Shown here: positions 1-64,000 of the stretch, in pieces
Position numbering within the stretch: position 1 is the stretch's first letter
How the letters are laid out: every line of letters begins with the position of its first letter
DNA from: an uncultured Kushneria sp.
GTDB lineage: Bacteria; Pseudomonadota; Gammaproteobacteria; Pseudomonadales; Halomonadaceae
DNA: 64,000 nt
NCBI RefSeq assembly: GCF_947497025.1
Contig: NZ_CANMFC010000001.1
Span: forward strand, 496,001 to 560,000
Direction: 5' to 3'
Translations under genes and position numbers: made by a program
Notes under the pieces: model-generated
What the model was told of the DNA's origin: nothing
Database searches by the model: none
What the model saw: only the letters and a program-made list of their open reading frames with translations

Positions 1-486
1 ATATTCGTTGGCAGAGCCCAGCGCCAGAATCTTCTCTGCAGGGTCTCGGCCTTCCACCACTTTCGGCTCCTGGGCGGCGATATCGTCGCGCTCCAGAAGA
101 CGCATGTTCGGGAAGAGTTCACGGAAGGTGTCAAAGCGCTTGCGCAAAAAATCACACTGCTTGTCGCCAACACCCAGCACCATCTTGGGGTAGCGATAGA
201 TGATGTGGTCGCGCTCTTCGGCGGCCAGCTTGGTGCCGAAATTGATGACCATGCCGGCGGTGCGCTTGGTCGTGCGCGCCTTGTCCAGCGTGTAGTTGGT
301 CTCGATATCGCCGCAGTGAATGGTCTGGCTGTTGTTGCGACCATGCGAATTGACGATGGCAACCTTGTCATACTTCTCGATCAGACCGATGGCATTGACA
401 TCGGTATATCGAGCCAGTTCATACAAAAGGGCAGTGCCTGATACGCCGCCACCCACGATAAGGACATCATACGTCGTTGCTGCCAT
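1..486 (-). CDS. mqo: FAD-dependent malate:quinone oxidoreductase, N-terminal part
   Basis: This is the first 162 residues of a protein that runs off the left edge of the window. The start is an ATG at 486 (MAATTYDVLIVGGG). It opens with the FAD-binding Rossmann motif GGGVSG and continues through the stretch VNSHGRNNSQTIHCGDIETN, typical of the Mqo family. Family members are membrane-associated and oxidise malate to oxaloacetate, passing electrons to quinone, as an alternative to NAD-dependent malate dehydrogenase in the TCA cycle. The C-terminal two thirds are outside the window, so completeness cannot be judged. The family call is by recognition of the N-terminus. Confidence 0.88.
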   Translation of the reverse strand, partial: MAATTYDVLIVGGGVSGTALLYELARYTDVNAIGLIEKYDKVAIVNSHGRNNSQTIHCGDIETNYTLDKARTTKRTAGMVINFGTKLAAEERDHIIYRYPKMVLGVGDKQCDFLRKRFDTFRELFPNMRLLERDDIAAQEPKVVEGRDPAEKILALGSANEY

Positions 487-730
487 GGCTTCTCACGCTC
501 GGTTTGATGCGAGATTTGCGTCCTGATCTGTCATCCTGACATGACACGGGGCATTACACACCGAGGAGTCATCGTCATGGATGGGTAGATGACAAACAGG
601 ACGCGCTGGGTCGAACGGCACTTCCATGGTCTGGCCGGAGGGCGGGCCCCGATCGGGGAGGGCGCTTGTCAATGCCTGTCCGGTTCAACCAATGGTGTCA
701 AAGTGACACACTCCGCGATGGATATGTCGA

Positions 731-1426
731 TTATAGGGAATCACGCCGTTCGTCGCGATCCCGCAGGGTAATGATTTGCCAGTGCCGCTGTCGGGCAACG
801 TCAGCCAGTACCGGGTCCGGATCGACTGCCACGGGGTTGTCGACCCGTTCAAGCAACGGCAGATCATTTTGAGAGTCACTGTAGAAAAAGGCGCCCTCAA
901 GCGAAATGTCGTGCGCCTCGATCCACTGTTCCAGACGGGTGATCTTGCCCTCGCGAAAGCTTGGAATGCCCGTTACGCGTCCGGTGTAGCGATCAGCTTC
1001 CATCTCGGGCTCCACGGCGATCAGGTGCTCAACGCCCAGCCTTTTTGCGATGGGGCCGGTGACAAAGCGATTGGTGGCCGTGATGATCAGGATCCGGTCA
1101 CCGCGGCTACGGTGCTCCTCCAGCAGCGCCTCGCCACGAGGCAGGATGATGGGGTCGATGCGATCCTTCATGAAGTGCCGGTGCAGTTCATCAAGCTCTG
1201 TTAGGCTGTGGCGGGCCAGTGGCTCAAGTGCAAAGGCCAGATATTCATGGATATCCAGCGTGCCGGCATCGTAGGCACGATGGAAACGATCATTTTCACG
1301 ACGAAAATGGTCACGATCGACAATGCCCTGTTCCACCAGAAAATCGTTCCAGGCGTGATCGCTGTCGCCGCCAAGCAGTGTGTTGTCGAGATCGAAAATG
1401 GCCAGCGTCAAGGGGAAGGCTCCCAT
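731..1426 (-). CDS. HAD-IB family phosphatase (SerB-like)
   Basis: This 231-residue cytoplasmic HAD-superfamily hydrolase has motif I FDLDNTLLGGDSD near the N-terminus, motif II ITATNRF in the middle and motif IV FYSDSQNDLPLL near the end. That arrangement is typical of subfamily IB phosphoserine-phosphatase-like enzymes. I chose the ATG at 1426 over an in-frame TTG at 1435. It is divergent from rppH, and the HAD-rppH-ptsP block is conserved in pseudomonads and halomonads. The physiological substrate is not predictable; phosphoserine or another small phosphomonoester is possible. Confidence 0.82.
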   Translation of the reverse strand: MGAFPLTLAIFDLDNTLLGGDSDHAWNDFLVEQGIVDRDHFRRENDRFHRAYDAGTLDIHEYLAFALEPLARHSLTELDELHRHFMKDRIDPIILPRGEALLEEHRSRGDRILIITATNRFVTGPIAKRLGVEHLIAVEPEMEADRYTGRVTGIPSFREGKITRLEQWIEAHDISLEGAFFYSDSQNDLPLLERVDNPVAVDPDPVLADVARQRHWQIITLRDRDERRDSL

Positions 1427-1581
1427 CAAAGGCAAGGGTCGGTTTGTTTAATTTCATTATTACAAAGATGATCGCGCTTTAATATGCGCAACAACTCGCG
1501 CCTGCCTGCGCGCAGCATATTGATGCGCTTTCGCGCTTTGTGGAAGAATGCCTGTAATCTATTTTCAAAAGGTGGCAAGTC

Positions 1582-2082
1582 GTGATCGATCCCGACGGTT
1601 TCCGGCCCAACGTTGGCATCATTATTGCCAACTGCGGTGGTCAGGTGCTGTGGGCACGACGGGTAGGACAGAATGCATGGCAATTTCCACAGGGTGGGAT
1701 CAAGGAAGATGAGACACCTCATGACGCCTTGTATCGAGAACTGAAAGAGGAGATCGGCCTGCATCCCGATGACGTCGATATACTGGCCTGTACGCGTGGC
1801 TGGCTTAGATATCGACTGCCAAAGGGACTGATTCGTACCCATTCGCGCCCGCTTTGCATCGGCCAGAAGCAGAAGTGGTTCCTGTTGCGCATGCGATGTC
1901 AGGAATCAAGCATTTGTGTGGATACCACGCCCAAGCCCGAGTTTGACGGCTGGCGATGGGTCAGTTACTGGTATCCTCTGGGTCAGGTAGTGTCTTTCAA
2001 GCGTGACGTCTATCGGCGCGCCCTGCGAGAGCTGGCGCCGCGTCTACCGGGAGAGGGTTCGGTGGATGCGGCCGGCCAATAG
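1582..2082 (+). CDS. rppH: RNA pyrophosphohydrolase RppH (Nudix)
   Basis: This 166-residue Nudix hydrolase removes pyrophosphate from triphosphorylated 5' mRNA ends and so licenses RNase E decay. The Nudix box is visible as [20 protein letters not shown], followed by IG. The N-terminus ([16 protein letters not shown]) and the [16 protein letters not shown] segment match RppH closely. Translation starts at GTG 1582, with AAGGTGG a short distance upstream. It lies 79 bp before ptsP in the same direction, the conserved rppH-ptsP arrangement. Confidence 0.95.
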
Positions 2083-2161
2083 CGGCCATTGACGTGTCCG
2101 TTCGTCTGCCTTGTACAGGCGAGCGGACATGGCAGATATACAGGGATGAAAATATAACGCC

Positions 2162-4423
2162 ATGCTCGAAATTCTTCGCCGCATCGTTCAGGAGGTTAAT
2201 GGCGCTCGCAGCCTGGATGCGGCGCTGTCGATCATTGTGCGGCGCATACGCAAGGCAATGCAGACCGACGTCTGCTCGGTGTATCTGCGCGATGACGAGC
2301 GTGACTGCTTCATTTTGATGGATACCATCGGCCTGAATGCTTCGGCCATCGGTCAGGTCACCCTGAAACCGGGGGAGGGGCTGGTGGGTCTGGTCGGTCA
2401 GCGCGAAGAGCCTCTCAACATCGAGGAGGCCCCGTCGCATTCCCATTTCCGCTACTTCGCCGAAACCGGCGAGGAGCGCTATTCAAGCTTTCTTGGCGTC
2501 CCCATCATTCATCAGCGGCGCGTGCTGGGCGTACTGGTCGTACAGCAGCGCGAGAAACGCCAGTTCGGTGAGGGTGAAGAAGCCTTTTTGATCACCATGG
2601 CTGCCCAGCTGGCCGGTGTGCTGGTGCATGCCCTGTCGACCGGGGCGCTGGCGCGATTGAGCGACCCGGGCACTCAGGCGCTTCTCAACGGCATTGCGGC
2701 GGCACCCGGTATGGCCATCGGGGAAGCCTTTGTGGTGGTGCCATCGGCCAATCTCGAGGCAGTGCCCGAGCGTGTGCCCGACGATATCGAAGCCGAGGTC
2801 ATGCGTCTGCGCGAGGCCATCGACTGCGTTCGTCACGATATCCGTCAGGCGGCGGAGCGGCTGGCCAGTCGTATTTCGGCACAGGAGCAGGCGCTTTTTG
2901 ATGTCTACCAGCAGATGCTGGGGGACGCCGCGCTGGGCAATGAGGTCGAAAAGCGTATCCGGGAGGGGCAGTGGGCACCCTATGCGCTGTCGCGGGTGGT
3001 ACAACGCCATGTCAACTATCTCGAGCGCGTGGATGACAACTATCTACGTGAGCGCGCCGCAGACATTCGTGATCTGGGACGTCGTGTTCTGGCTCATCTG
3101 CAAAAGGACAGCAGCGCCCGCAAGCCCGTCTATCCCGAGCGCACCATCCTGGTCGGTGACGAGATCAGCGCTGCACAGCTCGGTGAAATTCCGCGCGAAA
3201 AGCTGGCAGGTCTGGTAGCGCTGCGTGGCTCAAGCACTTCTCACGTGGCGATTCTGGCCCGGGCCATGGGGATCCCGGCCGTGATGGGCATGAACGATCT
3301 GCCCATTTCCCGGCTGGCTGGCACGCCCATGATCGTTGATGGCTATCGCGGTCGGTTGATCCTGCGCCCGCAGCCGGATCTGTTGGTGCGCTACGAGAGC
3401 ATGATCGAGGAAGAAAAAGCGCTCACCTCGATGCTCGAAAGCGAGCAGTCCCTGCCCAGTGAAACCAGCGACGGGTTTCGTATCCGGCTGATGATCAACA
3501 CCGGTTTGGCCGTGGAAATGAGTGGCTCGCCTGCGGCGCGAATCGACGGGGTAGGGCTCTATCGCACCGAAGTGCCCTTCATGATGCATCAGCGCTTTCC
3601 CAGCGAGAAAGAGCAGACGCGCATTTATCGCGAGCAGCTTCAGGGATTTTCCCCACTGCCCGTGGTCATGCGTACGCTGGATATCGGCGGCGACAAGTCG
3701 TTGCCCTATTTTCCCATCGAAGAAGACAATCCGTTTCTGGGCTGGCGCGGTATCCGGGTGACGCTGGATCACCCTGAAGTACTGATGGTGCAGCTGCGCG
3801 CCATGCTCAGAGCCGCCGAGGGGCTGGATAACCTTCGTATCCTGCTGCCGATGGTCACAAGCGTCGAAGAGGTCGATACGGTATGTCGTCTACTGGATCG
3901 CGCGATACAGGAACTGCGTGATGACGGCGTTCAGATCGAGCGCCCGCTGCTGGGTGTAATGCTTGAAGTGCCCGCGGTGATCTATCAGCTGGAGGCGCTT
4001 GCCTCGCGCGTTGATTTTTTCTCGGTGGGCAGCAACGATCTGATTCAGTACCTGCTGGCAGTCGATCGTAACAATGCGCGCGTCTCGGGGCTCTATGATG
4101 CCTGCCAGCCGGCAGTGCTCAGGGCGCTGGATTACATTGCCCGGGAAAGCCGGCGCTTGAACGTTTCTACCTCGGTGTGTGGCGAGCTGGCGGGGGACCC
4201 GATCGGCGCGCTGTTGTTAATGGGTATGGGGTATCAAGTACTCTCAATGAATGCCCCCAATCTTTCGCGGGTGCGTGCCGCGATACGACGTGTCTCGATG
4301 GAGGGGGCGCAGAATCTGGTCAACGACGTACTGGCCCTGCATTCGCTGACCGAGACGCGCGAGCTGGTTTATCAGCGCATGAAAGAGTGGGAACTGGCGC
4401 ATCTGCTCCCCCCCCGGGACTGA
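2162..4423 (+). CDS. ptsP: PEP-protein phosphotransferase of the nitrogen PTS (EI-Ntr)
   Basis: A 753-residue enzyme I paralogue that takes phosphate from phosphoenolpyruvate and passes it to NPr (PtsO), controlling nitrogen, potassium and carbon-storage responses. The order is an N-terminal GAF domain (about 15-160), the PEP-utiliser N-terminal helical domain, the phosphohistidine domain with the active His in STSHVAILARAMG, then the PEP-binding TIM barrel with DIGGDKSLPYF and the active-site Cys in VCGELAGDP. Length is normal for PtsP. The GAF domain distinguishes it from sugar-PTS enzyme I. Confidence 0.95.
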   Translation: MLEILRRIVQEVNGARSLDAALSIIVRRIRKAMQTDVCSVYLRDDERDCFILMDTIGLNASAIGQVTLKPGEGLVGLVGQREEPLNIEEAPSHSHFRYFAETGEERYSSFLGVPIIHQRRVLGVLVVQQREKRQFGEGEEAFLITMAAQLAGVLVHALSTGALARLSDPGTQALLNGIAAAPGMAIGEAFVVVPSANLEAVPERVPDDIEAEVMRLREAIDCVRHDIRQAAERLASRISAQEQALFDVYQQMLGDAALGNEVEKRIREGQWAPYALSRVVQRHVNYLERVDDNYLRERAADIRDLGRRVLAHLQKDSSARKPVYPERTILVGDEISAAQLGEIPREKLAGLVALRGSSTSHVAILARAMGIPAVMGMNDLPISRLAGTPMIVDGYRGRLILRPQPDLLVRYESMIEEEKALTSMLESEQSLPSETSDGFRIRLMINTGLAVEMSGSPAARIDGVGLYRTEVPFMMHQRFPSEKEQTRIYREQLQGFSPLPVVMRTLDIGGDKSLPYFPIEEDNPFLGWRGIRVTLDHPEVLMVQLRAMLRAAEGLDNLRILLPMVTSVEEVDTVCRLLDRAIQELRDDGVQIERPLLGVMLEVPAVIYQLEALASRVDFFSVGSNDLIQYLLAVDRNNARVSGLYDACQPAVLRALDYIARESRRLNVSTSVCGELAGDPIGALLLMGMGYQVLSMNAPNLSRVRAAIRRVSMEGAQNLVNDVLALHSLTETRELVYQRMKEWELAHLLPPRD

Positions 4424-4649
4424 TTATGATATTGGTGCGTGTCGTTTTGACCCATGGCGATCGTGTGTCGTGACGACCCATGTGTCGTCGTGACACACGC
4501 AATGTGATTGTCCGGAACCCTGCCAGCACGATTTCCCCCATTAAAAATCTTTCAAAAACAATTGCTTGAAAATTTCCTTCATGGTCAGTCATGTTGGCAT
4601 GGTCGTTGCTCCTCTCTGAAGCAACGACGTCAACGGATAGTGGCTGCCC

Positions 4650-5678
4650 ATGGCTAAAAAACTTGAATGGATCAATATTCTGAAAGGACTTGGCATCATG
4701 ATGGTGGTGTACGCCCACATGACGTCCGGGTTTGTGCGGGATTTCTTCTTTTTATTTCACATGCCGCTGTTTTTCATCATTGCCGGCTACCTCTTTAGAC
4801 CGAATGCCGACCTCAGGGCGTATCTGGGCCGCAAAAGCCTGCATCTGCTGGTGCCCTACGGTTTTTTCATGGCCCTTTTGTATATGCCCGTACTCTATCA
4901 GTCGCTGGATGGCGATCAGACATTGTCACAGGCGCTGCTGAATATGGTGTTGGGCGGACGTGCCCTGATCTCGGGGCTGGCCGCCTTCTGGTTCGTGACC
5001 TGTTTCTGGGCGACGCAGCAGCTGATCAATGTGTTGCTGACGCGTCTGTCATTGCGCACTACCGGCATTATCATGCTGGCCATGCTCGGGCTTGCCACGG
5101 TCAACCAGTGGTTTTTCAGAGAGCTCTGGCTGATAGGCAATTTCAACGTGGTTCTGATGGCCGCGCCCTGTTTTTATCTGGGGCATCTGGTGGCGCATTA
5201 CCGGATTGATGTCGAAAGGCCGCGTGTGCTGCTGCTGACCGCAGGTATTGGCGTACTGTCGATGTGGTGCGTTCACGCCGATCCACATTTTACGATGGAC
5301 ATGAAGTATGCCGATTACGGGATGCCGGTATTGAGCCTTCTGGGCGCTTTTGCCATAACCCTTGTGTTGATGGCGCTGTCGCGACAGCTCGCACGCGTGC
5401 CGGTGGTCTCCAGGGTCGTGGGCCTGATAGGGAAAGCCTCCATGGTGATCATGTTCCTGCACCTGAGCATTCAGGTCACGCTTGATCACCATGGCCTGGT
5501 AGAGGCGCTGGCGCCGCGCTGGCTCTTGATGCTGCTGCTGCCGGTACTGCTGTATCTGCTGGTACGCCAAAATGGCTGGGCACGACTGCTGTGCCTGGGA
5601 GACTCCACCGTGCTGACCGAGCGACGTGCCCGTCGACATGAGCAGCGCCAGAAGGGGATCACACTGGTTTCCAGTTAA
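4650..5678 (+). CDS. Acyltransferase 3 family membrane protein
   Basis: This 342-residue polytopic inner-membrane protein has about ten hydrophobic segments. The N-terminus (EWINILKGLGIMMVVYAHM, with the active-site-type His, then FHMPLFFIIAGYLFR) is the signature of the OafA/YiaH acyltransferase 3 family, which O-acylates sugars or other surface molecules. The C-terminus is basic and cytoplasmic. It stands alone between ptsP (226 bp upstream) and a convergent response regulator, so the context does not reveal the acceptor. The family call is good; the substrate is unknown. Confidence 0.8.
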   Translation: MAKKLEWINILKGLGIMMVVYAHMTSGFVRDFFFLFHMPLFFIIAGYLFRPNADLRAYLGRKSLHLLVPYGFFMALLYMPVLYQSLDGDQTLSQALLNMVLGGRALISGLAAFWFVTCFWATQQLINVLLTRLSLRTTGIIMLAMLGLATVNQWFFRELWLIGNFNVVLMAAPCFYLGHLVAHYRIDVERPRVLLLTAGIGVLSMWCVHADPHFTMDMKYADYGMPVLSLLGAFAITLVLMALSRQLARVPVVSRVVGLIGKASMVIMFLHLSIQVTLDHHGLVEALAPRWLLMLLLPVLLYLLVRQNGWARLLCLGDSTVLTERRARRHEQRQKGITLVSS

Positions 5679-5726
5679 TGTCGCAGGGTTATGACCTGAA
5701 TGTCGGATCGGAAGGGCAGGCCAGGG

Positions 5727-7070
5727 CTACTCCCGCTCTTCCAGACGGCGATAGAGCGTCTTGCGGCCGATACCCAGAATATCGGCAGCACGGCGCTTGT
5801 TGCCATCAACGGCGTCAAGCACGCGCTGAATGTAGCGCTGCTCCATCTGCTCAAGACTGAGCCACTCCTGAGTTTGAGCGTCATGGCCTTCGCGAGTGGT
5901 TGCTGCCTGGCGAAAGCGTTCGGGAAAATCATCGGGTTCAAGGATATTCGTTTGGGCCAGGGTGACGGCGCGTAAAATGGCGTTGTCCAGCTCCCTGACG
6001 TTACCGGGAAAGGGATAGGCCCATAGCAGCGATAGTGCCGAGGGCGACAGCGTCATGGGGTGTCGTCCCTGTTCCCGGCTGTAACGCTCGATGAAGTGCT
6101 CGGCCAGCAGGGCAATGTCATCGGGGCGCTCACGCAGGGGCGGCAGGGTCAGACTGAAGGTTTCAAGTCGATAAAACAGGTCCTCGCGAAAGTGCCCTGT
6201 CTCGATGCGCTCCGCGAGTGAGCGGTTGGTGGCCGCCACGATGCGAATATCGATCTGCTGTTCCTCTTCGCTGCCCACGGGCCTGACGCAATGGGTTTGC
6301 AGAACGCGCAGCAGTTTGACCTGCAGGGCAGGCGGCATATCGCCGACTTCATCAAGAAACAGCGTTCCACCATGGGCCTGTTGAAACAGGCCACGGCGGT
6401 GGGCAATGGCACCTGTAAAGGCGCCCTTGACGTGGCCAAAGCACTCACTTTCCATGACATCCGGAGCGATGCTGGCACAGTTGACGGCCACAAAGGGACC
6501 CTCTCTGCGAGGGCTCTCCCGATGCAGGGCATGCGCCAGCAGTTCCTTGCCGGTACCGCTTTCTCCCAGAATCAGGACGGCGGCCTGCTGCGCAGCAAGC
6601 CGGCGGGCCTGCTCGAAAAGGGCTGACATGGCCGGCGTGCAGCTGGAGAGCTCGTCCAGGTGAAAGATCTCGCGATTTTCACTGGCCTGCTGGCGGATTT
6701 TCAGGACGCGCCGTTGGCTCAGCCGGGCGACGCTGGCGCGCACCTGATCAAGATCCAGCGGCTTGGTCAGAAAGTCATCGGCGCCCCGTTGCAGGGCATC
6801 CACGGCCTGTTCGATGCTGCCAAAGGCGGTAATGATGATGACGGCGGGCCGGTCGGGCTGCTGTGCCAGTGACGCCAATAGCGTCATGCCATCCATGCCC
6901 GGCAGTCGGATATCGCTGATGATGACGTCAAACCCTGTTGTTTCAGACAGCGTCATGGCCTGCTCAGCGCTGTCGACACCGGTGACGATATGGCCGGCCT
7001 CCTCGAGCTCCTCGGTAAGGAGTTCGAGAATGGCCGCATCATCTTCGACAATCAGGATCTGATCAGTCAT
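5727..7070 (-). CDS. Sigma-54-dependent response regulator (NtrC family)
   Basis: A 447-residue regulator. The receiver domain (about 1-115) carries the phospho-acceptor Asp in IISDIRLPGMDG. The AAA+ domain (about 140-375) has Walker A GESGTGKE, an intact GAFTGA sigma-54 contact loop and Walker B GGTLFLDEVGDM. A C-terminal Fis-type helix-turn-helix ends in KRRAADILGIGRKTLYRRLEE. The ATG at 7070 overlaps the end of the cognate kinase gene by 8 bp, implying coupled translation. It resembles ZraR/AtoC regulators, but the signal and targets are not evident. Confidence 0.9.
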   Translation of the reverse strand: MTDQILIVEDDAAILELLTEELEEAGHIVTGVDSAEQAMTLSETTGFDVIISDIRLPGMDGMTLLASLAQQPDRPAVIIITAFGSIEQAVDALQRGADDFLTKPLDLDQVRASVARLSQRRVLKIRQQASENREIFHLDELSSCTPAMSALFEQARRLAAQQAAVLILGESGTGKELLAHALHRESPRREGPFVAVNCASIAPDVMESECFGHVKGAFTGAIAHRRGLFQQAHGGTLFLDEVGDMPPALQVKLLRVLQTHCVRPVGSEEEQQIDIRIVAATNRSLAERIETGHFREDLFYRLETFSLTLPPLRERPDDIALLAEHFIERYSREQGRHPMTLSPSALSLLWAYPFPGNVRELDNAILRAVTLAQTNILEPDDFPERFRQAATTREGHDAQTQEWLSLEQMEQRYIQRVLDAVDGNKRRAADILGIGRKTLYRRLEERE

Positions 7071-8604
7071 GGCCGTGGTTCCGTGGCATGGCATCCTCGG
7101 TGTGGTCCGTGTTTTCCATTTTGTTGCCGTCGGGCGTTGCGTCCTCGGCTGCGAGGGCCTCAGGCGGCAACAGGGTCTCGGCGGGCAGGGTGATCACGAA
7201 GGCAGCACCGCCCATTGGGCTCTCTTCCAGCGTGATGTGGCCGCCGTGATCTTCTACTACACGGTGCACGATCGTCAGGCCCATACCGCTTCCCTTGCCG
7301 GTTCCGCGAGTGGTGTAGAAGGGGTCAAAGATCTGACTGCGGTGCTTCGCTTCAATGCCCGGTCCGTTATCCTCAAGTCGCAGAACCACGCCTGTGGCTG
7401 AATAGTGCGCTGAAATAACGACGTCATCACCGCCGGCCTGGAAGGCATTCTTGATCAGATTATCCAGCAGTTGCTGAAAGCGCTGTCGATCCACGGTAAT
7501 GGCATCTCTTGTCGGGAGATGTACCACAAGTCGTGGATGAGTCTTTTCAAGATGCAGGGCGTCGCGGGCCAGCCGCTCGGCCTCATGGATCATGTGCCCC
7601 AGAGAGCATTGCTCCGGATGCAGTGTATGACGACGGCCCATGTCCATCAGTTGGCGGATGGTGGCCTCCATGCGCCGGGTTTCGTGGCGGATTCGCGTCA
7701 GCCGCTGGCGGGCGTCATCGGGCAGGTCATCGCGGCGCTGCAAACGTTGAACCTGTCCATCAATGACCGTTAGCGGCGAGCCAAGTTCATGGGCCACACC
7801 TGCGGCCAGTACGCCAATTTCTGCCAGCCGTCGGGATTTCTTGAGGCTTCGCTCCAGTGCAAGCTGTTGCTGCTGCTGCGCGCGGACCTCCTGTTCCTTG
7901 TGGGCCACGGCATCGAGCATGGCATTGAACGCCTCACCCAGTTCGCGAAACTCTCTGGCGCCCCCGGGCGTCATGCGGTGCAGCCGATTGCCGCCCTGAA
8001 CGGCCTTCATGCTGCGATAGAAGCTGTTGACCGGACGGTTCACATAGCGGCGAAAGCCCCACCACACCATCAGCACGACCAGAATGCCCACAACCGCGGC
8101 CAGCAACAGTGCCACGATGGTCATGAGGCTCATGTAGCGCTCGATGCCGGTGGCCAGACGATTGATCTGCAAAACGCCCAGCACGTCACCCTGAGCGTTC
8201 GTCATCGGCAGCAGATAGATGTAGAAGTTCTGCCCGCTCTGCTGCGAATAGCCTTCTGCTTCCCTGGCTGTACTGATCGCCTTTTGCAGCATGGCCTCAT
8301 CCTGCAGACCACCGGCGAGGCCGACACCGGCAATCTGCTGACCTGAAGGCGACAGGACAAAGGCACCATAGAGTCTTGAGAGTGAAAAGGTGGTGCTCAA
8401 CCCTTCCTGCAGGGCCTGCGGCTCGTGGCGAGCCAGTGCCCGGGTCAGCGGCAGGCGGATGCCGTGGGCAATCAGCCGTACCTCTTCCTGCTGACGCTGC
8501 TGCATGTTGTCTTCCAGTACCCAGAGCGCCACGGCGCTGAAGGTCGCAAGCGTTAACAGCAGAGGACAGATGATGGTCAACAGTATGGTATTGCGCAGTC
8601 TCAT
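7063..8604 (-). CDS. Sensor histidine kinase, partner of the sigma-54 regulator
   Basis: This 513-residue inner-membrane kinase has an N-terminal membrane helix, a roughly 100-residue periplasmic sensor region, a second membrane helix (VALLLAAVVGILVVLMVWW), HAMP, a glutamine-rich coiled coil, HisKA with the phospho-His in AAGVAHELGSPL, and HATPase with DNGPGIE and GKGSGMGLTIV. I preferred the ATG at 8604 (AAGG upstream) to an in-frame TTG at 8622. It is upstream of and overlaps its response regulator. The topology resembles ZraS/AtoS kinases; the ligand is unknown. Confidence 0.9.
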   Translation of the reverse strand: MRLRNTILLTIICPLLLTLATFSAVALWVLEDNMQQRQQEEVRLIAHGIRLPLTRALARHEPQALQEGLSTTFSLSRLYGAFVLSPSGQQIAGVGLAGGLQDEAMLQKAISTAREAEGYSQQSGQNFYIYLLPMTNAQGDVLGVLQINRLATGIERYMSLMTIVALLLAAVVGILVVLMVWWGFRRYVNRPVNSFYRSMKAVQGGNRLHRMTPGGAREFRELGEAFNAMLDAVAHKEQEVRAQQQQQLALERSLKKSRRLAEIGVLAAGVAHELGSPLTVIDGQVQRLQRRDDLPDDARQRLTRIRHETRRMEATIRQLMDMGRRHTLHPEQCSLGHMIHEAERLARDALHLEKTHPRLVVHLPTRDAITVDRQRFQQLLDNLIKNAFQAGGDDVVISAHYSATGVVLRLEDNGPGIEAKHRSQIFDPFYTTRGTGKGSGMGLTIVHRVVEDHGGHITLEESPMGGAAFVITLPAETLLPPEALAAEDATPDGNKMENTDHTEDAMPRNHGHD

Positions 8605-8779
8605 GGCGGCCCTTTTGATCAACGTCTGGCTACCTTAACGCGCCGTGCAGGAGCAGACGAGCGCTGGTGTAAGGGCGAAAAGGCCTGATGGTCATGGTAG
8701 ACTCGCCGCTGTCGTTGGCATTACCCCGACAGGGGCGATGTTGTCGGGTCTGATAGGGCTCTTCTGCAGGGGAGGTTGC

Positions 8780-9583
8780 ATGTTTCATCATCCGCAGTTT
8801 GATCCGGTAGCGGTCTCGCTTGGACCGCTGGCCATTCACTGGTATGGCCTGATGTATGTGGTGGGCTTTGTCGGCGCCTGGTGGCTGGCCCGCGTGCGCG
8901 CCGAGCGACTTGGGCTGACAAGGGACCAGGTCGGTGACATCATTTTTTACGGCGCCCTTGGGGTAGTGCTGGGTGGGCGTATAGGTTACGCCATCTTTTA
9001 CGGCTGGGAGCAGTTTCTGGCCAACCCGCTCTGGCTTTTCAAGGTCTGGGAAGGCGGCATGAGCTTTCACGGCGGGCTTATCGGCGTGCTCATTGCGTCA
9101 CTGCTTTATGCGCGTCGTCATCAGTTGACCTTTTTTCAGCTCACTGACTTTATTGCGCCGATGGTGCCCATCGGTCTGGGCGCCGGTCGACTAGGTAACT
9201 TCATCAATCAGGAACTGCCCGGACGCGTGACGGATGTGGCCTGGGGCATGGTGTACCCTCTCTATGGCCCCGAGCCGCGTCACCCTTCCGAGCTTTACGA
9301 GTTTGCCCTTGAGGGCGTGGTGCTATTTTGCATTCTCTGGAGCGTCTCGCAGACGCCGCGTCGGCGTGGGCTGATCTCGGGACTGTTTCTGATCTGCTAT
9401 GGCGCCTTTCGCTTTTTTGTCGAGTTCTTCCGCCGGCCCGACCCGCAGCTTGGCTTTATCGCTTTCGACTGGCTGACCATGGGTCAGCTGCTGTGCATTC
9501 CCATGTTGCTTTTGGGAGTGGTGCTGGTCATCTGGTCGCGTCGTCAAAACGTTGACGACGCGCGTTCTTCTTCACGGATATAA
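8780..9583 (+). CDS. lgt: Prolipoprotein diacylglyceryl transferase Lgt
   Basis: This 267-residue inner-membrane enzyme transfers diacylglycerol from phosphatidylglycerol to the lipobox Cys of prolipoproteins. It shows the conserved HWYGLMY stretch, [12 protein letters not shown], the His-containing [10 protein letters not shown] and the Lgt signature [15 protein letters not shown], over about seven membrane segments. The ATG at 8780 follows GGGGAGG; more upstream in-frame starts would add non-conserved sequence. It is followed directly by thyA and folA, a conserved gammaproteobacterial arrangement. Confidence 0.96.
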
Positions 9584-9596
9584 ACGGTTCAAGTAC

Positions 9597-10391
9597 ATGC
9601 AGCCCTATCTCGAACTCATGCAGCAGGTGCTCGATCATGGCGTGGAAAAGCATGATCGTACGGGCGTGGGGACGCGCGCCATTTTTGGTCATCAGATGCG
9701 TTTTGATCTCTCGCAGGGCTTTCCGCTGCTGACCACCAAGAAGCTGCATCTGCGCTCGATCATTCACGAGCTTCTCTGGTTTTTAAGCGGCGATACCAAT
9801 ATTGGTTATCTCAAGGACAATGGTGTTTCGATCTGGGATGCCTGGGCCGATGATGACGGCGAGCTGGGTCCGGTCTATGGCTATCAGTGGCGCAGCTGGC
9901 CCTCGCCCAAAGGCGGGGAAGTGGATCAGATCAGCCGGGTCATCGAGCAGATCAGGACCCACCCCGATTCCCGGCGCCTGATTGTCTCGGCCTGGAATCC
10001 GGCGCTGGTCGATGAGATGGCGTTGCCGCCCTGTCATGCGCTTTTTCAGTTCTTTGTGGCGGAGGGCAAACTCTCCTGCCAGCTTTATCAGCGCAGTGGC
10101 GATATCTTTCTGGGGGTACCGTTTAACATTGCAAGCTATGCGCTGTTGACCCACATGGTGGCTCAGGTGTGTGATCTGGCACCGGGGGAATTCATTCATA
10201 CGCTGGGTGATGCGCATCTCTACAGCAATCACATGGAGCAGGCGCGCCTTCAGTTAACGCGTGCCACAAGGCCGCGGCCCACACTCAGGCTCAATCCTGA
10301 CGTGAAGGACATTTTTGCCTTCCGCTTTGAAGACATCGCCATCGACGACTATGACCCCCACCCGCACATTCGCGCCCAGGTGGCCGTCTAA
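9597..10391 (+). CDS. thyA: Thymidylate synthase
   Basis: A 264-residue ThyA, exactly the usual length, methylating dUMP to dTMP with methylene-tetrahydrofolate. The catalytic Cys is in [12 protein letters not shown], the dUMP phosphate-binding Arg region is [12 protein letters not shown], and the nucleotide-binding region includes [18 protein letters not shown]. The ATG at 9597 ([12 protein letters not shown]) gives the canonical N-terminus. It lies 13 bp after lgt and directly precedes folA, which regenerates the folate it oxidises. Confidence 0.97.
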
Positions 10392-10411
10392 TGCGACCGG
10401 AGAGCGAGATC

Positions 10412-10939
10412 ATGCAGGAAACACTGGTCCCCATTGCCATGATTGCGGCGGTTTCACGCAATCGTGTGATCGGCGTCGAGGGCAAGCTGCCCTGGTATTT
10501 GCCCGAGGATCTGAAGTTTTTCAAGGCAGTCACATTGCACAAGCCGGTGGTGATGGGACGCGCTACCTTTGCCTCCATTGGCAAGGCGCTGCCCAACCGT
10601 CTCAATATTGTGGTCACACGCGATACGAGCTTTGAGCATCCCGGCGTGCGGGTATGCCATGATCTGGAAAGCGCGCTGGCGCTGGCAGACGATCAGGCCA
10701 TGATCGAGGGCAATGAGGAGATCATGGTCATCGGGGGGGGCGAGATTTATCAGCAGGCACTGTCTTGCGCTTCCCGACTTTATCTGACAGAAATTGATGT
10801 CGAGGTGGAAGGGGATACCCATTTCCCTTCGCTGGATGAGCACTGGCAGGAAGTGGAGCGGGTAGCAGGCTCGCCCACTGAGGGGCAGCCCGGCTACGAC
10901 TTTGTGCGCTATGAAAGAAACGACGCTGCACAGGCCTGA
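10412..10939 (+). CDS. folA: Dihydrofolate reductase
   Basis: A 175-residue DHFR that reduces dihydrofolate made by ThyA. The N-terminus has the family pattern IAAVSRNRVIGVEGKLPWYLP followed by EDLK, including the active-site acidic residue. VVMGRATFASIG and VIGGGEIYQQAL form the NADPH site. Two starts are possible: the ATG at 10391 overlaps the thyA stop, but the ATG at 10412 has GGAGAG at a good distance and fits the family N-terminus, so I chose it. It is likely co-transcribed with lgt and thyA. Confidence 0.95.
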   Translation: MQETLVPIAMIAAVSRNRVIGVEGKLPWYLPEDLKFFKAVTLHKPVVMGRATFASIGKALPNRLNIVVTRDTSFEHPGVRVCHDLESALALADDQAMIEGNEEIMVIGGGEIYQQALSCASRLYLTEIDVEVEGDTHFPSLDEHWQEVERVAGSPTEGQPGYDFVRYERNDAAQA

Positions 10940-11032
10940 TACTGGCTTGCCGGATGCTGGCTGCAGGTCCCATAAAATAATGTATGGTTCGATGGTGTCG
11001 AAGACAGACACCATCATGAAAAGGCTTGGGAG

Positions 11033-11818
11033 ATGGGCGTGAGCGATCGTTTAGATGAAGTGTTCAGCACGCTTGAGCAGCAGGCAGGCGATCTGAAAGC
11101 ACGTCTGGAGAGTGCAAGAACCCGCATTCGGGAGCTTGAAAACACCAATCGGGAGCTGATGGCTCGCCTGACACGCATTCAACAGATGTCGGGTGCTGAC
11201 AATGAGACCTCGTCTGCACAGCCTGTACCGCCAGACAGCCTTTCAGAGAGCGTTGTCGTGACCGCTGAGGGGGCAGAAACCGGCAGTACGGAAGCGCCCG
11301 ACAGTGACGTCTCTCGTTCGCCCATCTCCGAGGTGACAGTAGAACCCGACGCCTTGCCGCCGGCGCCAGACGAATCATCCACGCCTACAGAGCAGAACAT
11401 GTCCGAAGTTGTTGAAACAGCACCGCTTGAGCCTGCCCGGGAAGACATCTCTCCTCAGGCGCTTCTCAAGCAGTGGTATCGTCGCTACCCCAAGACCTTT
11501 TTCGAGCGTCATACCCGGCCGCTGGCCATTGGGATCCATGAGTCGCTTTCGGCTCGCGAGCCCTACAGCGAAAAGCTGATTCGTCGGGCGCTGGCGGGCT
11601 ACGTCAATTTGCCCCGCTATCTCAAGTCGGTACGGGTCAACGCAGCGCGTATCGATCTGGAAGGTCAGGAGGCCGGCAAAGTCGAGGAAGAAGATGCCCG
11701 GCATGCCAAGGAGCAGCTCAAGCGCCTACAGGATCGTCAGCAGGAGCGAGAGGCCGAAAAGCAAAAGCGCAGATTGGCACAAAAGATGTCCGAGTTGGCA
11801 CATCGTCATCAGCGTTAA
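11033..11818 (+). CDS. ProQ/FinO-domain RNA-binding protein
   Basis: A 261-residue protein in three parts. Residues about 1-50 form an N-terminal coiled coil (DRLDEVFSTLEQQAGDLKAR). Residues about 55-140 are an acidic, Ser/Pro-rich linker. A C-terminal ProQ/FinO-like domain carries WYRRYPKTFFERHTRPLAIG and RRALAGYVNLPRYL, followed by a charged tail. Family members are small-RNA/mRNA chaperones. A GTG at 11039 with GGGAG six bases upstream competes with the ATG at 11033; they differ by two residues. The N-terminal coiled coil is not part of the minimal ProQ architecture. Confidence 0.82.
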   Translation: MGVSDRLDEVFSTLEQQAGDLKARLESARTRIRELENTNRELMARLTRIQQMSGADNETSSAQPVPPDSLSESVVVTAEGAETGSTEAPDSDVSRSPISEVTVEPDALPPAPDESSTPTEQNMSEVVETAPLEPAREDISPQALLKQWYRRYPKTFFERHTRPLAIGIHESLSAREPYSEKLIRRALAGYVNLPRYLKSVRVNAARIDLEGQEAGKVEEEDARHAKEQLKRLQDRQQEREAEKQKRRLAQKMSELAHRHQR

Positions 11819-11926
11819 ATAGAAAAAATGGAAGGCATTAATCGTTAAGCTGCAAACTAAATGGCACGCGTTTTGCCAGCATATATTTGTATGATGTAAC
11901 GCTTTGATGTTTTTTGTTTTTACCAA

Positions 11927-11957
11927 AAAGGGCGCCCGATAAGGGCGCTTTTTTTTT
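11927..11957 (+). terminator. Rho-independent terminator
   Basis: Stem GCGCCC (11932-11937), loop GATAA, stem GGGCGC (11943-11948), then nine Ts, with a short A-run 5' of the stem. It ends the transcript of the ProQ-like gene with a roughly 110-nt AT-rich 3' region. The 381 bp between that gene and the porin otherwise hold only the porin leader. Confidence 0.85.
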
Positions 11958-12067
11958 GGTTATACAAAAGAGTTTGTCATATAAAAGTAACGATTTTATC
12001 CCAGAATACCGGCTTAGGAGCGGCGTTCTAGTCCAATAGTAAAAAGAACGAAAACGCTGTTTTTTTC

Positions 12068-12097
12068 TTGTTGCGTTAGTGAAAACGCCGTTATAAG
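12068..12097 (+). promoter_or_regulatory. Candidate sigma-70 promoter of the porin gene
   Basis: TTGTTG at 12068-12073 and TATAAG at 12092-12097 are separated by 18 bp, about 100 bp before the porin ATG, in AT-rich sequence. A strong promoter is expected for a major porin. The match is fair but not unique in this stretch. Confidence 0.4.
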
Positions 12098-12199
12098 GTA
12101 GCTCGGCGAGCAACAAACAATAACAGCTCGAACGTTACCGGCGTCGGGCATCTGCTACGGCAGACAATCGAACAGTTAGCCAGTTAAGGAAAAACCAAG

Positions 12200-13411
12200 A
12201 TGAAAAAGACGCTCTTAGCGACTGCGATTGCCGGTGCGCTCGGCACGATGGCGGCTGGTGCCCAGGCGGCCACGGTTTACAATCAGGACGGTTCCAAGCT
12301 GGACGTTTACGGTAACGTTCAGTTGGGCTGGAAAAGCACTAAAGAAGCTCAAGAAGATGCTGATGGTAACTTTACAGGTCAATCTTCAACAGAAGATGAT
12401 CTTTTTGACAACAGGTCGACCATCGGGTTCCGTGGCGAACATATTATCAACCCGAACCTGACGGGTTATTTCCGTGCCGAATTCGAGTTCAACGCCGATC
12501 GGCAGAAAGGTTATTACGATCAAGGTGGTTCCAATTCGAATGGTTCAGGTCTTTCCAAGGGTGACCAGGCCTACCTGGGTCTGACCGGCAACTTCGGTGA
12601 TGTGCGTATTGGTTCCTGGGATAACCTGATCGATGATTGGGTTCAGGATCCCGTCTCCAACAATGAATATTTCAATAACACCGACAGCAGCGGTGATATC
12701 GGTGGCAGCACCTGGCAGGAAGCCAACAAGGTCACCTATACCTCACCGGTGACCGCTGGATTCCAGTTCGCTATTGGTACCCGTTATTATGGCGACGCTG
12801 AAGATACTCAAGCCTTCCAGGATGCTTATCTCAACGGCACTGTTGATCTGAATGACGATGGTGAGCCGGTCAATGGTCTTCAGAATGGTAGTTTTGCTGT
12901 TGATGATGACGGCAGTGCTTCCCTGTTCGGTGGCCTGCGTTACATGGTCGGTGACTGGACGCTGGCAGCAGTCTATGATGACCTGAAAAACTTCAAATAT
13001 ATCGAAACTGATGGTGATGAGCATGACTATGGTCAGCAGTTCGGTTTGAACGCGACCTGGCAGATGAACGATGATCTGCGCGTGTCTGCCAAGTGGGAGC
13101 AGTTGCACGGCCAGTGGGCTGACGATGCCGATGCCAACCGCTACGGTCTTGGTGCGCGTTACAGCTATGGCATGGGCGACCTTTACGGCTCTTACCAGTA
13201 TGTTGATGCCGATCGCAACGCGGTTGCATTGATTGACCCCAGCAATTTCGCTGGAGTCGATCAGGGTGATGACGAGAGCTATAATGAATTCATTCTCGGC
13301 GCGACCTACAACCTGAGCAGCCAGATGTATGTATGGCTGGAAGGCGCCAAGTATGATCGTGAAGAAGATACAGGTGATGGTTTTGCAACCGGTATCGCCT
13401 ACAGCTTCTAA
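12200..13411 (+). CDS. Outer-membrane general porin (OmpC-type)
   Basis: This 403-residue precursor has a signal peptide MKKTLLATAIAGALGTMAAG ending in AQA, then TVYNQDGSKLDVYGNVQLGW, the classic start of trimeric 16-strand gammaproteobacterial porins. It ends in an aromatic beta-signal with a terminal Phe (GIAYSF). Alternating hydrophobic strands and very acidic loops rich in Asp suit a halophile. AAGGAAAAA precedes the ATG. It is monocistronic, with strong terminators on both sides. It allows diffusion of small hydrophilic solutes; the specific selectivity is unknown. Confidence 0.92.
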   Translation: MKKTLLATAIAGALGTMAAGAQAATVYNQDGSKLDVYGNVQLGWKSTKEAQEDADGNFTGQSSTEDDLFDNRSTIGFRGEHIINPNLTGYFRAEFEFNADRQKGYYDQGGSNSNGSGLSKGDQAYLGLTGNFGDVRIGSWDNLIDDWVQDPVSNNEYFNNTDSSGDIGGSTWQEANKVTYTSPVTAGFQFAIGTRYYGDAEDTQAFQDAYLNGTVDLNDDGEPVNGLQNGSFAVDDDGSASLFGGLRYMVGDWTLAAVYDDLKNFKYIETDGDEHDYGQQFGLNATWQMNDDLRVSAKWEQLHGQWADDADANRYGLGARYSYGMGDLYGSYQYVDADRNAVALIDPSNFAGVDQGDDESYNEFILGATYNLSSQMYVWLEGAKYDREEDTGDGFATGIAYSF

Positions 13412-13455
13412 GTGCCTGTCCTGATCGTCCCTATGACGTTCAAGACATATAATGA

Positions 13456-13485
13456 ACCGGCTTCCAGAAGGAAGCCGGTTTTTTT
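13456..13485 (+). terminator. Rho-independent terminator of the porin gene
   Basis: A perfect 10-bp stem ACCGGCTTCC / GGAAGCCGGT with loop AGAA, followed by a run of seven Ts. The rest of the 335-bp gap before the next gene (13486-13746) shows nothing I can assign. Confidence 0.92.
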
Positions 13486-13746
13486 ATGCCGGTTACCATG
13501 CGCTGTACGATCCATATGAATGAGCGAGCTTGAACAAGCGTGCCTTTTCCTGCGATGCCTTCACGGAGCATGACGCGTACAATATCTCGGTTGCTGACCG
13601 GCTTATTCGACAGGAACAGGGTTTTTAACAGCGCCGGGTCGGCGGCACTGCACTATGCTTTGGGCACTTCATTACCGGTGAGTCCGCCATCATGAGCACT
13701 GCTTTCATGACTGATGACCTTGATGGAACAGAAACAGGAGAAGGGC

Positions 13747-13956
13747 GTGTTACTGCGTGAACTTTCCATTGGCGGTGTCTTCATCAGTCCGATGCTGCTG
13801 TTTGCGCTGGTGTCTCTGGCGATTTCGGCGTTGCTGCGAACCCTGATGCACAAGGCGGGTCTGACACGCTGGGTATGGCAGGAGGCGTGGTTTGACGTCA
13901 GTCTGTTCGTGATTGTGCTGGCCGTGGTGACCTACCTTTCAAGTCATGTGTTGTAG
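13747..13956 (+). CDS. DUF1656 small membrane protein (AaeX-like)
   Basis: A 69-residue protein with two membrane helices (SPMLLFALVSLAISALL and SLFVIVLAVVTYL). LRELSIGGVFISP at the N-terminus is typical of DUF1656. I chose GTG 13747 because AGGAG lies six bases upstream and the resulting length matches AaeX; in-frame ATGs at 13714 and 13723 would only add a Gln/Lys-rich leader. It is the first gene of an AaeXAB-like efflux operon, 13 bp before the HlyD gene. Confidence 0.8.
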   Translation: MLLRELSIGGVFISPMLLFALVSLAISALLRTLMHKAGLTRWVWQEAWFDVSLFVIVLAVVTYLSSHVL

Positions 13957-13969
13957 AAGCGAAACCTGA

Positions 13970-14947
13970 ATGCGCACGATTATTAGAGTCTTCATTACGC
14001 TGGTGCTGGCCGCCATTGCCATCGCGCTGGGTGTCTGGCTGTGGCAGTACTACATGTATACGCCGTGGACGCGCGATGCTCGCGTTCGCGCTGATATCGT
14101 CACCATCGCCCCTGACGTCTCGGGCTGGGTCATGGATCTTGATGCCCATGACAATCAGCAGGTGAAGGTTGGTGATGTGCTCTTTACCGTCAATCACAAG
14201 CGCTACGAGGCGGCCGTGCGTCAGGCCGAGGCCACGCTTGCCAACCGGGAGTATTCCTGGCAGCTCAGCGAACATGAGTATGAGCGCCGCCGCAACCTGG
14301 GCAGCAACGCCATCAGTACCGAGGATCGCGAGACCGCACGGCTCAATGCGCAGATTGCCAGGGCGCAGCGTGATCTGGCACAGGCGCAGCTCGACAGTGC
14401 CCGCATCGACCTTGAGCGCAGCGTGGTGAAAGCACCGGTGGATGGCTCGGTGATCAATCTGCATCTGCGCCAGGGCAACTATGTCAGCCAGGGCAATGCG
14501 CAGATGTCGATCGTGCGCAACGGCTCCTTCTACATCACGGCCTATTTCGAGGAGACCAAGATCCCCTCGATCGATATCGGTGATGATGCCAGTGTCTGGC
14601 TGATGGGGGGAGACCAAAAGATGCACGGTCACGTCGTCAGCATCGGCCGCGGGATCGCCAATACCAATACAACACCCGATGGGCAGCTTTTGCCTCAGGT
14701 GCAGCAGACCTTTACCTGGGTGCGCCTGTCCCAGCGAATTCCCGTGGATATCGCCATCGATCATATCCCTGACGGCGTCTACCTGAGCTCGGGCATGACG
14801 GCCAGTGTGCGCATTGATGACCAGCATCAGGAAGATGACGGTGTGGATGGCGTGCGTCCGCAGGGCATGGGCAACGCCGGTGAGCAGGCTCGTGATCCGG
14901 ATATCCCGCCGGCGGTAACCAGTAACGCCGAGCAGCGGGATCCCTGA
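13970..14947 (+). CDS. HlyD-family membrane fusion protein (AaeA-like)
   Basis: A 325-residue periplasmic adaptor with one N-terminal membrane anchor (VFITLVLAAIAIALGVWLW), the barrel/lipoyl half-motifs APDVSGWVMDLDAHDNQQVK and VKAPVDGSVINLHLRQGNYV, and a helical hairpin between them. It bridges an inner-membrane transporter and an outer-membrane channel. Its stop is 2 bp before the FUSC transporter gene, so the two work together as in AaeAB, which exports aromatic carboxylic acids in E. coli. The C-terminus is acidic and not conserved. Confidence 0.88.
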   Translation: MRTIIRVFITLVLAAIAIALGVWLWQYYMYTPWTRDARVRADIVTIAPDVSGWVMDLDAHDNQQVKVGDVLFTVNHKRYEAAVRQAEATLANREYSWQLSEHEYERRRNLGSNAISTEDRETARLNAQIARAQRDLAQAQLDSARIDLERSVVKAPVDGSVINLHLRQGNYVSQGNAQMSIVRNGSFYITAYFEETKIPSIDIGDDASVWLMGGDQKMHGHVVSIGRGIANTNTTPDGQLLPQVQQTFTWVRLSQRIPVDIAIDHIPDGVYLSSGMTASVRIDDQHQEDDGVDGVRPQGMGNAGEQARDPDIPPAVTSNAEQRDP

Positions 14948-14949
14948 TC

Positions 14950-17046
14950 ATGGCTCTTGGCCCCTGGGCGCGCGTTTACCTGACGCCGGACATCAACACC
15001 CTCAAGTTTGCGACCAAGGGTCTGGTGGCCATGACCCTGTCGCTTTATCTCGCCATGGAAATGCAGCTGGACCGGCCCTACTGGGCGCTGATCTCGGCGG
15101 TGTTTCTACAGATTCGCCCCCAGAGTGGGCTGGTCATTGAAAAGGGCTTTTGTCAGATTGGCGGCACCGTTATTGGCGGCGGCGTCGGTATTTTGATCAT
15201 GGCGCTGAGCATGCAGATGCCGGCCATGGCGCTGATGCTCCTGATGATCTGGATCTTTATCTGCGCCACGTCATCGGCGCTGACGCGTAATTTCAACCTG
15301 ACCTATGGTTTCGCGATGGGGGCCGCTACGGCCATCCTTGTCGTGGTGCTGACCATCGTGAACAACAATTCGAGTCAGGGCGTTTTTGATATTGCCGTCG
15401 CGCGCGTCAGCGAGATCGTGCTGGGAGCGACCTGCGCTACGCTGGTCAGCATGCTGCTCTGGCCCGAGCGGGTCAGATATATTATCCACAGCCACGCCAA
15501 TACGGTGATCGATCAGACCTTCAAGGCGCTCGTCATGCATCTTGATGCCAGCGTCTCGATGAACGACGCGCGTCAGCAGATCATGGCGGCGCTGGAGCAG
15601 GCGTTGACGCTCAACAATGACAGTAGTGCGGTCGTCTATGAAGGTCCGCACGGTCCCGGACGTGCCCGGGCGGCTTATCTTTTATCCCAGCGGGCGCTGT
15701 CCATGATGGCTGAAATGCAGACCTATGCGCGCCTGGTCCGCGAACACCCGACGCTGGCAAGCGAAGCGTTTGAAAATGCGCTCAAGGATATCCGCGATAC
15801 CATGGAGCGGGTCCGTTCGCGCCAGACCTATAGCGAGCGCAAACGTGAGATCAACGGCCTTCGACAGCGTATTCAGAAGGCCGAACTGCATCGTCATGGC
15901 ACGCCGCTGGCCAGGCGAATGGCGCAGGGGCTGATGATGTTGCTGGGTTATGCCAGCGTCATGGTCGAGGCGCATCACGCCATCAACGATGCCGAGAACA
16001 CCCGACTCAAGGCGCCGCGGCTGTCACGTCATCGTGACTATATGCCGGCGTTGACCATCGGCATTCGATCCAGTCTGTTGTTTGCCATCGGCTCAGTGAT
16101 CTATGTCTCGACCCAGTGGGGGTCCGGCGTGCTGATGATGGTCTTGCCCGTGATTTTCGGCACCATGTTTGCCTCTTTTCCTTCCCCGACGGTCATGTTG
16201 AAAAACGTCATGAAAGGGGGCGCTGTCGGCGCCATCGCCGCGTTGGTGTTTGGTAACATTCTGCTGGCACAGGCGCCTCATGAATACCTTATGCTGATCA
16301 TGGTCTTCGGGGCACCGCTCTTTCTGGGCTTGATGGCGCTCAATAATCGTCCGGTTCTGGCCAATGGGCTGGGCTTTTGCATCATCTACACCATCCTGAC
16401 CATGCCCAGTAACAACATGACCTTCGACATCAGCAGTTTCATGGATCGCACGCTGGCCATCGCCCTGGGCCTGATCATTCTCTATACCGTCTTTCGGATC
16501 GTGCCTTCTCCCAACGCTCTGGTGCTGCGCCGTCGTGTCATCCGGGCCATTACCGATGACATGGAACAGCTGTGGGCACGCTCCTGCCGGAATTCGCGGG
16601 AAGGAGCGGCTGACTGGTTCAACGGTCGCATGGTGGAGCGCGTGCAGCGCCTGGCCAACTTTGACAGTCAGCTGCCGGAAGATCAGCGCTATCTGCTGGA
16701 TCTGGGCATGACCGGCCTGAATCTGGGGCACGTGATTCTGGCCAACTATCGACGAGTTATCAGCCTGGATGATACGTCACCGACCCGGGAAGCCCTGAGA
16801 CAGTGGCAGACGGCGCTGGCTCATGCCTATCAGGCCTGCGCCTGGGGAGATTTTGATGAACGCTTTACCGACGCCAGTCAGGCGCTTTTAAAGCAGTTGC
16901 GCGTCGCCGGTGAGATGGAGGAAGAGCAGATCGAGCTGGTCGAGGGCATGATCAAGCGTCTGGATATCACGCTGCATCGCTTTGCCAAAATGAGCAGCAG
17001 TCGTGATCAGCGCGATATTGACAGCGTGCTGCAGCAACCGTCGTAA
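14950..17046 (+). CDS. FUSC-family efflux transporter (AaeB-like)
   Basis: This 698-residue inner-membrane protein consists of two similar halves, each a bundle of hydrophobic helices (about 20-165 and 355-510) followed by a cytoplasmic helical region. This is the fusaric-acid-resistance/AaeB architecture. The phrase YWALISAVFLQIRPQSG is typical of the family. It is the last gene of the DUF1656-HlyD-FUSC operon and is followed by a strong terminator. Likely substrates are aromatic acids or other weak acids. No regulator gene adjoins the operon. Confidence 0.88.
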   Translation: MALGPWARVYLTPDINTLKFATKGLVAMTLSLYLAMEMQLDRPYWALISAVFLQIRPQSGLVIEKGFCQIGGTVIGGGVGILIMALSMQMPAMALMLLMIWIFICATSSALTRNFNLTYGFAMGAATAILVVVLTIVNNNSSQGVFDIAVARVSEIVLGATCATLVSMLLWPERVRYIIHSHANTVIDQTFKALVMHLDASVSMNDARQQIMAALEQALTLNNDSSAVVYEGPHGPGRARAAYLLSQRALSMMAEMQTYARLVREHPTLASEAFENALKDIRDTMERVRSRQTYSERKREINGLRQRIQKAELHRHGTPLARRMAQGLMMLLGYASVMVEAHHAINDAENTRLKAPRLSRHRDYMPALTIGIRSSLLFAIGSVIYVSTQWGSGVLMMVLPVIFGTMFASFPSPTVMLKNVMKGGAVGAIAALVFGNILLAQAPHEYLMLIMVFGAPLFLGLMALNNRPVLANGLGFCIIYTILTMPSNNMTFDISSFMDRTLAIALGLIILYTVFRIVPSPNALVLRRRVIRAITDDMEQLWARSCRNSREGAADWFNGRMVERVQRLANFDSQLPEDQRYLLDLGMTGLNLGHVILANYRRVISLDDTSPTREALRQWQTALAHAYQACAWGDFDERFTDASQALLKQLRVAGEMEEEQIELVEGMIKRLDITLHRFAKMSSSRDQRDIDSVLQQPS

Positions 17047-17073
17047 AACCCACGTTGATCCAGTGCTGTCCCG

Positions 17074-17103
17074 GGCGGTGCGCGAAAGCGTACCGCCTTT
17101 TTT
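17074..17103 (+). terminator. Rho-independent terminator of the efflux operon
   Basis: Stem GGCGGTGCGC / GCGTACCGCC (one G-T pair) closed by a GAAA tetraloop, followed by TTTTTT. Confidence 0.92.
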
Positions 17104-17255
17104 AATGCGTGACCTTTAATGTGTGATAGCGCCAGGACAAGCCTCACGTCCCGCGCTTTGACCCTATCGCCTTCATGCACTAATCCTTTAGGGGGCCAGA
17201 ATGGTCCCGTGCTGACAGGGGTAACATCCATCGCATTCAGACAGGGCAGAACACC

Positions 17256-18479
17256 ATGGCAAAAGAGACCGTGCCAGTCGTTATCGTGGTCAATGCAGGC
17301 TCTTCCAGTCTCAAGCTTTCGGTGTATTTTCTGGAAGATGACGACGCCCTGCGTCTGGCGGCTCACGGAGCCATCGAGGAGATCGGTGCCGAGTCCCCCC
17401 ATCTTCAGGCGGATATGGCGGACGGCACCAACATTGCCGATAAAAATCTCTCGGCCCAACAGGTGGGCGACCATGGTGATGCCTACCAGATATTGCGCGA
17501 GTGCGTGACCAATGCCCTGGATCAGGTCCATCCAGTGGCTGTCGGCCATCGGGTACTGCATGGTGGGCGCGATTTCAGCGCCCCGGTGATTATCGACGAG
17601 CAGGTTCGCCGGCGCCTTGATGACTTCATCCCGCTGGCGCCCCTGCATCAACCGCATAACCTGACCGGTATTGATGCGGTCTCGCGCTACGCACCTGACG
17701 TGCTGCAGGTGGCCTGTTTTGATACCGCCTTTCATCACCAGCGCCCCGAAGTCTCCATGATGACCGGGTTGCCGTGGTCATGGTTTGAAAAGGGGCTTCA
17801 GCGCTACGGCTTTCACGGCCTCTCCTATGAATATATTGCCCATCGTCTGCCCGAGCTGGACCCGGCGCTGGCAAAAGGACACGTCATCGTGGCGCATCTG
17901 GGCAACGGTGCCAGCCTGTGTGCCATGAGTGACTGTCAAAGCATGGAAACCACCATGAGCTTTACGGCGCTGGACGGTCTGCCCATGGGCACCCGCTGTG
18001 GTGCGCTGGATCCGGGCACCGTACTGTATCTCCAGCAGCAGCACGGGCTCGATCATGATGCCCTGCAGGACATGCTTTACAAGGAGTCGGGGCTCAAGGG
18101 CATCTCGGGCATCAGCAGCAATATGCAGATCCTGCTGGAAGACGACTCACCGGAGGCTCGACGCGCCATCGATTTTTTCGTCTATCGCACCGCGCAGGAA
18201 GTCGGACGCATGGCGGTGGCGCTGGGCGGGTTTGACGGTCTTGTCTTTACCGGGGGCATCGGTGAACACGCCGCCCCCATTCGACAAATGATCGTTGAGA
18301 AACTCGCTGCAATCTTTCCCATGGTGCTGGATCAAAAGGCCAACATGTGTGAGGCCCCCGACCTCATTTCGACTCAGGAAAGCGCCATTACGGTCAGGGT
18401 GGTTCCGACTGATGAAGAGGGCATGCTGGCGCGTCATACCGTCAGTCTACTGCGCCGCCATACCACTCAAAACGGCTAA
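17256..18479 (+). CDS. ackA: Acetate kinase
   Basis: A 407-residue ASKHA-fold kinase interconverting acetyl phosphate plus ADP with acetate plus ATP. The N-terminal phosphate loop is VNAGSSSLKLSV. Other motifs include HVIVAHLGNGASLCAM, DGLPMGTRCGALDPGTV and VFTGGIGEHAAPIR. It precedes xfp by 30 bp. Phosphoketolase yields acetyl phosphate, which this kinase converts to ATP, so the pair forms a short phosphoketolase branch. The absence of a neighbouring pta supports that reading. Confidence 0.95.
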   Translation: MAKETVPVVIVVNAGSSSLKLSVYFLEDDDALRLAAHGAIEEIGAESPHLQADMADGTNIADKNLSAQQVGDHGDAYQILRECVTNALDQVHPVAVGHRVLHGGRDFSAPVIIDEQVRRRLDDFIPLAPLHQPHNLTGIDAVSRYAPDVLQVACFDTAFHHQRPEVSMMTGLPWSWFEKGLQRYGFHGLSYEYIAHRLPELDPALAKGHVIVAHLGNGASLCAMSDCQSMETTMSFTALDGLPMGTRCGALDPGTVLYLQQQHGLDHDALQDMLYKESGLKGISGISSNMQILLEDDSPEARRAIDFFVYRTAQEVGRMAVALGGFDGLVFTGGIGEHAAPIRQMIVEKLAAIFPMVLDQKANMCEAPDLISTQESAITVRVVPTDEEGMLARHTVSLLRRHTTQNG

Positions 18480-18509
18480 AACCGTCAATCGCTTAAACGG
18501 GAGGAGATC

Positions 18510-20924
18510 ATGTCAGCTACCACACAGGCAGCCACGGACAGACGTACGCTGGATCACCAGACGCTGGAACATCTGGATGCCTGGTGGCGCGCTGCCAACT
18601 ATCTCGCGGTCGGCCAGATTTATCTCAGGGATAACCCTCTGATGCGCGAGCCGCTCAAGATCGAGCACATCAAGCCGCGGCTGCTGGGGCACTGGGGCAC
18701 GTCTCCCGGGCTGAATCTGATCTACACCCATCTCAATTATCAGATCAAAACGCGCGACCTCAACATGATTTATCTGGCCGGGCCCGGACATGGCGGTCCG
18801 GCCATTCTGGCCAATGTCTGGCTGGAAGGCAGTTACAGCGAGCATTTTCCGGAAGTCAGTCGGGATGAAGCCGGCATGCGCGCGCTCTTTCGCCGTTTTT
18901 CGACGCCCGGCGGCATTCCGAGCCACGTCAGCGTGCCCACGCCGGGGTCCATTCACGAAGGCGGTGAGCTGGGCTATGTGCTGACGCATGCCTTTGGCGC
19001 AGTATTTGATAATCCGGATTTGATCGCGGCTGCCGTGGTCGGCGATGGGGAGGCGGAAACCGGCCCGCTGGAAGGCTCATGGAAAGGCATTCGCTTTCTC
19101 AACCCGAAGCGTGACGGCGCGGTGCTACCGATCTTTCACCTCAATGGCTACAAGATTGCCAGTGCTTCGGTGATGGCGCGTCAGAGTGACGAGACCCTGA
19201 CGCACTATTTCAAGGGGCATGGCTACTCACCGCGCTTCGTGGAAGGCGACGATCCGATGCAGGTCCATCGCGATATGCATGCTGTCCTGTCACAGGCGCT
19301 GGAAGATATTCGCGAGATTCAGCATCGGGCGCGCGAGCAGGACAGCCAGGAGATGCCCGAATGGCCCATGATTGTCATGCGCACCCCAAAGGGCTGGACC
19401 GGGCCGGATCGCGTGGATGGGGTGCCGATCGCCGGCAGCTACCGTTCCCATCAGGTGCCGCTGGGCGGCCTGAAGGATAACTCTGAACATTTGAAACTGC
19501 TGGAAGAATGGTTCAAGAGCTACCGCCCTGAAGCGCTTTTCGATGAGCAGGGGCGCCCGAACGCTGCGCTTGTTGATCAGGCGCCACAGGGCGAGCGTCG
19601 CATGGGCTCCAATCCGAATGCCAACGGCGGGCGGCTGCGAAAGCCCCTGACACTGCGCGACTGGGGTGATTATGGCGTCTCAATAGATGACGACAATCGC
19701 GGGCGCGAGATGACCAGCTCTACCGAGCGGCTGGGGCAGCTCATGCGCGATATCTATCGCGACAACCCGCACAATTTTCGCCTTTTCTGCCCGGATGAGA
19801 CCAACTCCAATAAGCTCGGTGCGGTTTTCGAGGCTTCAGACCGCTGTCTGATGAGCCCGGTCAACGAGGACGACGAGCATATCTCGCCCGATGGTCGGGT
19901 GATGGAAGTACTCAGCGAGCACAACTGCCACGGCTGGCTGGAAGGTTACCTCCTGACCGGCCGGCACGGGATGTTTGCCAGCTACGAGGCGTTTGCCACC
20001 ATTGTGGATTCAATGGCCATGCAGCACGCCAAATGGCTTGAGCATGCGCGCGATGTCGCCTGGCGCGAACCGATCCCCTCCATGAACTATCTGTTGACCT
20101 CGACCTGCTGGCGCAACGACCACAACGGGTTCAGCCATCAGGGGCCGGGCTTTATCGATAATCTCCTGAACAAGCAGCCGGAAGTCGTACGCATCTACAT
20201 GCCGCCGGATGCCAACTGCCTGCTGTCGGTGGCCGATCACTGCTTCCAGAGCACCGACTACCTCAACGCCATCGTGATCGACAAGCACCCGCAACTGCAG
20301 TATTTGAGTGTTGATGAAGCACGTAAGCACTGCGCGCACGGCGCCAGTACCTGGCACTGGGCCAGCAACGAGCGTGACGATCAGGAAGACCCCGATATCG
20401 TTATGGCCTGTGCCGGTGACATCGCTACCCAGGAGATGCTGGCGGCCGTCGACCTGCTGCGTCACTACATGCCCAGGCTCAGCGTGCGCATGGTCAATGT
20501 GGTGGATCTGATGAGTCTGCCGCCGCGGGAGACCCATTCCCACGGCATGAGCCAGCAGCATTTCGTGGAGCTGTTCACGGTCGGCAAGCCCGTACTGTTT
20601 GCCTTTCACGGCTATCCGGGTGTGGTCCATCAACTGCTTCACGGCCGCTCCAGCAGTGAGCGTTTTCACGTGCGAGGGTATCGGGAGGAGGGAACGACCA
20701 CGACGCCCTTTGACATGTTGGTGCTCAATGGCATGAGTCGTATCCATCTGGCGCTCGATGCGCTGCGCTACGCACCGGGGCATCTCAAAAATGCCGTACG
20801 TATCATTGATGAGCTCGAGGGGCTGCTGGAGCGCCACCATGCCTATATCCGCGAGCATTTCGAAGATATGCCGGAAATTACCCAATGGCGCTGGAATGCC
20901 GGACAGGCGCCGCTGAAAAATTAG
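18510..20924 (+). CDS. xfp: Phosphoketolase (xylulose-5-P/fructose-6-P)
   Basis: An 804-residue thiamine-diphosphate enzyme splitting xylulose-5-phosphate (or fructose-6-phosphate) with inorganic phosphate into acetyl phosphate plus glyceraldehyde-3-phosphate (or erythrose-4-phosphate). Signature segments are GPGHGGPAILANVWLEGSYS, TPGSIHEGGELGY and the ThDP motif GDGEAETGPLEGSW, with FSHQGPGFIDNL in the second half. The ATG at 18510 follows GGGAGGAG. It is co-transcribed with ackA. Length is normal for the family. Confidence 0.95.
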   Translation: MSATTQAATDRRTLDHQTLEHLDAWWRAANYLAVGQIYLRDNPLMREPLKIEHIKPRLLGHWGTSPGLNLIYTHLNYQIKTRDLNMIYLAGPGHGGPAILANVWLEGSYSEHFPEVSRDEAGMRALFRRFSTPGGIPSHVSVPTPGSIHEGGELGYVLTHAFGAVFDNPDLIAAAVVGDGEAETGPLEGSWKGIRFLNPKRDGAVLPIFHLNGYKIASASVMARQSDETLTHYFKGHGYSPRFVEGDDPMQVHRDMHAVLSQALEDIREIQHRAREQDSQEMPEWPMIVMRTPKGWTGPDRVDGVPIAGSYRSHQVPLGGLKDNSEHLKLLEEWFKSYRPEALFDEQGRPNAALVDQAPQGERRMGSNPNANGGRLRKPLTLRDWGDYGVSIDDDNRGREMTSSTERLGQLMRDIYRDNPHNFRLFCPDETNSNKLGAVFEASDRCLMSPVNEDDEHISPDGRVMEVLSEHNCHGWLEGYLLTGRHGMFASYEAFATIVDSMAMQHAKWLEHARDVAWREPIPSMNYLLTSTCWRNDHNGFSHQGPGFIDNLLNKQPEVVRIYMPPDANCLLSVADHCFQSTDYLNAIVIDKHPQLQYLSVDEARKHCAHGASTWHWASNERDDQEDPDIVMACAGDIATQEMLAAVDLLRHYMPRLSVRMVNVVDLMSLPPRETHSHGMSQQHFVELFTVGKPVLFAFHGYPGVVHQLLHGRSSSERFHVRGYREEGTTTTPFDMLVLNGMSRIHLALDALRYAPGHLKNAVRIIDELEGLLERHHAYIREHFEDMPEITQWRWNAGQAPLKN

Positions 20925-20966
20925 TAACCCTTGAAAAAGGCGTAACCCTGTAGAACGCTGGAACGT

Positions 20967-20998
20967 CAAAAGGGGCCGATCGCGATCGGCCCCTTTTG
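20967..20998 (+). terminator. Rho-independent terminator, bidirectional
   Basis: Perfect palindrome GGGGCCGATCGCGATCGGCCCC flanked by A4 and T4, between xfp and the convergent acidic-protein gene; it can serve both strands. Confidence 0.88.
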
Positions 20999-21037
20999 TA
21001 TGCTTGCTGATCCGAACGGGCCAGCGTTTGTCAGTGT

Positions 21038-21427
21038 TTAAAGATCATCCGGATCACGGCTTTCCATGTCCGGGCGGGTGCGCTGTGGGTCAACGTGGTC
21101 GCCGCCGTCGGACTCCTCAAAATCAAGCGACTTGATGTTGGCCTCGATGCCTTCTTCATCGGCTTCGGTGACTTCCAGCTCGTTTTCAAGCTCGGCCTCC
21201 TTTGCATCAAGGAGACACTCATCGTCATCCAGTGCGCCGGTCTCTACCAGGTCGGCGTATTCATCGTTTTCATCAGGCAGGACGGAGGCATTCTCCGTGG
21301 AGCCCGTGCCGTCGTTGATGTCTTCCAGATCATTGGTCCATGCAGCCGTTTCCGGCGTGGCGGCGGTCACATCCCGGCCGTCGCGTGCCGGGCGTTGATC
21401 GCTGGGACCCTTCTTTTCCTCGTCCAT
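21038..21427 (-). CDS. Small, very acidic hypothetical protein
   Basis: A 129-residue protein strikingly rich in Asp and Glu (for example ADLVETGALDDDECLLDAKE) with almost no hydrophobic core and no membrane segment or signal peptide; it is likely largely disordered. The start ATG is preceded by GGAGCG. I do not recognise the family. Composition suits a cytoplasmic protein of a halophile. It is probably a real gene because the opposite strand gives only low-complexity Ser-rich reading frames. It may share a transcript with the membrane-protein gene upstream at 21484-22170. Confidence 0.6.
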   Translation of the reverse strand: MDEEKKGPSDQRPARDGRDVTAATPETAAWTNDLEDINDGTGSTENASVLPDENDEYADLVETGALDDDECLLDAKEAELENELEVTEADEEGIEANIKSLDFEESDGGDHVDPQRTRPDMESRDPDDL

Positions 21428-21483
21428 GAGTACGCTCCATCGTTATCAGGGAAATTGAATGACGTTGCCTTGAGTCTAGAACA

Positions 21484-22170
21484 TTACGAGCCATTACCTG
21501 CAGGGAAGTGGTGATCCTGAGGCGTTTCTTCAACGTGGCGGGTCATGCGCTCACGCCGGAAATGCCAGTACACCATGACGCTGATCAGCGCAGCGTAAAA
21601 GCACCATACCGAGGTAAAGGCCCAGGTGCGAAAGAGCGCCACGACCGTCAGCCCGACCAGATTGGCCAACCCCATGATCATGAGCCAGCGCCGACGCGAG
21701 GCCAGCAGGGCGCCGCAGGTCGCGATCACGTAGACGATGGCGACCAGCATCTCGCGTGTGCGCGGATTGTGATAGGTAATGCTGTGCCCGCACTGACCAA
21801 TCTCGGTAGGCAGGGTAGCGAGAAACCAGAGGTTGTAGGCCGAAAGCGCCGTGCCCAACAGCAAAAAGGGCACAATACGCCGACGCTCGCCGGAGGGCAG
21901 CAGCAGCCAGATGGCCATGGGCATGACCACAGGCAGCAGTCCCTGGGCATAAAAGACATAGAGCTCACCGGCAAGCCCCGGCCAGGGCGGCGCCAGCCTG
22001 CCGTCCATGCCCAGCCAGACGATGCCTTCCAGCAGCTGATGCAGGGCAAACAGGATCGGTATGGCAGCAAACAGCAGCGTCCGGGGCGTTCTGACCTGCA
22101 TCAGTGTGGCCACACCCACCAGGGCGATGCCGGCACTGCCGGCAAAACTTGCAGAGGCGGAAAAACACAT
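21484..22170 (-). CDS. DUF6629-like multi-spanning membrane protein
   Basis: A 228-residue protein starting MCFSASASFAGSAGIALVGV with about seven hydrophobic helices. The MCFSA opening and a glutamate/tryptophan-containing second helix (HQLLEGIVWLG) match an uncharacterised inner-membrane family that I know as DUF6629. The C-terminus is hydrophilic and probably cytoplasmic. No function is known, and the neighbours give no hint. Confidence 0.72.
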   Translation of the reverse strand: MCFSASASFAGSAGIALVGVATLMQVRTPRTLLFAAIPILFALHQLLEGIVWLGMDGRLAPPWPGLAGELYVFYAQGLLPVVMPMAIWLLLPSGERRRIVPFLLLGTALSAYNLWFLATLPTEIGQCGHSITYHNPRTREMLVAIVYVIATCGALLASRRRWLMIMGLANLVGLTVVALFRTWAFTSVWCFYAALISVMVYWHFRRERMTRHVEETPQDHHFPAGNGS

Positions 22171-22329
22171 ATTGATGTCCGAAGGCCGGCAGCGTTTCGG
22201 ACGAACCCAAAGCGCTGCCGGTGAAATGGGAGAGTAAAGAGATAGCCCTCAAGAATAACTGAAAGATGATGATTCTGCCCCGGGCGTTTAGAATGGCCGC
22301 TCTTGATCATCACTCGAGGAAATGAACCG

Positions 22330-22695
22330 ATGGACGACCTTTCTACTGCAGGCGTGGTTGTTGCTGGCGTCGTTGTGCTCGAAGGTGAACATATTGTGGC
22401 TGCTGGTTCGAGCGAGCAGGACGCCATGGCCAGCGTGCCTTCGGCCTGGCAGGCCAGTCCGGCGTTGAAGTGCGTCCCTGCTTCCATGAAGCTGGTACGC
22501 CAGGTCCAGAAGCACGGCAGCGTGCCCTTTGTTGTGGTGGAAGGCGTGCTGTGCACGATCGATGATGCCGATGCCCTGCTCGATGCCGATGAGGTGGTCG
22601 AGGAGCCCGGCAGCCCCGAGGTTGAGAACCTGTTGCGTCGTAGCGACGCGCTGGTGGCCGACAATGATGAAACGGATGCCGAAGACGTCGGCTGA
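22330..22695 (+). CDS. Hypothetical protein, about 121 residues
   Basis: An Ala/Val-rich, acidic protein beginning MDDLSTAGVVVAGVVVLEGE and ending in an Asp/Glu-rich tail. GAGGAAAT lies just upstream of the ATG at 22330. No signal peptide, membrane helix or family motif is recognised. It precedes chaC by 50 bp in the same direction and may share its transcript. Overlapping frames on the opposite strand look less protein-like (His/Pro/Ser-rich), so the plus strand is preferred. Confidence 0.55.
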   Translation: MDDLSTAGVVVAGVVVLEGEHIVAAGSSEQDAMASVPSAWQASPALKCVPASMKLVRQVQKHGSVPFVVVEGVLCTIDDADALLDADEVVEEPGSPEVENLLRRSDALVADNDETDAEDVG

Positions 22696-22745
22696 ACCGC
22701 TTGATGCTTTCCATCTCTTATTGATGCCGCAGGACAGTATGTCGC

Positions 22746-23318
22746 ATGACCCGGAATGAGGCCTCACTTCGCCACGGCGAATCCCTTGAAAGCGATCAGC
22801 CGATCTGGCTGTTCGGCTATGGTTCGCTGATCTACAAGGTCGGCTTTGACTATCAGGAGCGCCGACCGGCCAGTATTCGCGGTTGGACGCGTCGTTTCTG
22901 GCAGGGCTCCCACGATCATCGCGGTACGCTCGAGTCGCCGGGAAGAGTGGCGACCCTGGTCGTCAGTGAAGGTGCCGTATGCCACGGCATGGCCTATCGC
23001 ATCGCGCCCGAGGTGCTCAAGGCGCTCGATATCCGTGAGAAAAACGGCTACGTGCGCGTCATCACTGATCTCTATTTCGAGGATGGCACCCGCGACGAGG
23101 CGCTGGTCTATATGGCCACCCAGGGTAATGAAGCCTGGCTGGGGGAAGCCACGGCGTTCGAGATCGCTCAACAGATTTCAACCGCCGCGGGCCCCAGCGG
23201 TCCCAATCGGGACTATCTGCTGCTGCTGGCCGATTCCCTGCGCGACATGGGCCACGATGATCCCCATGTCTACGCCCTGGAGGAGGCCCTGCTGGCGCTG
23301 GAGGCCGGTACGCTCTGA
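22746..23318 (+). CDS. chaC: ChaC-type gamma-glutamylcyclotransferase
   Basis: A 190-residue protein with the ChaC N-terminal signature WLFGYGSLIYKVGFDYQERR, a substrate-binding YGSL motif, and the catalytic Glu region DIREKNGYVRV. The family cleaves glutathione to 5-oxoproline and Cys-Gly in the cytosol. Downstream, a bidirectional terminator separates it from the convergent chemoreceptor gene. The family call is good; glutathione specificity is by analogy. Confidence 0.87.
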   Translation: MTRNEASLRHGESLESDQPIWLFGYGSLIYKVGFDYQERRPASIRGWTRRFWQGSHDHRGTLESPGRVATLVVSEGAVCHGMAYRIAPEVLKALDIREKNGYVRVITDLYFEDGTRDEALVYMATQGNEAWLGEATAFEIAQQISTAAGPSGPNRDYLLLLADSLRDMGHDDPHVYALEEALLALEAGTL

Positions 23319-23343
23319 GGCGTTATCTTCATGCGCAGGAGTC

Positions 23344-23375
23344 AAAAAAGGGGCCACTGATGCGGCCCCTTTTTT
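23344..23375 (+). terminator. Bidirectional Rho-independent terminator
   Basis: GGGGCC / GGCCCC stem (23350-23355 and 23364-23369), an 8-nt loop, A6 before and T6 after, between the convergent chaC and chemoreceptor genes. Confidence 0.88.
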
Positions 23376-23437
23376 ATGACAGATTTGTTTTATGGACGAT
23401 CCATTTTACGGCTGATCCGTGGCAAATCGTCTGACCT

Positions 23438-24922
23438 TCAGAACGTCTCCCACTCATCCTCATCGCTTGTCACGCGACTGCTCCTGGCCGCAGGTGCAGA
23501 GTGCCCGGCTCTGGCAGCAGTCGTTGCCGAGGCGTCGTTCAAGGCGTTTGACCCTGCGGTTTTGATGGTTTCGTTACGATCATGGGACGCCGCCGCGGGC
23601 CGCGTCGATTGATGGGGGCCGGTTGAGGCTGTGGTGGCACGAGTATGGGCATCGTTGCCATGCGCGGCGGATTTGGCAGTCCCTGCGGCTCGAGCCTCGT
23701 GATGACCTGTTGCCGACGTATCACTGCCTTTTGAGGCCGCGCTGTCCTCGTCTGTCAGGGTGAACAGATCGACCGAATCGCGCAGGGCATGAGCCTGCCG
23801 TTCGAGCTCACTGGCGGCGCGGGCGGCGTTTTGTACCAGCTCGGCATTTTGCTGGGTGACCTGATCAATCTGGGAGATCGCCTGATTGACCTGGCCGATG
23901 CCGCTGCTCTGTTCCTGCGAGGCCGAGGCGATTTCGGCGATGATTTCAGTGGCGCGCTGAACGGATTCCACGATCACCTGCATGGTGCTGCTGGCCTGTT
24001 CGACCAGTTCAGAGCCGTCGCCCACCCGCTTCAGCGAGTTATCGATCAGCTCGCGAATGTCGCCGGCGGCGCTGGCCGAACGTCCTGCCAGCGCGCGGAC
24101 TTCGCCGGCAACGACTGCAAATCCCTTGCCCTGTTCGCCGGCACGCGCAGCCTCGACCGAGGCGTTGAGGGCGAGAATGTTGGTCTGAAAGGCAATGGAG
24201 TCGATCAGGGCAATGATATCGCCCATCTGCTGAGAGCTCTGATTGATCCCCTGCATGGTCTGCTGAACTTCTACAATGACCTCACCGCCGCGCTGGGCCT
24301 GACGGGAAGCCTCCTGGGCCAGCTGACTGGCCTGACGCGAATTTTCGGCGTTTTGTGACACCGTGGCCGTCAGCTCTTCCATGCTGGCTGCCGTCTGTTC
24401 GAGAGACGCGGCCTGCTGCTCGGTGCGGGCCGACAGATCCATGTTGTCGCGGGCAATCAGGCGCGCATCGTCATTGATGCGATGACTGCCCAGGCGAACG
24501 GTGCTGACCGTATGTGACAGGCTCTGCTGGGTGGCCGATAGCGCCTTGAAGAGGCGGCCGATCTCGTTGTCGCCGCGCTGCTCGGCGCTCTGCGACAGAT
24601 CGCCCTCGGCCATGCGCTCGAAATGGGTCACCAGCCGCTTGAGCGGATTGATGACGTTGACCGTCACGCCCCACATGACCACGGCACTGACCGCAACCGC
24701 CATTACCATGGAAAGCCCCATGATCGTGCGAAGCAGGGTAGCGGTCGTATCAAAGCCTGCCTGCAGCCGCGCGGCGTCATCGATCGCAAGGCGAGAGACG
24801 ATGCCTTCACTGTAATGAAGACCGTAAAGTCCGAGGGCACCAACGCCCATGATCAGTGCCAGAAACACTACGATAACCAGTGTCCAGCTTGTTCTGACGG
24901 TCATGTCGTCAATCAGCTTCAT
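23438..24922 (-). CDS. Methyl-accepting chemotaxis protein with minimal periplasmic part
   Basis: A 494-residue chemoreceptor. Membrane helix 1 (about 12-33) and helix 2 (about 62-88) are separated by only about 30 residues, much shorter than the roughly 150-residue ligand domain of Tar/Tsr. HAMP and the long signalling coiled coil follow; the hairpin tip reads [20 protein letters not shown], then [18 protein letters not shown] Thr/Ala/His-rich linker (about 400-485) ends in DEWETF, resembling the NWETF tether for CheR/CheB in enteric receptors. It likely senses through the membrane, by redox state or via partners. No che genes are in the window. Confidence 0.92.
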
Positions 24923-25105
24923 GTCGGCTCTGCACCCTTTCAGGAGTCACGGGGAGGTATCTGATAATGCAGTGTTATCGGCGGTACACGGCAGATCTGA
25001 AGCTGTCATCGTCCGTATGAGGCGTGAGGGTGTGAAATACACTTTAGAAAAGTGCATCGAGGCCGTTATTCACGAAGCAGGCTCAAAAGAGACGATTGAT
25101 TCGCC

Positions 25106-27397
25106 ATGACCGTATTCTACGACCACAAGGGTGTTCCGGTACTTCAGCAGCTGTTGCGTAGCGCTGCGCATGCTGCCGACTGCACGTGCAGCGTTTTCTA
25201 CGGCACCCGTGGCGATATTGTGGCCGGTTATGGCAGTGGTCTCTCCGCGGGTATGTCATCCGAAATGGTCGCCATGCTCGGTCAGCTGATCGACAGCAGT
25301 GGCGAAGGGCATCTGTGCATCGAAGATGTGCGCTGCACTCAGCCACCGCTGGCGGACATCGTCTGGCCCGAGGGCACCGCTTTCGCAGCACTGTTTCTGG
25401 TGCGATCAAGCAGTGCAGCGCTTCTGGGGGTGCTGGTGGTCGGCGATGACCGGCCGCGTTCGGGACTGAGCACGGCGCAGCGCTATGTGCTGCATACCCA
25501 TGCCGCCCAGATTGCCCACTATGATGACTGCCAGCAGATACGCGAATCGATCGAGATCGCCAATACCACCACCAGCGAGCGCCTCAGGCTGCTGGAGTCG
25601 GTGGCGGTACATGCCAACGATGCGATCCTGATCACCGAGGCCGAGCCGATCGGTCTGCCGGGACCGCGCATTGTCTATTGCAACGCCGCCTTTACCCGCA
25701 CTACCGGCTACACCGAAGCCGAAGTGCTGGGCAAAACACCGCGCATCCTGCAAAACCAGCGCACTGACCGCAGGGCACTGGATCGATTGAGAGCCGCGCT
25801 GGAAAAGTGGCAGCCCGTGGAACTCGAACTATTGAATGAACGCCGTGACGGCAGTGAGTTCTGGGTAGAGCTCAGTATCGTCCCGGTGGCCAATGAACGG
25901 GGCTGGTTTACCCATTGGGTGTCGGTCCAGCGCGATATCAGCGAGCGCAAACGGGCCGAGGCCGTCGAGCTTCAGGCGCGCCGAGCGCAGGCGGAAAACG
26001 TGGCGCTGGAAGCGCGGCTGCTGGAGCGCCAGCGCATCGAGCAGGAGCTCTCCTGGGCGGCGACCCACGATAATCTGACCGAGCTCTACAACCGGGCCTG
26101 GATCATGGGGCGCCTGCGTGAACTGCTTTCAAGAACGCCGCCGTCGCAGCCTGAAGCCGCCGTACTGTTCATGGATCTGGATCGCTTCAAACTCGTTAAT
26201 GACAGTCTCGGTCATCGCGCCGGTGATCAGCTGTTGACGGACATGGCACGCCGGCTCGAATCCTGTCTGCGCAGCGTCGACACCCTGGCCCGAGTCGGCG
26301 GCGATGAATTCGTGGTGTTGATTGAGGATGTCTCGCCGAAGCGAGCGGCCGGTGAGGTCGCCCATCGCATTGCCCAGTGCCTGCAAAAGCCCTTCAGAAT
26401 TCAGGGGCAGAATATCTTTTCTTCCAGCAGCATTGGCATCGTGCTGCTGGAGGCGCATTACCATACGCCCGAAGAATTGTTGCGTGATGCCGATACCGCC
26501 ATGTATGTCGCCAAGGAGGAGGGTGTTGGGCGCTACGTCTTCTTTACGCCCTCGATGCGTGAAAGCGTGGTCGAGGCACTGGCGCTGCAAAATGACCTGC
26601 GCCATGCCATGAAGCGTGACGAGTTTACGCTGTGCTATCAGCCCATCCATGAACCGCATTCAAGGGCGATCAGGGGCATTGAGGCCCTGTTGACCTGGCA
26701 GCACCCTCAGCGTGGCAGAGTGGCACCGGAAGTCTTTATCGGCATGGCCGAAGAACTTGGCATTCTGCGAGACATCGGCCGCTGGGTTGTGCGTGAGGCC
26801 TGTCAGCAGCTGGCGGTCTGGCGCCGGGCGCATCCCGAGGTCTGTGACCAGCTGACGCTGAACATCAATGTCTCGGCCCAGGAGCTCAAGCATCATGGTT
26901 TCAAGAGTGATCTCGTCTCGGCGCTGGAAAGCAGCGGGGTGCCCGCGCATCTATTGCAGCTTGAAATCAACGAAGGCGTTTTTCGCCATCACCCCGAGGT
27001 TATCGGTCAGATCCTGCACGATATCCGCGCACTGGGCGTGAGCATCGTGCTGGATGATTTCGGCACCGGCTATTCGGCGCTGAGCTATATCGATCAGTAC
27101 GAGATTGATGCCATCAAGGTGGATCGTGCCTTTGTGCTGCGCATGGTCCTTCACAAGCGCTCCATGGCGATCATGCAGAGTCTGTTGTGGCTGGGCAGGA
27201 CCCTTGAGCTGGACATCGTGGCAGAAGGTGTGGAAACCCTGGAGCAGTTACAGATGCTGCAGCGTCTCGGATGTCCGCTGGCGCAGGGATATTTTCTTTC
27301 CCGACCGATGGCCCCCGATCAGATCGATCTGTTGTTGGCAAAACGTGAAAAGACGCCGTCCGGTGCTCGTTCGGCGTTACCGCGGCTGACGCCCTAG
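25106..27397 (+). CDS. Sensor cyclic-di-GMP protein: GAF-like, PAS, GGDEF, EAL
   Basis: A 763-residue soluble protein. Residues about 1-150 look like a GAF domain. About 165-295 is a PAS domain (DAILITEAEPIGLPGPRIVY, RNE-type ERRDGSEFWVELSI). A short coiled coil leads to GGDEF (intact ARVGGDEFVVLIED) and EAL (EALLTW, NINVSAQEL, LDDFGTGYSALSYI, VAEGVETLEQL). Both active-site signatures are present, so synthesis and hydrolysis of c-di-GMP are both possible. The PAS resembles LOV domains but has GKTPRILQNQ where LOV has a photoactive Cys, so blue-light adduct chemistry is unlikely. Monocistronic. Confidence 0.92.
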   Translation: MTVFYDHKGVPVLQQLLRSAAHAADCTCSVFYGTRGDIVAGYGSGLSAGMSSEMVAMLGQLIDSSGEGHLCIEDVRCTQPPLADIVWPEGTAFAALFLVRSSSAALLGVLVVGDDRPRSGLSTAQRYVLHTHAAQIAHYDDCQQIRESIEIANTTTSERLRLLESVAVHANDAILITEAEPIGLPGPRIVYCNAAFTRTTGYTEAEVLGKTPRILQNQRTDRRALDRLRAALEKWQPVELELLNERRDGSEFWVELSIVPVANERGWFTHWVSVQRDISERKRAEAVELQARRAQAENVALEARLLERQRIEQELSWAATHDNLTELYNRAWIMGRLRELLSRTPPSQPEAAVLFMDLDRFKLVNDSLGHRAGDQLLTDMARRLESCLRSVDTLARVGGDEFVVLIEDVSPKRAAGEVAHRIAQCLQKPFRIQGQNIFSSSSIGIVLLEAHYHTPEELLRDADTAMYVAKEEGVGRYVFFTPSMRESVVEALALQNDLRHAMKRDEFTLCYQPIHEPHSRAIRGIEALLTWQHPQRGRVAPEVFIGMAEELGILRDIGRWVVREACQQLAVWRRAHPEVCDQLTLNINVSAQELKHHGFKSDLVSALESSGVPAHLLQLEINEGVFRHHPEVIGQILHDIRALGVSIVLDDFGTGYSALSYIDQYEIDAIKVDRAFVLRMVLHKRSMAIMQSLLWLGRTLELDIVAEGVETLEQLQMLQRLGCPLAQGYFLSRPMAPDQIDLLLAKREKTPSGARSALPRLTP

Positions 27398-27523
27398 TCT
27401 GTGCCCGACGCTGATGAGGGCAGCTGCGCCTGATCAACGACCCATACGCACGAATGATCGTTGTCAGCGGTGAACGGGACGCCGAGCAGTCATGACCCGT
27501 TGATGCAACAGTGGGTCATGCAC

Positions 27524-27563
27524 AAAAGGGGCGGGACAGCATCTTCGCTGTCCCGCCCCTTTA
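27524..27563 (+). terminator. Bidirectional Rho-independent terminator
   Basis: A 13-bp GC-rich stem GGGGCGGGACAGC / GCTGTCCCGCCCC with loop ATCTTC, A4 before and TTT after, between the convergent GGDEF/EAL and frmA genes. Confidence 0.9.
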
Positions 27564-27597
27564 TGATTGGCAGTGACGCTTGCGCACTGGTGCTCGA

Positions 27598-29030
<1,433 letters not shown>

Positions 29031-29044
29031 GAGGACATCTCTAT

Positions 29045-29061
29045 ATACTATACCCCAGTAT
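29045..29061 (-). promoter_or_regulatory. FrmR-type operator
   Basis: On the minus strand the site reads ATACTGGGGTATAGTAT: TACT and AGTA half-sites around a G-rich centre. This is the layout of CsoR/RcnR/FrmR-family binding sites. It sits 14 bp upstream of the frmR ATG, where binding would block initiation. The remaining 300 bp towards 29368 holds the leader of the downstream divergent gene and no other feature I can assign. Confidence 0.68.
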
Positions 29062-29367
29062 GATAAAGACATTTTGACCGGGATGCATCCCTTCATTGGT
29101 TGGGCCGAAAACCCCACCACTCAATGTCAAAACATTCCCTTCAATGCATGTCTGCCATCACATATTAATGTAAAAACACTTGAGACCGACGGCCGGCAAG
29201 GCCATCATCGGCGGCCTTCTTGCCGCAATGCCCCAGCAGGGCAGGCGAGACCACGACCGGGGTGGCATCGGGTCGGGGTGTGCTGAATCTTTCCTGGTGA
29301 AAAGTTGGTTGCCCACTACCGATAAGACCCTTACCACTGTTGACTTTCCCGATCTGGAATTGACTCC

Positions 29368-30567
29368 ATGAACAAGGTTCTGATTATTGGCGCCGGTGGC
29401 GTCGGTGGCGTTGTAACCCACAAGTGTGCGCAACACCCTGAAGTGTTTGGCGAGATCTGTCTGGCCAGCCGCAACGAAGCAAAGTGCAAGGTGATCGCCG
29501 ATCAGCTGTCGCGCCCCATTCAGACCGCACAGGTCGACGCCGATGACGTTGACGCCCTGGTGGCGCTGATTGAATCCTTCAAGCCGGATGTTCTGATCCA
29601 TGTGGCACTGCCCTATCAGGATCTGACCATCATGGAAGCCTGCCTGCGCACCAATGTGCCCTATCTGGACACGGCCAACTACGAGCATCCCGACGAGGCG
29701 AAGTTCGAGTACAAGGAGCAGTGGGCCTTCCAGGACCGCTATGTGAAAGCGGGCAACATGGCCACGCTCGGCTGCGGCTTTGATCCGGGCATGACCAACA
29801 TCTACTGCGCCTATGGCCAGAAGAACCTGTTTGACGAAATCCACCGCATCGACATTCTCGATGCCAACGGTGGCGATCACGGCTACCCGTTTGCCACCAA
29901 CTTCAACCCGGAGATCAACATTCGCGAAATCACCGCGAATGGGCGCTACTGGGAGAAGGGCGAGTGGGTTGAAACCGCGCCGCTGTCGGAAAAGCGCACC
30001 TTTGATTTCGACGGCATCGGCGAAAAGGATCTTTACCTGCTCTATCACGAAGAGCTGGAATCGCTGGCGCTGAACATCAAAGGCATCGAGCGCATTCGCT
30101 TCTGGATGACCTTTTCTGAAAAGTACCTGACGCATCTGAAGGTGCTGGAAAACGTCGGCATGACCAGCATTGAGCCGATCAATGTCAACGGCTGCGAGAT
30201 CTCGCCGCTGCAGTTTCTGAAGTCGGTGCTGCCTGACCCGGCCTCGCTCGGACCGCGCACGAAAGGCAAGACCAACATCGGCGTCATCCTCGACGGCATC
30301 AAGGATGGCAAGCGTCGCAAGGTGTATATCTACAACATCTGCGACCACGAGAAGTGCTACGCCGAAGTGCAGTCCCAGGCGATCTCGTTCACCACCGGCG
30401 TGCCGGCCGTCACTGGCGCCATGCTGATGCTCGAAGGCCTCTGGAAGGGCGAAGGCGTGTTCAACGTCGAGCAGCTCGACCCGAACCCCTTCATGGAGCG
30501 TATCGGCGACATGGGCCTGCCCTGGCAGATGGTCGAGCTCGACCCCGACCATGACCCGCTGGGCTGA
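29368..30567 (+). CDS. Carboxynorspermidine synthase
   Basis: A 399-residue saccharopine-dehydrogenase-like reductase. A Rossmann NAD(P) site opens the protein (KVLIIGAGGVGGVVTHKCAQ), and LGCGFDPGMTNIYCAY is a family signature. The family condenses aspartate semialdehyde with putrescine (or diaminopropane) to carboxyspermidine or carboxynorspermidine, an S-adenosylmethionine-independent route to spermidine. It is directly followed, with a 6-bp gap, by the matching decarboxylase. The pairing makes the pathway assignment strong. The opposite strand carries a long open frame that is a shadow. Confidence 0.93.
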   Translation: MNKVLIIGAGGVGGVVTHKCAQHPEVFGEICLASRNEAKCKVIADQLSRPIQTAQVDADDVDALVALIESFKPDVLIHVALPYQDLTIMEACLRTNVPYLDTANYEHPDEAKFEYKEQWAFQDRYVKAGNMATLGCGFDPGMTNIYCAYGQKNLFDEIHRIDILDANGGDHGYPFATNFNPEINIREITANGRYWEKGEWVETAPLSEKRTFDFDGIGEKDLYLLYHEELESLALNIKGIERIRFWMTFSEKYLTHLKVLENVGMTSIEPINVNGCEISPLQFLKSVLPDPASLGPRTKGKTNIGVILDGIKDGKRRKVYIYNICDHEKCYAEVQSQAISFTTGVPAVTGAMLMLEGLWKGEGVFNVEQLDPNPFMERIGDMGLPWQMVELDPDHDPLG

Positions 30568-30573
30568 GCCTTG

Positions 30574-31731
30574 ATGAGCGATACCGGAATCGACTTTGAC
30601 CTCCACGCCTGTCCGTCACCGGCCTACGTGGTCGATGACGCGCTGCTGCGGCGCAATCTGGAGCGGCTGGGGCGGGTGCAGGAAGAGAGTGGCGCAAAGA
30701 TCCTGCTGGCGCTGAAGGGCTTTGCCCTGTGGGACAGCTTTCCGCTGGTGCGCCAGTATCTGGTCGGCACCACCGCCAGCGGTCAGGATGAGGCGCGGCT
30801 GGGGGCCGAAACCTTCGGTGGCGAGGTGCATGTCTACTCGCCGGCCTTTACCGAGGCCGAGATGGCGGAAGTGCTGCGCTACGCCGATCACCTGAGCTTC
30901 AACTCACCCAACCAGTGGCGGCGTCATCGCGACACCGTCATGGCAGCGCCGCGGCGTCCCTCCTGTGGCCTGCGGGTGAACCCCGAGCACTCCACCGGGG
31001 CCGTGGCACTCTATGACCCCTGCGCGGCGGGCTCCCGGCTGGGTACCCGGGCGAGTGATATCGCGCCAGGGGATCTCGACGGTCTGGAAGGGCTTCACTT
31101 TCACACCCTGTGTGAGCAGAACAGTGATGCACTGGAAGAGACGCTGGCGGCGTTCGAGGTGAAGTTCGGTCAGTATCTGGGTGATATGCGCTGGGTCAAC
31201 TTCGGCGGTGGGCACCACATCACGCGGGAGGATTACGACGTGGCGCGGCTGGTGCGCGTCATTCGTGACTTCCGGGCGCGCTATCCGCATCTCAAGGTCT
31301 ATCTGGAACCGGGTGAGGCCATTGCGCTTAATACCGGCTACCTGGTGGCGACCGTGCTGGATATCGTCGATAACCACGGGCCGATTGCGATTCTGGATAC
31401 CTCCGCCACGGCGCACATGCCGGACGTGCTGGAGATGCCGTATCGGCCCGAAATCATTGGCGCCGGCCATCCGGGAGAGAAGGTCCATACCTATCGCCTC
31501 GGCGGCATGACCTGCCTGGCCGGTGACGTGATCGGTGACTACGCCTTTGACGCACCGCTTGAAATCGGCGACCGGCTGGTCTTTACCGACATGGCGCACT
31601 ACACCATGGTCAAGACCACCACCTTCAACGGCATTCGTCTGCCCTCGATCTGCCGGATTGATGAAAAAAGTCGCGAGATTCGAACGGTTCGAACCTTTGG
31701 CTACGTCGACTACATGCAGCGTTTGAGCTGA
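30574..31731 (+). CDS. nspC: Carboxynorspermidine decarboxylase
   Basis: A 385-residue PLP-dependent fold-III (alanine-racemase-like) decarboxylase producing spermidine or norspermidine. The PLP lysine lies in KILLALKGFALW; GGGHHITREDYDV is the glycine-rich phosphate-binding segment; GMTCLAGDVIGDYAF holds the active-site Cys/Asp motif at the dimer interface. The ATG at 30574 is used rather than TTG 30571. No clear Shine-Dalgarno is visible, suggesting coupling to the upstream synthase. A terminator follows. Confidence 0.94.
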   Translation: MSDTGIDFDLHACPSPAYVVDDALLRRNLERLGRVQEESGAKILLALKGFALWDSFPLVRQYLVGTTASGQDEARLGAETFGGEVHVYSPAFTEAEMAEVLRYADHLSFNSPNQWRRHRDTVMAAPRRPSCGLRVNPEHSTGAVALYDPCAAGSRLGTRASDIAPGDLDGLEGLHFHTLCEQNSDALEETLAAFEVKFGQYLGDMRWVNFGGGHHITREDYDVARLVRVIRDFRARYPHLKVYLEPGEAIALNTGYLVATVLDIVDNHGPIAILDTSATAHMPDVLEMPYRPEIIGAGHPGEKVHTYRLGGMTCLAGDVIGDYAFDAPLEIGDRLVFTDMAHYTMVKTTTFNGIRLPSICRIDEKSREIRTVRTFGYVDYMQRLS

Positions 31732-31756
31732 TTAGAGCGCTGTCATGGCATGACCC

Positions 31757-31785
31757 AACGCCCCGCACCCGCGGGGCGTTTTTTT
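31757..31785 (+). terminator. Rho-independent terminator of the polyamine operon
   Basis: Perfect stem AACGCCCCGC / GCGGGGCGTT with loop ACCC, followed by T7. Confidence 0.93.
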
Positions 31786-31886
31786 AAAGATATGTCGAGC
31801 AGACGCAACAGGTGTCAAGGCGCTTTATCAGTACTGGTGCCACACTGGCTCATGGACTCTCCATGACACAGGGAATGTGGCATCTC

Positions 31887-33083
31887 ATGACAAGACCCAT
31901 CAGTTTTTTCGTACACCACCAGGGGCGTGGCCACGCCCGCCGCACCATGGCGATCATTCGCGAGTTTTCCCCCGAACGCCCGGTCAGCGTGATGACCGCT
32001 GACCCGTCGCTGTTTGATGGCTTTGAGCGGGACATCGAATTGATCGCGCTGCCCAACATGATCGGCGCCGATGTGCCGACTCAGGCCCTTTTTGATCAGC
32101 CCACGCCGTCGGTCATGCACTGCGTGCCGATGGGGGTGGTCGAGATGCGCCAGACCATGCGCCGCATTCTGGATCATCTGGACGATATCGAGGCCGGGCT
32201 TTTCGTGATCGATGTGTCAGCCGAGCTGGCGCTGCTGTCGCGGGTGGCCAGCGTCCCGGCGGTCAAGATCCGCATGCACGGTGATCGTAATGACCCGGGG
32301 CATCTGGGCGCCTACGAGGCGTGCGTTGGCATGCTGGCCCCTTATGACGCGCGCCTGGAACAGGACGACTACCCGGATCATCTGCGGGCTAAGACCTTCT
32401 ATAGCGGTGGGCTGTGTACCACCACGCCCGATGTGCCCACGCGTGAGGCGGCGCGCGCGCGGCTGGGGCTCGATCCGGATCGCGAGATCGTGGTGGCCCT
32501 GACCGGCGGTGGCGGGGCGGGCACACCCTGTGCGCCGCTGACCGTGGCCGCACGTGCCGCGCCCCGGACCCTTTTTCTGACCATTGGACCGCTGCACCTG
32601 GAAGGCCATGAGACCGATTTTGCCAATCTCATCAACTGTGGCTGGGTCGATAACGTGGTCGACTACATCGCGGCCAGCGACATGATCATTGCCTCGGCCG
32701 GGGACAACACGGTGCATGAAGTGGCCATGCTGGAGCGGCCCTACATCTGCGCGCCGGAGTGGCGCTACTTTGGCGAGCAGACCCGCAAGGCCGAATGCCT
32801 GGCCGGGCTGGGTGCAGCGGTCAACATGACCCACTGGCCGTCCGATTTCGCCGGCTGGCAGGATGTGCTGTCCCGGGCGCGCGACCTTGATGTTGAGCGG
32901 CTGGCCGAGCTGTATGCGCCTGACGCGGCGCGACGGGCCGCGCAGTGGCTGGAAGCCTGTGTGGATCGTCTCTGGGAGGGCGCACCGGCAGGATCTGTCG
33001 AGCACGTGCCGTCCGAGACAGCCGCCAGCACCGTGCCGAATGCGCCGCACCCGGCGGTGGCCAACGATCTGTATCAGCAGTAG
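31887..33083 (+). CDS. MurG-like (GT-B) glycosyltransferase, putative
   Basis: A 398-residue protein with two Rossmann halves. The N-terminus SFFVHHQGRGHARRTMAIIR contains the GxGH loop of MurG/GT28-type enzymes. The C-terminal half has VVALTGGGGAGTP and IASAGDNTVHEVAMLERPYI, the nucleotide-sugar-binding type motif. I start at ATG 31887 because it gives the family-like N-terminus; ATGs at 31863 and 31875 are alternatives. It overlaps the convergent GT2 gene by 10 bp. The acceptor and sugar are unknown; the context is the sucrose-phosphate/GT cluster. Confidence 0.6.
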   Translation: MTRPISFFVHHQGRGHARRTMAIIREFSPERPVSVMTADPSLFDGFERDIELIALPNMIGADVPTQALFDQPTPSVMHCVPMGVVEMRQTMRRILDHLDDIEAGLFVIDVSAELALLSRVASVPAVKIRMHGDRNDPGHLGAYEACVGMLAPYDARLEQDDYPDHLRAKTFYSGGLCTTTPDVPTREAARARLGLDPDREIVVALTGGGGAGTPCAPLTVAARAAPRTLFLTIGPLHLEGHETDFANLINCGWVDNVVDYIAASDMIIASAGDNTVHEVAMLERPYICAPEWRYFGEQTRKAECLAGLGAAVNMTHWPSDFAGWQDVLSRARDLDVERLAELYAPDAARRAAQWLEACVDRLWEGAPAGSVEHVPSETAASTVPNAPHPAVANDLYQQ

Positions 33084-33949
33084 CGGGCACTCGAGGGCAG
33101 TTGCGCCTCATCGATCTCCTGGTCGGTCGGTGTGCGTACCACTCGGATGTCATCGGCCTCGGGTGACCAGTCGATCACGCCGACATCACGGAACTGCCCC
33201 AGCCAGTAGTCCATGCACCAGCGCCCCCAGCGCGCATGAAAGCGCCGGGCATTGGCGACGATGGCCTCCAGATAGGGGTAGGGCGGGGCATGCAGCGGGT
33301 GGTGCTGATGCCAGGCCAGCGCCCCGCCCAGCCAGTACAGTGGAATCCCGGCGGCGGCCAGCCGCCAGGCGTAGTCGGTCTCCTCCCCGCCATAGCCCAC
33401 GTAGGCTTCATCCATGCCGCCGGCACGCCAGTGATCGGCGCGCATCAGTGCAAAGCTGAGCCCCCACAGCTGACCGTGATCGGGCTCAGGACGAACTTCC
33501 CTTGAAGAGAGGGCCGGACGCGCCGGATGGCGCTCCCCCTGCTCACTCAGACGGTCAATATCCATGTCTCCGCGGTCGTGATAGCGCACGGCATCGGCCG
33601 GCAGATAATGCACCTCGCCGATGTAGAGGGCGGGGCGGGTCTGTAACGCCTCATGGTAGCGGGCGATCAGCTCGGGGGAGGCGATGCAGTCCACATCGAG
33701 AAAGACCAGCGCTTCGAAACTTGCCGCCTCGACGGCGGCATTGCGGGCGCGTGCCAGCGGCAGGGCATCGCCTTCCACCATGACGTGATGGACAGGAAAG
33801 GAATTCTCGGGGAGATCGCACTCCCGCGTGGGCTGCATCCAGGCAATCACCAGCTCATCAGGGCGCTGCTGCTGCATCTCAAGGCTTCGCATCAGGTTGA
33901 CGAGGTGCTCGCGCCGGTGCCGCACCAGGGTCAGGACGCTGAGTTTCAT
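33074..33949 (-). CDS. Family 2 glycosyltransferase
   Basis: A 291-residue GT-A glycosyltransferase. MKLSVLTLVRHRREHLVNLM starts the fold, the DXD-like motif is FLDVDCIASPEL, and the acceptor domain includes GGMDEAYVGYGGEETDYAWR, which is typical of the galactosyltransferase C-terminal type. Its ATG overlaps the stop of the upstream sucrose-phosphate synthase gene (ATGA), so the two are translationally coupled. No membrane segment, so a cytoplasmic enzyme. The product of the cluster is not known. Confidence 0.82.
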   Translation of the reverse strand: MKLSVLTLVRHRREHLVNLMRSLEMQQQRPDELVIAWMQPTRECDLPENSFPVHHVMVEGDALPLARARNAAVEAASFEALVFLDVDCIASPELIARYHEALQTRPALYIGEVHYLPADAVRYHDRGDMDIDRLSEQGERHPARPALSSREVRPEPDHGQLWGLSFALMRADHWRAGGMDEAYVGYGGEETDYAWRLAAAGIPLYWLGGALAWHQHHPLHAPPYPYLEAIVANARRFHARWGRWCMDYWLGQFRDVGVIDWSPEADDIRVVRTPTDQEIDEAQLPSSARYC

Positions 33950-36033
33950 GAGGCAAGCTCCCGGTGCTGATGCTGCTGCTGGAAGTGTTTGACGCCCTCG
34001 ATGATGCCCAGGGCGTGGGCGGCGCTGGCGGCATAGACATGGCGCATGCCAGGGGCGTCAAGCAGACCATCGCTGTAGTTGGCCACCACGATCGAGCAGG
34101 GCATTGATCGCAGCATGTCGAGATCGTTGCCCGAGTCACCGGCCACGTAAAGCTGCCTTTCGGAGATATTGAAGCGCTGTCTGACGTGCTCGACGGCCAG
34201 CCCCTTGGAGGCATTGATGGGCAGGATGTCGAAGTAGCGCCCGTGGCTGTGGATCACCGTACAGGCCAGCCCCCGATCCTGGAGATAGCGCTGCACGCGG
34301 CCGACCAGCGCCGTATCGCCATCGCTGAAATAGCTCAGCTTGTGACGGCGCTGCTCCAGTGGGCCCTGCGGCGTCAGGCCGGGAAAGTCCTCAAGGGCGT
34401 GCGCGATGGCCCCACGCTGCCAGCGTTCATCAATCAGGGACGACCAGCGCTCATCCTGCTGGTAGCGCACCCCGCTGTCATCGAGGTAGTGGATCTCGGA
34501 ACCCACCGAGGAGATGATCAGCTGCGGGTAGACGATACCGGCCTGCTCCAGAATGGACAGGGCACTGTGGAAGCTGCGCCCGGTGGCCACGCCAAAACCA
34601 AGCCGAGGCTGGGCCTGATACCAGGCATTGAAGGCCTGGATGCCGACCGGCGAGCCGGTGAGGGTGTTATCGATATCGCAGATCAACAGTGCCGGTGGCG
34701 ACGTTCGGTGCGGGTGGGGATGACACAGGCGCGTCAGCAGGTCGTGGTAGCGCGCCACGTGGCGCTGCCAGTCAAAGGCCAGCACTGCCTGATGACCATT
34801 GTTGGCCATGCGTTGCCAGCGGGTTGGATCATTGAGCAGCGCCAGCATCTCGCCGGCCATGCGCTCGGTGTGGCGTGGGTTGATCAGGATGCCGTTGCCG
34901 CACTGCTCGATGATGTCGTTGGGGCCGCCACTGTCGGTGGCCACCAGCGGCAGTCCGGCGGCGGACGCTTCTAGCAGCGTCAGCCCGAAGGGCTCGTTGA
35001 ATGCCGGATTGATGAAGATGCCGCCGCGCTCGCGCGCCCAGGCATAGAGCGCCGGAATATCCTCCTCTCGGTGATGGCGCGGATAGGCCACCTGCCCGTA
35101 GAGATCGTAATCGTCGATCAGCTCCAGCAGCTCGCGCAGGTTGTCGGCAAACTCGGGCTCCAGATGATCGATGCGCTCACGTACGCCGGCCACAATCACC
35201 AGATTGGCCTTGTCCCTCAGCGCCGGGCTGTTGCCAAAGGCGCGTACCAGCGCGGCCAGGTTCTTGCGTGTCACCGGGCGGGCAATGGCCAGCAGCGCCG
35301 GCTTGTTCGGATCGGTGAGAAAGCGTCCCAGCATGGCCTCCACACAGGGGGTGGAGGCCGCCTCGGTGAAGGCGCTCAGGTGACTGCCGGGGGGAATGAC
35401 CCGAATGCGCCCGGCATCATACCCGGGGTAGTCGGCATACTGGATTTCGGCTTCATCGCGGGAGCTGGCAATGATCAGCCCGGCCTCGCGAATGGCGCGC
35501 GCTTCGAAGGCGATGCGCCGCGTCAGGGCCTGACGCATGGAAGGCGGCAGTGGCGTCCCACTCTGTTGCAGACATGCCAGCTTGCTGCGCCCCAGCGAAT
35601 GACCGGTAAACACGAAGGGAATGCCAAGGCGCGCCTGCATCTCGGCGGCGACCTCACCGGCATCGGCGTAGTGGGCGTGCAGGGCATTCGGCAATTGCGG
35701 CTGCCTCTTCAGCCACTGCTCGAAAGCGTCCATAAAGGCGGGCAGCTCCTGATAAAGCTGCTCCTTGGGCAGATAGTCCGGGTTGTCAGTGGCCAGACGG
35801 ACCAGCGTGACCTTCTCGCTCAGCACTTCCCGCGCCCAGGTGTAGTCGACCTGGCTGAAATCGCTGTCGAAGGCGCGCGTGACCAGCGTGATGCGCTTGA
35901 TGGCCGGGTCCTGCTCGCTGGCCTCTACCAGTTCCAGCAGATATCGAATATGGCCTCCTGTGTCGGCGGTGATGCCATACTCGATATCGCTGCCGCGCAG
36001 GCAGCCCTGTAACGCCACATGTACGATATGCAT
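33946..36033 (-). CDS. Sucrose-phosphate synthase fused to a HAD sucrose-phosphatase domain
   Basis: A 695-residue bifunctional-type protein. Residues about 1-450 form a GT4 (GT-B) domain: the N-terminus GCLRGSDIEYGITADTGGHI is the SPS signature for UDP-glucose and fructose-6-phosphate, and FINPAFNEPFGLTLLEASA is the donor-site motif. Residues about 460-690 are a Cof/SPP-type HAD phosphatase with the nucleophile in LLICDIDNTLTG, motif II VATGRS and motif IV VAGDSGNDLDML. All catalytic elements look intact. The likely product is sucrose, a compatible solute. ATG 36033 is chosen over GTG 36054. It is 41 bp from a divergent GT4 gene. Confidence 0.82.
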   Translation of the reverse strand: MHIVHVALQGCLRGSDIEYGITADTGGHIRYLLELVEASEQDPAIKRITLVTRAFDSDFSQVDYTWAREVLSEKVTLVRLATDNPDYLPKEQLYQELPAFMDAFEQWLKRQPQLPNALHAHYADAGEVAAEMQARLGIPFVFTGHSLGRSKLACLQQSGTPLPPSMRQALTRRIAFEARAIREAGLIIASSRDEAEIQYADYPGYDAGRIRVIPPGSHLSAFTEAASTPCVEAMLGRFLTDPNKPALLAIARPVTRKNLAALVRAFGNSPALRDKANLVIVAGVRERIDHLEPEFADNLRELLELIDDYDLYGQVAYPRHHREEDIPALYAWARERGGIFINPAFNEPFGLTLLEASAAGLPLVATDSGGPNDIIEQCGNGILINPRHTERMAGEMLALLNDPTRWQRMANNGHQAVLAFDWQRHVARYHDLLTRLCHPHPHRTSPPALLICDIDNTLTGSPVGIQAFNAWYQAQPRLGFGVATGRSFHSALSILEQAGIVYPQLIISSVGSEIHYLDDSGVRYQQDERWSSLIDERWQRGAIAHALEDFPGLTPQGPLEQRRHKLSYFSDGDTALVGRVQRYLQDRGLACTVIHSHGRYFDILPINASKGLAVEHVRQRFNISERQLYVAGDSGNDLDMLRSMPCSIVVANYSDGLLDAPGMRHVYAASAAHALGIIEGVKHFQQQHQHRELAS

Positions 36034-36074
36034 GGTGTGAAAAATCCCTTTCACTGATATGGAACGTCCCTTTC

Positions 36075-37127
36075 ATGCCCAACAAGGATCGTTTGCGCAT
36101 TGCCCAGATCGCCCCGGTCATCTTTCCGGTACCGCCGGCGGATCATGGCGGCACCGAGCGTATCGTGTCGGATCTGACCGAAGCGCTCGTGGCAATGGGG
36201 CACGATGTGACCCTCATTGCTCCCGGTGACAGCCGGACCAGCGCCCGCCATATTGCGGCCTCGCCCAGCCTGAGCCTTTTACAGCAGCGCCATGACAACG
36301 TGCCGCCGGGCGTGCCCGGGGTGCTGGAAGCGCTGGCACTTGAGCAACTGCGCCAGCACCTGGACGACTTTGATGTCATCCACTGCCATGGCGAGTTCTG
36401 TCACGCCGCCCTGCTGGGCGAGCGACGCCGGCATAGCCTGACCACCATCCACTGGCGGGTTGATGAGCTGGATCGCCAGCTGTTCTTTGCGGGCTTCCCC
36501 GATCTGCCGGTGGCGGCCATCTCCCACGCTCAGGGCGCAGGAATTCCGACATCCAACCGACTTGGAACGGTCTATCACGGGCTGGACGCTGATCGCTTTA
36601 ACCCAGGTAACGGCAAGGGCGACTATCTCGCCTTCATTGGTCGCATGACCGATCAGAAACGCCCTGATCGTGCCATCGATATCGCGCGCGCCACCGGCCA
36701 TGAACTGCGTCTGGCCGGCACGGTGGATGTGGGCAACCCTGACTGGTTTGATCAGCATGTTCGCCCCGAGCTCGATGAACACATTCGCTACGTGGGCCCC
36801 ATCAATGATAGTCAGAAACAGACACTGCTCGGCGCTGCCAGGGCACTTCTTTTTCCCATCGACTGGCCGGAGCCCTTTGGGCTGGTCATGATCGAGGCGA
36901 TGGCCTGTGGCACACCGGTCATTGCCTGGCGTAATGGGGCGGTCGAGGAGATTGTCGAGGAGGGCGTGACCGGCTTTATTGTCGATTCACATGATGACGC
37001 CGTGGCGGCGATCGCCCGGCTTGATGAGATCGATCGCAATCGGGTGCGGGCGGTCTTTCTTGAGCGTTTCAGCGCTGCACGCATGGCGCAGGACTACGTG
37101 ACGCTCTATCGCCGGTTGCTCGCCTGA
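36075..37127 (+). CDS. Family 4 glycosyltransferase
   Basis: A 350-residue GT-B enzyme: RIAQIAPVIFPVPPADHGGT at the N-terminus (glycine-rich acceptor loop) and LLFPIDWPEPFGLVMIEAMA with the EX7E-type donor site in the C-terminal half. Transcribed divergently from the SPS fusion with only 41 bp between start codons. Could act in the same pathway (glucosylated or sucrose-derived solutes) or in surface glycan synthesis. The specific reaction is unknown. Confidence 0.8.
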   Translation: MPNKDRLRIAQIAPVIFPVPPADHGGTERIVSDLTEALVAMGHDVTLIAPGDSRTSARHIAASPSLSLLQQRHDNVPPGVPGVLEALALEQLRQHLDDFDVIHCHGEFCHAALLGERRRHSLTTIHWRVDELDRQLFFAGFPDLPVAAISHAQGAGIPTSNRLGTVYHGLDADRFNPGNGKGDYLAFIGRMTDQKRPDRAIDIARATGHELRLAGTVDVGNPDWFDQHVRPELDEHIRYVGPINDSQKQTLLGAARALLFPIDWPEPFGLVMIEAMACGTPVIAWRNGAVEEIVEEGVTGFIVDSHDDAVAAIARLDEIDRNRVRAVFLERFSAARMAQDYVTLYRRLLA

Positions 37128-37130
37128 GTA

Positions 37131-37159
37131 CACGGGTGCAGCAGGCTGCTGTACCCGTG
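37131..37159. repeat. Long hairpin between convergent genes
   Basis: Arms CACGGGTGCAGCAG and CTGCTGTACCCGTG (one G-T pair) around a single central G. No T-run follows, so it is not a canonical terminator, but its position directly after the GT4 stop and before the convergent MFS gene suggests transcript-end protection or factor-dependent termination. Confidence 0.6.
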
Positions 37160-37217
37160 GGAAAATCTCGGGGGAATTCGGACAACGCCCCAGGGAATGA
37201 AGGGAAAATCAGTCACA

Positions 37218-38408
37218 TCAGTCGTGCGGCCTGACCAGACGATCCCGCCCGGCGCCCAGCGCCACGATCATGGCGCCCAGGCCGATCAGGCCCAGCAGGA
37301 TGCCTACCACGTCCCAGCCACCCGACCAGTCATGCAGCAGCCCGACCAGCAGCGGGCCGAAGGCCGCCAGCACGTAGCCAAACCCCTGGGCCATGCCGGA
37401 GAGTTCGGCGGCGGTGTCGGCATCCGGTGCACGCAGGGCCAGCAGCGTCAGCGCCATGCTGAAGGTGCCGCCCTGGCCCAGCCCCAGAATCACGATCCAG
37501 AGCCACAGGCTGTCGGTCGGCGCATACAGACAGCCCGCCAGACCGCACAGGGTGAGCATCATGACGGCAATCAGTACCGCGCGCTGATCCTTCATGCGGC
37601 TGCCGATCAATGGCGCCACAATGGCGGTGATCACCTGACACAGGATCGACACCGACAGGGCCAGCCCCGCCGTGACCGGGGCCACGCCGCGATCCTGCAA
37701 AATGGTCGGCAGCCAGCCAAACACCGTATAGGCCAGCGACGACTGCAGCCCCATGAACAGCGTGACCTGCCAGGCCAGACCGCTGCGATACAGGGAGTGA
37801 CCGCCCCGGGGGCGCATGCGAGCGGTATGTTTGATCCGAAGCTGGGGAATCCAGACCAGTGCGGCAATCACCGCCGGCACCAGCCAGAAGGCCAGCGAGG
37901 GCTGCCACTGATCACCAAAGGCCTGACGCAGCGGTTCGGTGGCGCCGGCCGCCAGCGAGGCCCCCAGATTGAGCGCCACGGTATATAGCCCGGTCATCAG
38001 GCTGACCCGGGTCGGGAAGTCGCGCTTGACGATGCCCGGCAGCAGCACATTCATGATGCCGATGCAGGCACCGGCCAGCGCCGTGAACACGAAAAGCCCC
38101 GGCATGCCGGTGACGGGGCGCGCCAGCAAAGTCACGGCCAGCAGGATCAAAATGATGAAGATGGTCCGTTCGGGCCCAAGGCGTCTTGAAAGTCTGGGTG
38201 CCAGCGGCGCTGCCAGCCCGAGGCAAACGACCGGCAGCGTGGTCAGCACGCCCTGAGCGGCCGGCGACAGCGATAGCCCGGCGGCGATGTTCTTGAGCAC
38301 CGGGGACACGCTGGTCAGCGCCGGTCGCAGGTTGATGGCCACCAGCAACAGCCCGACCAGCGCCAGTGCCCCCTGATACCCCTTTTTTGTATAGCTCACC
38401 GATGTCAT
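37218..38408 (-). CDS. MFS transporter, CynX/NimT family
   Basis: A 396-residue inner-membrane protein with about twelve hydrophobic helices. LVAINLRPALTSVSPVLKNI is the characteristic first-helix segment of the cyanate permease/2-nitroimidazole transporter group. The ATG at 38408 has AAGGGAA upstream. It lies between the sugar-transfer cluster and the HprSR-like sensor and is read in the same direction as the sensor. The substrate is unknown; organic anions or small xenobiotics are typical. Confidence 0.82.
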   Translation of the reverse strand: MTSVSYTKKGYQGALALVGLLLVAINLRPALTSVSPVLKNIAAGLSLSPAAQGVLTTLPVVCLGLAAPLAPRLSRRLGPERTIFIILILLAVTLLARPVTGMPGLFVFTALAGACIGIMNVLLPGIVKRDFPTRVSLMTGLYTVALNLGASLAAGATEPLRQAFGDQWQPSLAFWLVPAVIAALVWIPQLRIKHTARMRPRGGHSLYRSGLAWQVTLFMGLQSSLAYTVFGWLPTILQDRGVAPVTAGLALSVSILCQVITAIVAPLIGSRMKDQRAVLIAVMMLTLCGLAGCLYAPTDSLWLWIVILGLGQGGTFSMALTLLALRAPDADTAAELSGMAQGFGYVLAAFGPLLVGLLHDWSGGWDVVGILLGLIGLGAMIVALGAGRDRLVRPHD

Positions 38409-38463
38409 GCCACGACATTCCCTTGGAACAAAAAAGTGCCCCATTTTGGGGCAGAACGTTGCA

Positions 38464-39840
38464 TCAGGATAGCGATTGTGCGACCGGCAGTCGCAGAGAA
38501 AAGCAGACCCCGCCGCCGTGATTGTCCGCCGACGCTGTGCCGCCATGAAGCCCGGCGATGGCGCGCACAATGGCAAGCCCCAGCCCGCCGGAATCATCCG
38601 GTGTCTGGCGCGACGCATCGATGCGATAAAACCGCTCGAACACCAGCGGCAGATGTTGCGGTTCGATCCGGGGGCCGTCGTTGCACACGTAGAGTTCGAC
38701 GGCGCCATCATGACCACGCGTGCCGATGGTCACGGTGGTGTTGGTGTAGGCGTAGCGCAGGGCATTGGCGATCAGATTGGCCAGCGCCCGGCGCAGCAGG
38801 TCGACATCGCCATGGACCTGCCCGTGAGCGCAGGGCGCCAGCGTCAGCCCCCGCTCCTCGGCCATGCCTTCAAAGTAGTCACACAGCTGAACGGCCAGCG
38901 CGTTCAAATCGACCGGTTGGTGATCAAGCGCTGTATCGGCCTGCTCGGCGCGGGCCAGAAACAGCATGCTGTCGATCATGCGCGAGAGCCGCTCATACTC
39001 CTCCAGATGCGAGCCCAAAAGCGTCTGATACGCCTCGATGCTTCTATCCCGCTGCATGGCCTGCTGGGTCTGACCCATCAGGTTGCTCAGGGGCGTGCGC
39101 ATCTCATGGGCCAGATCTTCCGAGAAGCGTGAGAGCTGCATGAAGCCTTGCTCGAGTCTTTCCAGCATGACGTTGAGAACACGCCCCAGCACGCGCAGCT
39201 CGCTGACCTCGCCCGTGTGCGGCAGGCGATGATGCAGATGGCGGGTATCGATGGCATTGATGCGCCCGGCCAGTCGCCGAACCGGCGCCAGCCCGCGCAG
39301 CGCGATCCAGTAACCCAGCATCAGCGCCAGCAGGGCGCCGCCCAGCAGGGAAGCCAGCAGCCGGTGGCGATAGTCACCCAGCATGCGGGTGCGCTCATCG
39401 AGCACGCGCCCCGCGACCAGCGTGACCGGCTGGTTCTGAAAGCGCACCGTCACCCAGGCCAGACGCGCCGGTGAGGGGGTCTCCAGCGTCGCCAGTTGCA
39501 CACCGTCGCCTTGCGGCAGCTCGGGCACGGCGCGATGCACGGGGTTGACCTCCAGCAGCGCCCGGCCGCGGTCGTCCAGCAGCCACAGCAGGCTTTCGCG
39601 GTTATCCAGCATGTTGGCGTACAGTCCGGGGCGCTGGCGCAGTACCGCAAGGCTGTCGCTGTCCTCGAGCAGTGCCGTCATCCGCTCGAGTCGACCCTTG
39701 AGCGCCTGATCATCGCGCCAGACGATTTCCCGTTCCAGCGCGTGATAGAGATACACCCCAATGCCGCCCAGCAGCAGCACGGTGGCCAGCGCAAACATCA
39801 GTGCCAGCCGCCAGGCCAGCGAGCGGGGTACAAGCTTCAT
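38464..39840 (-). CDS. HprS/CusS-like sensor histidine kinase
   Basis: A 458-residue membrane kinase with two membrane helices (about 12-32 and 160-185) around a periplasmic sensor region, then HAMP, HisKA (phospho-His in [13 protein letters not shown]) and HATPase with [17 protein letters not shown]. It belongs to the heavy-metal-sensor kinase family. The ATG overlaps the stop of its response regulator gene by 4 bp (ATGA). Proximity to hiuH matches E. coli hprSR (yedVW)-hiuH, whose kinase responds to hydrogen peroxide/oxidants. So an oxidant or copper signal is inferred. Confidence 0.85.
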
Positions 39841-40523
39841 GGTGCTGCGCTTGTCGTGTCAGGCCCGAGACAATAGCCCATGCCGCGTACCGTATGAATC
39901 AAACGGGTGTCGAAGGGCTCATCGATCTTGCTGCGCAGGCGGCGGATGGCGACATCCACCACGTTGGTGTCGCTGTCAAAGTTCATGTTCCAGACCTGGG
40001 AGGCGATATGCGTGCGCGAGAGCACCTCGCCCTCATGGCTGATCAGCAGATGCAGCAGGGCGAACTCTCGATTGGTCAGGTGGATGGCCTGTCCCTGACG
40101 CACCACCCGGCGCTGCAGCACATCCAGCTCGAGGTTGGAGACACGAAAAAGATGGATCTCGCGCGGCGGCCCCCGGCGCAACAGCGTGCGCACTCGCGCC
40201 AGTAGCTCCACAAACGAGAACGGCTTGATCAGATAGTCATCGGCGCCCAGCTCCAGTCCGCGCACCCGATAGGCCACTGCATCGCGCGCGGTGAGAAACA
40301 GCACCGGCGTCTGCCAGCGACTGCGGATGAACTGCAGCAGCTGCCAGCCATCCATGTTGGGGACCATCACATCCAGAATGAACAGATCAAAATGGGCATG
40401 GAGAATGCGCTCACGGGCCAGCAGGCCGTCATGGACCACCTCCACGGTATAGCCCGACTCGCTCAGTCCCTTGTGCAGGTAGTCGGCCGTCTTGATTTCG
40501 TCCTCGACGATCAGAATGCGCAC
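39837..40523 (-). CDS. HprR/CusR-like OmpR-family response regulator
   Basis: A 228-residue regulator: receiver domain with phospho-Asp in [13 protein letters not shown] and a winged-helix output domain ([34 protein letters not shown]) of the heavy-metal response regulator group. The start is GTG 40523, with GAGGAG seven bases upstream; the longer in-frame ATG version adds a Glu/Lys-rich stretch not found in the family. Divergent from hiuH and separated from it by a region holding a CusR/HprR-like box. It likely activates hiuH and its own operon. Confidence 0.87.
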
Positions 40524-40614
40524 GTCTTTCTCCTCAACGTCTTTCTCCCCGCCTTGCTCCCGACGAGAGCGTGCCTCCGGCAAGGGCGTGATCCTGAGCC
40601 ATTTCAGCGCGCGG

Positions 40615-40649
40615 CACCATTACAACATTGTCATGTGGGCGTAATGGTG
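40615..40649. promoter_or_regulatory. CusR/HprR-like operator between regulator and hiuH
   Basis: TTACAA-CA-TTGTCA at 40620-40633 is a near-perfect dyad of the ACAA-N2-TTGT type used by CusR/HprR. It is embedded in a larger perfect 9-bp inverted repeat, CACCATTAC (40615-40623) and GTAATGGTG (40641-40649). It lies about 90 bp upstream of the regulator GTG and 130 bp upstream of hiuH, well placed to control both. The consensus is from memory of the E. coli system. Confidence 0.6.
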
Positions 40650-40767
40650 ACGGCGCCCGCGCCGGGGCAAGCTTGCCCTCGCTGATACGCACTCCTGCCT
40701 CGCGCTCGGGCCAGGGGATCGATGGATTCCATCGGAGCCAGAAAAAGGCTCTGCCACGGAGATGATC

Positions 40768-41193
40768 ATGATGAAATGGATGACCGGTGCCGCGCTGCTG
40801 CTGTGCGCCGTACCCGCGCTGTCACAGGCCGCAGACAATACAAGTGCCGACAGAAATCCGCTGAGCGTGCATGTGCTCAACACGCAGACGGGCATGCCCT
40901 CGTCCGGCGTTGAGGTCATGCTCGAGCAAAGGACCGACAGCGGCTGGAAAACACTGGCCACGCAGACCACCAATACCGATGGCCGCATCCCGGCGCTCTA
41001 TCCGCAGGGCGAGACCATGGCTGCCGGCGTGTACCGCGTGGTGTTTGAAACCGGCGACTGGTATGACCAGCAGGGCACCGAGACCTTCTTCCCCGAGATC
41101 CCGGTGCCGTTTCGGGTCGAGCCGGGTGTGGCGCACTACCACATTCCGCTGTTGTTGAGCCCGTATGCCTACTCCACCTATCGCGGCAGCTGA
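40768..41193 (+). CDS. hiuH: Periplasmic 5-hydroxyisourate hydrolase (transthyretin-like)
   Basis: A 141-residue precursor with a signal peptide (MMKWMTGAALLLCAVPALSQ, cleavage after AA) and a HIUase/transthyretin domain. Catalytic residues are visible in LSVHVLNTQTG (His), DGRIPAL (Arg) and HYHIPLLLSPYAYSTYRGS (His plus the C-terminal YRGS). It hydrolyses 5-hydroxyisourate from urate oxidation, here in the periplasm as in E. coli. The ATGs at 40762, 40768 and 40771 are all in frame; GGAG at 40758-40761 favours the later two. Confidence 0.9.
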   Translation: MMKWMTGAALLLCAVPALSQAADNTSADRNPLSVHVLNTQTGMPSSGVEVMLEQRTDSGWKTLATQTTNTDGRIPALYPQGETMAAGVYRVVFETGDWYDQQGTETFFPEIPVPFRVEPGVAHYHIPLLLSPYAYSTYRGS

Positions 41194-41211
41194 TCCGGGG
41201 CGTTCGCTCGT

Positions 41212-41250
41212 GCTGCACCGGTCATGCAGTAGTGTCATGACCGGTGCAGC
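41212..41250. repeat. Perfect 15-bp inverted repeat
   Basis: GCTGCACCGGTCATG (41212-41226) and CATGACCGGTGCAGC (41236-41250) with a 9-nt loop. It overlaps the 3' end of the convergent HAD pseudogene, 19 bp after the hiuH stop. No T-tract, so possibly a factor-dependent terminator or RNA-stabilising hairpin for convergent transcripts. Confidence 0.65.
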
Positions 41251-41840
41251 GCCGCCATCAACGCATGACAGTCGGCCAGGTGATGGTCGGTGGCTTCGGG
41301 GCAGGCGTTCTCTGGTGCATTGACCAGCACGGTGCGGGTGCCCGCCGCGCGCCCGCACTGCATATCCAGCGGGCTGTCACCCACCATCACCACGCTTGAG
41401 GGCGCCACGCCCCAGTGGCTGATAAAGTGTTCCAGCCCACCCGGGTGTGGTTTGGGGGACGCATCCTCCCGGCCCAGCACATCAGCACGATCAAATCACT
41501 GCGCAAGCCCGATGACCTCCAGCGTAATATGCGCCAGCTCGCGGGCATTGCGGGTCAGGATGCCCAGCCGAACATCCCGTTCGCAGAGTTCCCGTATCAG
41601 GGCCACCGCACCTTCCGCCGGGGTCGAGCGTGCGGCCAGTTCGCGTTCGTGTTCCATCAGCCAGGCGTGGCTGGCCCGGCGCTGCGCCTCGGGCAGTGAC
41701 TCGAGATGCTCGAGGATGTCGCTGTCATCCGGTACCTCAAGCTCGCGACGAATGAACTGAAAGTCATGAATGCCCACGGTCAGCGTGCCATCCATGTCGA
41801 ATACCCAGTGCCGGCAGTCGTTGAGAGAAGCAATCGTCAT
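41235..41840 (-). pseudogene. HAD-IA hydrolase interrupted by an in-frame TGA
   Basis: A single reading frame of about 201 codons with one internal TGA at 41496-41498. Upstream part: motif I FDMDGTLTVGIHDF and motif II ILTRNARE. Downstream part, same frame: FDRADVLGREDASPKPHPGG (motif III Lys) and VVMVGDSPLDMQCGRAAG (motif IV). Everything needed for a phosphoglycolate-phosphatase-like enzyme is there apart from the one stop after GLAQ, where relatives usually have an aromatic or other residue before FD. A TGG to TGA change is the simplest explanation. A recent pseudogene or a sequencing error is likely. Confidence 0.82.
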
Positions 41841-42161
41841 GAAACACCGATAGTCAGGGGGAGATTGTTATGGTGGCACGCCGGGGCGAGGTTGGCAGGG
41901 CCGTCTTGCAGATTTCTTGCGTCAAAGAGATGATCGAACGCCGGATTAAACCCGAGGCAAGCGTGGCGACGGAAAGGATGGCCGTGATGGGGCCGATGGA
42001 CAGGATGGATAAGATGAGGCCACCTGACCGGATGAGGGTCATGTCAGAACCGATATTCCATGCAGGTGGCTGATAATAAAGGCTCTGTCGTAAATTCTGG
42101 TATCGTTGGATGCCGTCAGCGCCACCTGACACCTTCTTCGGGCCGAGGCACAAGGAGCCCC
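41841..42161. other. Gap of 321 bp without a clear gene
   Basis: A minus-strand frame from about 42042 reads MTLIRSGGLILSILSIGPIT, one or two hydrophobic helices and a basic tail, and could be a tiny membrane protein or a remnant. The plus strand has a Met/Arg-rich frame of low credibility. AAGGAG at the right end is the ribosome-binding site of the GNAT gene. Confidence 0.35.
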
Positions 42162-42659
42162 ATGACCTCTGATCGTCCCAACATCAGCCTCCAGACCTAC
42201 GAGGAAAGGCACGCGCCAGCGCTACGCGCGTTTTCACTGCCGCGTGAGCAGGAGCGCTATACCGACCTGCCGGCCACGCTTCTGGACAACATGGCAGAGC
42301 ATCATCAGGACCACTTCATGGTGATTCTGAAAGAGGAACAGCCGGTCGGTTTTTTTGCCCTCAAGCACGACCCCACCCACCTGAGCCCGTACAGGAAACA
42401 TGAGGCGATCGTATTGTCGGCGCTCTCCGTTAATGCTTCCGAGCAGGGCAAGGGGTATGCCAGCCAAGGGCTGATCCTGTTGAAACGCTACGTCGAAAGG
42501 GAGTGGCCGGAGATCAAAAGCATTGTGCTCGGGGTCAATGTCAAAAATAGAGCGGCCCAGGCCCTGTACGAGAAAACAGGATTTGAAGATACGGGCAGAA
42601 CCATCATGGGAGAGATGGGGCAGCAGAAGGTGTTTGAATTGTGGTGCGGGGAGGAGTGA
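42162..42659 (+). CDS. GNAT-family N-acetyltransferase
   Basis: A 165-residue acetyltransferase: VLSALSVNASEQGKGYASQG is the acetyl-CoA-binding motif A, and NVKNRAAQALYEKTGFEDTG the motif B/Tyr region. The ATG at 42162 follows AAGGAG; upstream in-frame ATG at 42060 lacks a ribosome-binding site. The broad family acylates small molecules or protein N-termini; RimI/YkkB-like subgroup. Substrate unknown. Confidence 0.82.
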   Translation: MTSDRPNISLQTYEERHAPALRAFSLPREQERYTDLPATLLDNMAEHHQDHFMVILKEEQPVGFFALKHDPTHLSPYRKHEAIVLSALSVNASEQGKGYASQGLILLKRYVEREWPEIKSIVLGVNVKNRAAQALYEKTGFEDTGRTIMGEMGQQKVFELWCGEE

Positions 42660-42752
42660 GTTAGAGATCGAGGCTGGTTTCATTGTCTGGCCATGATCGC
42701 CGTCGATCGCTTTGCTCTGGCAGGCGAAAGCTTTTTGGACGTGGGTACCACA

Positions 42753-42784
42753 AAAACAGCCCCGCACATGGCGGGGCTGTTTTG
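42753..42784 (+). terminator. Bidirectional Rho-independent terminator
   Basis: Stem AAAACAGCCCCGC / GCGGGGCTGTTTT with loop ACATG, lying between the convergent GNAT and tctA genes; the A- and T-rich ends serve both directions. Confidence 0.9.
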
Positions 42785-42798
42785 TAGGGTGACTCACC

Positions 42799-44760
42799 TC
42801 AGGGGCCGGAAAAAACAAGAGCATCCAGCAGGCCTGAAGGATAGTGAAGCGACAGAAGCGATTGCATGCCGAGCAAAAAGGCCACAATTCCCAGCGTAAT
42901 CAATACAATGGTCAGCCAGCGCGCCTTTGCCACAAATGTCAGGAAAAGGAGACTGCCCAGGGCGGCAGTGCTGACAAAGCCCAGCACCGATGCCACCACA
43001 ATGACCATCAAAAGACCGGCCAACCAGCACAGTTCCTGAAGTGCCGGCTGTTCGACACGGATGGCGCCTTCCGTTCGAATCTGGAGGGCGACGGCCAGCG
43101 CGCCACCGCCCAGAAAGACAATGGAAAGCATCGGGAAGACATGCGCGATGAAGGAAATATCGCGGACGTCATACCAGGACAGGGCCGCGATCAGCAGCAT
43201 GCCTACCACCAGTATCACATCCACTACGCCCCATGTGGCCTGCGTCCTTTCAACGACGGAGGTCGTCTCTACCTTTTCAGACGCCGTGTCTCGGCGACGC
43301 GCCAGCAGTTTTTTGCCCAGCGGGTACAGCAGCGCCAGCGCGGTGATCAACAGGATAATCAGAACGCCCGGGCGCATGAACCCTGCCAGACCATTGAACT
43401 GAATGCTCTGATAGAAATACGTTTCAGCGCCGGGAGCCAGTACAAAACCGATCAAAAAGGCCGGCCTGGACCAGCCTGCCTGTTTGAACAGCAGACCAAT
43501 GGCGCCTATGGCGATCAGGGAATACCAGTCTCCCAGCGAGCGCGTGGCCTGATAGGCGGCAAACAGCACCAGCATCGTGATGACAGGCGCGATCAGGGCA
43601 AAGGGGACGCGTGTCAGCTGTGCCACGGGTCTGGCCAGGATCAGACAAAAGGCGGCCCCCAGGATGTTGGCCAGCGCCAGCGACCAGATAATGTTGTAGG
43701 TCAGATCCAGGTGCGTGGTAATCATGCTGACACCGGGCTCAAGCCCCAGCAACAAAAGGCCACCGAGGAAAATGGCGGCTGTGCCCGAGCCGGGGACGCC
43801 AAACAGTAGCGTCGGCACCATGGCACCGCAGGCACAGGCGTTATTGGCCGATTCAGGCGCGATGACGCCGCGAATATCGCCCTGCCCGAAATGTTTTTCA
43901 CCCTTGACCGTTCGGCTGGCGTAGCCATAGGTCAGCCAGTCGACTACCGAGCCGGCAAGGCCGGGGATGGTGCCGATGATACTGCCGATCCCGGCGCAGC
44001 GAGCGACCAGGCCACGATTTTGCCAGACATCCTGAACGCCACGTTTCCAGCCCTTGCCCAGTCCGGCCTGTTCCCGTGCGATGCTGCTTTTCTGAATCAT
44101 CAGTTCGATGATTTCCGGGATGGCGAAAATGCCCAGACCCAGCACCACCAGCGGAATACCGTCAAACAGGTATTCGACGCCCAGGTTGAGACGAAACTCG
44201 CCCGTGGCCGGTGCGGTGCCCATGGCGCCGACCAGAAGCCCCAGCCCACAGGCGGCAATGCCCTTGAAGAGCTGGCCACCTGAGAGCACAGCGACCATGG
44301 CTAGGCCCAGCATGGTCAGCACAAACAGCTCGGAGGAGGAAAAGCCCAGAACCAGTGGCCGGGCCATTAAAATGAACACGGTCAAAATCAGGGCCCCGAT
44401 GACCCCGCCACACAGGGAGGAAAGAAATGCGCTGGAGAGGGCCCGTGCGGCCTGCCCCTGTTTGGCCAGCGGGAAACCGTCCATGACGGTGGCCTGAGAG
44501 GAGCTCGAGCCGGGGATGCCCATCAGGACCGAAGCGAAGGTATCCCCGGTGGGGATGACGGCCACCATGCCCATCAGCATGCCCAGTGCCAGTCCCGGCT
44601 CCATGCCATAGAGAAAGGGCAGTAACAGGGCCATGCCGGCAATCCCGCCCAGGCCCGGAATAATACCTACCAGCAGTCCTACCGAGACGCCGAGGCACAT
44701 ATACAGGATGTGGGAGACCGTCAGGATCTGGCCAACCCCGGAGAGCATGGATTCAAGCAT
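42799..44760 (-). CDS. TctA-TctB fusion, tripartite tricarboxylate transporter permease
   Basis: A 653-residue membrane protein. Residues about 1-500 are TctA: GLLVGIIPGLGGIAGMALLL and FGVPGSGTAAIFLGGLLLLG are the paired conserved GxPG regions. Residues about 505-653 (WGVVDVILVVGMLLIAALSW onward, four helices) match the small TctB subunit, normally a separate gene. So both membrane subunits are in one chain. It is downstream of tctC in one operon, 54 bp apart. Likely imports a di/tricarboxylate, perhaps the substrate handled by the neighbouring PrpF-type isomerase. Confidence 0.88.
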   Translation of the reverse strand: MLESMLSGVGQILTVSHILYMCLGVSVGLLVGIIPGLGGIAGMALLLPFLYGMEPGLALGMLMGMVAVIPTGDTFASVLMGIPGSSSSQATVMDGFPLAKQGQAARALSSAFLSSLCGGVIGALILTVFILMARPLVLGFSSSELFVLTMLGLAMVAVLSGGQLFKGIAACGLGLLVGAMGTAPATGEFRLNLGVEYLFDGIPLVVLGLGIFAIPEIIELMIQKSSIAREQAGLGKGWKRGVQDVWQNRGLVARCAGIGSIIGTIPGLAGSVVDWLTYGYASRTVKGEKHFGQGDIRGVIAPESANNACACGAMVPTLLFGVPGSGTAAIFLGGLLLLGLEPGVSMITTHLDLTYNIIWSLALANILGAAFCLILARPVAQLTRVPFALIAPVITMLVLFAAYQATRSLGDWYSLIAIGAIGLLFKQAGWSRPAFLIGFVLAPGAETYFYQSIQFNGLAGFMRPGVLIILLITALALLYPLGKKLLARRRDTASEKVETTSVVERTQATWGVVDVILVVGMLLIAALSWYDVRDISFIAHVFPMLSIVFLGGGALAVALQIRTEGAIRVEQPALQELCWLAGLLMVIVVASVLGFVSTAALGSLLFLTFVAKARWLTIVLITLGIVAFLLGMQSLLSLHYPSGLLDALVFSGP

Positions 44761-44814
44761 GATGACTGTCCTCGATTGCCCGATGCGGTGTCATTGTTCT
44801 GGAGAGGTTCAGGC

Positions 44815-45933
44815 TCATTGCGTCACCACACGGATGCCGTGCTTCTGCTTGAGCCAGTCGACGATCCACTGGCGGCGTGTCTGACTCATCTGCATGGCCG
44901 CTTCAAGCTGACGAGCGGCGACATCGCCGGTGACCGGGTCATAGGGCCCGATGCGCTGACGTGCGGCTTCCAGAAACTCGGGATTTTCGGCCAGTTTTTT
45001 GGCCGCATCGCGATAGGTCGCCAGCAGCGAGGCATCGATATCCTTCGGAACCAGCAGCAGCTTCTGGAGGGCATAGCCTGACGCGAAAAACTTGTGATAC
45101 ACCTGATAGGCCATGTCGTCACGGCGGGTGCCCGGCTGGGCGAGATAGAGCTCGCTGAAGGTCGGCAGGTCAGGAAAGGCAGGGTCACGCACGATGACGT
45201 TGTCATCGTTCATGACGCCCAGTGAAAACAGGGGAACGGCCTGCCCCGATTTGACCAGTGGGGTCACGCTGCTGAAATAGGCTGAAGTTGTCTGAAAATC
45301 GATGCCGGCTTCGCCGCGCTCAAAGGCCAGCCGGCCCTCCCCACGGCTGCGCATGCCGAAAACCGGGTCCACCTGCAGGCCCAGCATGTCGAAGGCCAGC
45401 AGGATCGGCAATTCCAGTCCGGTCGGGGTCTGGGCGCCGAACTTGGACTCATGCTGGCGCAGATGTTCAAGCACCTCTTTGAGATCACCTCCCATGCTGG
45501 ACTGCGCATACACCACCCCACCGGTAGGCGCAGCAATAATGGGCGTCCAGCGGCTGTAATCGAAACGGACCCTGGGGTCTTTCAGCATGGCCGGGTACTG
45601 GGTCGAGGCTGAGGTGACGATCATCTCGGCACCATTGCTGCGGGCGCGGCTATAGAAAAGATTCGCGCCGGTAATCGAGCCACCCCCCGGGACATTGTTG
45701 ATGACAATGGCTGGACGGTTCTCAAGAGACTCGCCCACCCAGTGAGACATGAAGCGTGCCCATACATCGGTACCGCCGCCTACCCCGAAAGGCACCGTCC
45801 AGGTCAGTGTGTCAGGCACTGGCGTCGTGACACTGTCTGCAGCCTGCGAAGACTGAAATGTCATTGCAGTTACCAGGGCCAGCATCAGCACTCGTATGTA
45901 TGGCGGCCGGTGCCGTTTTTTGCGATCAGACAT
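44815..45933 (-). CDS. TctC/Bug-family periplasmic solute receptor
   Basis: A 372-residue extracytoplasmic binding protein with a signal peptide (VLMLALVTAMTFQSSQAADS). TWTVPFGVGGGTDVWARFM and AIVINNVPGGGSITGANLFY are the ligand-carboxylate contact loops of the Bug family. AGGTGAGCG precedes the ATG. It is the first gene of the transporter operon, and its 356-bp upstream region (45934-46289) carries an inverted repeat likely bound by the nearby LysR protein. The ligand is probably a carboxylate. Confidence 0.88.
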   Translation of the reverse strand: MSDRKKRHRPPYIRVLMLALVTAMTFQSSQAADSVTTPVPDTLTWTVPFGVGGGTDVWARFMSHWVGESLENRPAIVINNVPGGGSITGANLFYSRARSNGAEMIVTSASTQYPAMLKDPRVRFDYSRWTPIIAAPTGGVVYAQSSMGGDLKEVLEHLRQHESKFGAQTPTGLELPILLAFDMLGLQVDPVFGMRSRGEGRLAFERGEAGIDFQTTSAYFSSVTPLVKSGQAVPLFSLGVMNDDNVIVRDPAFPDLPTFSELYLAQPGTRRDDMAYQVYHKFFASGYALQKLLLVPKDIDASLLATYRDAAKKLAENPEFLEAARQRIGPYDPVTGDVAARQLEAAMQMSQTRRQWIVDWLKQKHGIRVVTQ

Positions 45934-46026
45934 CGCTCACCTCATGCACTGTTTTAATGAGTTCTGCGCTGACGCATGCCCGGCGCAGTGGTTAGGCGAC
46001 AAGCTTGCATAGTTGCCATCAATCGT

Positions 46027-46045
46027 GCCAATGCATTCAATTGGC
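46027..46045. promoter_or_regulatory. Candidate LysR operator upstream of tctC
   Basis: GCCAAT-N7-ATTGGC, a perfect 6-bp inverted repeat of LysR-type geometry, about 95 bp upstream of the tctC start. Its core CCAATGCA recurs in the prpF/lysR intergenic region at 47424-47431. No other feature is seen in this 356-bp gap apart from the prpF terminator. Confidence 0.45.
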
Positions 46046-46240
46046 GCGTTTGATGTCTTTATTGCATTAATAGGTGGCAGGTTTTCATCGGCCCCGTCAG
46101 GGCAGGGCCTGGCGCGAAGGGGGTGGAATTCGGGATTCCCAATTTTCAGGCCGGCTATATACCAATGTTTAAGAGGCCATCGGGGATATTTGCCCTGATC
46201 AGAGCGGGGCGGGGCCTGAAAACCTTGAGGGCCGACATGA

Positions 46241-46264
46241 AAAAGCGCCCTTGAAAGGGCGCTT
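46241..46264 (-). terminator. Rho-independent terminator of prpF-like gene
   Basis: Read on the minus strand: AAGCGCCCTT, loop TC, AAGGGCGCTT, then TT and C. The stem is perfect over 10 bp and starts about 25 bp after the stop codon. Confidence 0.85.
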
Positions 46265-46289
46265 GAAGGCGACACGACTAGAGATGTCG

Positions 46290-47354
46290 TTAATCGTTGG
46301 CGTCAGGAACAAACACATCGCCACTAAACAGGCGTCTGGCCGTACGAAGCAGCGAACAGATCGGCGCCTGCCCGGAGGCATCAGGTGTCATGGCCACGCT
46401 CAGTCGACCGCTGGGGTGGGCAATATCCATCTCTCCCTTGAGCGTCTCTGGATCAATCAGATCACGAATCAGACTGTCGCCATTGCTGCAGGCGATGGCC
46501 AGCCCCACGGCACCGGTAATGGCGAGTGCCTTGTGGCAGCGATGTGGCATGAAATAACGCACGGTCAGCGGGGCATGAGGATCGCCGTTGCTGATCAGGA
46601 CCGGTTTGGGAATTACCTTGTCGCTGACATCCCCGAATCCCATTGCCAGCCCGGCCTGGCGTCGAATGCGCTCCAGCCGTGTCATGAAGGCCTTGTCATC
46701 ATCGAACTCGCCCGGGGCTTCATCGCCTCGCTTGCCCAGTGACGAGGCATGGATCAGGACCATGGGCATGGCCGCATCCACGCAGCTCACTTCAACACCG
46801 TCAAACGTATCCCGGCTCTGACCGGTCGGATACAGCTTGCCGGTACGCGCACCGACGGCATTCAGAAACGTCAGATGAATGGGGGCAGCCGTGCCCGGTA
46901 CGCCATCAATGGCGGCGTCGCCATCGTAGCGAACCTGACCGTTGGGGGTCTGAACGGTCGCGTCTATCAGCGTATTGGTGTTGACGTTACGAATACGGAT
47001 ACAGGTGGTATCGCCTGAGGGCGTTACCAGCCCCTTCTCGATGGCAAACGGCCCCACGGCGCTGAGCATGTTGCCGCAGTTGGGGGAAACATCCACGCAG
47101 CGCTGTTCGACCATGACCTGCACAAACAGATAGTCAACATCGACGCCCTCTGTCGATGACGGCCCGACAATGGCGACCTTGCTGGTTTGAGGGTACCCGC
47201 CACCAATGCCATCTATTTCAAGCTCATTGCCAGAGCCCATCAACTGCAACAGCAGCTCATTGCGAGCGTCTTCATTGTCAGGAAGGTCGCCGGCAAGAAA
47301 AAAGGGGCCCTTCGAGGTCCCGCCACGCATCAAAACACAGGGAATGGCATGCAT
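46290..47354 (-). CDS. PrpF-family isomerase, 4-oxalomesaconate tautomerase-like
   Basis: A 354-residue protein of the diaminopimelate-epimerase-like PrpF fold: CVLMRGGTSKGPFFLAGDLP at the N-terminus and VDVSPNCGNMLSAVGPFAIE with the active-site Cys. Family members isomerise unsaturated tricarboxylates: aconitate (PrpF) or 4-oxalomesaconate in gallate/protocatechuate degradation (GalD). The adjacent tricarboxylate transporter and LysR regulator support a carboxylate-use cluster. Which isomer is used cannot be told from sequence. Confidence 0.83.
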   Translation of the reverse strand: MHAIPCVLMRGGTSKGPFFLAGDLPDNEDARNELLLQLMGSGNELEIDGIGGGYPQTSKVAIVGPSSTEGVDVDYLFVQVMVEQRCVDVSPNCGNMLSAVGPFAIEKGLVTPSGDTTCIRIRNVNTNTLIDATVQTPNGQVRYDGDAAIDGVPGTAAPIHLTFLNAVGARTGKLYPTGQSRDTFDGVEVSCVDAAMPMVLIHASSLGKRGDEAPGEFDDDKAFMTRLERIRRQAGLAMGFGDVSDKVIPKPVLISNGDPHAPLTVRYFMPHRCHKALAITGAVGLAIACSNGDSLIRDLIDPETLKGEMDIAHPSGRLSVAMTPDASGQAPICSLLRTARRLFSGDVFVPDAND

Positions 47355-47416
47355 CGGTAGATTCCTGGCAGCAAGCGTTCAGCTTCGGATGGAGGTGAAA
47401 ATCGCATGCTTGTTTT

Positions 47417-47431
47417 CATTGTTCCAATGCA
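47417..47431. promoter_or_regulatory. Candidate LysR site between prpF-like and lysR genes
   Basis: CATTG-TTC-CAATG inverted repeat (47417-47429) extending into CCAATGCA (47424-47431), the octamer shared with the tctC promoter site. It sits in the 184-bp divergent gap and could control both genes. Confidence 0.42.
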
Positions 47432-47538
47432 ACTGTTTGCTTTATTGATGCGTGGAGAGAATTAAAACGATAAGGTCGCCATGGGATGAGGGATAAGCTC
47501 ATCCTCCAACCCTGAGCTTTTTTGGAGAGGACAGAGGA

Positions 47539-48465
47539 ATGCATTACGAGCTGCAACACATCCTGGCCTTTTTGAAGGTGGTGGAACTGGAAAGCTTTCA
47601 CGCCGCGGCCGAAGCGCTCAACGTGTCGCAACCGGCGCTGAGCCGGCGTATTCAGAAGCTTGAGCAGGCACTGGGGACATCGCTGCTTTCAAGAACCACC
47701 CGACATGTCGGCATGACCGCGGTAGGCAGGGATTTTTATCCTCAGGCACGCCGCCTGATCGACGATTTCGATCACGCCGTCTTTAATATCAAGGCCCTGG
47801 CGGAACACCGGATCGGGCAGATCACGCTGGCCTGTATCCCGACGGCGGCCTTCTATTTTCTGCCCTCGGTCATCCGCGACTTCAATACGCAGTACCCCAA
47901 CATTCGTATCCGCCTGCTGGATTCAAGCGCCAATGAGGGGTTGGAAGCCGTGCTCAGCGGTGAAGCCGATGTCGGCATCAACATGCTGAGCGGACAGCAC
48001 CCGGACATCGAGTTCACGCCGCTGGTCGTGGAGCCCTTTGTGCTGGCCTGCCGATCCGATCATGAGTTCGCCTCGCGCAAGCAGGTGCGCTGGAGTGAAC
48101 TGAGCCGGCACCGGATGATTGGGGTCGGGCGCGCCAGTGGCAACCGAACGCTGATTGACCACGAGCTGGCTTCTCTGGAAAACAGGCCGACCTGGTTTTT
48201 CGAGGTGCAGCATCTGTCGACGTCGCTGGGCATGGTCGAGGCCGGGCTGGGCGTCGCCGCCGTGCCGCGTCTGGCCATGCCGCGACAGGAGCATGCAACG
48301 CTCATACAGCGTCCCCTGATTGACCCTGTGATTCGCCGAACGCTGGGTCTGGTGCGTCATCGCAACAGCCACCTGTCCCCGGCGGCAGAACGTTTTGTCG
48401 ACACCCTGTTGTCGCAGTGGCGAACCCCGGACGGCGGCGCATCCGAACCTTCCATCTCTGAATGA
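47539..48465 (+). CDS. LysR-type transcriptional regulator
   Basis: A 308-residue LTTR with an N-terminal winged HTH (FHAAAEALNVSQPALSRRIQ then KLEQALG) and a periplasmic-binding-protein-like effector domain (ITLACIPTAAFYFLPSVIRD). It is divergent from the PrpF-type gene and near the Tct transporter operon, the classic position for a regulator activated by the transported or isomerised carboxylate. GGAGAGGACAG precedes the ATG. Confidence 0.92.
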   Translation: MHYELQHILAFLKVVELESFHAAAEALNVSQPALSRRIQKLEQALGTSLLSRTTRHVGMTAVGRDFYPQARRLIDDFDHAVFNIKALAEHRIGQITLACIPTAAFYFLPSVIRDFNTQYPNIRIRLLDSSANEGLEAVLSGEADVGINMLSGQHPDIEFTPLVVEPFVLACRSDHEFASRKQVRWSELSRHRMIGVGRASGNRTLIDHELASLENRPTWFFEVQHLSTSLGMVEAGLGVAAVPRLAMPRQEHATLIQRPLIDPVIRRTLGLVRHRNSHLSPAAERFVDTLLSQWRTPDGGASEPSISE

Positions 48466-48489
48466 TTGTGCGAGTGTAAATGCAGTGAG

Positions 48490-48767
48490 AACCCGGTGTG
48501 GTGTCTGGTTGGCATTGATGAAAAGAGCGGGTGATTGCTTCCACCATGGTGGGGTTTAGCAGCCACCGTGACTGGCTCTATTACCTGACGGTGGATCACA
48601 ACAGGCGGCGATGCGGTCATGGCTGTGTTTTGGTTGGCAAGCGGAAAATCATGCTGATGGTGCGCTGTGGTCAGCCGGTGCTGGAGGCGTATTACCGTGC
48701 ACCGGGCTTTGAGGAAAACGGGGTCGTGATGATGGGAAAACGAATGATCGAGGACGATCAGGTTTGA
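48490..48767 (+). pseudogene. Decayed GNAT acetyltransferase fragment
   Basis: The reading NPVWCLVGIDEK (48490-48525) runs into a stop, while a shifted frame continues ERVIASTMVGFSSHRDWLYY and then LTVDHNRRRCGHG. This is the middle of a GNAT of the YpeA-like group. About a dozen residues expected between the acetyl-CoA loop (CGHGCVLV) and the next strand (KIMLMVRCG) are missing, as is the N-terminal third. The end, RAPGFEENGVVMMGKRMIED, is recognisable. So there is at least one frameshift, one internal deletion and an N-terminal loss. It borders the satellite element on its left. Confidence 0.72.
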
Positions 48768-48783
48768 AGCATGAGGGAAGGGC

Positions 48784-48803
48784 TGGCGCCCAGCAGGATT
48801 CGA
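48784..48803. other. Candidate left attachment site of the satellite
   Basis: TGGCGCC-CAGCAGGATTCGA resembles the 3' end of the tRNA-Arg gene at 61858-61879 (TGGCGCC-CC-CAGCACGATTCGA) in the same orientation, with a 2-base gap and one mismatch. It lies exactly where base composition falls from GC-rich to AT-rich. The copy is imperfect, so this is a decayed or secondary site if correct. Confidence 0.5.
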
Positions 48804-49046
48804 TTTTTGGTATAAGCTACTGTTTTTTTTAGAATAATTGTTTTGTGTTAATAATGGTTATACCAAGAGATATACCATTAAGCTGCATTGATTGCTTATT
48901 GGGGGGGGGATCCGAATCATGCCAGCGCGAGCAGGGCTGGCCGCTTACGGCCAGGGAAGGCATGACGCTAGAATAGATATAACGGCCGTCTCAAGCGCCG
49001 ATTGGAGCCGCATAGCGGCGAAAAATTGGTCACTGCACAGAGGGTT

Positions 49047-50411
49047 TTAGGGTTTTTTTATAATTAACGATGGAACAACTGGCAGGCCGCACCACTCAGC
49101 TATTTTATTATATTTGGCGGCTATTTCACTAAAAATTTCCCAGCCAGATTCTACTTTATTTATGGCGTTGTGAATCTCGCTACCATCATCAACAACTTTA
49201 TCAATTAGCCGCTTAAATTTACTCATGGCAGGCGATTTTCGGACAGATGCAGGGTCGTTATCAGCTTCAACAGTCGCTAATGAACCCTCGAGCTCACTCA
49301 GTGCGAAATATGCATCATTCGATCTTGGTAGTTCTTCCATAAGCTCATTTATACTTCCCAAAGCCGATGCTATATCATGATTTATTGCAACATTACTTGA
49401 CAATGTTATTTCAGGTTTAAAGTCAATTGAAACCTGATGCTTTTGTGATAATCCATTACCTACAATGCTAAGCAGTTGATCTATACGATTGTTCTGCATT
49501 CCAATTAAATCTTGCTGTGACTCAAGCCTAAATTGTGCAATTCTTAGCTCGTTCTTGAGTTCAAGAATAAGCTTATCACTCTTAGCGAACTTTTCAGGTG
49601 GTTCAACTCCAGAAACAATCAGTTCGTATTCATGTAATGCCTTTTCAACTGTTTCTGAATGACCGCTCTCAGTCTCTATGATCATTCTTACATTTAAACC
49701 ATTTTGTTCAATTTTTACTGAGGCGCTTTCTTCAGGATATTGCTCTCTAAGATAAGTCCCAAAGAAATTTAGAATATCTAAGCCAGCCTGATGATATTCT
49801 GGAGGGAATACAATGCATCTATCCACAACCGAACTGTTTTGCTCGACATAAGCATCTGCCTCAAGTTCAATGATTTCAGGATCTTCAATCATTATATGAT
49901 CTGAATATCCAATTATTAAGAAGGGGTATTGATGACTTAGAGGCGACAAAAGCTCAAGCTGCCCCAAATTCATCTCAAATGTTTCCCTTCTCATCCAAGG
50001 GGAATTTGCATTTCGTGCAAAATCACGAATTGGTATTAACATGATTGGAAGTTTTATAAGTCCGTGCTTCACAGCTACAGCACTCTGCTGGAAAAGCCAT
50101 CGGCTTAGGTGATCAAAACTACCAAACGGAAATGAAACGCTGAGGCCTTTTTTTGTCGGACCAAGCCTTCCAATATTTATTCGTCTGCCATCTGACGAAT
50201 AATGTGTTCTATCAATAAGCTCCCATCCCCTGTCATATAGCGATTTCTCCCATTCTTCGCGCGGGTTCTTCCTGCCAGATTCAGTCTCAATTTCAACTCT
50301 GCCAGCAATAAAATCATCAAGTGCATCCATGATTTCAGATAATTCGGAAGGGTTTTTTTCGCATGTGCTATTCCATGAATTTTTGAAACTGATGACTTTA
50401 TGAATGAACAT
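49047..50411 (-). CDS. Protein with inactive BglII-like nuclease fold and coiled coil
   Basis: A 454-residue soluble protein, AT-rich gene. Residues about 50-170 resemble BglII/BstYI-type restriction endonucleases: EEWEKSLYDRGWELIDR, then FPFGSFDHLSRWLFQQSA and IKLPIMLIPIRDF. However, the segment that carries the catalytic E-x-Q in BglII reads SVSFPFG here, so no metal site is seen. Residues about 215-270 form a compact alpha/beta region (SVKIEQNGLNVRMIIETESG). About 275-320 is a coiled coil. The C-terminus has KYNKIAEWCGLPVVP, a pattern I recall from accessory, defence-like proteins. It is downstream of a SieB-like membrane-protein gene. Function unknown; a sensor or DNA-binding role is inferred. 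Confidence 0.5.
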   Translation of the reverse strand: MFIHKVISFKNSWNSTCEKNPSELSEIMDALDDFIAGRVEIETESGRKNPREEWEKSLYDRGWELIDRTHYSSDGRRINIGRLGPTKKGLSVSFPFGSFDHLSRWLFQQSAVAVKHGLIKLPIMLIPIRDFARNANSPWMRRETFEMNLGQLELLSPLSHQYPFLIIGYSDHIMIEDPEIIELEADAYVEQNSSVVDRCIVFPPEYHQAGLDILNFFGTYLREQYPEESASVKIEQNGLNVRMIIETESGHSETVEKALHEYELIVSGVEPPEKFAKSDKLILELKNELRIAQFRLESQQDLIGMQNNRIDQLLSIVGNGLSQKHQVSIDFKPEITLSSNVAINHDIASALGSINELMEELPRSNDAYFALSELEGSLATVEADNDPASVRKSPAMSKFKRLIDKVVDDGSEIHNAINKVESGWEIFSEIAAKYNKIAEWCGLPVVPSLIIKKP

Positions 50412-50484
50412 GATTTCTCTCTGTTTACTTTGAGTATAAAATCAAGGCTCAAGCCGCGATTTATGGGGGTTCAGTAGTGGCTTG

Positions 50485-51306
50485 TTAGCCATTGCTCTCT
50501 TCTGGTTTTTTCGTAAAAACTGTTTCAATTGCAGATTTAGCCATGGGGTCAATGACATAAGTGTAGTTTCTTTGAGGTTGAGCAAATATTATGCTTTTTG
50601 AATAGCTCGAAAATATCCGCTCATTGTCATAGTATTGACTGCCAGTCGATGTGCGATTTAATCTCTTTGTTTTTATAGAGCTTCTAGAGAGAAACTCTTG
50701 GAAGTACCGTGCATCTTCTGCCTGGATACCTTCAAAGAATCTAACTAATGAATTGAACTTAATTTCGTCAAATTTACGCCATAGCTCATTATCCAAAATA
50801 TCCTTTGCTATAGTAGTTAGTGATGCGGATTCATAATGTTCTCCAATAGCTGGTGTGTAAATAATTTTAAGGCTTTTTAATGTGAATAAAGGTGCTCCTT
50901 TTTTGATTTGAACATGATTTTGCCTTTTTAGTTCTTGGATTATATAAAGCTGGAATATGTCCAGTGTTTTAAATGCACTGCGTATGTTTTCTCGATTTTT
51001 TAAGCTCTCGGATTCTGCGTTTCTGGCATTTTCGGCAGCCTTTTCCAATTTTACTTTTTCTTTTTGGCGGTTCTGGAAAGAAGAGTATATGAGCCCTATT
51101 AAACTGTAGACCAATCGAACCAAGGTAATAAACACCAATCCTCTTAAGAATTTTTTAGTCACAGGGTCAATTTCGACTAAATCTTTAGAGGTACAAGCTA
51201 GAATCGCTAACGAAACAACAAATATGGCTATATTTAGTCTTATGTCCTTCGCTTTTGTAAGCAGATCCAAAATTTCTTTAAAACCCTGCACTAATATTTG
51301 CTCCAA
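50485..51306 (-). CDS. SieB-like two-helix membrane protein
   Basis: A 273-residue protein with two membrane helices (about 22-38 and 55-75), a basic coiled coil (about 78-110, QKEKVKLEKAAENARNAESE) and a cytoplasmic domain of about 160 residues. The layout, and the region AFKTLDIFQLYIIQELKRQN, recall superinfection-exclusion protein B of lambdoid phages, which aborts infection by other phages. Similarity is weak. AT-rich like the following gene, 73 bp downstream, with which it probably forms an operon. Confidence 0.45.
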   Translation of the reverse strand: MEQILVQGFKEILDLLTKAKDIRLNIAIFVVSLAILACTSKDLVEIDPVTKKFLRGLVFITLVRLVYSLIGLIYSSFQNRQKEKVKLEKAAENARNAESESLKNRENIRSAFKTLDIFQLYIIQELKRQNHVQIKKGAPLFTLKSLKIIYTPAIGEHYESASLTTIAKDILDNELWRKFDEIKFNSLVRFFEGIQAEDARYFQEFLSRSSIKTKRLNRTSTGSQYYDNERIFSSYSKSIIFAQPQRNYTYVIDPMAKSAIETVFTKKPEESNG

Positions 51307-51464
51307 ATAGATAGGTAACAGGTAATTAGACTGAGTGCTCGTTTATTGATTTGAACGTGCATGCGCCCTTCCTCAGACTATGTGCGCTTGGTTGCAAGTG
51401 GTCAGCTTTTTAAAAGCCTGCCGAAAAATTTTCTACATCAGCTGGCCGCACCCCACTCGTTGCT

Positions 51465-51946
51465 CTATTCAAACCCACCGCCCCCCTTGTGTCGGGCGTC
51501 AGTAAGCGCATTATTTTTTAGGCCCTCTAGTCGCCCTCGCAGCCCGGTAAAGGCGAGCCTTGGCATCCTATGTGACGTAGCATCAAAGCACATCCATTTA
51601 GTGCGCTGGCAGATTACGGCTCGATAAATCCCGATGGTTATATCAGTGAACAATTACGTCTGTTGCTCGCCAAAGCGTGGATAAAAACAGGACCAGCACC
51701 AGAGTATGCGACGAGCTTAAACGCTGGTCGGCCATAATTCTTTTCACTCGCCCGGCGCGCTGTCGACTCCCCGCCCCGCCTGCGCGCTAAATGGGTCGGT
51801 TTTATTGCACCCTTGCAAACGGCACCGATCCGCGCCAGTACTGGGCCGCGCGGCGGTTTTATGGTCCCAAAAAGCCTTGCGTTTCCTTGCATCTCACACC
51901 TGCCACATAAGGCGGTACGGGGTGAAAAGCCGGCTTTCCTGCGCAC
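51465..51946 (-). pseudogene. Frameshifted Icd/Ash-like satellite protein
   Basis: Two overlapping minus-strand frames join into one sequence. The first (51946 to 51638) ends VAYSGAGPVFIHALASNRRN. The second (to 51465) reads RTKWMCFDATSHRMPRLAFT then GLRGRLEG and KNNALTDARHKGGGGFE. Phrases like these are, to my memory, typical of Ash/host-cell-division-inhibitor Icd-like proteins found in P4-type elements. The frame changes between them, so the gene is broken or uses a shift. The rest of the roughly 900-bp gap (51307-51464 and 51947-52224) has no gene I can support. Confidence 0.42.
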
Positions 51947-52224
51947 GTTGCCGTTGTGATCAGAAAACGGGTGGCCCTAGCGGTCCTCGGCAAGCTCTAA
52001 AAGTCTTTTCAGCACAATATTCGAGCGCACTGATTAAGTAAAGTTGTGTAACGGGTGGATGAGACAAAAGGAGCACCCATTACGAACCCCCTCGCTCGCC
52101 AGAGTGGAATGATTACGTCCTGATTTGGCCTGTTTCGGGCGCCACGTTATGTGGGGTAATGGCTCGGTCACCAGAACGTTTGATTCGTGAGATGGGGAAG
52201 TGATGGGAGGGGCAGGGTTAATCT

Positions 52225-53085
52225 CTATTCCTTGAAAAACCTGAGCAGGGCATTTGCCAGTGCTTCTGGTGCTTCCTCGGCCATATGGTGGCCGCAGTCG
52301 ATACCTCGACCCGTGAGCGTGGTCGTCCATGGCCGCCACACTTCCAGCACATCGCCATAAAGTCGCTCCAGATCATCACGCAGTGACCACAGCACCAAGG
52401 TAGGGCACTGGAGTCGCCGGCCTTGCTCTCGATCCTCTCTGTCATGCAGGTGATCAATGCTCATCCCTGCGCGGTAATCTTCGATCATGCCGTGCACAAC
52501 ATCCGGATCGTGGATGGCTTTTCGAAAGTCGGCGTAGGATTCAACTCCCATGGCTTTTTCGCTGCCGCCATACCATGCATCGGGATCGGCAAGAATGGCT
52601 CGTTCCGGTTTCTCTGGCTGGGCGAAGAAGAACCAGTGCCACCACTCGGTGGCAAAGCGGTCATCACAGCGCTCCAGGGCTTCCAGAATCGGGACGCCAT
52701 CCAATATGGCGGCGCGCTCGATGGCGTCTGGATAATCCATGGCAGTGCGAAAGGCGGTATAGCTGCCACGGTCGTGCCCTACAATCGTGAAGCGATCAAA
52801 CCCAAGATGATGCATCAGCTCGATACAGTCGCGTGCCTTGGCGCGTTTTGACGAATTTGCATGATCCGGCGTATCTGCCGGCTGGGATGATTGGCCGAAA
52901 CCTCTAAGGTCCGGGCAGATCACGGTGTAGTAGGGGGCCAGTAGCGATGCGACTCGGTGCCAGGTGGCATGTGTACGTGGATGACCGTGTAGCAACAGCA
53001 CCGGAGGGCCGGAGCCGCCGTATCTGACGCGCAGGGTCGCTTCAGACAACTCAACAATTTCAAGCTGGAATCCTTCGAACATCAT
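52225..53085 (-). CDS. Alpha/beta hydrolase, haloacetate-dehalogenase-like
   Basis: A 286-residue hydrolase: oxyanion loop LLLHGHPRTHATW, nucleophile Asp105 in IVGHDRGSYTAF, WHWFFFAQPEKPE (His150/Trp151, the halide-pocket pair of fluoroacetate dehalogenases) and the catalytic His in IDCGHHMAEEAP. In true fluoroacetate dehalogenases the nucleophile motif reads HDRGGR, with a second carboxylate-binding Arg; here that position is Tyr109, so the substrate may differ. AAGGGAGAG precedes the two candidate ATGs (53085, 53082). A passenger gene of the satellite, next to the iteron region. Confidence 0.72.
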   Translation of the reverse strand: MMFEGFQLEIVELSEATLRVRYGGSGPPVLLLHGHPRTHATWHRVASLLAPYYTVICPDLRGFGQSSQPADTPDHANSSKRAKARDCIELMHHLGFDRFTIVGHDRGSYTAFRTAMDYPDAIERAAILDGVPILEALERCDDRFATEWWHWFFFAQPEKPERAILADPDAWYGGSEKAMGVESYADFRKAIHDPDVVHGMIEDYRAGMSIDHLHDREDREQGRRLQCPTLVLWSLRDDLERLYGDVLEVWRPWTTTLTGRGIDCGHHMAEEAPEALANALLRFFKE

Positions 53086-53255
53086 TCTCTCCCTTAAATG
53101 ACTTGAGCCCGGTCAATAGAGAGTAGTGTCAATCGCTAATCCTTTTCGCTCGCTAGAACGAAATGATCATGCCTCAACCCAGCCGTTTCTTGACTCTCTC
53201 TTGTTGAGACTGATTCCCATTCCCCTGATACGTTTTCACATCTGTGATTTTGGGG

Positions 53256-53477
53256 TGGCAACACTGGCAACAGTGGCAACAAGGCTCAACCATGCGGGTT
53301 CCAGAGCGGCAACACTGTTGCCAGTCAAAAAGTCACTGGCAACAGAATGAGGGTGAAAAGCCCCCTTATGGTGTGGTGTTGCCAGTTGTTGCCACTCTTT
53401 AGTGTTTTACTGGCAACGCGGGAACCCGCCTGTGGCGCGGCTTTCAGCGATGTGTTGCCTTGTTGCCAGTGTTGCCA
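53256..53477. repeat. Iteron array, probable replication origin
   Basis: Twelve copies of the octamer TGGCAACA or close variants. Forward copies start at 53256, 53265, 53274, 53307, 53337 and 53411. Inverted copies (TGTTGCCA) start at 53316, 53377, 53387, 53453, 53461 and 53470. The outer groups are tandem triplets with 8-9 bp period in opposite orientation. GCGGGTTCC (53294-53302) and GGAACCCGC (53421-53429) add a 9-bp dyad inside. It lies just beyond the end of the primase-helicase operon. P4 replication proteins act on iterons (ori and crr), so an origin is the natural reading. The 572-bp gap contains no credible gene. Confidence 0.75.
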
Positions 53478-53657
53478 CTCGATTCAGGTTCCTGTGGCGA
53501 TTCTTCCTCACCGTTCCGGCGCTCGATAAGGATCGTCTGGCCATCTTTACCGCCGGTTTTGGCGATCCTTTCCCTTGGCGAGCGAAGGGGTTTAGGGGTT
53601 CCCTGCCAAAACGCAAAAGGGCCGCCCGAAGGCAGCTCCTGTTGGCATGACTCGTTT

Positions 53658-54440
53658 TCAGTGGGTCTGCTGATGCAGCGCCCGCTGCTGAAGGCTGTTT
53701 TTTGGGCCGCTGTATTGCTGCTCGCAGGCCAGTAGTGGCACGACACGCAGCACGGTCAGGCTTTCCGGTGCTGCCGGCGTCTCCTGTTCCGGATCGATCC
53801 GGCGGGTGAGCCCCATCAGGCGTTCGGCCAGCTTCTGCTGGAAGCGCTTCGCCAGCTCCTCATCGATCCGTGCGCGGTGATCAGCGGGACCGTCATTCTG
53901 ATGGTTCGGCTCGCTCATCACATCATGATCGGTCTTGCGCTTGACCTCCGGCAGCAGGGACAGCAGATGGCGCCCCTCGGGCAGATCCAGCAGCGCGGCG
54001 GTGGCCTTCTCGAAGGCCTGCTCAACCTCCAGCCCCCAGGCTTGCTGCCGGGCAACCTCATACTTGCGGCGGGCATCGATCACGGCGATGTGCTGCTCGA
54101 TCAGCGGCGCCTGCAATTCGCCGGACATGGATTCCAGCTCTTCGGCGGTCTCGCGGCTTTCACTGACCGAGCGTTTGATCTGCCGAATCTCCTTGGTCAG
54201 CTCACCGTTGCTCTCGCGCAGCAGGTCGCGCCAGCGGCGATCGTTGCTATCGGCTTCTTCCCGGGCCGCCGCTGCGCCCTTGCTGAAGCGCTCGACGCGC
54301 TGTTGCAGGTCGGTCAGCGTCTCGCGTTGGCTCAGGTACTCGTTTCGGGTCTGTTCGTGTCGGGTCATGTGGCTGGCCATGGGGGCAGCTCCTTCCTGTG
54401 GGGTGGCTTTGGTCGTGGTCCGGGCGTTGGCAGCAGTCAT
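53658..54440 (-). CDS. Coiled-coil protein of the satellite replication operon
   Basis: A 260-residue, strongly helical, charged protein (LTDLQQRVERFSKGAAAARE, then ESMSGELQAPLIEQ) with no membrane helix or enzyme motif; the last 90 residues are polar. I chose ATG 54440 because GGAG lies seven bases upstream. It is the last gene of the operon after the DUF927 helicase. Its position and coiled coil recall P4 Psu or Sid-type structural modifiers, but no sequence similarity is certain. It could equally be a replication accessory factor. Confidence 0.55.
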   Translation of the reverse strand: MTAANARTTTKATPQEGAAPMASHMTRHEQTRNEYLSQRETLTDLQQRVERFSKGAAAAREEADSNDRRWRDLLRESNGELTKEIRQIKRSVSESRETAEELESMSGELQAPLIEQHIAVIDARRKYEVARQQAWGLEVEQAFEKATAALLDLPEGRHLLSLLPEVKRKTDHDVMSEPNHQNDGPADHRARIDEELAKRFQQKLAERLMGLTRRIDPEQETPAAPESLTVLRVVPLLACEQQYSGPKNSLQQRALHQQTH

Positions 54441-54514
54441 GGGGCGTCTCCATGTGGTGGATGAGGGGACAGCCCTGGGGCCGCCCCGGTTTGCGGGGGT
54501 GAAGGTGAGCCGGT

Positions 54515-56290
54515 TCACTGGACGCCGCCCACGGGTTCCAGTTTGTCGGGATCGATGACAAAGAAGCGGGCACTGCCGCCGCCGGGCAGGCGGTAGTTCT
54601 TCTGTTTGCGCCCTTCATCCATGCGAGCCAGCACGTCATGTATGCCCAGGGTGCGAAGGATGCGGTCGCGGCTGTAGCCCGGAACGGCTTCAACCAGTGC
54701 GGCGCGGTTGAACAGGTAGAGCCGCTGGCCGTTGTCGATCTCGTAATAGCCGGCGCGGCTATTCACATGGGCGGCCATCTGGGCGTTGACGTCCGAGAAG
54801 CGGCTGTCGCCATGCAGGGCAATGAAGTCGGCCAGCGCGGTGAGGATTTGCCGATCTTCGGCGTTGCCGTCGCCGATGGTGGCCAGCCATTCCATGAACA
54901 GCAGCCGGCAGGCCTGAATGGCGGTTTCCGGTGGCCACGGCAGGATTCCCCATTCACTGGCCAGCTCCCCGGCCAGTGCCATGACCGCAAAGCGATCCGC
55001 GACGCGCCCGGCCTGCGAGCTGGTGACGTTGAAGCGTTTGCGGATCTCACCAAAGCGCCACGGCAGGCCGTTGGCGGTTTCCTCATCGATCAGGTGTTCC
55101 ACCAGTGCCGGCCCGGCATGGCCGTAGTGTTTGGCCACGGCGCCGGTGAGGGTGCGGTGGAAGGTTTCGCCATCCATACCGTGCACATCATCAAAGGCGC
55201 GGTATTTCCGGGTGCCGGCGTTGATGTCCACCATGCGCAGTTCGGCGCCGGCGTGTGCCGTGCTGCCGCCCATGGCCGCGTGATCGGAGAGCGAACGTTC
55301 GCCGCTGGAAAGGGCCAGCAGACGCCAGTAGTTTTTCGGGCGTCCCTCGCGCTCGCGGGTCATGGTGCCCTTGCCGGTGCCGTTGGCAATCGCGTAGGCG
55401 TGGCCCTGTATCTGCTTCGGGCTGGCCCGGCTCATCTCGTCGTTGATCATCACCGTGTCATTGCGCGAGGACGCCTCGATCTCGACGCCCCCGCCGGACA
55501 TGTCCCACGACACCTTGAAGCGATCCGGTGGCCCCCAGACAGTCGCGGCCACGTCCTGTGCCAGTGACTTGCCGCTGGAGGAATCACCCACCAGATGAAT
55601 GCCGCCGCCGTTGACGCCTACCTTTTTCAAAAGCGGGCCGGCCAGTGCGCAGCAGACCGACAGGATCAGCACCGGGTTGCCCAGGCATGGGGTGGCCACG
55701 TCCGTCTGCCACTCGACAAGCGTGCCTTTCGTGTCGAAGATCTTCGCCTCGCGCCCCGAACTCTGGAACCGTACCCGGGTGCTGCCGATGATCCGCTCGG
55801 GCAGCACGAAGGCGCCGCTGCGCTCATGCCAGCCGGGCCGCGTGGTGGTTTCGAGCACCACATCGGGGGTGTGGTGGCTGGCCACGAACGCCGGAATGTA
55901 CTTGCGGTGGTGGTAATCGACGATCAGCCCCTGTCGCATCAGCGGCTTCAATACGTCGTCACCCTTGCCGGCCAGTGCCTCCATGGGGATGACGTATTCC
56001 AGTTCGCGGCCCCGGTGATAAAAGCGCACCAGCCGCCCGATGCTGCCGTCGTCGCTGTCGATGGTCTCGGCCTCGATATACAGCGGCGAGCAGATCCACA
56101 GGTCGAACGGCTGGCCGGGTTCGTCCGGCGAGGTCTGCTTGATGCCGTGATACCAGGTGCCGGCACGGTAGAGTCGCCCGTCGATGTTCACCGGGCCGTC
56201 GTAGGTGGCAAAGCCGGGCCGGGTGATGCCTTCGCGCTCGGGCACGTTGGGGTTGCCCACCAGTGAGAGGTGCGGTTCCTGTTGGCTCAT
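54515..56290 (-). CDS. DUF927 superfamily helicase/ATPase
   Basis: A 591-residue protein. Residues about 60-190 are an N-terminal region with WICSPLYIEAETIDSDDG. The ATPase core has Walker A GDSSSGKS at 235-242 and Walker B TVMINDE ending at Glu285, then a sensor-like LLALSSGERSL. The C-terminal 100 residues look like a winged-helix module. DUF927 proteins in P4-like elements are the replicative helicase part that in P4 alpha is fused to the primase. The start overlaps the primase stop (ATGA), so the two are coupled. It probably acts at the iteron array. Confidence 0.82.
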   Translation of the reverse strand: MSQQEPHLSLVGNPNVPEREGITRPGFATYDGPVNIDGRLYRAGTWYHGIKQTSPDEPGQPFDLWICSPLYIEAETIDSDDGSIGRLVRFYHRGRELEYVIPMEALAGKGDDVLKPLMRQGLIVDYHHRKYIPAFVASHHTPDVVLETTTRPGWHERSGAFVLPERIIGSTRVRFQSSGREAKIFDTKGTLVEWQTDVATPCLGNPVLILSVCCALAGPLLKKVGVNGGGIHLVGDSSSGKSLAQDVAATVWGPPDRFKVSWDMSGGGVEIEASSRNDTVMINDEMSRASPKQIQGHAYAIANGTGKGTMTREREGRPKNYWRLLALSSGERSLSDHAAMGGSTAHAGAELRMVDINAGTRKYRAFDDVHGMDGETFHRTLTGAVAKHYGHAGPALVEHLIDEETANGLPWRFGEIRKRFNVTSSQAGRVADRFAVMALAGELASEWGILPWPPETAIQACRLLFMEWLATIGDGNAEDRQILTALADFIALHGDSRFSDVNAQMAAHVNSRAGYYEIDNGQRLYLFNRAALVEAVPGYSRDRILRTLGIHDVLARMDEGRKQKNYRLPGGGSARFFVIDPDKLEPVGGVQ

Positions 56291-57390
56291 TGGGCACCCC
56301 CTGTCTGGCTGGTGCTTTTGCCCTTGCCGGTGTCTTTCTTCTGGCGAGCGTGGGGTTTACCGGCCTGCGCCCGATCACGTTTGCTTTCGGCCTCGATGCG
56401 CTGACGGTGCCAGCAGTACAGGTCGTTGAAGTCGGTAGCATCTTCCGGGGCGCCTTCCGGCCACTTGGGGTACAGCACCAGCGCGCCAGCGGCGACCGCG
56501 GCGTCATTCGCCATCTTTTTGCCCGGGTTGCCTTCGGTGTGCCGGTCGTCGCCGGCGATTACCAGTTCCAGCGAGCCGTTGAGCGCCCTTTTCATATAGA
56601 GCGCCACGGCTTCCAGATTGCCGGCGTTCATGGCGCACGCCACGGGGTCACCGGTCAGACGGTGCAGGGTGGCGCCGGTGGCCCAGCCCTCGCAGACGAA
56701 CAGCCGCCCGCCGGGGATCAGGTCGCCGATCAGCGAGTAGGCGCCGGTCACCCGACCGCCTTTCAGGAAGCGCTTGCGCCCGTTGGGCATGATCCATTGC
56801 AGATTGACCAGCTCGCCATCAGCGTACAGCGGCACCATCAGCCAGCCACGCCCGGACTGGCGCAGGTTATAAACCGGCAGCCGTTTGGCGATCAGGTAGG
56901 GATGGTGGGCACTGGCGCGCTTGGCGCTGTCCCAGTAGCGCTTGGCGCGTTCGGCGGCGGCCTCGCGGTTGCGGGCCTGCTCCTGTTCCATGGCCTTTTG
57001 GCGGGTATCAAACGCCTCGATGGCCGCTTGATCCAGTACCGGCGAGGACGCGAGGGGAACGCCATTTCTTGCAGTGCGAAAGACGCCCAATCCCAGCCGC
57101 GCATCGATCTCCATGGCAGCATCGACCTGCCGGCAGCCGCGCAGGTAACTCAGAAGGGACACCAGATCACTGCCCCGGGCGTCACGGTCGGCAAAGTCGT
57201 TCCACTTGCCGCTGGTCAGCGATACCCCAAAGGAGCCGGCGTGGCGATCACCCCGGACGGTATTGCGGGCCTGCCACTCGCTGCCCTGTCGCTTGCCTTC
57301 CGGCAGCCACTCGGAGAGCAGCAGCTCGGCGTATTCCAGCGCCGCCGCGCTGACACGGCGAATCTTCGAAAAGGTCTCGTGCTCAGCCAT
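56287..57390 (-). CDS. Toprim-domain primase of the satellite
   Basis: A 367-residue protein. Residues about 35-90 resemble a primase N-terminal domain (RGDRHAGSFGVSLTSGKWND) without the zinc-binding Cys/His. A Toprim domain has the catalytic Glu in FVCEGWATG (Glu234) and the DxD-type AGDD (281-282); DATDFNDL follows. The C-terminal tail is Lys/Gln-rich. The ATG at 57390 has GGAGG seven bases upstream. It synthesises primers for satellite DNA replication together with the DUF927 helicase. Confidence 0.85.
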   Translation of the reverse strand: MAEHETFSKIRRVSAAALEYAELLLSEWLPEGKRQGSEWQARNTVRGDRHAGSFGVSLTSGKWNDFADRDARGSDLVSLLSYLRGCRQVDAAMEIDARLGLGVFRTARNGVPLASSPVLDQAAIEAFDTRQKAMEQEQARNREAAAERAKRYWDSAKRASAHHPYLIAKRLPVYNLRQSGRGWLMVPLYADGELVNLQWIMPNGRKRFLKGGRVTGAYSLIGDLIPGGRLFVCEGWATGATLHRLTGDPVACAMNAGNLEAVALYMKRALNGSLELVIAGDDRHTEGNPGKKMANDAAVAAGALVLYPKWPEGAPEDATDFNDLYCWHRQRIEAESKRDRAQAGKPHARQKKDTGKGKSTSQTGGAQ

Positions 57391-57676
57391 GGGCCACCTC
57401 CCGGCTGTGCGCGTGACCCACGGCATTCATCAGGTCGTCGGCGTCGTTGAGCAGCAGATAGGCGGCGTGAGCGATGCTGGACAGGTCGCGGCCATCGACG
57501 GCACCGCCCTTGCTTTCACTGCCCAGGGTGGTAACGGTGAACAGCATGTCGCGGGCCGCAGAGAGTCGCAGGCCGGCGCAGTCGTACAGCTCTTCAAAGC
57601 TCGCCTTGCTGTCGATCAGCATGGCCGGGCGCTTGTGGGTCGGGTGAGCGGTCAGGGGGACGTATTGATCAGCCAC
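57383..57676 (-). CDS. Small hypothetical protein upstream of the primase
   Basis: A 97-residue protein reading VADQYVPLTAHPTHKRPAML and then KASFEELYDCAGLRLSAARD. The GTG at 57676 is chosen because GGGGGTGGCCC precedes it in the same spacing as the primase start. It overlaps the primase start by 8 bp and the upstream gene by 8 bp. Helical, no membrane segment, family not recognised. Genes of this kind occur in Halomonas/Pseudomonas P4-like elements (inference). Confidence 0.6.
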   Translation of the reverse strand: MADQYVPLTAHPTHKRPAMLIDSKASFEELYDCAGLRLSAARDMLFTVTTLGSESKGGAVDGRDLSSIAHAAYLLLNDADDLMNAVGHAHSREVAHG

Positions 57677-57923
57677 GGGCCACCCCCTCACTGATCAGGT
57701 CATTCAGATCCGAGAGCAGGTCGGTGTAGTCGGCGGCAGAAATAACGCCCAGCGTGTGGGCCATGCGGGCCATGCCCACCAGTTCGGCAAACTGATCCAG
57801 ACGGCGGTTCACACGCAGCTCGATCAGACGCGAGCCGATCAGGGCAATGGCTTTCTGGGAAGCGGGAATTTCAGTATGGGAATTTTGCGGACGTGCGGAC
57901 GCACTAGAGGCATGAATAGCCAT
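57669..57923 (-). CDS. Small protein at the head of the satellite replication operon
   Basis: An 84-residue helical protein (MAIHASSASARPQNSHTEIP, ending NDLISEGVARG). AAGGAG lies nine bases upstream of ATG 57923. The frame stays open upstream to about 58298 (CCYGGCAWADFGLAGFLCGR and VRTFGDDSESHKGVRPMAI), resembling Ash-type leader reading frames of P4 elements, so a longer product or leader peptide is possible. First gene of the chain small protein - small protein - primase - helicase, each overlapping the next. Confidence 0.55.
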   Translation of the reverse strand: MAIHASSASARPQNSHTEIPASQKAIALIGSRLIELRVNRRLDQFAELVGMARMAHTLGVISAADYTDLLSDLNDLISEGVARG

Positions 57924-58076
57924 GGGACGGACTCCTTTGTGTGATTCGGAGTCGTCGCCAAACGTTCTCACGCGCTTGGAGACGACTGTGCACGGGGTGA
58001 GAAACCGGCCACAAAGGAAACCGGCCAGACCGAAGTCTGCCCATGCACAGCCGCCATAACAGCAGGTTGCGGGCAC

Positions 58077-58117
58077 AAAAAAAGCGCCTGCAATGCTATT
58101 GGGGGCGCTACTGCGCC
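58077..58117 (-). terminator. Attenuator with competing hairpins in the operon leader
   Basis: On the minus strand, GGCGC (58117-58113) can pair with GCGCC (58108-58104) to form an early hairpin. The same AGCGCC (58109-58104) can instead pair with GGCGCT (58088-58083), which is followed at once by T7 (58083-58077): a Rho-independent terminator. The two structures exclude each other. This is an antiterminator/terminator layout between the leader promoter and the replication operon. Confidence 0.62.
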
Positions 58118-58164
58118 TTTGTGAACTCGGGTTCTCACGCCCGGTCGCAGATTTTGCTGCGACC
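58118..58164 (-). ncRNA. Structured leader RNA, P4 CI-like immunity RNA candidate
   Basis: Minus-strand RNA that would begin with a perfect 8-bp hairpin GGTCGCAG / CTGCGACC (58164-58143), then GTGAGAACCCGAGTTCAC, a second imperfect hairpin, before reaching the attenuator at 58117-58077. The total leader is about 88 nt, similar in size and context to the P4 CI RNA, which causes premature termination of the replication operon. No sequence identity with P4 CI is claimed. Confidence 0.5.
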
Positions 58165-58169
58165 CTTTC

Positions 58170-58199
58170 ATCATAATCAGACCGGCCAGGACGTGGCAA
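58170..58199 (-). promoter_or_regulatory. Promoter of the satellite replication operon leader
   Basis: On the minus strand TTGCCA (58199-58194), an 18-bp spacer and TATGAT (58175-58170). Transcription would start about at 58164, the first base of the leader hairpin. The -35 element happens to share TTGCCA with the iterons. Confidence 0.5.
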
Positions 58200-58377
58200 G
58201 CCATGGCGGGACGATTTTGTCCCGGTGGCCGGTGCCGGATCTCGAAAAAAGTGCCCGGCAGCCCGTCGTGTCTCGATTTTTTCGCGTGTTGTGGGCACAA
58301 AGTCTCCCCAACCCCACCCGGTGACTACCGGGCAGCGGTGATATTCATTGGTTCAGAGGGTCAGGCGGTGGCGCGGC

Positions 58378-58632
58378 CTAGCAATCGGTCTCGATGCTGG
58401 GGCCCCGGTGCAGGTCGGTCAGCAGGTGACGATTCGCGGGGTGTTCGGCGTGATGGCCGGGTGTGGTGCTCGTCTTGTGCTGCGTGACCGACACAAAGCG
58501 CTCGCTGCCGCCGCGCACGATCTCGCGGCCAGGCAGGTTGACGGCGCCGGTCAGGGCCGAATCCATCGACTCCATGTCAGCCTCGGTAAAGTCGATGCTC
58601 TGATTGCCGATTTTCATGGTGAAGCGTTTCAT
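58378..58632 (-). CDS. Small hypothetical protein after alpA
   Basis: An 84-residue protein, MKRFTMKIGNQSIDFTEADM, with a His-rich C-terminal third (TTPGHHAEHPANRH). Its ATG overlaps the alpA stop (ATGA), so it is translationally coupled. No family recognised. It may fine-tune AlpA or the operon promoter. The remaining gap to the replication operon (57924-58377) holds the leader RNA, attenuator and promoter. Confidence 0.5.
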   Translation of the reverse strand: MKRFTMKIGNQSIDFTEADMESMDSALTGAVNLPGREIVRGGSERFVSVTQHKTSTTPGHHAEHPANRHLLTDLHRGPSIETDC

Positions 58633-58910
58633 GCGCGGGCCTCCGGTCGGGCAGTCATTTTCAGGGCGGTGTTGCGCTGGGCCAGTCGCTCGGCGATCCA
58701 GCCGTCGATCTCTTCTTCCAGCCAGGCGACGCTGTTGTCGCCAATCGGTACGGGTGCCGGAAAGGTGCCGTCGCTCACGCTCTTGTAAATCGATGAACGG
58801 CTTTTGCCGGTCTTGAGTTCCACTTCACGGCGGCGCAGCAGGCGGTTGCCCAGCTGGATGCGCTCGACGTGCCGGCAGGCGCTGGTGGTGGATGGTGTTG
58901 ATGCCGTCAT
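58629..58910 (-). CDS. alpA: AlpA-family transcriptional regulator
   Basis: A 93-residue MerR-like winged HTH protein: RLLRRREVELKTGKSRSSIY then KSVSDGTFPAPVPIG and VAWLEEEIDGWIAERL, the AlpA (phage CP4-57 regulator) signature. Such proteins activate excision/integrase expression or the satellite's lytic operon (Vis in P4). AGGAAACG precedes the ATG. A perfect inverted repeat 94 bp upstream is a probable operator. Confidence 0.85.
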   Translation of the reverse strand: MTASTPSTTSACRHVERIQLGNRLLRRREVELKTGKSRSSIYKSVSDGTFPAPVPIGDNSVAWLEEEIDGWIAERLAQRNTALKMTARPEARA

Positions 58911-59004
58911 GGGCGTTTCCTGTCGTGGTTGATTCGAGCGGCGCAGGTGCCGCCGGGGACAGGATTAGCTTGCCAAGGGATGGCGGGGACTTCGAGCGGC
59001 GCCA

Positions 59005-59028
59005 GTTGTAAAACCCGAGTTTTACAAC
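59005..59028. promoter_or_regulatory. Perfect 10-bp palindrome upstream of alpA
   Basis: GTTGTAAAAC-CCGA-GTTTTACAAC, with an extra half-site TACAAC at 59033-59038. It lies between the alpA start (58910) and the divergent Imm31-like gene (59181). Probable repressor or AlpA binding site. Nothing else but the terminator is seen in this 270-bp gap. Confidence 0.65.
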
Positions 59029-59058
59029 GAAATACAACATTCGTTGCCATCAGCGTAT

Positions 59059-59092
59059 AAAAAAGCCGCTGCGGTCTGTCGACGGCAGCGGC
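59059..59092 (-). terminator. Rho-independent terminator, minus strand
   Basis: Read on the minus strand: GCCGCTGC (59092-59085), a loop of about 12 nt, GCAGCGGC (59072-59065), then T6. It would stop leftward transcription from the integrase/delta side before it reaches alpA. Confidence 0.75.
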
Positions 59093-59180
59093 CTGGATCA
59101 GTTCAGAACTAAAGCGTGGCCATGTCGCACGCTATGAGTTCCACTTGATGATGTTCTTTTGAGCCTGGAGTTAAAGATCA

Positions 59181-59396
59181 ATGCCTAGCGATAGAATCGG
59201 TTTTTACCAGGAGGTCGAAATCTGCGCCGATGGCCAGTATCGAGGTTTGAAAGGAGCTGTCTTGGGGATCAGTGAGGAGGACGGAGTAATTTATGGCTAT
59301 GCAGTGTCGATCCACGGGAAGAGTCATCTCGTATCTTTTGACAAGGATGACCTGAGACCCACCGGGGTTTATTTCACCCGGGATGACTTTTACTGA
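59181..59396 (+). CDS. Imm31-like immunity protein
   Basis: A 71-residue protein: MPSDRIGFYQEVEICADGQY, GLKGAVLGISEED, YAVSIHGKSHLVSFDKDDLR and TGVYFTRDDFY. The order of FY..V, G..G..LG, Y.V.I, W/F.F...L, TG....R.DFY fits immunity family Imm31 of polymorphic-toxin systems. No toxin gene adjoins it. It stands alone on the plus strand in the accessory part of the satellite. Possibly protects the host from toxins delivered by neighbours. Confidence 0.55.
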   Translation: MPSDRIGFYQEVEICADGQYRGLKGAVLGISEEDGVIYGYAVSIHGKSHLVSFDKDDLRPTGVYFTRDDFY

Positions 59397-59413
59397 TTAG
59401 TGAGGCGAAAGCC

Positions 59414-60006
59414 AGGTTCTGTCTGAAAAGTCGTGGCTGCTGCGCTATCTATAGTTTGCGGCGAAGGAGAAATAGTATCCGCGATCATGTGCCAGCACTG
59501 ATATGAAGGCTCGTAACGGCCTGCCCTGGTGGTTTCCTATTTAGTGAACCATGCACGGATAAAATAACACCAACCGAGGATCAGTGTTTAAAAGAGCCAA
59601 CGATGCACGTTGTAAAGAACTACGATTTTAAACCCTTTAGATGATTGAAGGGTCCCTCTTTCAAGTCAAATCCCATATCCAAGGCCAGTTGAATTGCCTC
59701 GCGATATTCCTCGTCGGTAATAGATACATCATATTCGCAAATATGGTCACACAGAATCTCAAAAGCCAGACTTTCTTCATTATATTCAACATAATCCAGC
59801 GCCCCTTGGAGTATCGTAAACTCAAGCCTTCCCCAGAATTTCTCTCCAAATTTGACAATGCGTTCAGCGTACATAAAGACCTATTTAACGGGGCTTACAA
59901 GGAGGGACAGGTGCACCGATCAGAAAGCTTGCAACAGCCTGCCATGATAGTCTTTTGTCCAAGGAACAGGGGCAGCTTAGCAGTCATGACTTTTCAGACA
60001 GAACCT
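59414..60006. mobile_element. 593-bp unit with terminal inverted repeats, no transposase
   Basis: The left end AGGTTCTGTCTGAAAAGTC (59414-59432) is repeated exactly, inverted, at the right end (59988-60006). The match continues inwards to about 31 bp with four mismatches. The sequence resembles terminal repeats of IS5-type elements (CTGTCTGAAAA). The interior holds only the MafI-like gene, so this looks like a MITE-like or transposase-deleted unit. The right end supplies the last bases and stop codon of the delta-like gene. No clear target duplication is seen. Confidence 0.6.
59620..59874 (-). CDS. MafI-like immunity protein
   Basis: An 84-residue acidic helical protein: ILQGALDYVEYNEESLAFEI then LCDHICEYDVSITDEEYREA. 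The spacing of DY.E.NE..LA.E.LC..I.EYD..I..EEY is the pattern I know for the MafI family (immunity to Maf toxins). No Maf toxin is near. The gene is AT-rich and sits inside the inverted-repeat unit, so it may have been moved as a cassette. Confidence 0.52.
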   Translation of the reverse strand: MYAERIVKFGEKFWGRLEFTILQGALDYVEYNEESLAFEILCDHICEYDVSITDEEYREAIQLALDMGFDLKEGPFNHLKGLKS

Positions 60007-60496
60007 AGAAAATCCCCGGGCGGTACCATCGGCTTGCATACCCGTAGAACGTCAGGTGATACGCGAGCGGAGGCAGGGCGGTGATTCGAACATCAGTGCT
60101 AAAGCGCTGGCCACAGTCAGGATTGAGGCAATCGAGATAGATTGTTTTGCGGTTTTTTAAAATGCGGCGGCTGGAGCGAATCCGTAGATCGCTATCACAT
60201 TTCAAACAGGAGATACCCAACCCTTTAGGTTTTGGGTCCGGATGGTAACCATAGTTGCCTATCATGCGTCTGGGCCCAGAGCGTCGTCTCTCGTAATCGT
60301 CATGTGTTGACTGAGTACGAGGCGTCTTTAGGCTTCGATAGGTGCGGACCGGCTTTGTTTGCAATTCAGCTTTGACGCGTGCCCGGCAGTCCAGGCAATA
60401 CATGAAAGCAACATCATGGCCGTGAGCAATCCAGCCTCGATATTTTATTAACATTATGCCGCTGCAGTTAGGGCATTTCTCGCCAAAGCTAAACAT
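60005..60496 (-). CDS. Delta-like activator with two Ogr-type zinc fingers
   Basis: A 163-residue protein with two Cys4 modules: Cys8, Cys11, Cys34, Cys37 and Cys97, Cys100, Cys123, Cys128, the second with the Ogr-style C-x4-C pair (CLNPDCGQRF). P4 delta is a tandem Ogr protein of 166 residues that activates late promoters of the satellite and its P2-like helper. So this gene implies dependence on a P2-like helper phage. It lies 11 bp after the integrase in the same direction. The stop TAG falls at the edge of the inverted-repeat unit, so the extreme C-terminus may be altered. Confidence 0.7.
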   Translation of the reverse strand: MFSFGEKCPNCSGIMLIKYRGWIAHGHDVAFMYCLDCRARVKAELQTKPVRTYRSLKTPRTQSTHDDYERRRSGPRRMIGNYGYHPDPKPKGLGISCLKCDSDLRIRSSRRILKNRKTIYLDCLNPDCGQRFSTDVRITALPPLAYHLTFYGYASRWYRPGIF

Positions 60497-60507
60497 ATTC
60501 AGAAAAA

Positions 60508-61692
60508 CTATTTATTTGGGAAGACATGGGCAGCCCACGCCTGCATCATGGCCGGCCTTTGCTCGGCGGCCATGTGCTCAGCATGGGTATAGACGCCCTC
60601 GATGCCCGGCAGCTTGTGCGAGAGTTGCATCTCGATCCATTCACGCGGATAGCCCATCTCTTTTAGGCCAGTGGCCACTACATGGCGTGTACCATGCGGC
60701 ACATGCCGGCCATCAAAGCCCATACGCTTTAGAGCCATGCCGAATGCGGCATCAGAAATAGGTTTCGTCGAATCGTTGCGCCCCGGGAACAGCAGCTTAT
60801 ACCGCCCGGTCAGCGCGTATAGTTCGTGCAGGATGGCGACAGCCTGAGAGGGGAGTGGGACCTGGTGGGGGCGATCCATCTTCATGCGCTCGGCGGGAAT
60901 CTTCCAGACCTTGCCGACCAGATTGAACTCTTCCCAGCGGGCGTTGCGTAGCTCTCCAGGGCGTACTGCGGTCAGCAGCAATAACTGAAGTCCACAGCGT
61001 ATCAGCGTGCTTTTGTCGTAAGCGTTGACCGCCTGCACCAGCTCTGGCAGCTCATGCTGTGAGATATGAGCAAAGCTCTGCTTCTTGTGGCGCAGTAGTG
61101 CACTGTTCAATTCGGCCAGAGGGTTGTAGGTGGCTCGTCCGGTAATGATGGCGTAGCGGTAGATCTCGCGGCAGAAGGTCAGGATCTTGCGGCGCTGTTC
61201 AAATTTACCGGCGGCTTCAAGCCGCTTGAGCAGATCGAGCCATTCAAGGGGTTTGATATCGTCGATGGCGCGCTGACCCACATAGGGAAAGACATGGGTT
61301 TCAAGCGCCGCCCAGCTTTGTGGGCCTCGTTTGGAGGTCGATTTCCAGCGGGGCAACATGGTGGTGTGCCACTCGCCGGCCAGCACGCGAAAGGTGTTTT
61401 CAGTGGCGTAGAGCTGTTCCCGTTTTTCCTGTTTACGCTGCTCAACGGGGTCGATGCCCTGAGCCACCAGGCGTCGTGCATCGGTGCGCTTTTCTCGTGC
61501 TTCGGCCAGAGAGACTTCGGGGTAATTGCCCAGGCTCATCATGTTGCGCTTGCCGTTTGGGCGTACATAGCGAAAGCGCCAGCCCTTGCTGCCGTTGGGT
61601 GAAATCCTGAGTTCGAGTCCCAATCCGTCCGAAAGCGCTATCGGTTTCTCACCCGGCTTGGTTTTTTCGATCTTTCTGACAGTTAGCGACAT
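60508..61692 (-). CDS. int: P4-type tyrosine integrase
   Basis: A 394-residue site-specific recombinase: N-terminal arm-binding DUF4102-like domain (IALSDGLGLELRISPNGSKG), core-binding SAM-like domain, and catalytic domain with Arg244 (TAVRPGELRNARW), His333-x-x-Arg336 (HGTRH), His359 (LSHK) and Tyr368 (GVYTHAEH). All catalytic residues are present. It is 165 bp from the tRNA-Arg 3' end that it presumably uses as attB. Confidence 0.95.
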   Translation of the reverse strand: MSLTVRKIEKTKPGEKPIALSDGLGLELRISPNGSKGWRFRYVRPNGKRNMMSLGNYPEVSLAEAREKRTDARRLVAQGIDPVEQRKQEKREQLYATENTFRVLAGEWHTTMLPRWKSTSKRGPQSWAALETHVFPYVGQRAIDDIKPLEWLDLLKRLEAAGKFEQRRKILTFCREIYRYAIITGRATYNPLAELNSALLRHKKQSFAHISQHELPELVQAVNAYDKSTLIRCGLQLLLLTAVRPGELRNARWEEFNLVGKVWKIPAERMKMDRPHQVPLPSQAVAILHELYALTGRYKLLFPGRNDSTKPISDAAFGMALKRMGFDGRHVPHGTRHVVATGLKEMGYPREWIEMQLSHKLPGIEGVYTHAEHMAAEQRPAMMQAWAAHVFPNK

Positions 61693-61857
61693 CGTGGTAT
61701 ATCGAGCATCTTCGAATCTGGAATATGCCTAGCTGTATACCATTTTTATACCGGATTCGGGAAGAACGCCTAGGACTGTCTGAGAGCGTGAAGCCGCTTA
61801 AATCAAGGCTTTGGGGCGGTTTTGAAGGCTTGGGGAGGACTGCTTGGGAAGGTGCGG

Positions 61858-61934
61858 TGGCGCCCCCAGCACGATTCGAACGTGCGACCTTCCCCTTAGG
61901 AGGGGGACGCTCTATCCAGCTGAGCTATGGGGGC
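61858..61934 (-). tRNA. tRNA-Arg (anticodon CCU)
   Basis: A 77-nt cloverleaf on the minus strand: acceptor GCCCCCA / TGGGGGC with discriminator G and encoded CCA (61860-61858), D arm AGCTCAGCTGGATAGAGC, anticodon loop CTCCTAA with CCT at 61900-61898, and T arm GCACGTTCGAATCGTGC. The 3' end serves as the integration site. Gap 61693-61857 holds only the presumed attachment and arm region. Confidence 0.96.
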
Positions 61935-62008
61935 GAAGCGGGCGCCATTATAGGGATTTCAAGCGTATAGTGAAACCCTGACGCATCAACGCCGCCAATC
62001 GAGCCCGC

Positions 62009-62779
62009 ATGAAAGAACGCATTACCACGGATCGCCACTTCAACGGCATGGCCGAGAAGTTCGAACACGCCTTATACAATCACTCTCGCGGCCGGCTGCG
62101 CCTGGCGCTGTTGACCCGCGCCATTGAGGCCTCCATCCCGCTGACCGGACAGCCGCTGGTCGATGTCGGCGCCGGGCTGGGGCAGATGGCGCACTGGGCG
62201 GCAGAAAAGGGCCATCCGGTCACACTGCTGGAGCCGGCCGAGGAGATGCTCGCCGCCGCGCGCGCGCGTCTGGCAGGTCATGATGTCCGCTTTTATCAGC
62301 GCGATCTGCAAGGGCTGTGTGATGTGGCGCCCGGCCCGTGGTCGCTGATGTTCTGTCACGCGGTGCTCGAGTGGTTGATCGATCCCGAAGCGGCGGTTCA
62401 TCGGCTGGCCGAGAAGCTGGCACCAGGCGGGTGGCTGTCACTGATGGTGTTCAATGAGGATGCGCTGCGCTTTTCCAATGTGGTGAAGGGCAACCTGCAA
62501 AAGGTGCTCGATGATCAGCTGGCCGGCTTTGGCAAGCGCAAGCGCCTGACGCCGATTTCCCCGCTACGCCATGACGAGGTGGTGCGCTGGCTGAATGAAG
62601 CCGGGCTGGAGGTTCGGGCCGTGACCGGCATCCGCGTGTTCCATGATTATCTGCGCGAGCGTGACCCGGATGAGGCCACGCTGGAAAGGCTTTTTGAGCT
62701 CGAGCATCGCTATTGCCGGCAGGAACCCTACTGGCGGCTGGGCCGCTATCTTCATTACAGCGTTTATCGTCCGAGCTGA
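62009..62779 (+). CDS. cmoM: tRNA cmo5U carboxymethyl methyltransferase CmoM
   Basis: A 256-residue SAM-dependent methyltransferase, SmtA/CmoM type: DRHFNGMAEKFEHALYNHSR at the start, SAM motif I VDVGAGLGQMA, motif IV LMFCHAVLEWLIDPE, and the C-terminal signature RVFHDYLRE then RYCRQEPYWRLGRYLHYSVY, which is specific to CmoM. It methylates the carboxyl of 5-carboxymethoxyuridine at the tRNA wobble position. First backbone gene right of the satellite. Confidence 0.9.
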   Translation: MKERITTDRHFNGMAEKFEHALYNHSRGRLRLALLTRAIEASIPLTGQPLVDVGAGLGQMAHWAAEKGHPVTLLEPAEEMLAAARARLAGHDVRFYQRDLQGLCDVAPGPWSLMFCHAVLEWLIDPEAAVHRLAEKLAPGGWLSLMVFNEDALRFSNVVKGNLQKVLDDQLAGFGKRKRLTPISPLRHDEVVRWLNEAGLEVRAVTGIRVFHDYLRERDPDEATLERLFELEHRYCRQEPYWRLGRYLHYSVYRPS

Positions 62780-62891
62780 TATTCTTCACCTCATCGCAGG
62801 AGTGTTTCCGGGCTTGCTCGGGGATATACCGTTATCTTTACGGCCGTGTCACGGGACAGGCCAGCCATTATTTGAGTAGAGCAGGGGATTC

Positions 62892-63866
62892 ATGAGTTTT
62901 TCCACGCCCATGGGGCAGTTACTGGACCGACAGTCACCCGCTATCAGGGAAGGTGAGTGGCTGATCGCCCCGCCGCTGGATGAAGGGCTTTTAAACGGCG
63001 CGAAACATCGGATCTGGAGTCTGGATCATCTGATTGCTGAGGTCTGGCGCAAGCATGGTCATGAGGTGGTCGAAGGGCTGACACCGCCGGAGGGGATGAC
63101 GGCGGCGCTGCTGTTCTGGCCCAAGACGATGGATTTGGGTCGCTGGTGGCTGGATCAGCTCAATGCCCACTGCGATGTGGGCAGTACGCTGCGCATCGTC
63201 GGGGAGCATCATGGCGGCGGCAAGCGAGTGCCGGGCGAGCTGAAGGCGCGCGGCATGTCGCATCAGCGTCTCGATAATGCGCGGCGCTGCTCGCTGTATG
63301 AGGCCGCCACCATTCCCGGGGAGGCGGGTGATCACTGGTCCACGTTCGAAGCGCTGGATCTCACCCTGGTCAGCCATCCGGGCATCTTCGGGCACGGCCG
63401 TCTGGATGACGGCACCCGCATGCTGCTGGAGGTTCTGCCGGCTCAGGAAGGGCGCGTGCTGGATGCCGGCTGCGGTGATGGTGTCATCAGTGCCTGGCTG
63501 GCGCGGCAGGGCGCTGACGTGACGGCCGTGGACATCAACCATCTGGCGCTGGAAGCAACCCGGCGCACGCTTGACGCCAATGATTTAAAGGGCGAGGTGC
63601 TGCCCAGCAATATGCTGGAAGCCGTCGAAGGGCCCTTTGAGGCCATCATCAGCAACCCGGCCTTTCATCAGGAGCGCCACGTCTCGATCGACCCGGCCCG
63701 CAAGCTGATCGAGCAGGCCAGCAAGAAGCTCACGCCCAGGGGGGCGCTGTATATCGTGGCCAACAGCTTTTTGCCCTACATGTCCCTGATGAAAAAGCAC
63801 TTCGGCCGGGTCGATGTGCTGAATGAGAGCAGCCGCTTCCGGGTTTATCGCTGTAGCCGGCGTTAA
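62892..63866 (+). CDS. rsmC: 16S rRNA m2G1207 methyltransferase RsmC
   Basis: A 324-residue enzyme of duplicated methyltransferase fold. The N-terminal half is degenerate (LLFWPKTMDLGRWWLDQLNA). The C-terminal half is catalytic with motif I VLDAGCGDGVISAWLA and the N2-guanine motif IISNPAFHQ (usual form SNPPFH; Ala replaces the second Pro). It methylates G1207 of 16S rRNA in the 30S subunit. GTAGAGCAGGGG precedes the ATG. It follows cmoM, another RNA methyltransferase, by 112 bp. Confidence 0.9.
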   Translation: MSFSTPMGQLLDRQSPAIREGEWLIAPPLDEGLLNGAKHRIWSLDHLIAEVWRKHGHEVVEGLTPPEGMTAALLFWPKTMDLGRWWLDQLNAHCDVGSTLRIVGEHHGGGKRVPGELKARGMSHQRLDNARRCSLYEAATIPGEAGDHWSTFEALDLTLVSHPGIFGHGRLDDGTRMLLEVLPAQEGRVLDAGCGDGVISAWLARQGADVTAVDINHLALEATRRTLDANDLKGEVLPSNMLEAVEGPFEAIISNPAFHQERHVSIDPARKLIEQASKKLTPRGALYIVANSFLPYMSLMKKHFGRVDVLNESSRFRVYRCSRR

Positions 63867-63903
63867 AGGTCGTGCTCCGGGCGCCGGGTGTTCTGGATCA
63901 GCA

Positions 63904-64000
63904 TCAGCGCTCGGCGTAGGCGATGTCGGTAATGATATAGGTGGTTTCCCCACCCGGGGCGTCGACGGTGACTTCGGCGTCCAGCGGTTTGCCCAGCAGG
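63904..64000 (-). CDS. GreA/GreB-family C-terminus, partial
   Basis: The last 32 residues of a gene entering from the right edge: LLGKPLDAEVTVDAPGGETT then IITDIAYAER and stop. LLGK.....V.V..PGG...Y.I..I.Y is the C-terminal FKBP-like domain ending of GreA/GreB elongation factors (and Rnk). The ending suits GreB better than GreA. Most of the gene is outside the window. Confidence 0.7.
   Translation of the reverse strand, partial: LLGKPLDAEVTVDAPGGETTYIITDIAYAER

Follow-up and report, generated by a model that had tools for sequence, protein, structure and literature searches.

A mobile protein with a catalytically dead BglII/BstYI-type domain and a Roco-type tail as a likely sensor of invading phages

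The window, the whole 64,000-nucleotide stretch of Kushneria DNA that was analysed, carries a gene for a 454-amino-acid protein (49047..50411, minus strand, ATG start) built from a dead BglII/BstYI-like endonuclease domain, a conserved core, a coil-like segment and a Roco-type tail. The gene is firmly identified as cargo of a mobile element and as spread by mobile elements. In some relatives the N-terminal domain has been swapped as a cassette, which suggests that the protein is likely a sensor of invading phages; that it acts as a mobile anti-invader (phage-exclusion) factor is a reading to which we give an even chance.

The sequence-only reading had described this gene and its neighbour, which encodes a 273-amino-acid putative membrane protein (50485..51306, minus strand, TTG start), as an AT-rich, co-directional pair. 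Both are real open reading frames with 73 bp between them; inspection of the sequence favoured 51291 as the start of the second gene, where a GTG follows GGAG by nine bases and would give 268 amino acids. The AT-richness was borne out as well: GC content was 0.376 over 49047-51306, against a mean of 0.587 (SD 0.049) for 2,260-bp steps over the whole window, and outside about 48.5-52 kb the lowest such step was 0.500. GC3 was 0.31 in the 454-residue gene and 0.32 in its neighbour, compared with 0.82 in the DUF927 gene of the same element. The string SVSFPFG and the C-terminal YNKIAEWCGLPVVP that had been pointed out were both found in the 454-residue protein. No family in PADLOC-DB 2.0.0 matched either protein at E ≤ 10, and no family in Pfam, PADLOC, PHROGs or NCBIfam covered the 454-residue protein.

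The N-terminal domain (residues 1-190; 49842..50411, minus strand) is homologous to BstYI and BglII, type II restriction endonucleases of family PF09195, over about residues 1-181. The window protein alone matched the Pfam family weakly (E 0.19, 11.9 bits against a cut-off of 26 bits), while a profile of 21 relatives matched BstYI in the PDB at E 5.7e-6 and the N-domains by themselves did so at E 9.3e-7; BamHI matched them much less well (0.23). In an HMM-HMM comparison with eight BglII-family proteins the N-domain scored Prob 97.1 and P 5e-11, whereas twelve controls, ten of them column shuffles and the others the core and the tail, gave P of 0.3-0.9. Seven Acinetobacter-like N-domains, put through the same test alone, gave P 5.3e-7, and they matched the other set of N-domains at P 1.1e-35. 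In the reverse direction, profile A1 matched a protein in genome G392 at E 2.7e-5; this protein matched PF09195 at E 2.1e-19, reads D..E.Q at the catalytic positions and is a true BglII-family enzyme. The earlier assignment to the BglII family is thus sound, though it could not have been demonstrated from one sequence.

The same assignment had held the nuclease to be dead, and the alignments agreed. In the former catalytic segment (residues 84-97, GPTKKGLSVSFPFG; 50121..50162, minus strand), G, S and P stand opposite BstYI D119, E128 and Q130, which we take to be the catalytic D...E-x-Q residues, with numbering from the BstYI profile alignment. None of the 20 sequences with an N-domain, the window's included, had the catalytic D and E together; a lone D occurred in the catalytic columns of L028 and, at the E position, of L030. 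When the window protein was paired with a 75%-identical Zhongshania relative, the N-domain showed pN of 0.16 and pS of 0.87, with synonymous sites saturated; the domain is under purifying selection and is not decaying. Descent of the N-domain from BglII/BstYI-type enzymes and its loss of the catalytic residues are firm. The protein differs from those enzymes in lacking the D/E pair and in being fused to a core and tail, and the window cargo contains no restriction-modification set.

Chlorobium tepidum Roco, CtRoco, is used as a bacterial model of LRRK2, the Parkinson's protein. Its C-terminal 130 or so residues (PDB 8r4b) are homologous to the C-terminal module of the window protein (residues 331-452; 49056..49421, minus strand), with an E-value of 1.3e-7 that improved to 6.7e-10 when the profile included a Roc-COR protein. 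The tail is all that the two have in common; no Roc or COR match was found in the 454-residue protein with Pfam. According to the structural report, the last 150 residues of CtRoco are without density (PMC11052575). The same module closes a Roc-COR GTPase from a Prevotellaceae metagenome-assembled genome (L014:5604-8234), a protein that also has a low-complexity stretch rich in A, D and Y.

Between the N-domain and the tail lie the conserved core (residues 195-275; 49587..49829, minus strand) and a segment assigned by eye as coil-like (residues 276-330; 49422..49586, minus strand). The core is the most conserved part of the protein, with 38-83% identity to the window's in full relatives, and it also occurs behind a different N-terminus in a protein from a phage contig (L031). 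Among solved structures in the PDB it had no convincing match: the best, a bromodomain protein, reached E 0.014, which is chance level, and it and the weaker matches were taken as chance. Bacterial TRADD-N proteins (PMC8195603) are alike in placing a middle domain between N- and C-terminal domains that vary, with REase among the N-terminal ones. They differ from the present family in that none of 16 members compared with TRADD-like_N (PF20694) gave a match at E ≤ 5, so that a TRADD-N identity of the core is not supported. For a profile-profile comparison, TRADD-N members were sought and found in none of 200 genomes, and 14 controls likewise gave none.

The gene lies in a satellite-like integrated element of about 13 kb (48783..61857, no strand assigned, limits approximate), as the sequence-only reading had proposed in placing it in a cargo position. 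The element contains a tyrosine integrase with Arm-DNA-bind_3 (60508..61692), which adjoins the tRNA-Arg(CCT) that served as integration target (61858..61934), an AlpA-type regulator among the ORFs scanned with Pfam and PHROGs (58629..58910), a Toprim primase part (56287..57426) and a DUF927 primase/helicase part (54515..56290), all on the minus strand. Integrase, AlpA, primase and tRNA integration, the marks of a P4-like satellite, are thus all present. P4-like satellites with antiviral cargo (PMC9122126) share these features and the exchangeable cargo. The window cargo differs from theirs in being undescribed, and the comparison covered integrase, AlpA, primase, tRNA site and cargo. At the left end a degenerate att-like repeat (48789-48803) has 15 bp with one mismatch, and its E-value of 1.6 is at chance level. 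In the congener G005 the counterpart of window 48471-48761, just left of this repeat, adjoins the same tRNA, arranged as an unoccupied integration site would be. About ten consecutive G were noted beside the left end, at about 48901-48910.

A sister element with the same backbone was found in the congener G007 (window 54433-59015 at 87.6% identity), and neither of the two window genes was present in that genome. The matching cargo slot there holds a four-gene CBASS set (L069:8466-13549), flanked by stretches matching window 48788-48953 and 51747-52124; PADLOC identified its cyclase (E 5.1e-162), E1-E2 (3.5e-203), JAB (6.5e-74) and nuclease(-SAVED) effector (1.4e-203). The slot therefore takes defence systems, in keeping with the earlier suggestion about it. 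Stretches at window 51747-52124 and 53144-53623 also occur in the sister element, where they separate its cargo from its primase, and close to the G005 site. An alpha/beta hydrolase gene inside the window element (52225-53085) is absent between the matching G007 stretches.

Searches for relatives of the 454-residue protein gave matches in 2 of 196 related genomes, the own genome counted, at 12 loci in GTDB contigs (one being the tail only), in 1 of 72,556 plasmids, in 2 of 50,697 phage records and at 14 loci in viral contigs. Dropping duplicates and two partial relatives left 22 distinct full relatives; L020 and L021 were nearly identical, and L019, a viral-contig relative with an interrupted reading frame (8001-9363), was excluded from alignments. 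The hosts were Gammaproteobacteria, Bacteroidota and one Betaproteobacterium (on a Polaromonas plasmid). Identity to the window protein was 54% for L007, from Bacteroidota, and only 41% for L012, from Vibrio, a pattern indicative of lateral transfer. The settings included prophages, a phage, the satellite-like element of the window, a plasmid that can be mobilized and an island that also carries a type I restriction gene. The Cedecea copy, used as a DNA query, had no match in 5,426 E. coli genomes. A literature survey, with most subscription papers outside its scope, looked for defence roles of restriction-enzyme-like domains that are dead or inactive and returned nothing on this family.

Two of nine pairs compared showed a clean exchange of the N-domain. 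Nucleotide identity between L013 (Acinetobacter) and a similar viral contig, L027, was 93% immediately upstream of the start codon, fell to 49-54% in the 600 bp that follow it and returned at once to 93% beyond them; between L010 and L020 it was 86% before the start, 44-56% over the N-part and then 80-98%. At the protein level the N-domain and core were 26% and 98% identical in the first pair and 24% and 89% in the second. Both exchanged kinds of N-domain were BglII-like by HMM-HMM comparison, and the two clean cases may represent replacement of a recognition module. The other seven pairs were less clean, gradual, different elsewhere or without a swap (L020/L021), and L027/L029 formed a mosaic of another kind, in which core and coil differed and the tail was 82% identical.

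Such exchange could also track different restriction enzymes, if the dead domain paired with active enzymes or competed for their sites and thereby shielded the element that carries it. Carriage by phages, by one plasmid and by the satellite-like element of the window would suit such an anti-restriction role, and the genus and class of the window do contain active BglII-family genes (in 2 of 196 relatives and in 11 of 274 class genomes). By eye, however, the DNA-reading loop region was not conserved with BstYI; the Cedecea copy adjoins a type I restriction gene, which is another kind of enzyme; and the core and Roco-type tail would be left unexplained. We consider anti-restriction improbable.

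The neighbours of the relatives varied. At five Acinetobacter or Acinetobacter-like loci (L010, L013, L020, L027 and L029) the relative is followed within 1-6 bp by the start of a multi-TM gene; there was none at that place in L011, and no close membrane partner was seen at L003, L004, L005, L006, L008 or L012. Other neighbours were a P-loop ATPase (L015), a protein with a weak SIR2_2 match under the cut-off (L009), type I HsdR and an integrase (L003) and, at L007, an AlbA/Schlafen-like protein with a PADLOC PDC-S50 match. Two proteins flanking the Vreelandella relative (L005:7304-7924 and 9469-9975) looked by eye to have similar strand-plus-helix ends (NIGS...NVQVGxxNT), perhaps those of a multi-part assembly.

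A short HTH-like gene precedes the relative at L010, L013, L020 and L029, with a Pfam HTH match for L020 only and, for L013, no Pfam match at E ≤ 1e-3. The resulting order of HTH-like gene, soluble protein and membrane protein at these four loci resembles cI-rexA-rexB; RexAB exclusion systems have been described for lambda (RexA structure, PMC11077077) and Pseudomonas putida (PMC12894663). RexAB of P. putida is reported in the latter to damage membranes once triggered. The window family differs in having a dead nuclease family in place of the RdgC-like RexA, and in the window itself the order is reversed, with no repressor alongside. RexA was not among the PDB matches of the family profile at E ≤ 10, in a PDB copy that may not include it. 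Lambda RexA is also reported to bias the lysis-lysogeny switch (PMC11077077), and this precedent, with the HTH-like genes, would suit a protein that binds DNA to regulate the decisions of a prophage or satellite and has no role in defence. Carriage by unrelated elements and by chromosomal islands speaks against such a regulator, as does cassette exchange, which would be unusual for an element's own regulator, and the window copy occupies the place that CBASS takes in the sister element. We consider a regulator without a defence role improbable.

The sequence-only reading had instead proposed a dedicated two-gene system in the window, with the dead nuclease as sensor and the 273-residue protein as membrane effector. 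In its favour the two genes are adjacent, co-directional and equally AT-rich, and together they fill the slot taken by CBASS in the sister element. Two hydrophobic segments (residues 22-40 and 56-74) were seen by hydropathy in the 273-residue protein, and the suggested likeness to SieB was not supported, with no SieB family matching at E ≤ 1 in Pfam or PHROGs; a single-sequence structure model had a mean pLDDT of 51.2, too poor for use. Among the 196 related genomes a homologue was found only in the own genome, and none was found in the plasmids, phages or viral contigs searched. The 274 class genomes gave the protein itself and one weak match in G450 (39% over 65 amino acids, with four stops), which was taken as chance.

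Nor was the pair conserved: a homologue of the 273-residue gene adjoined none of the 22 distinct relatives, although L007 and L028 offered hardly any upstream sequence to inspect; relatives 75% and 67% identical to the window protein were among those lacking it. With a gap of 73 bp and no relative of the 273-residue protein found in the collections searched, a dedicated pair is unlikely. Homology of that protein to the membrane genes beside the relatives was also considered and rejected (P 0.19 and 0.21). A sensor with a membrane effector is possible in an altered form, with unrelated multi-TM genes at the five loci.

Under the anti-invader reading, the dead N-domain would recognise something of the invader, be it a phage protein or a site or structure in DNA. 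Recognition would be passed through the core and coil to the tail, which would assemble the 454-residue protein, and the infected cell would be arrested or would die, either through the protein alone or through an interchangeable partner, which at several loci may be a membrane protein. The 273-residue protein would be the local partner in the window, and this is the weakest step. Several observations count against a defence role: no PADLOC, NCBIfam or PHROGs family matches the 454-residue window protein, partners differ between loci and at several no close membrane partner was seen, clean exchange was limited to two of nine pairs, and the core matches nothing solved. Mobile location and exchange also count against it, because they would fit an anti-restriction or regulatory gene too.

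More tentatively, the family may exemplify a class of invader sensors in which a dead restriction-enzyme domain serves as an exchangeable recognition module and a conserved adaptor with a Roco-type assembly tail connects it to interchangeable effectors. The exchangeable domain could then be likened to type I specificity domains or to the sensor domains of NLRs. If this is true, restriction enzymes would be tied to the LRRK2-like Roco proteins of bacteria, and bacteria and their mobile elements would be reusing dead restriction enzymes as swappable sensors, not cutters; this would account for the persistence of such domains after catalysis is lost. A type of sensor that present defence catalogues miss, PADLOC having given no match, would be added. 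The structurally unresolved tail of CtRoco would gain a relative that is mobile and likely belongs to a conflict system, and the role of that tail would become testable in a small protein.
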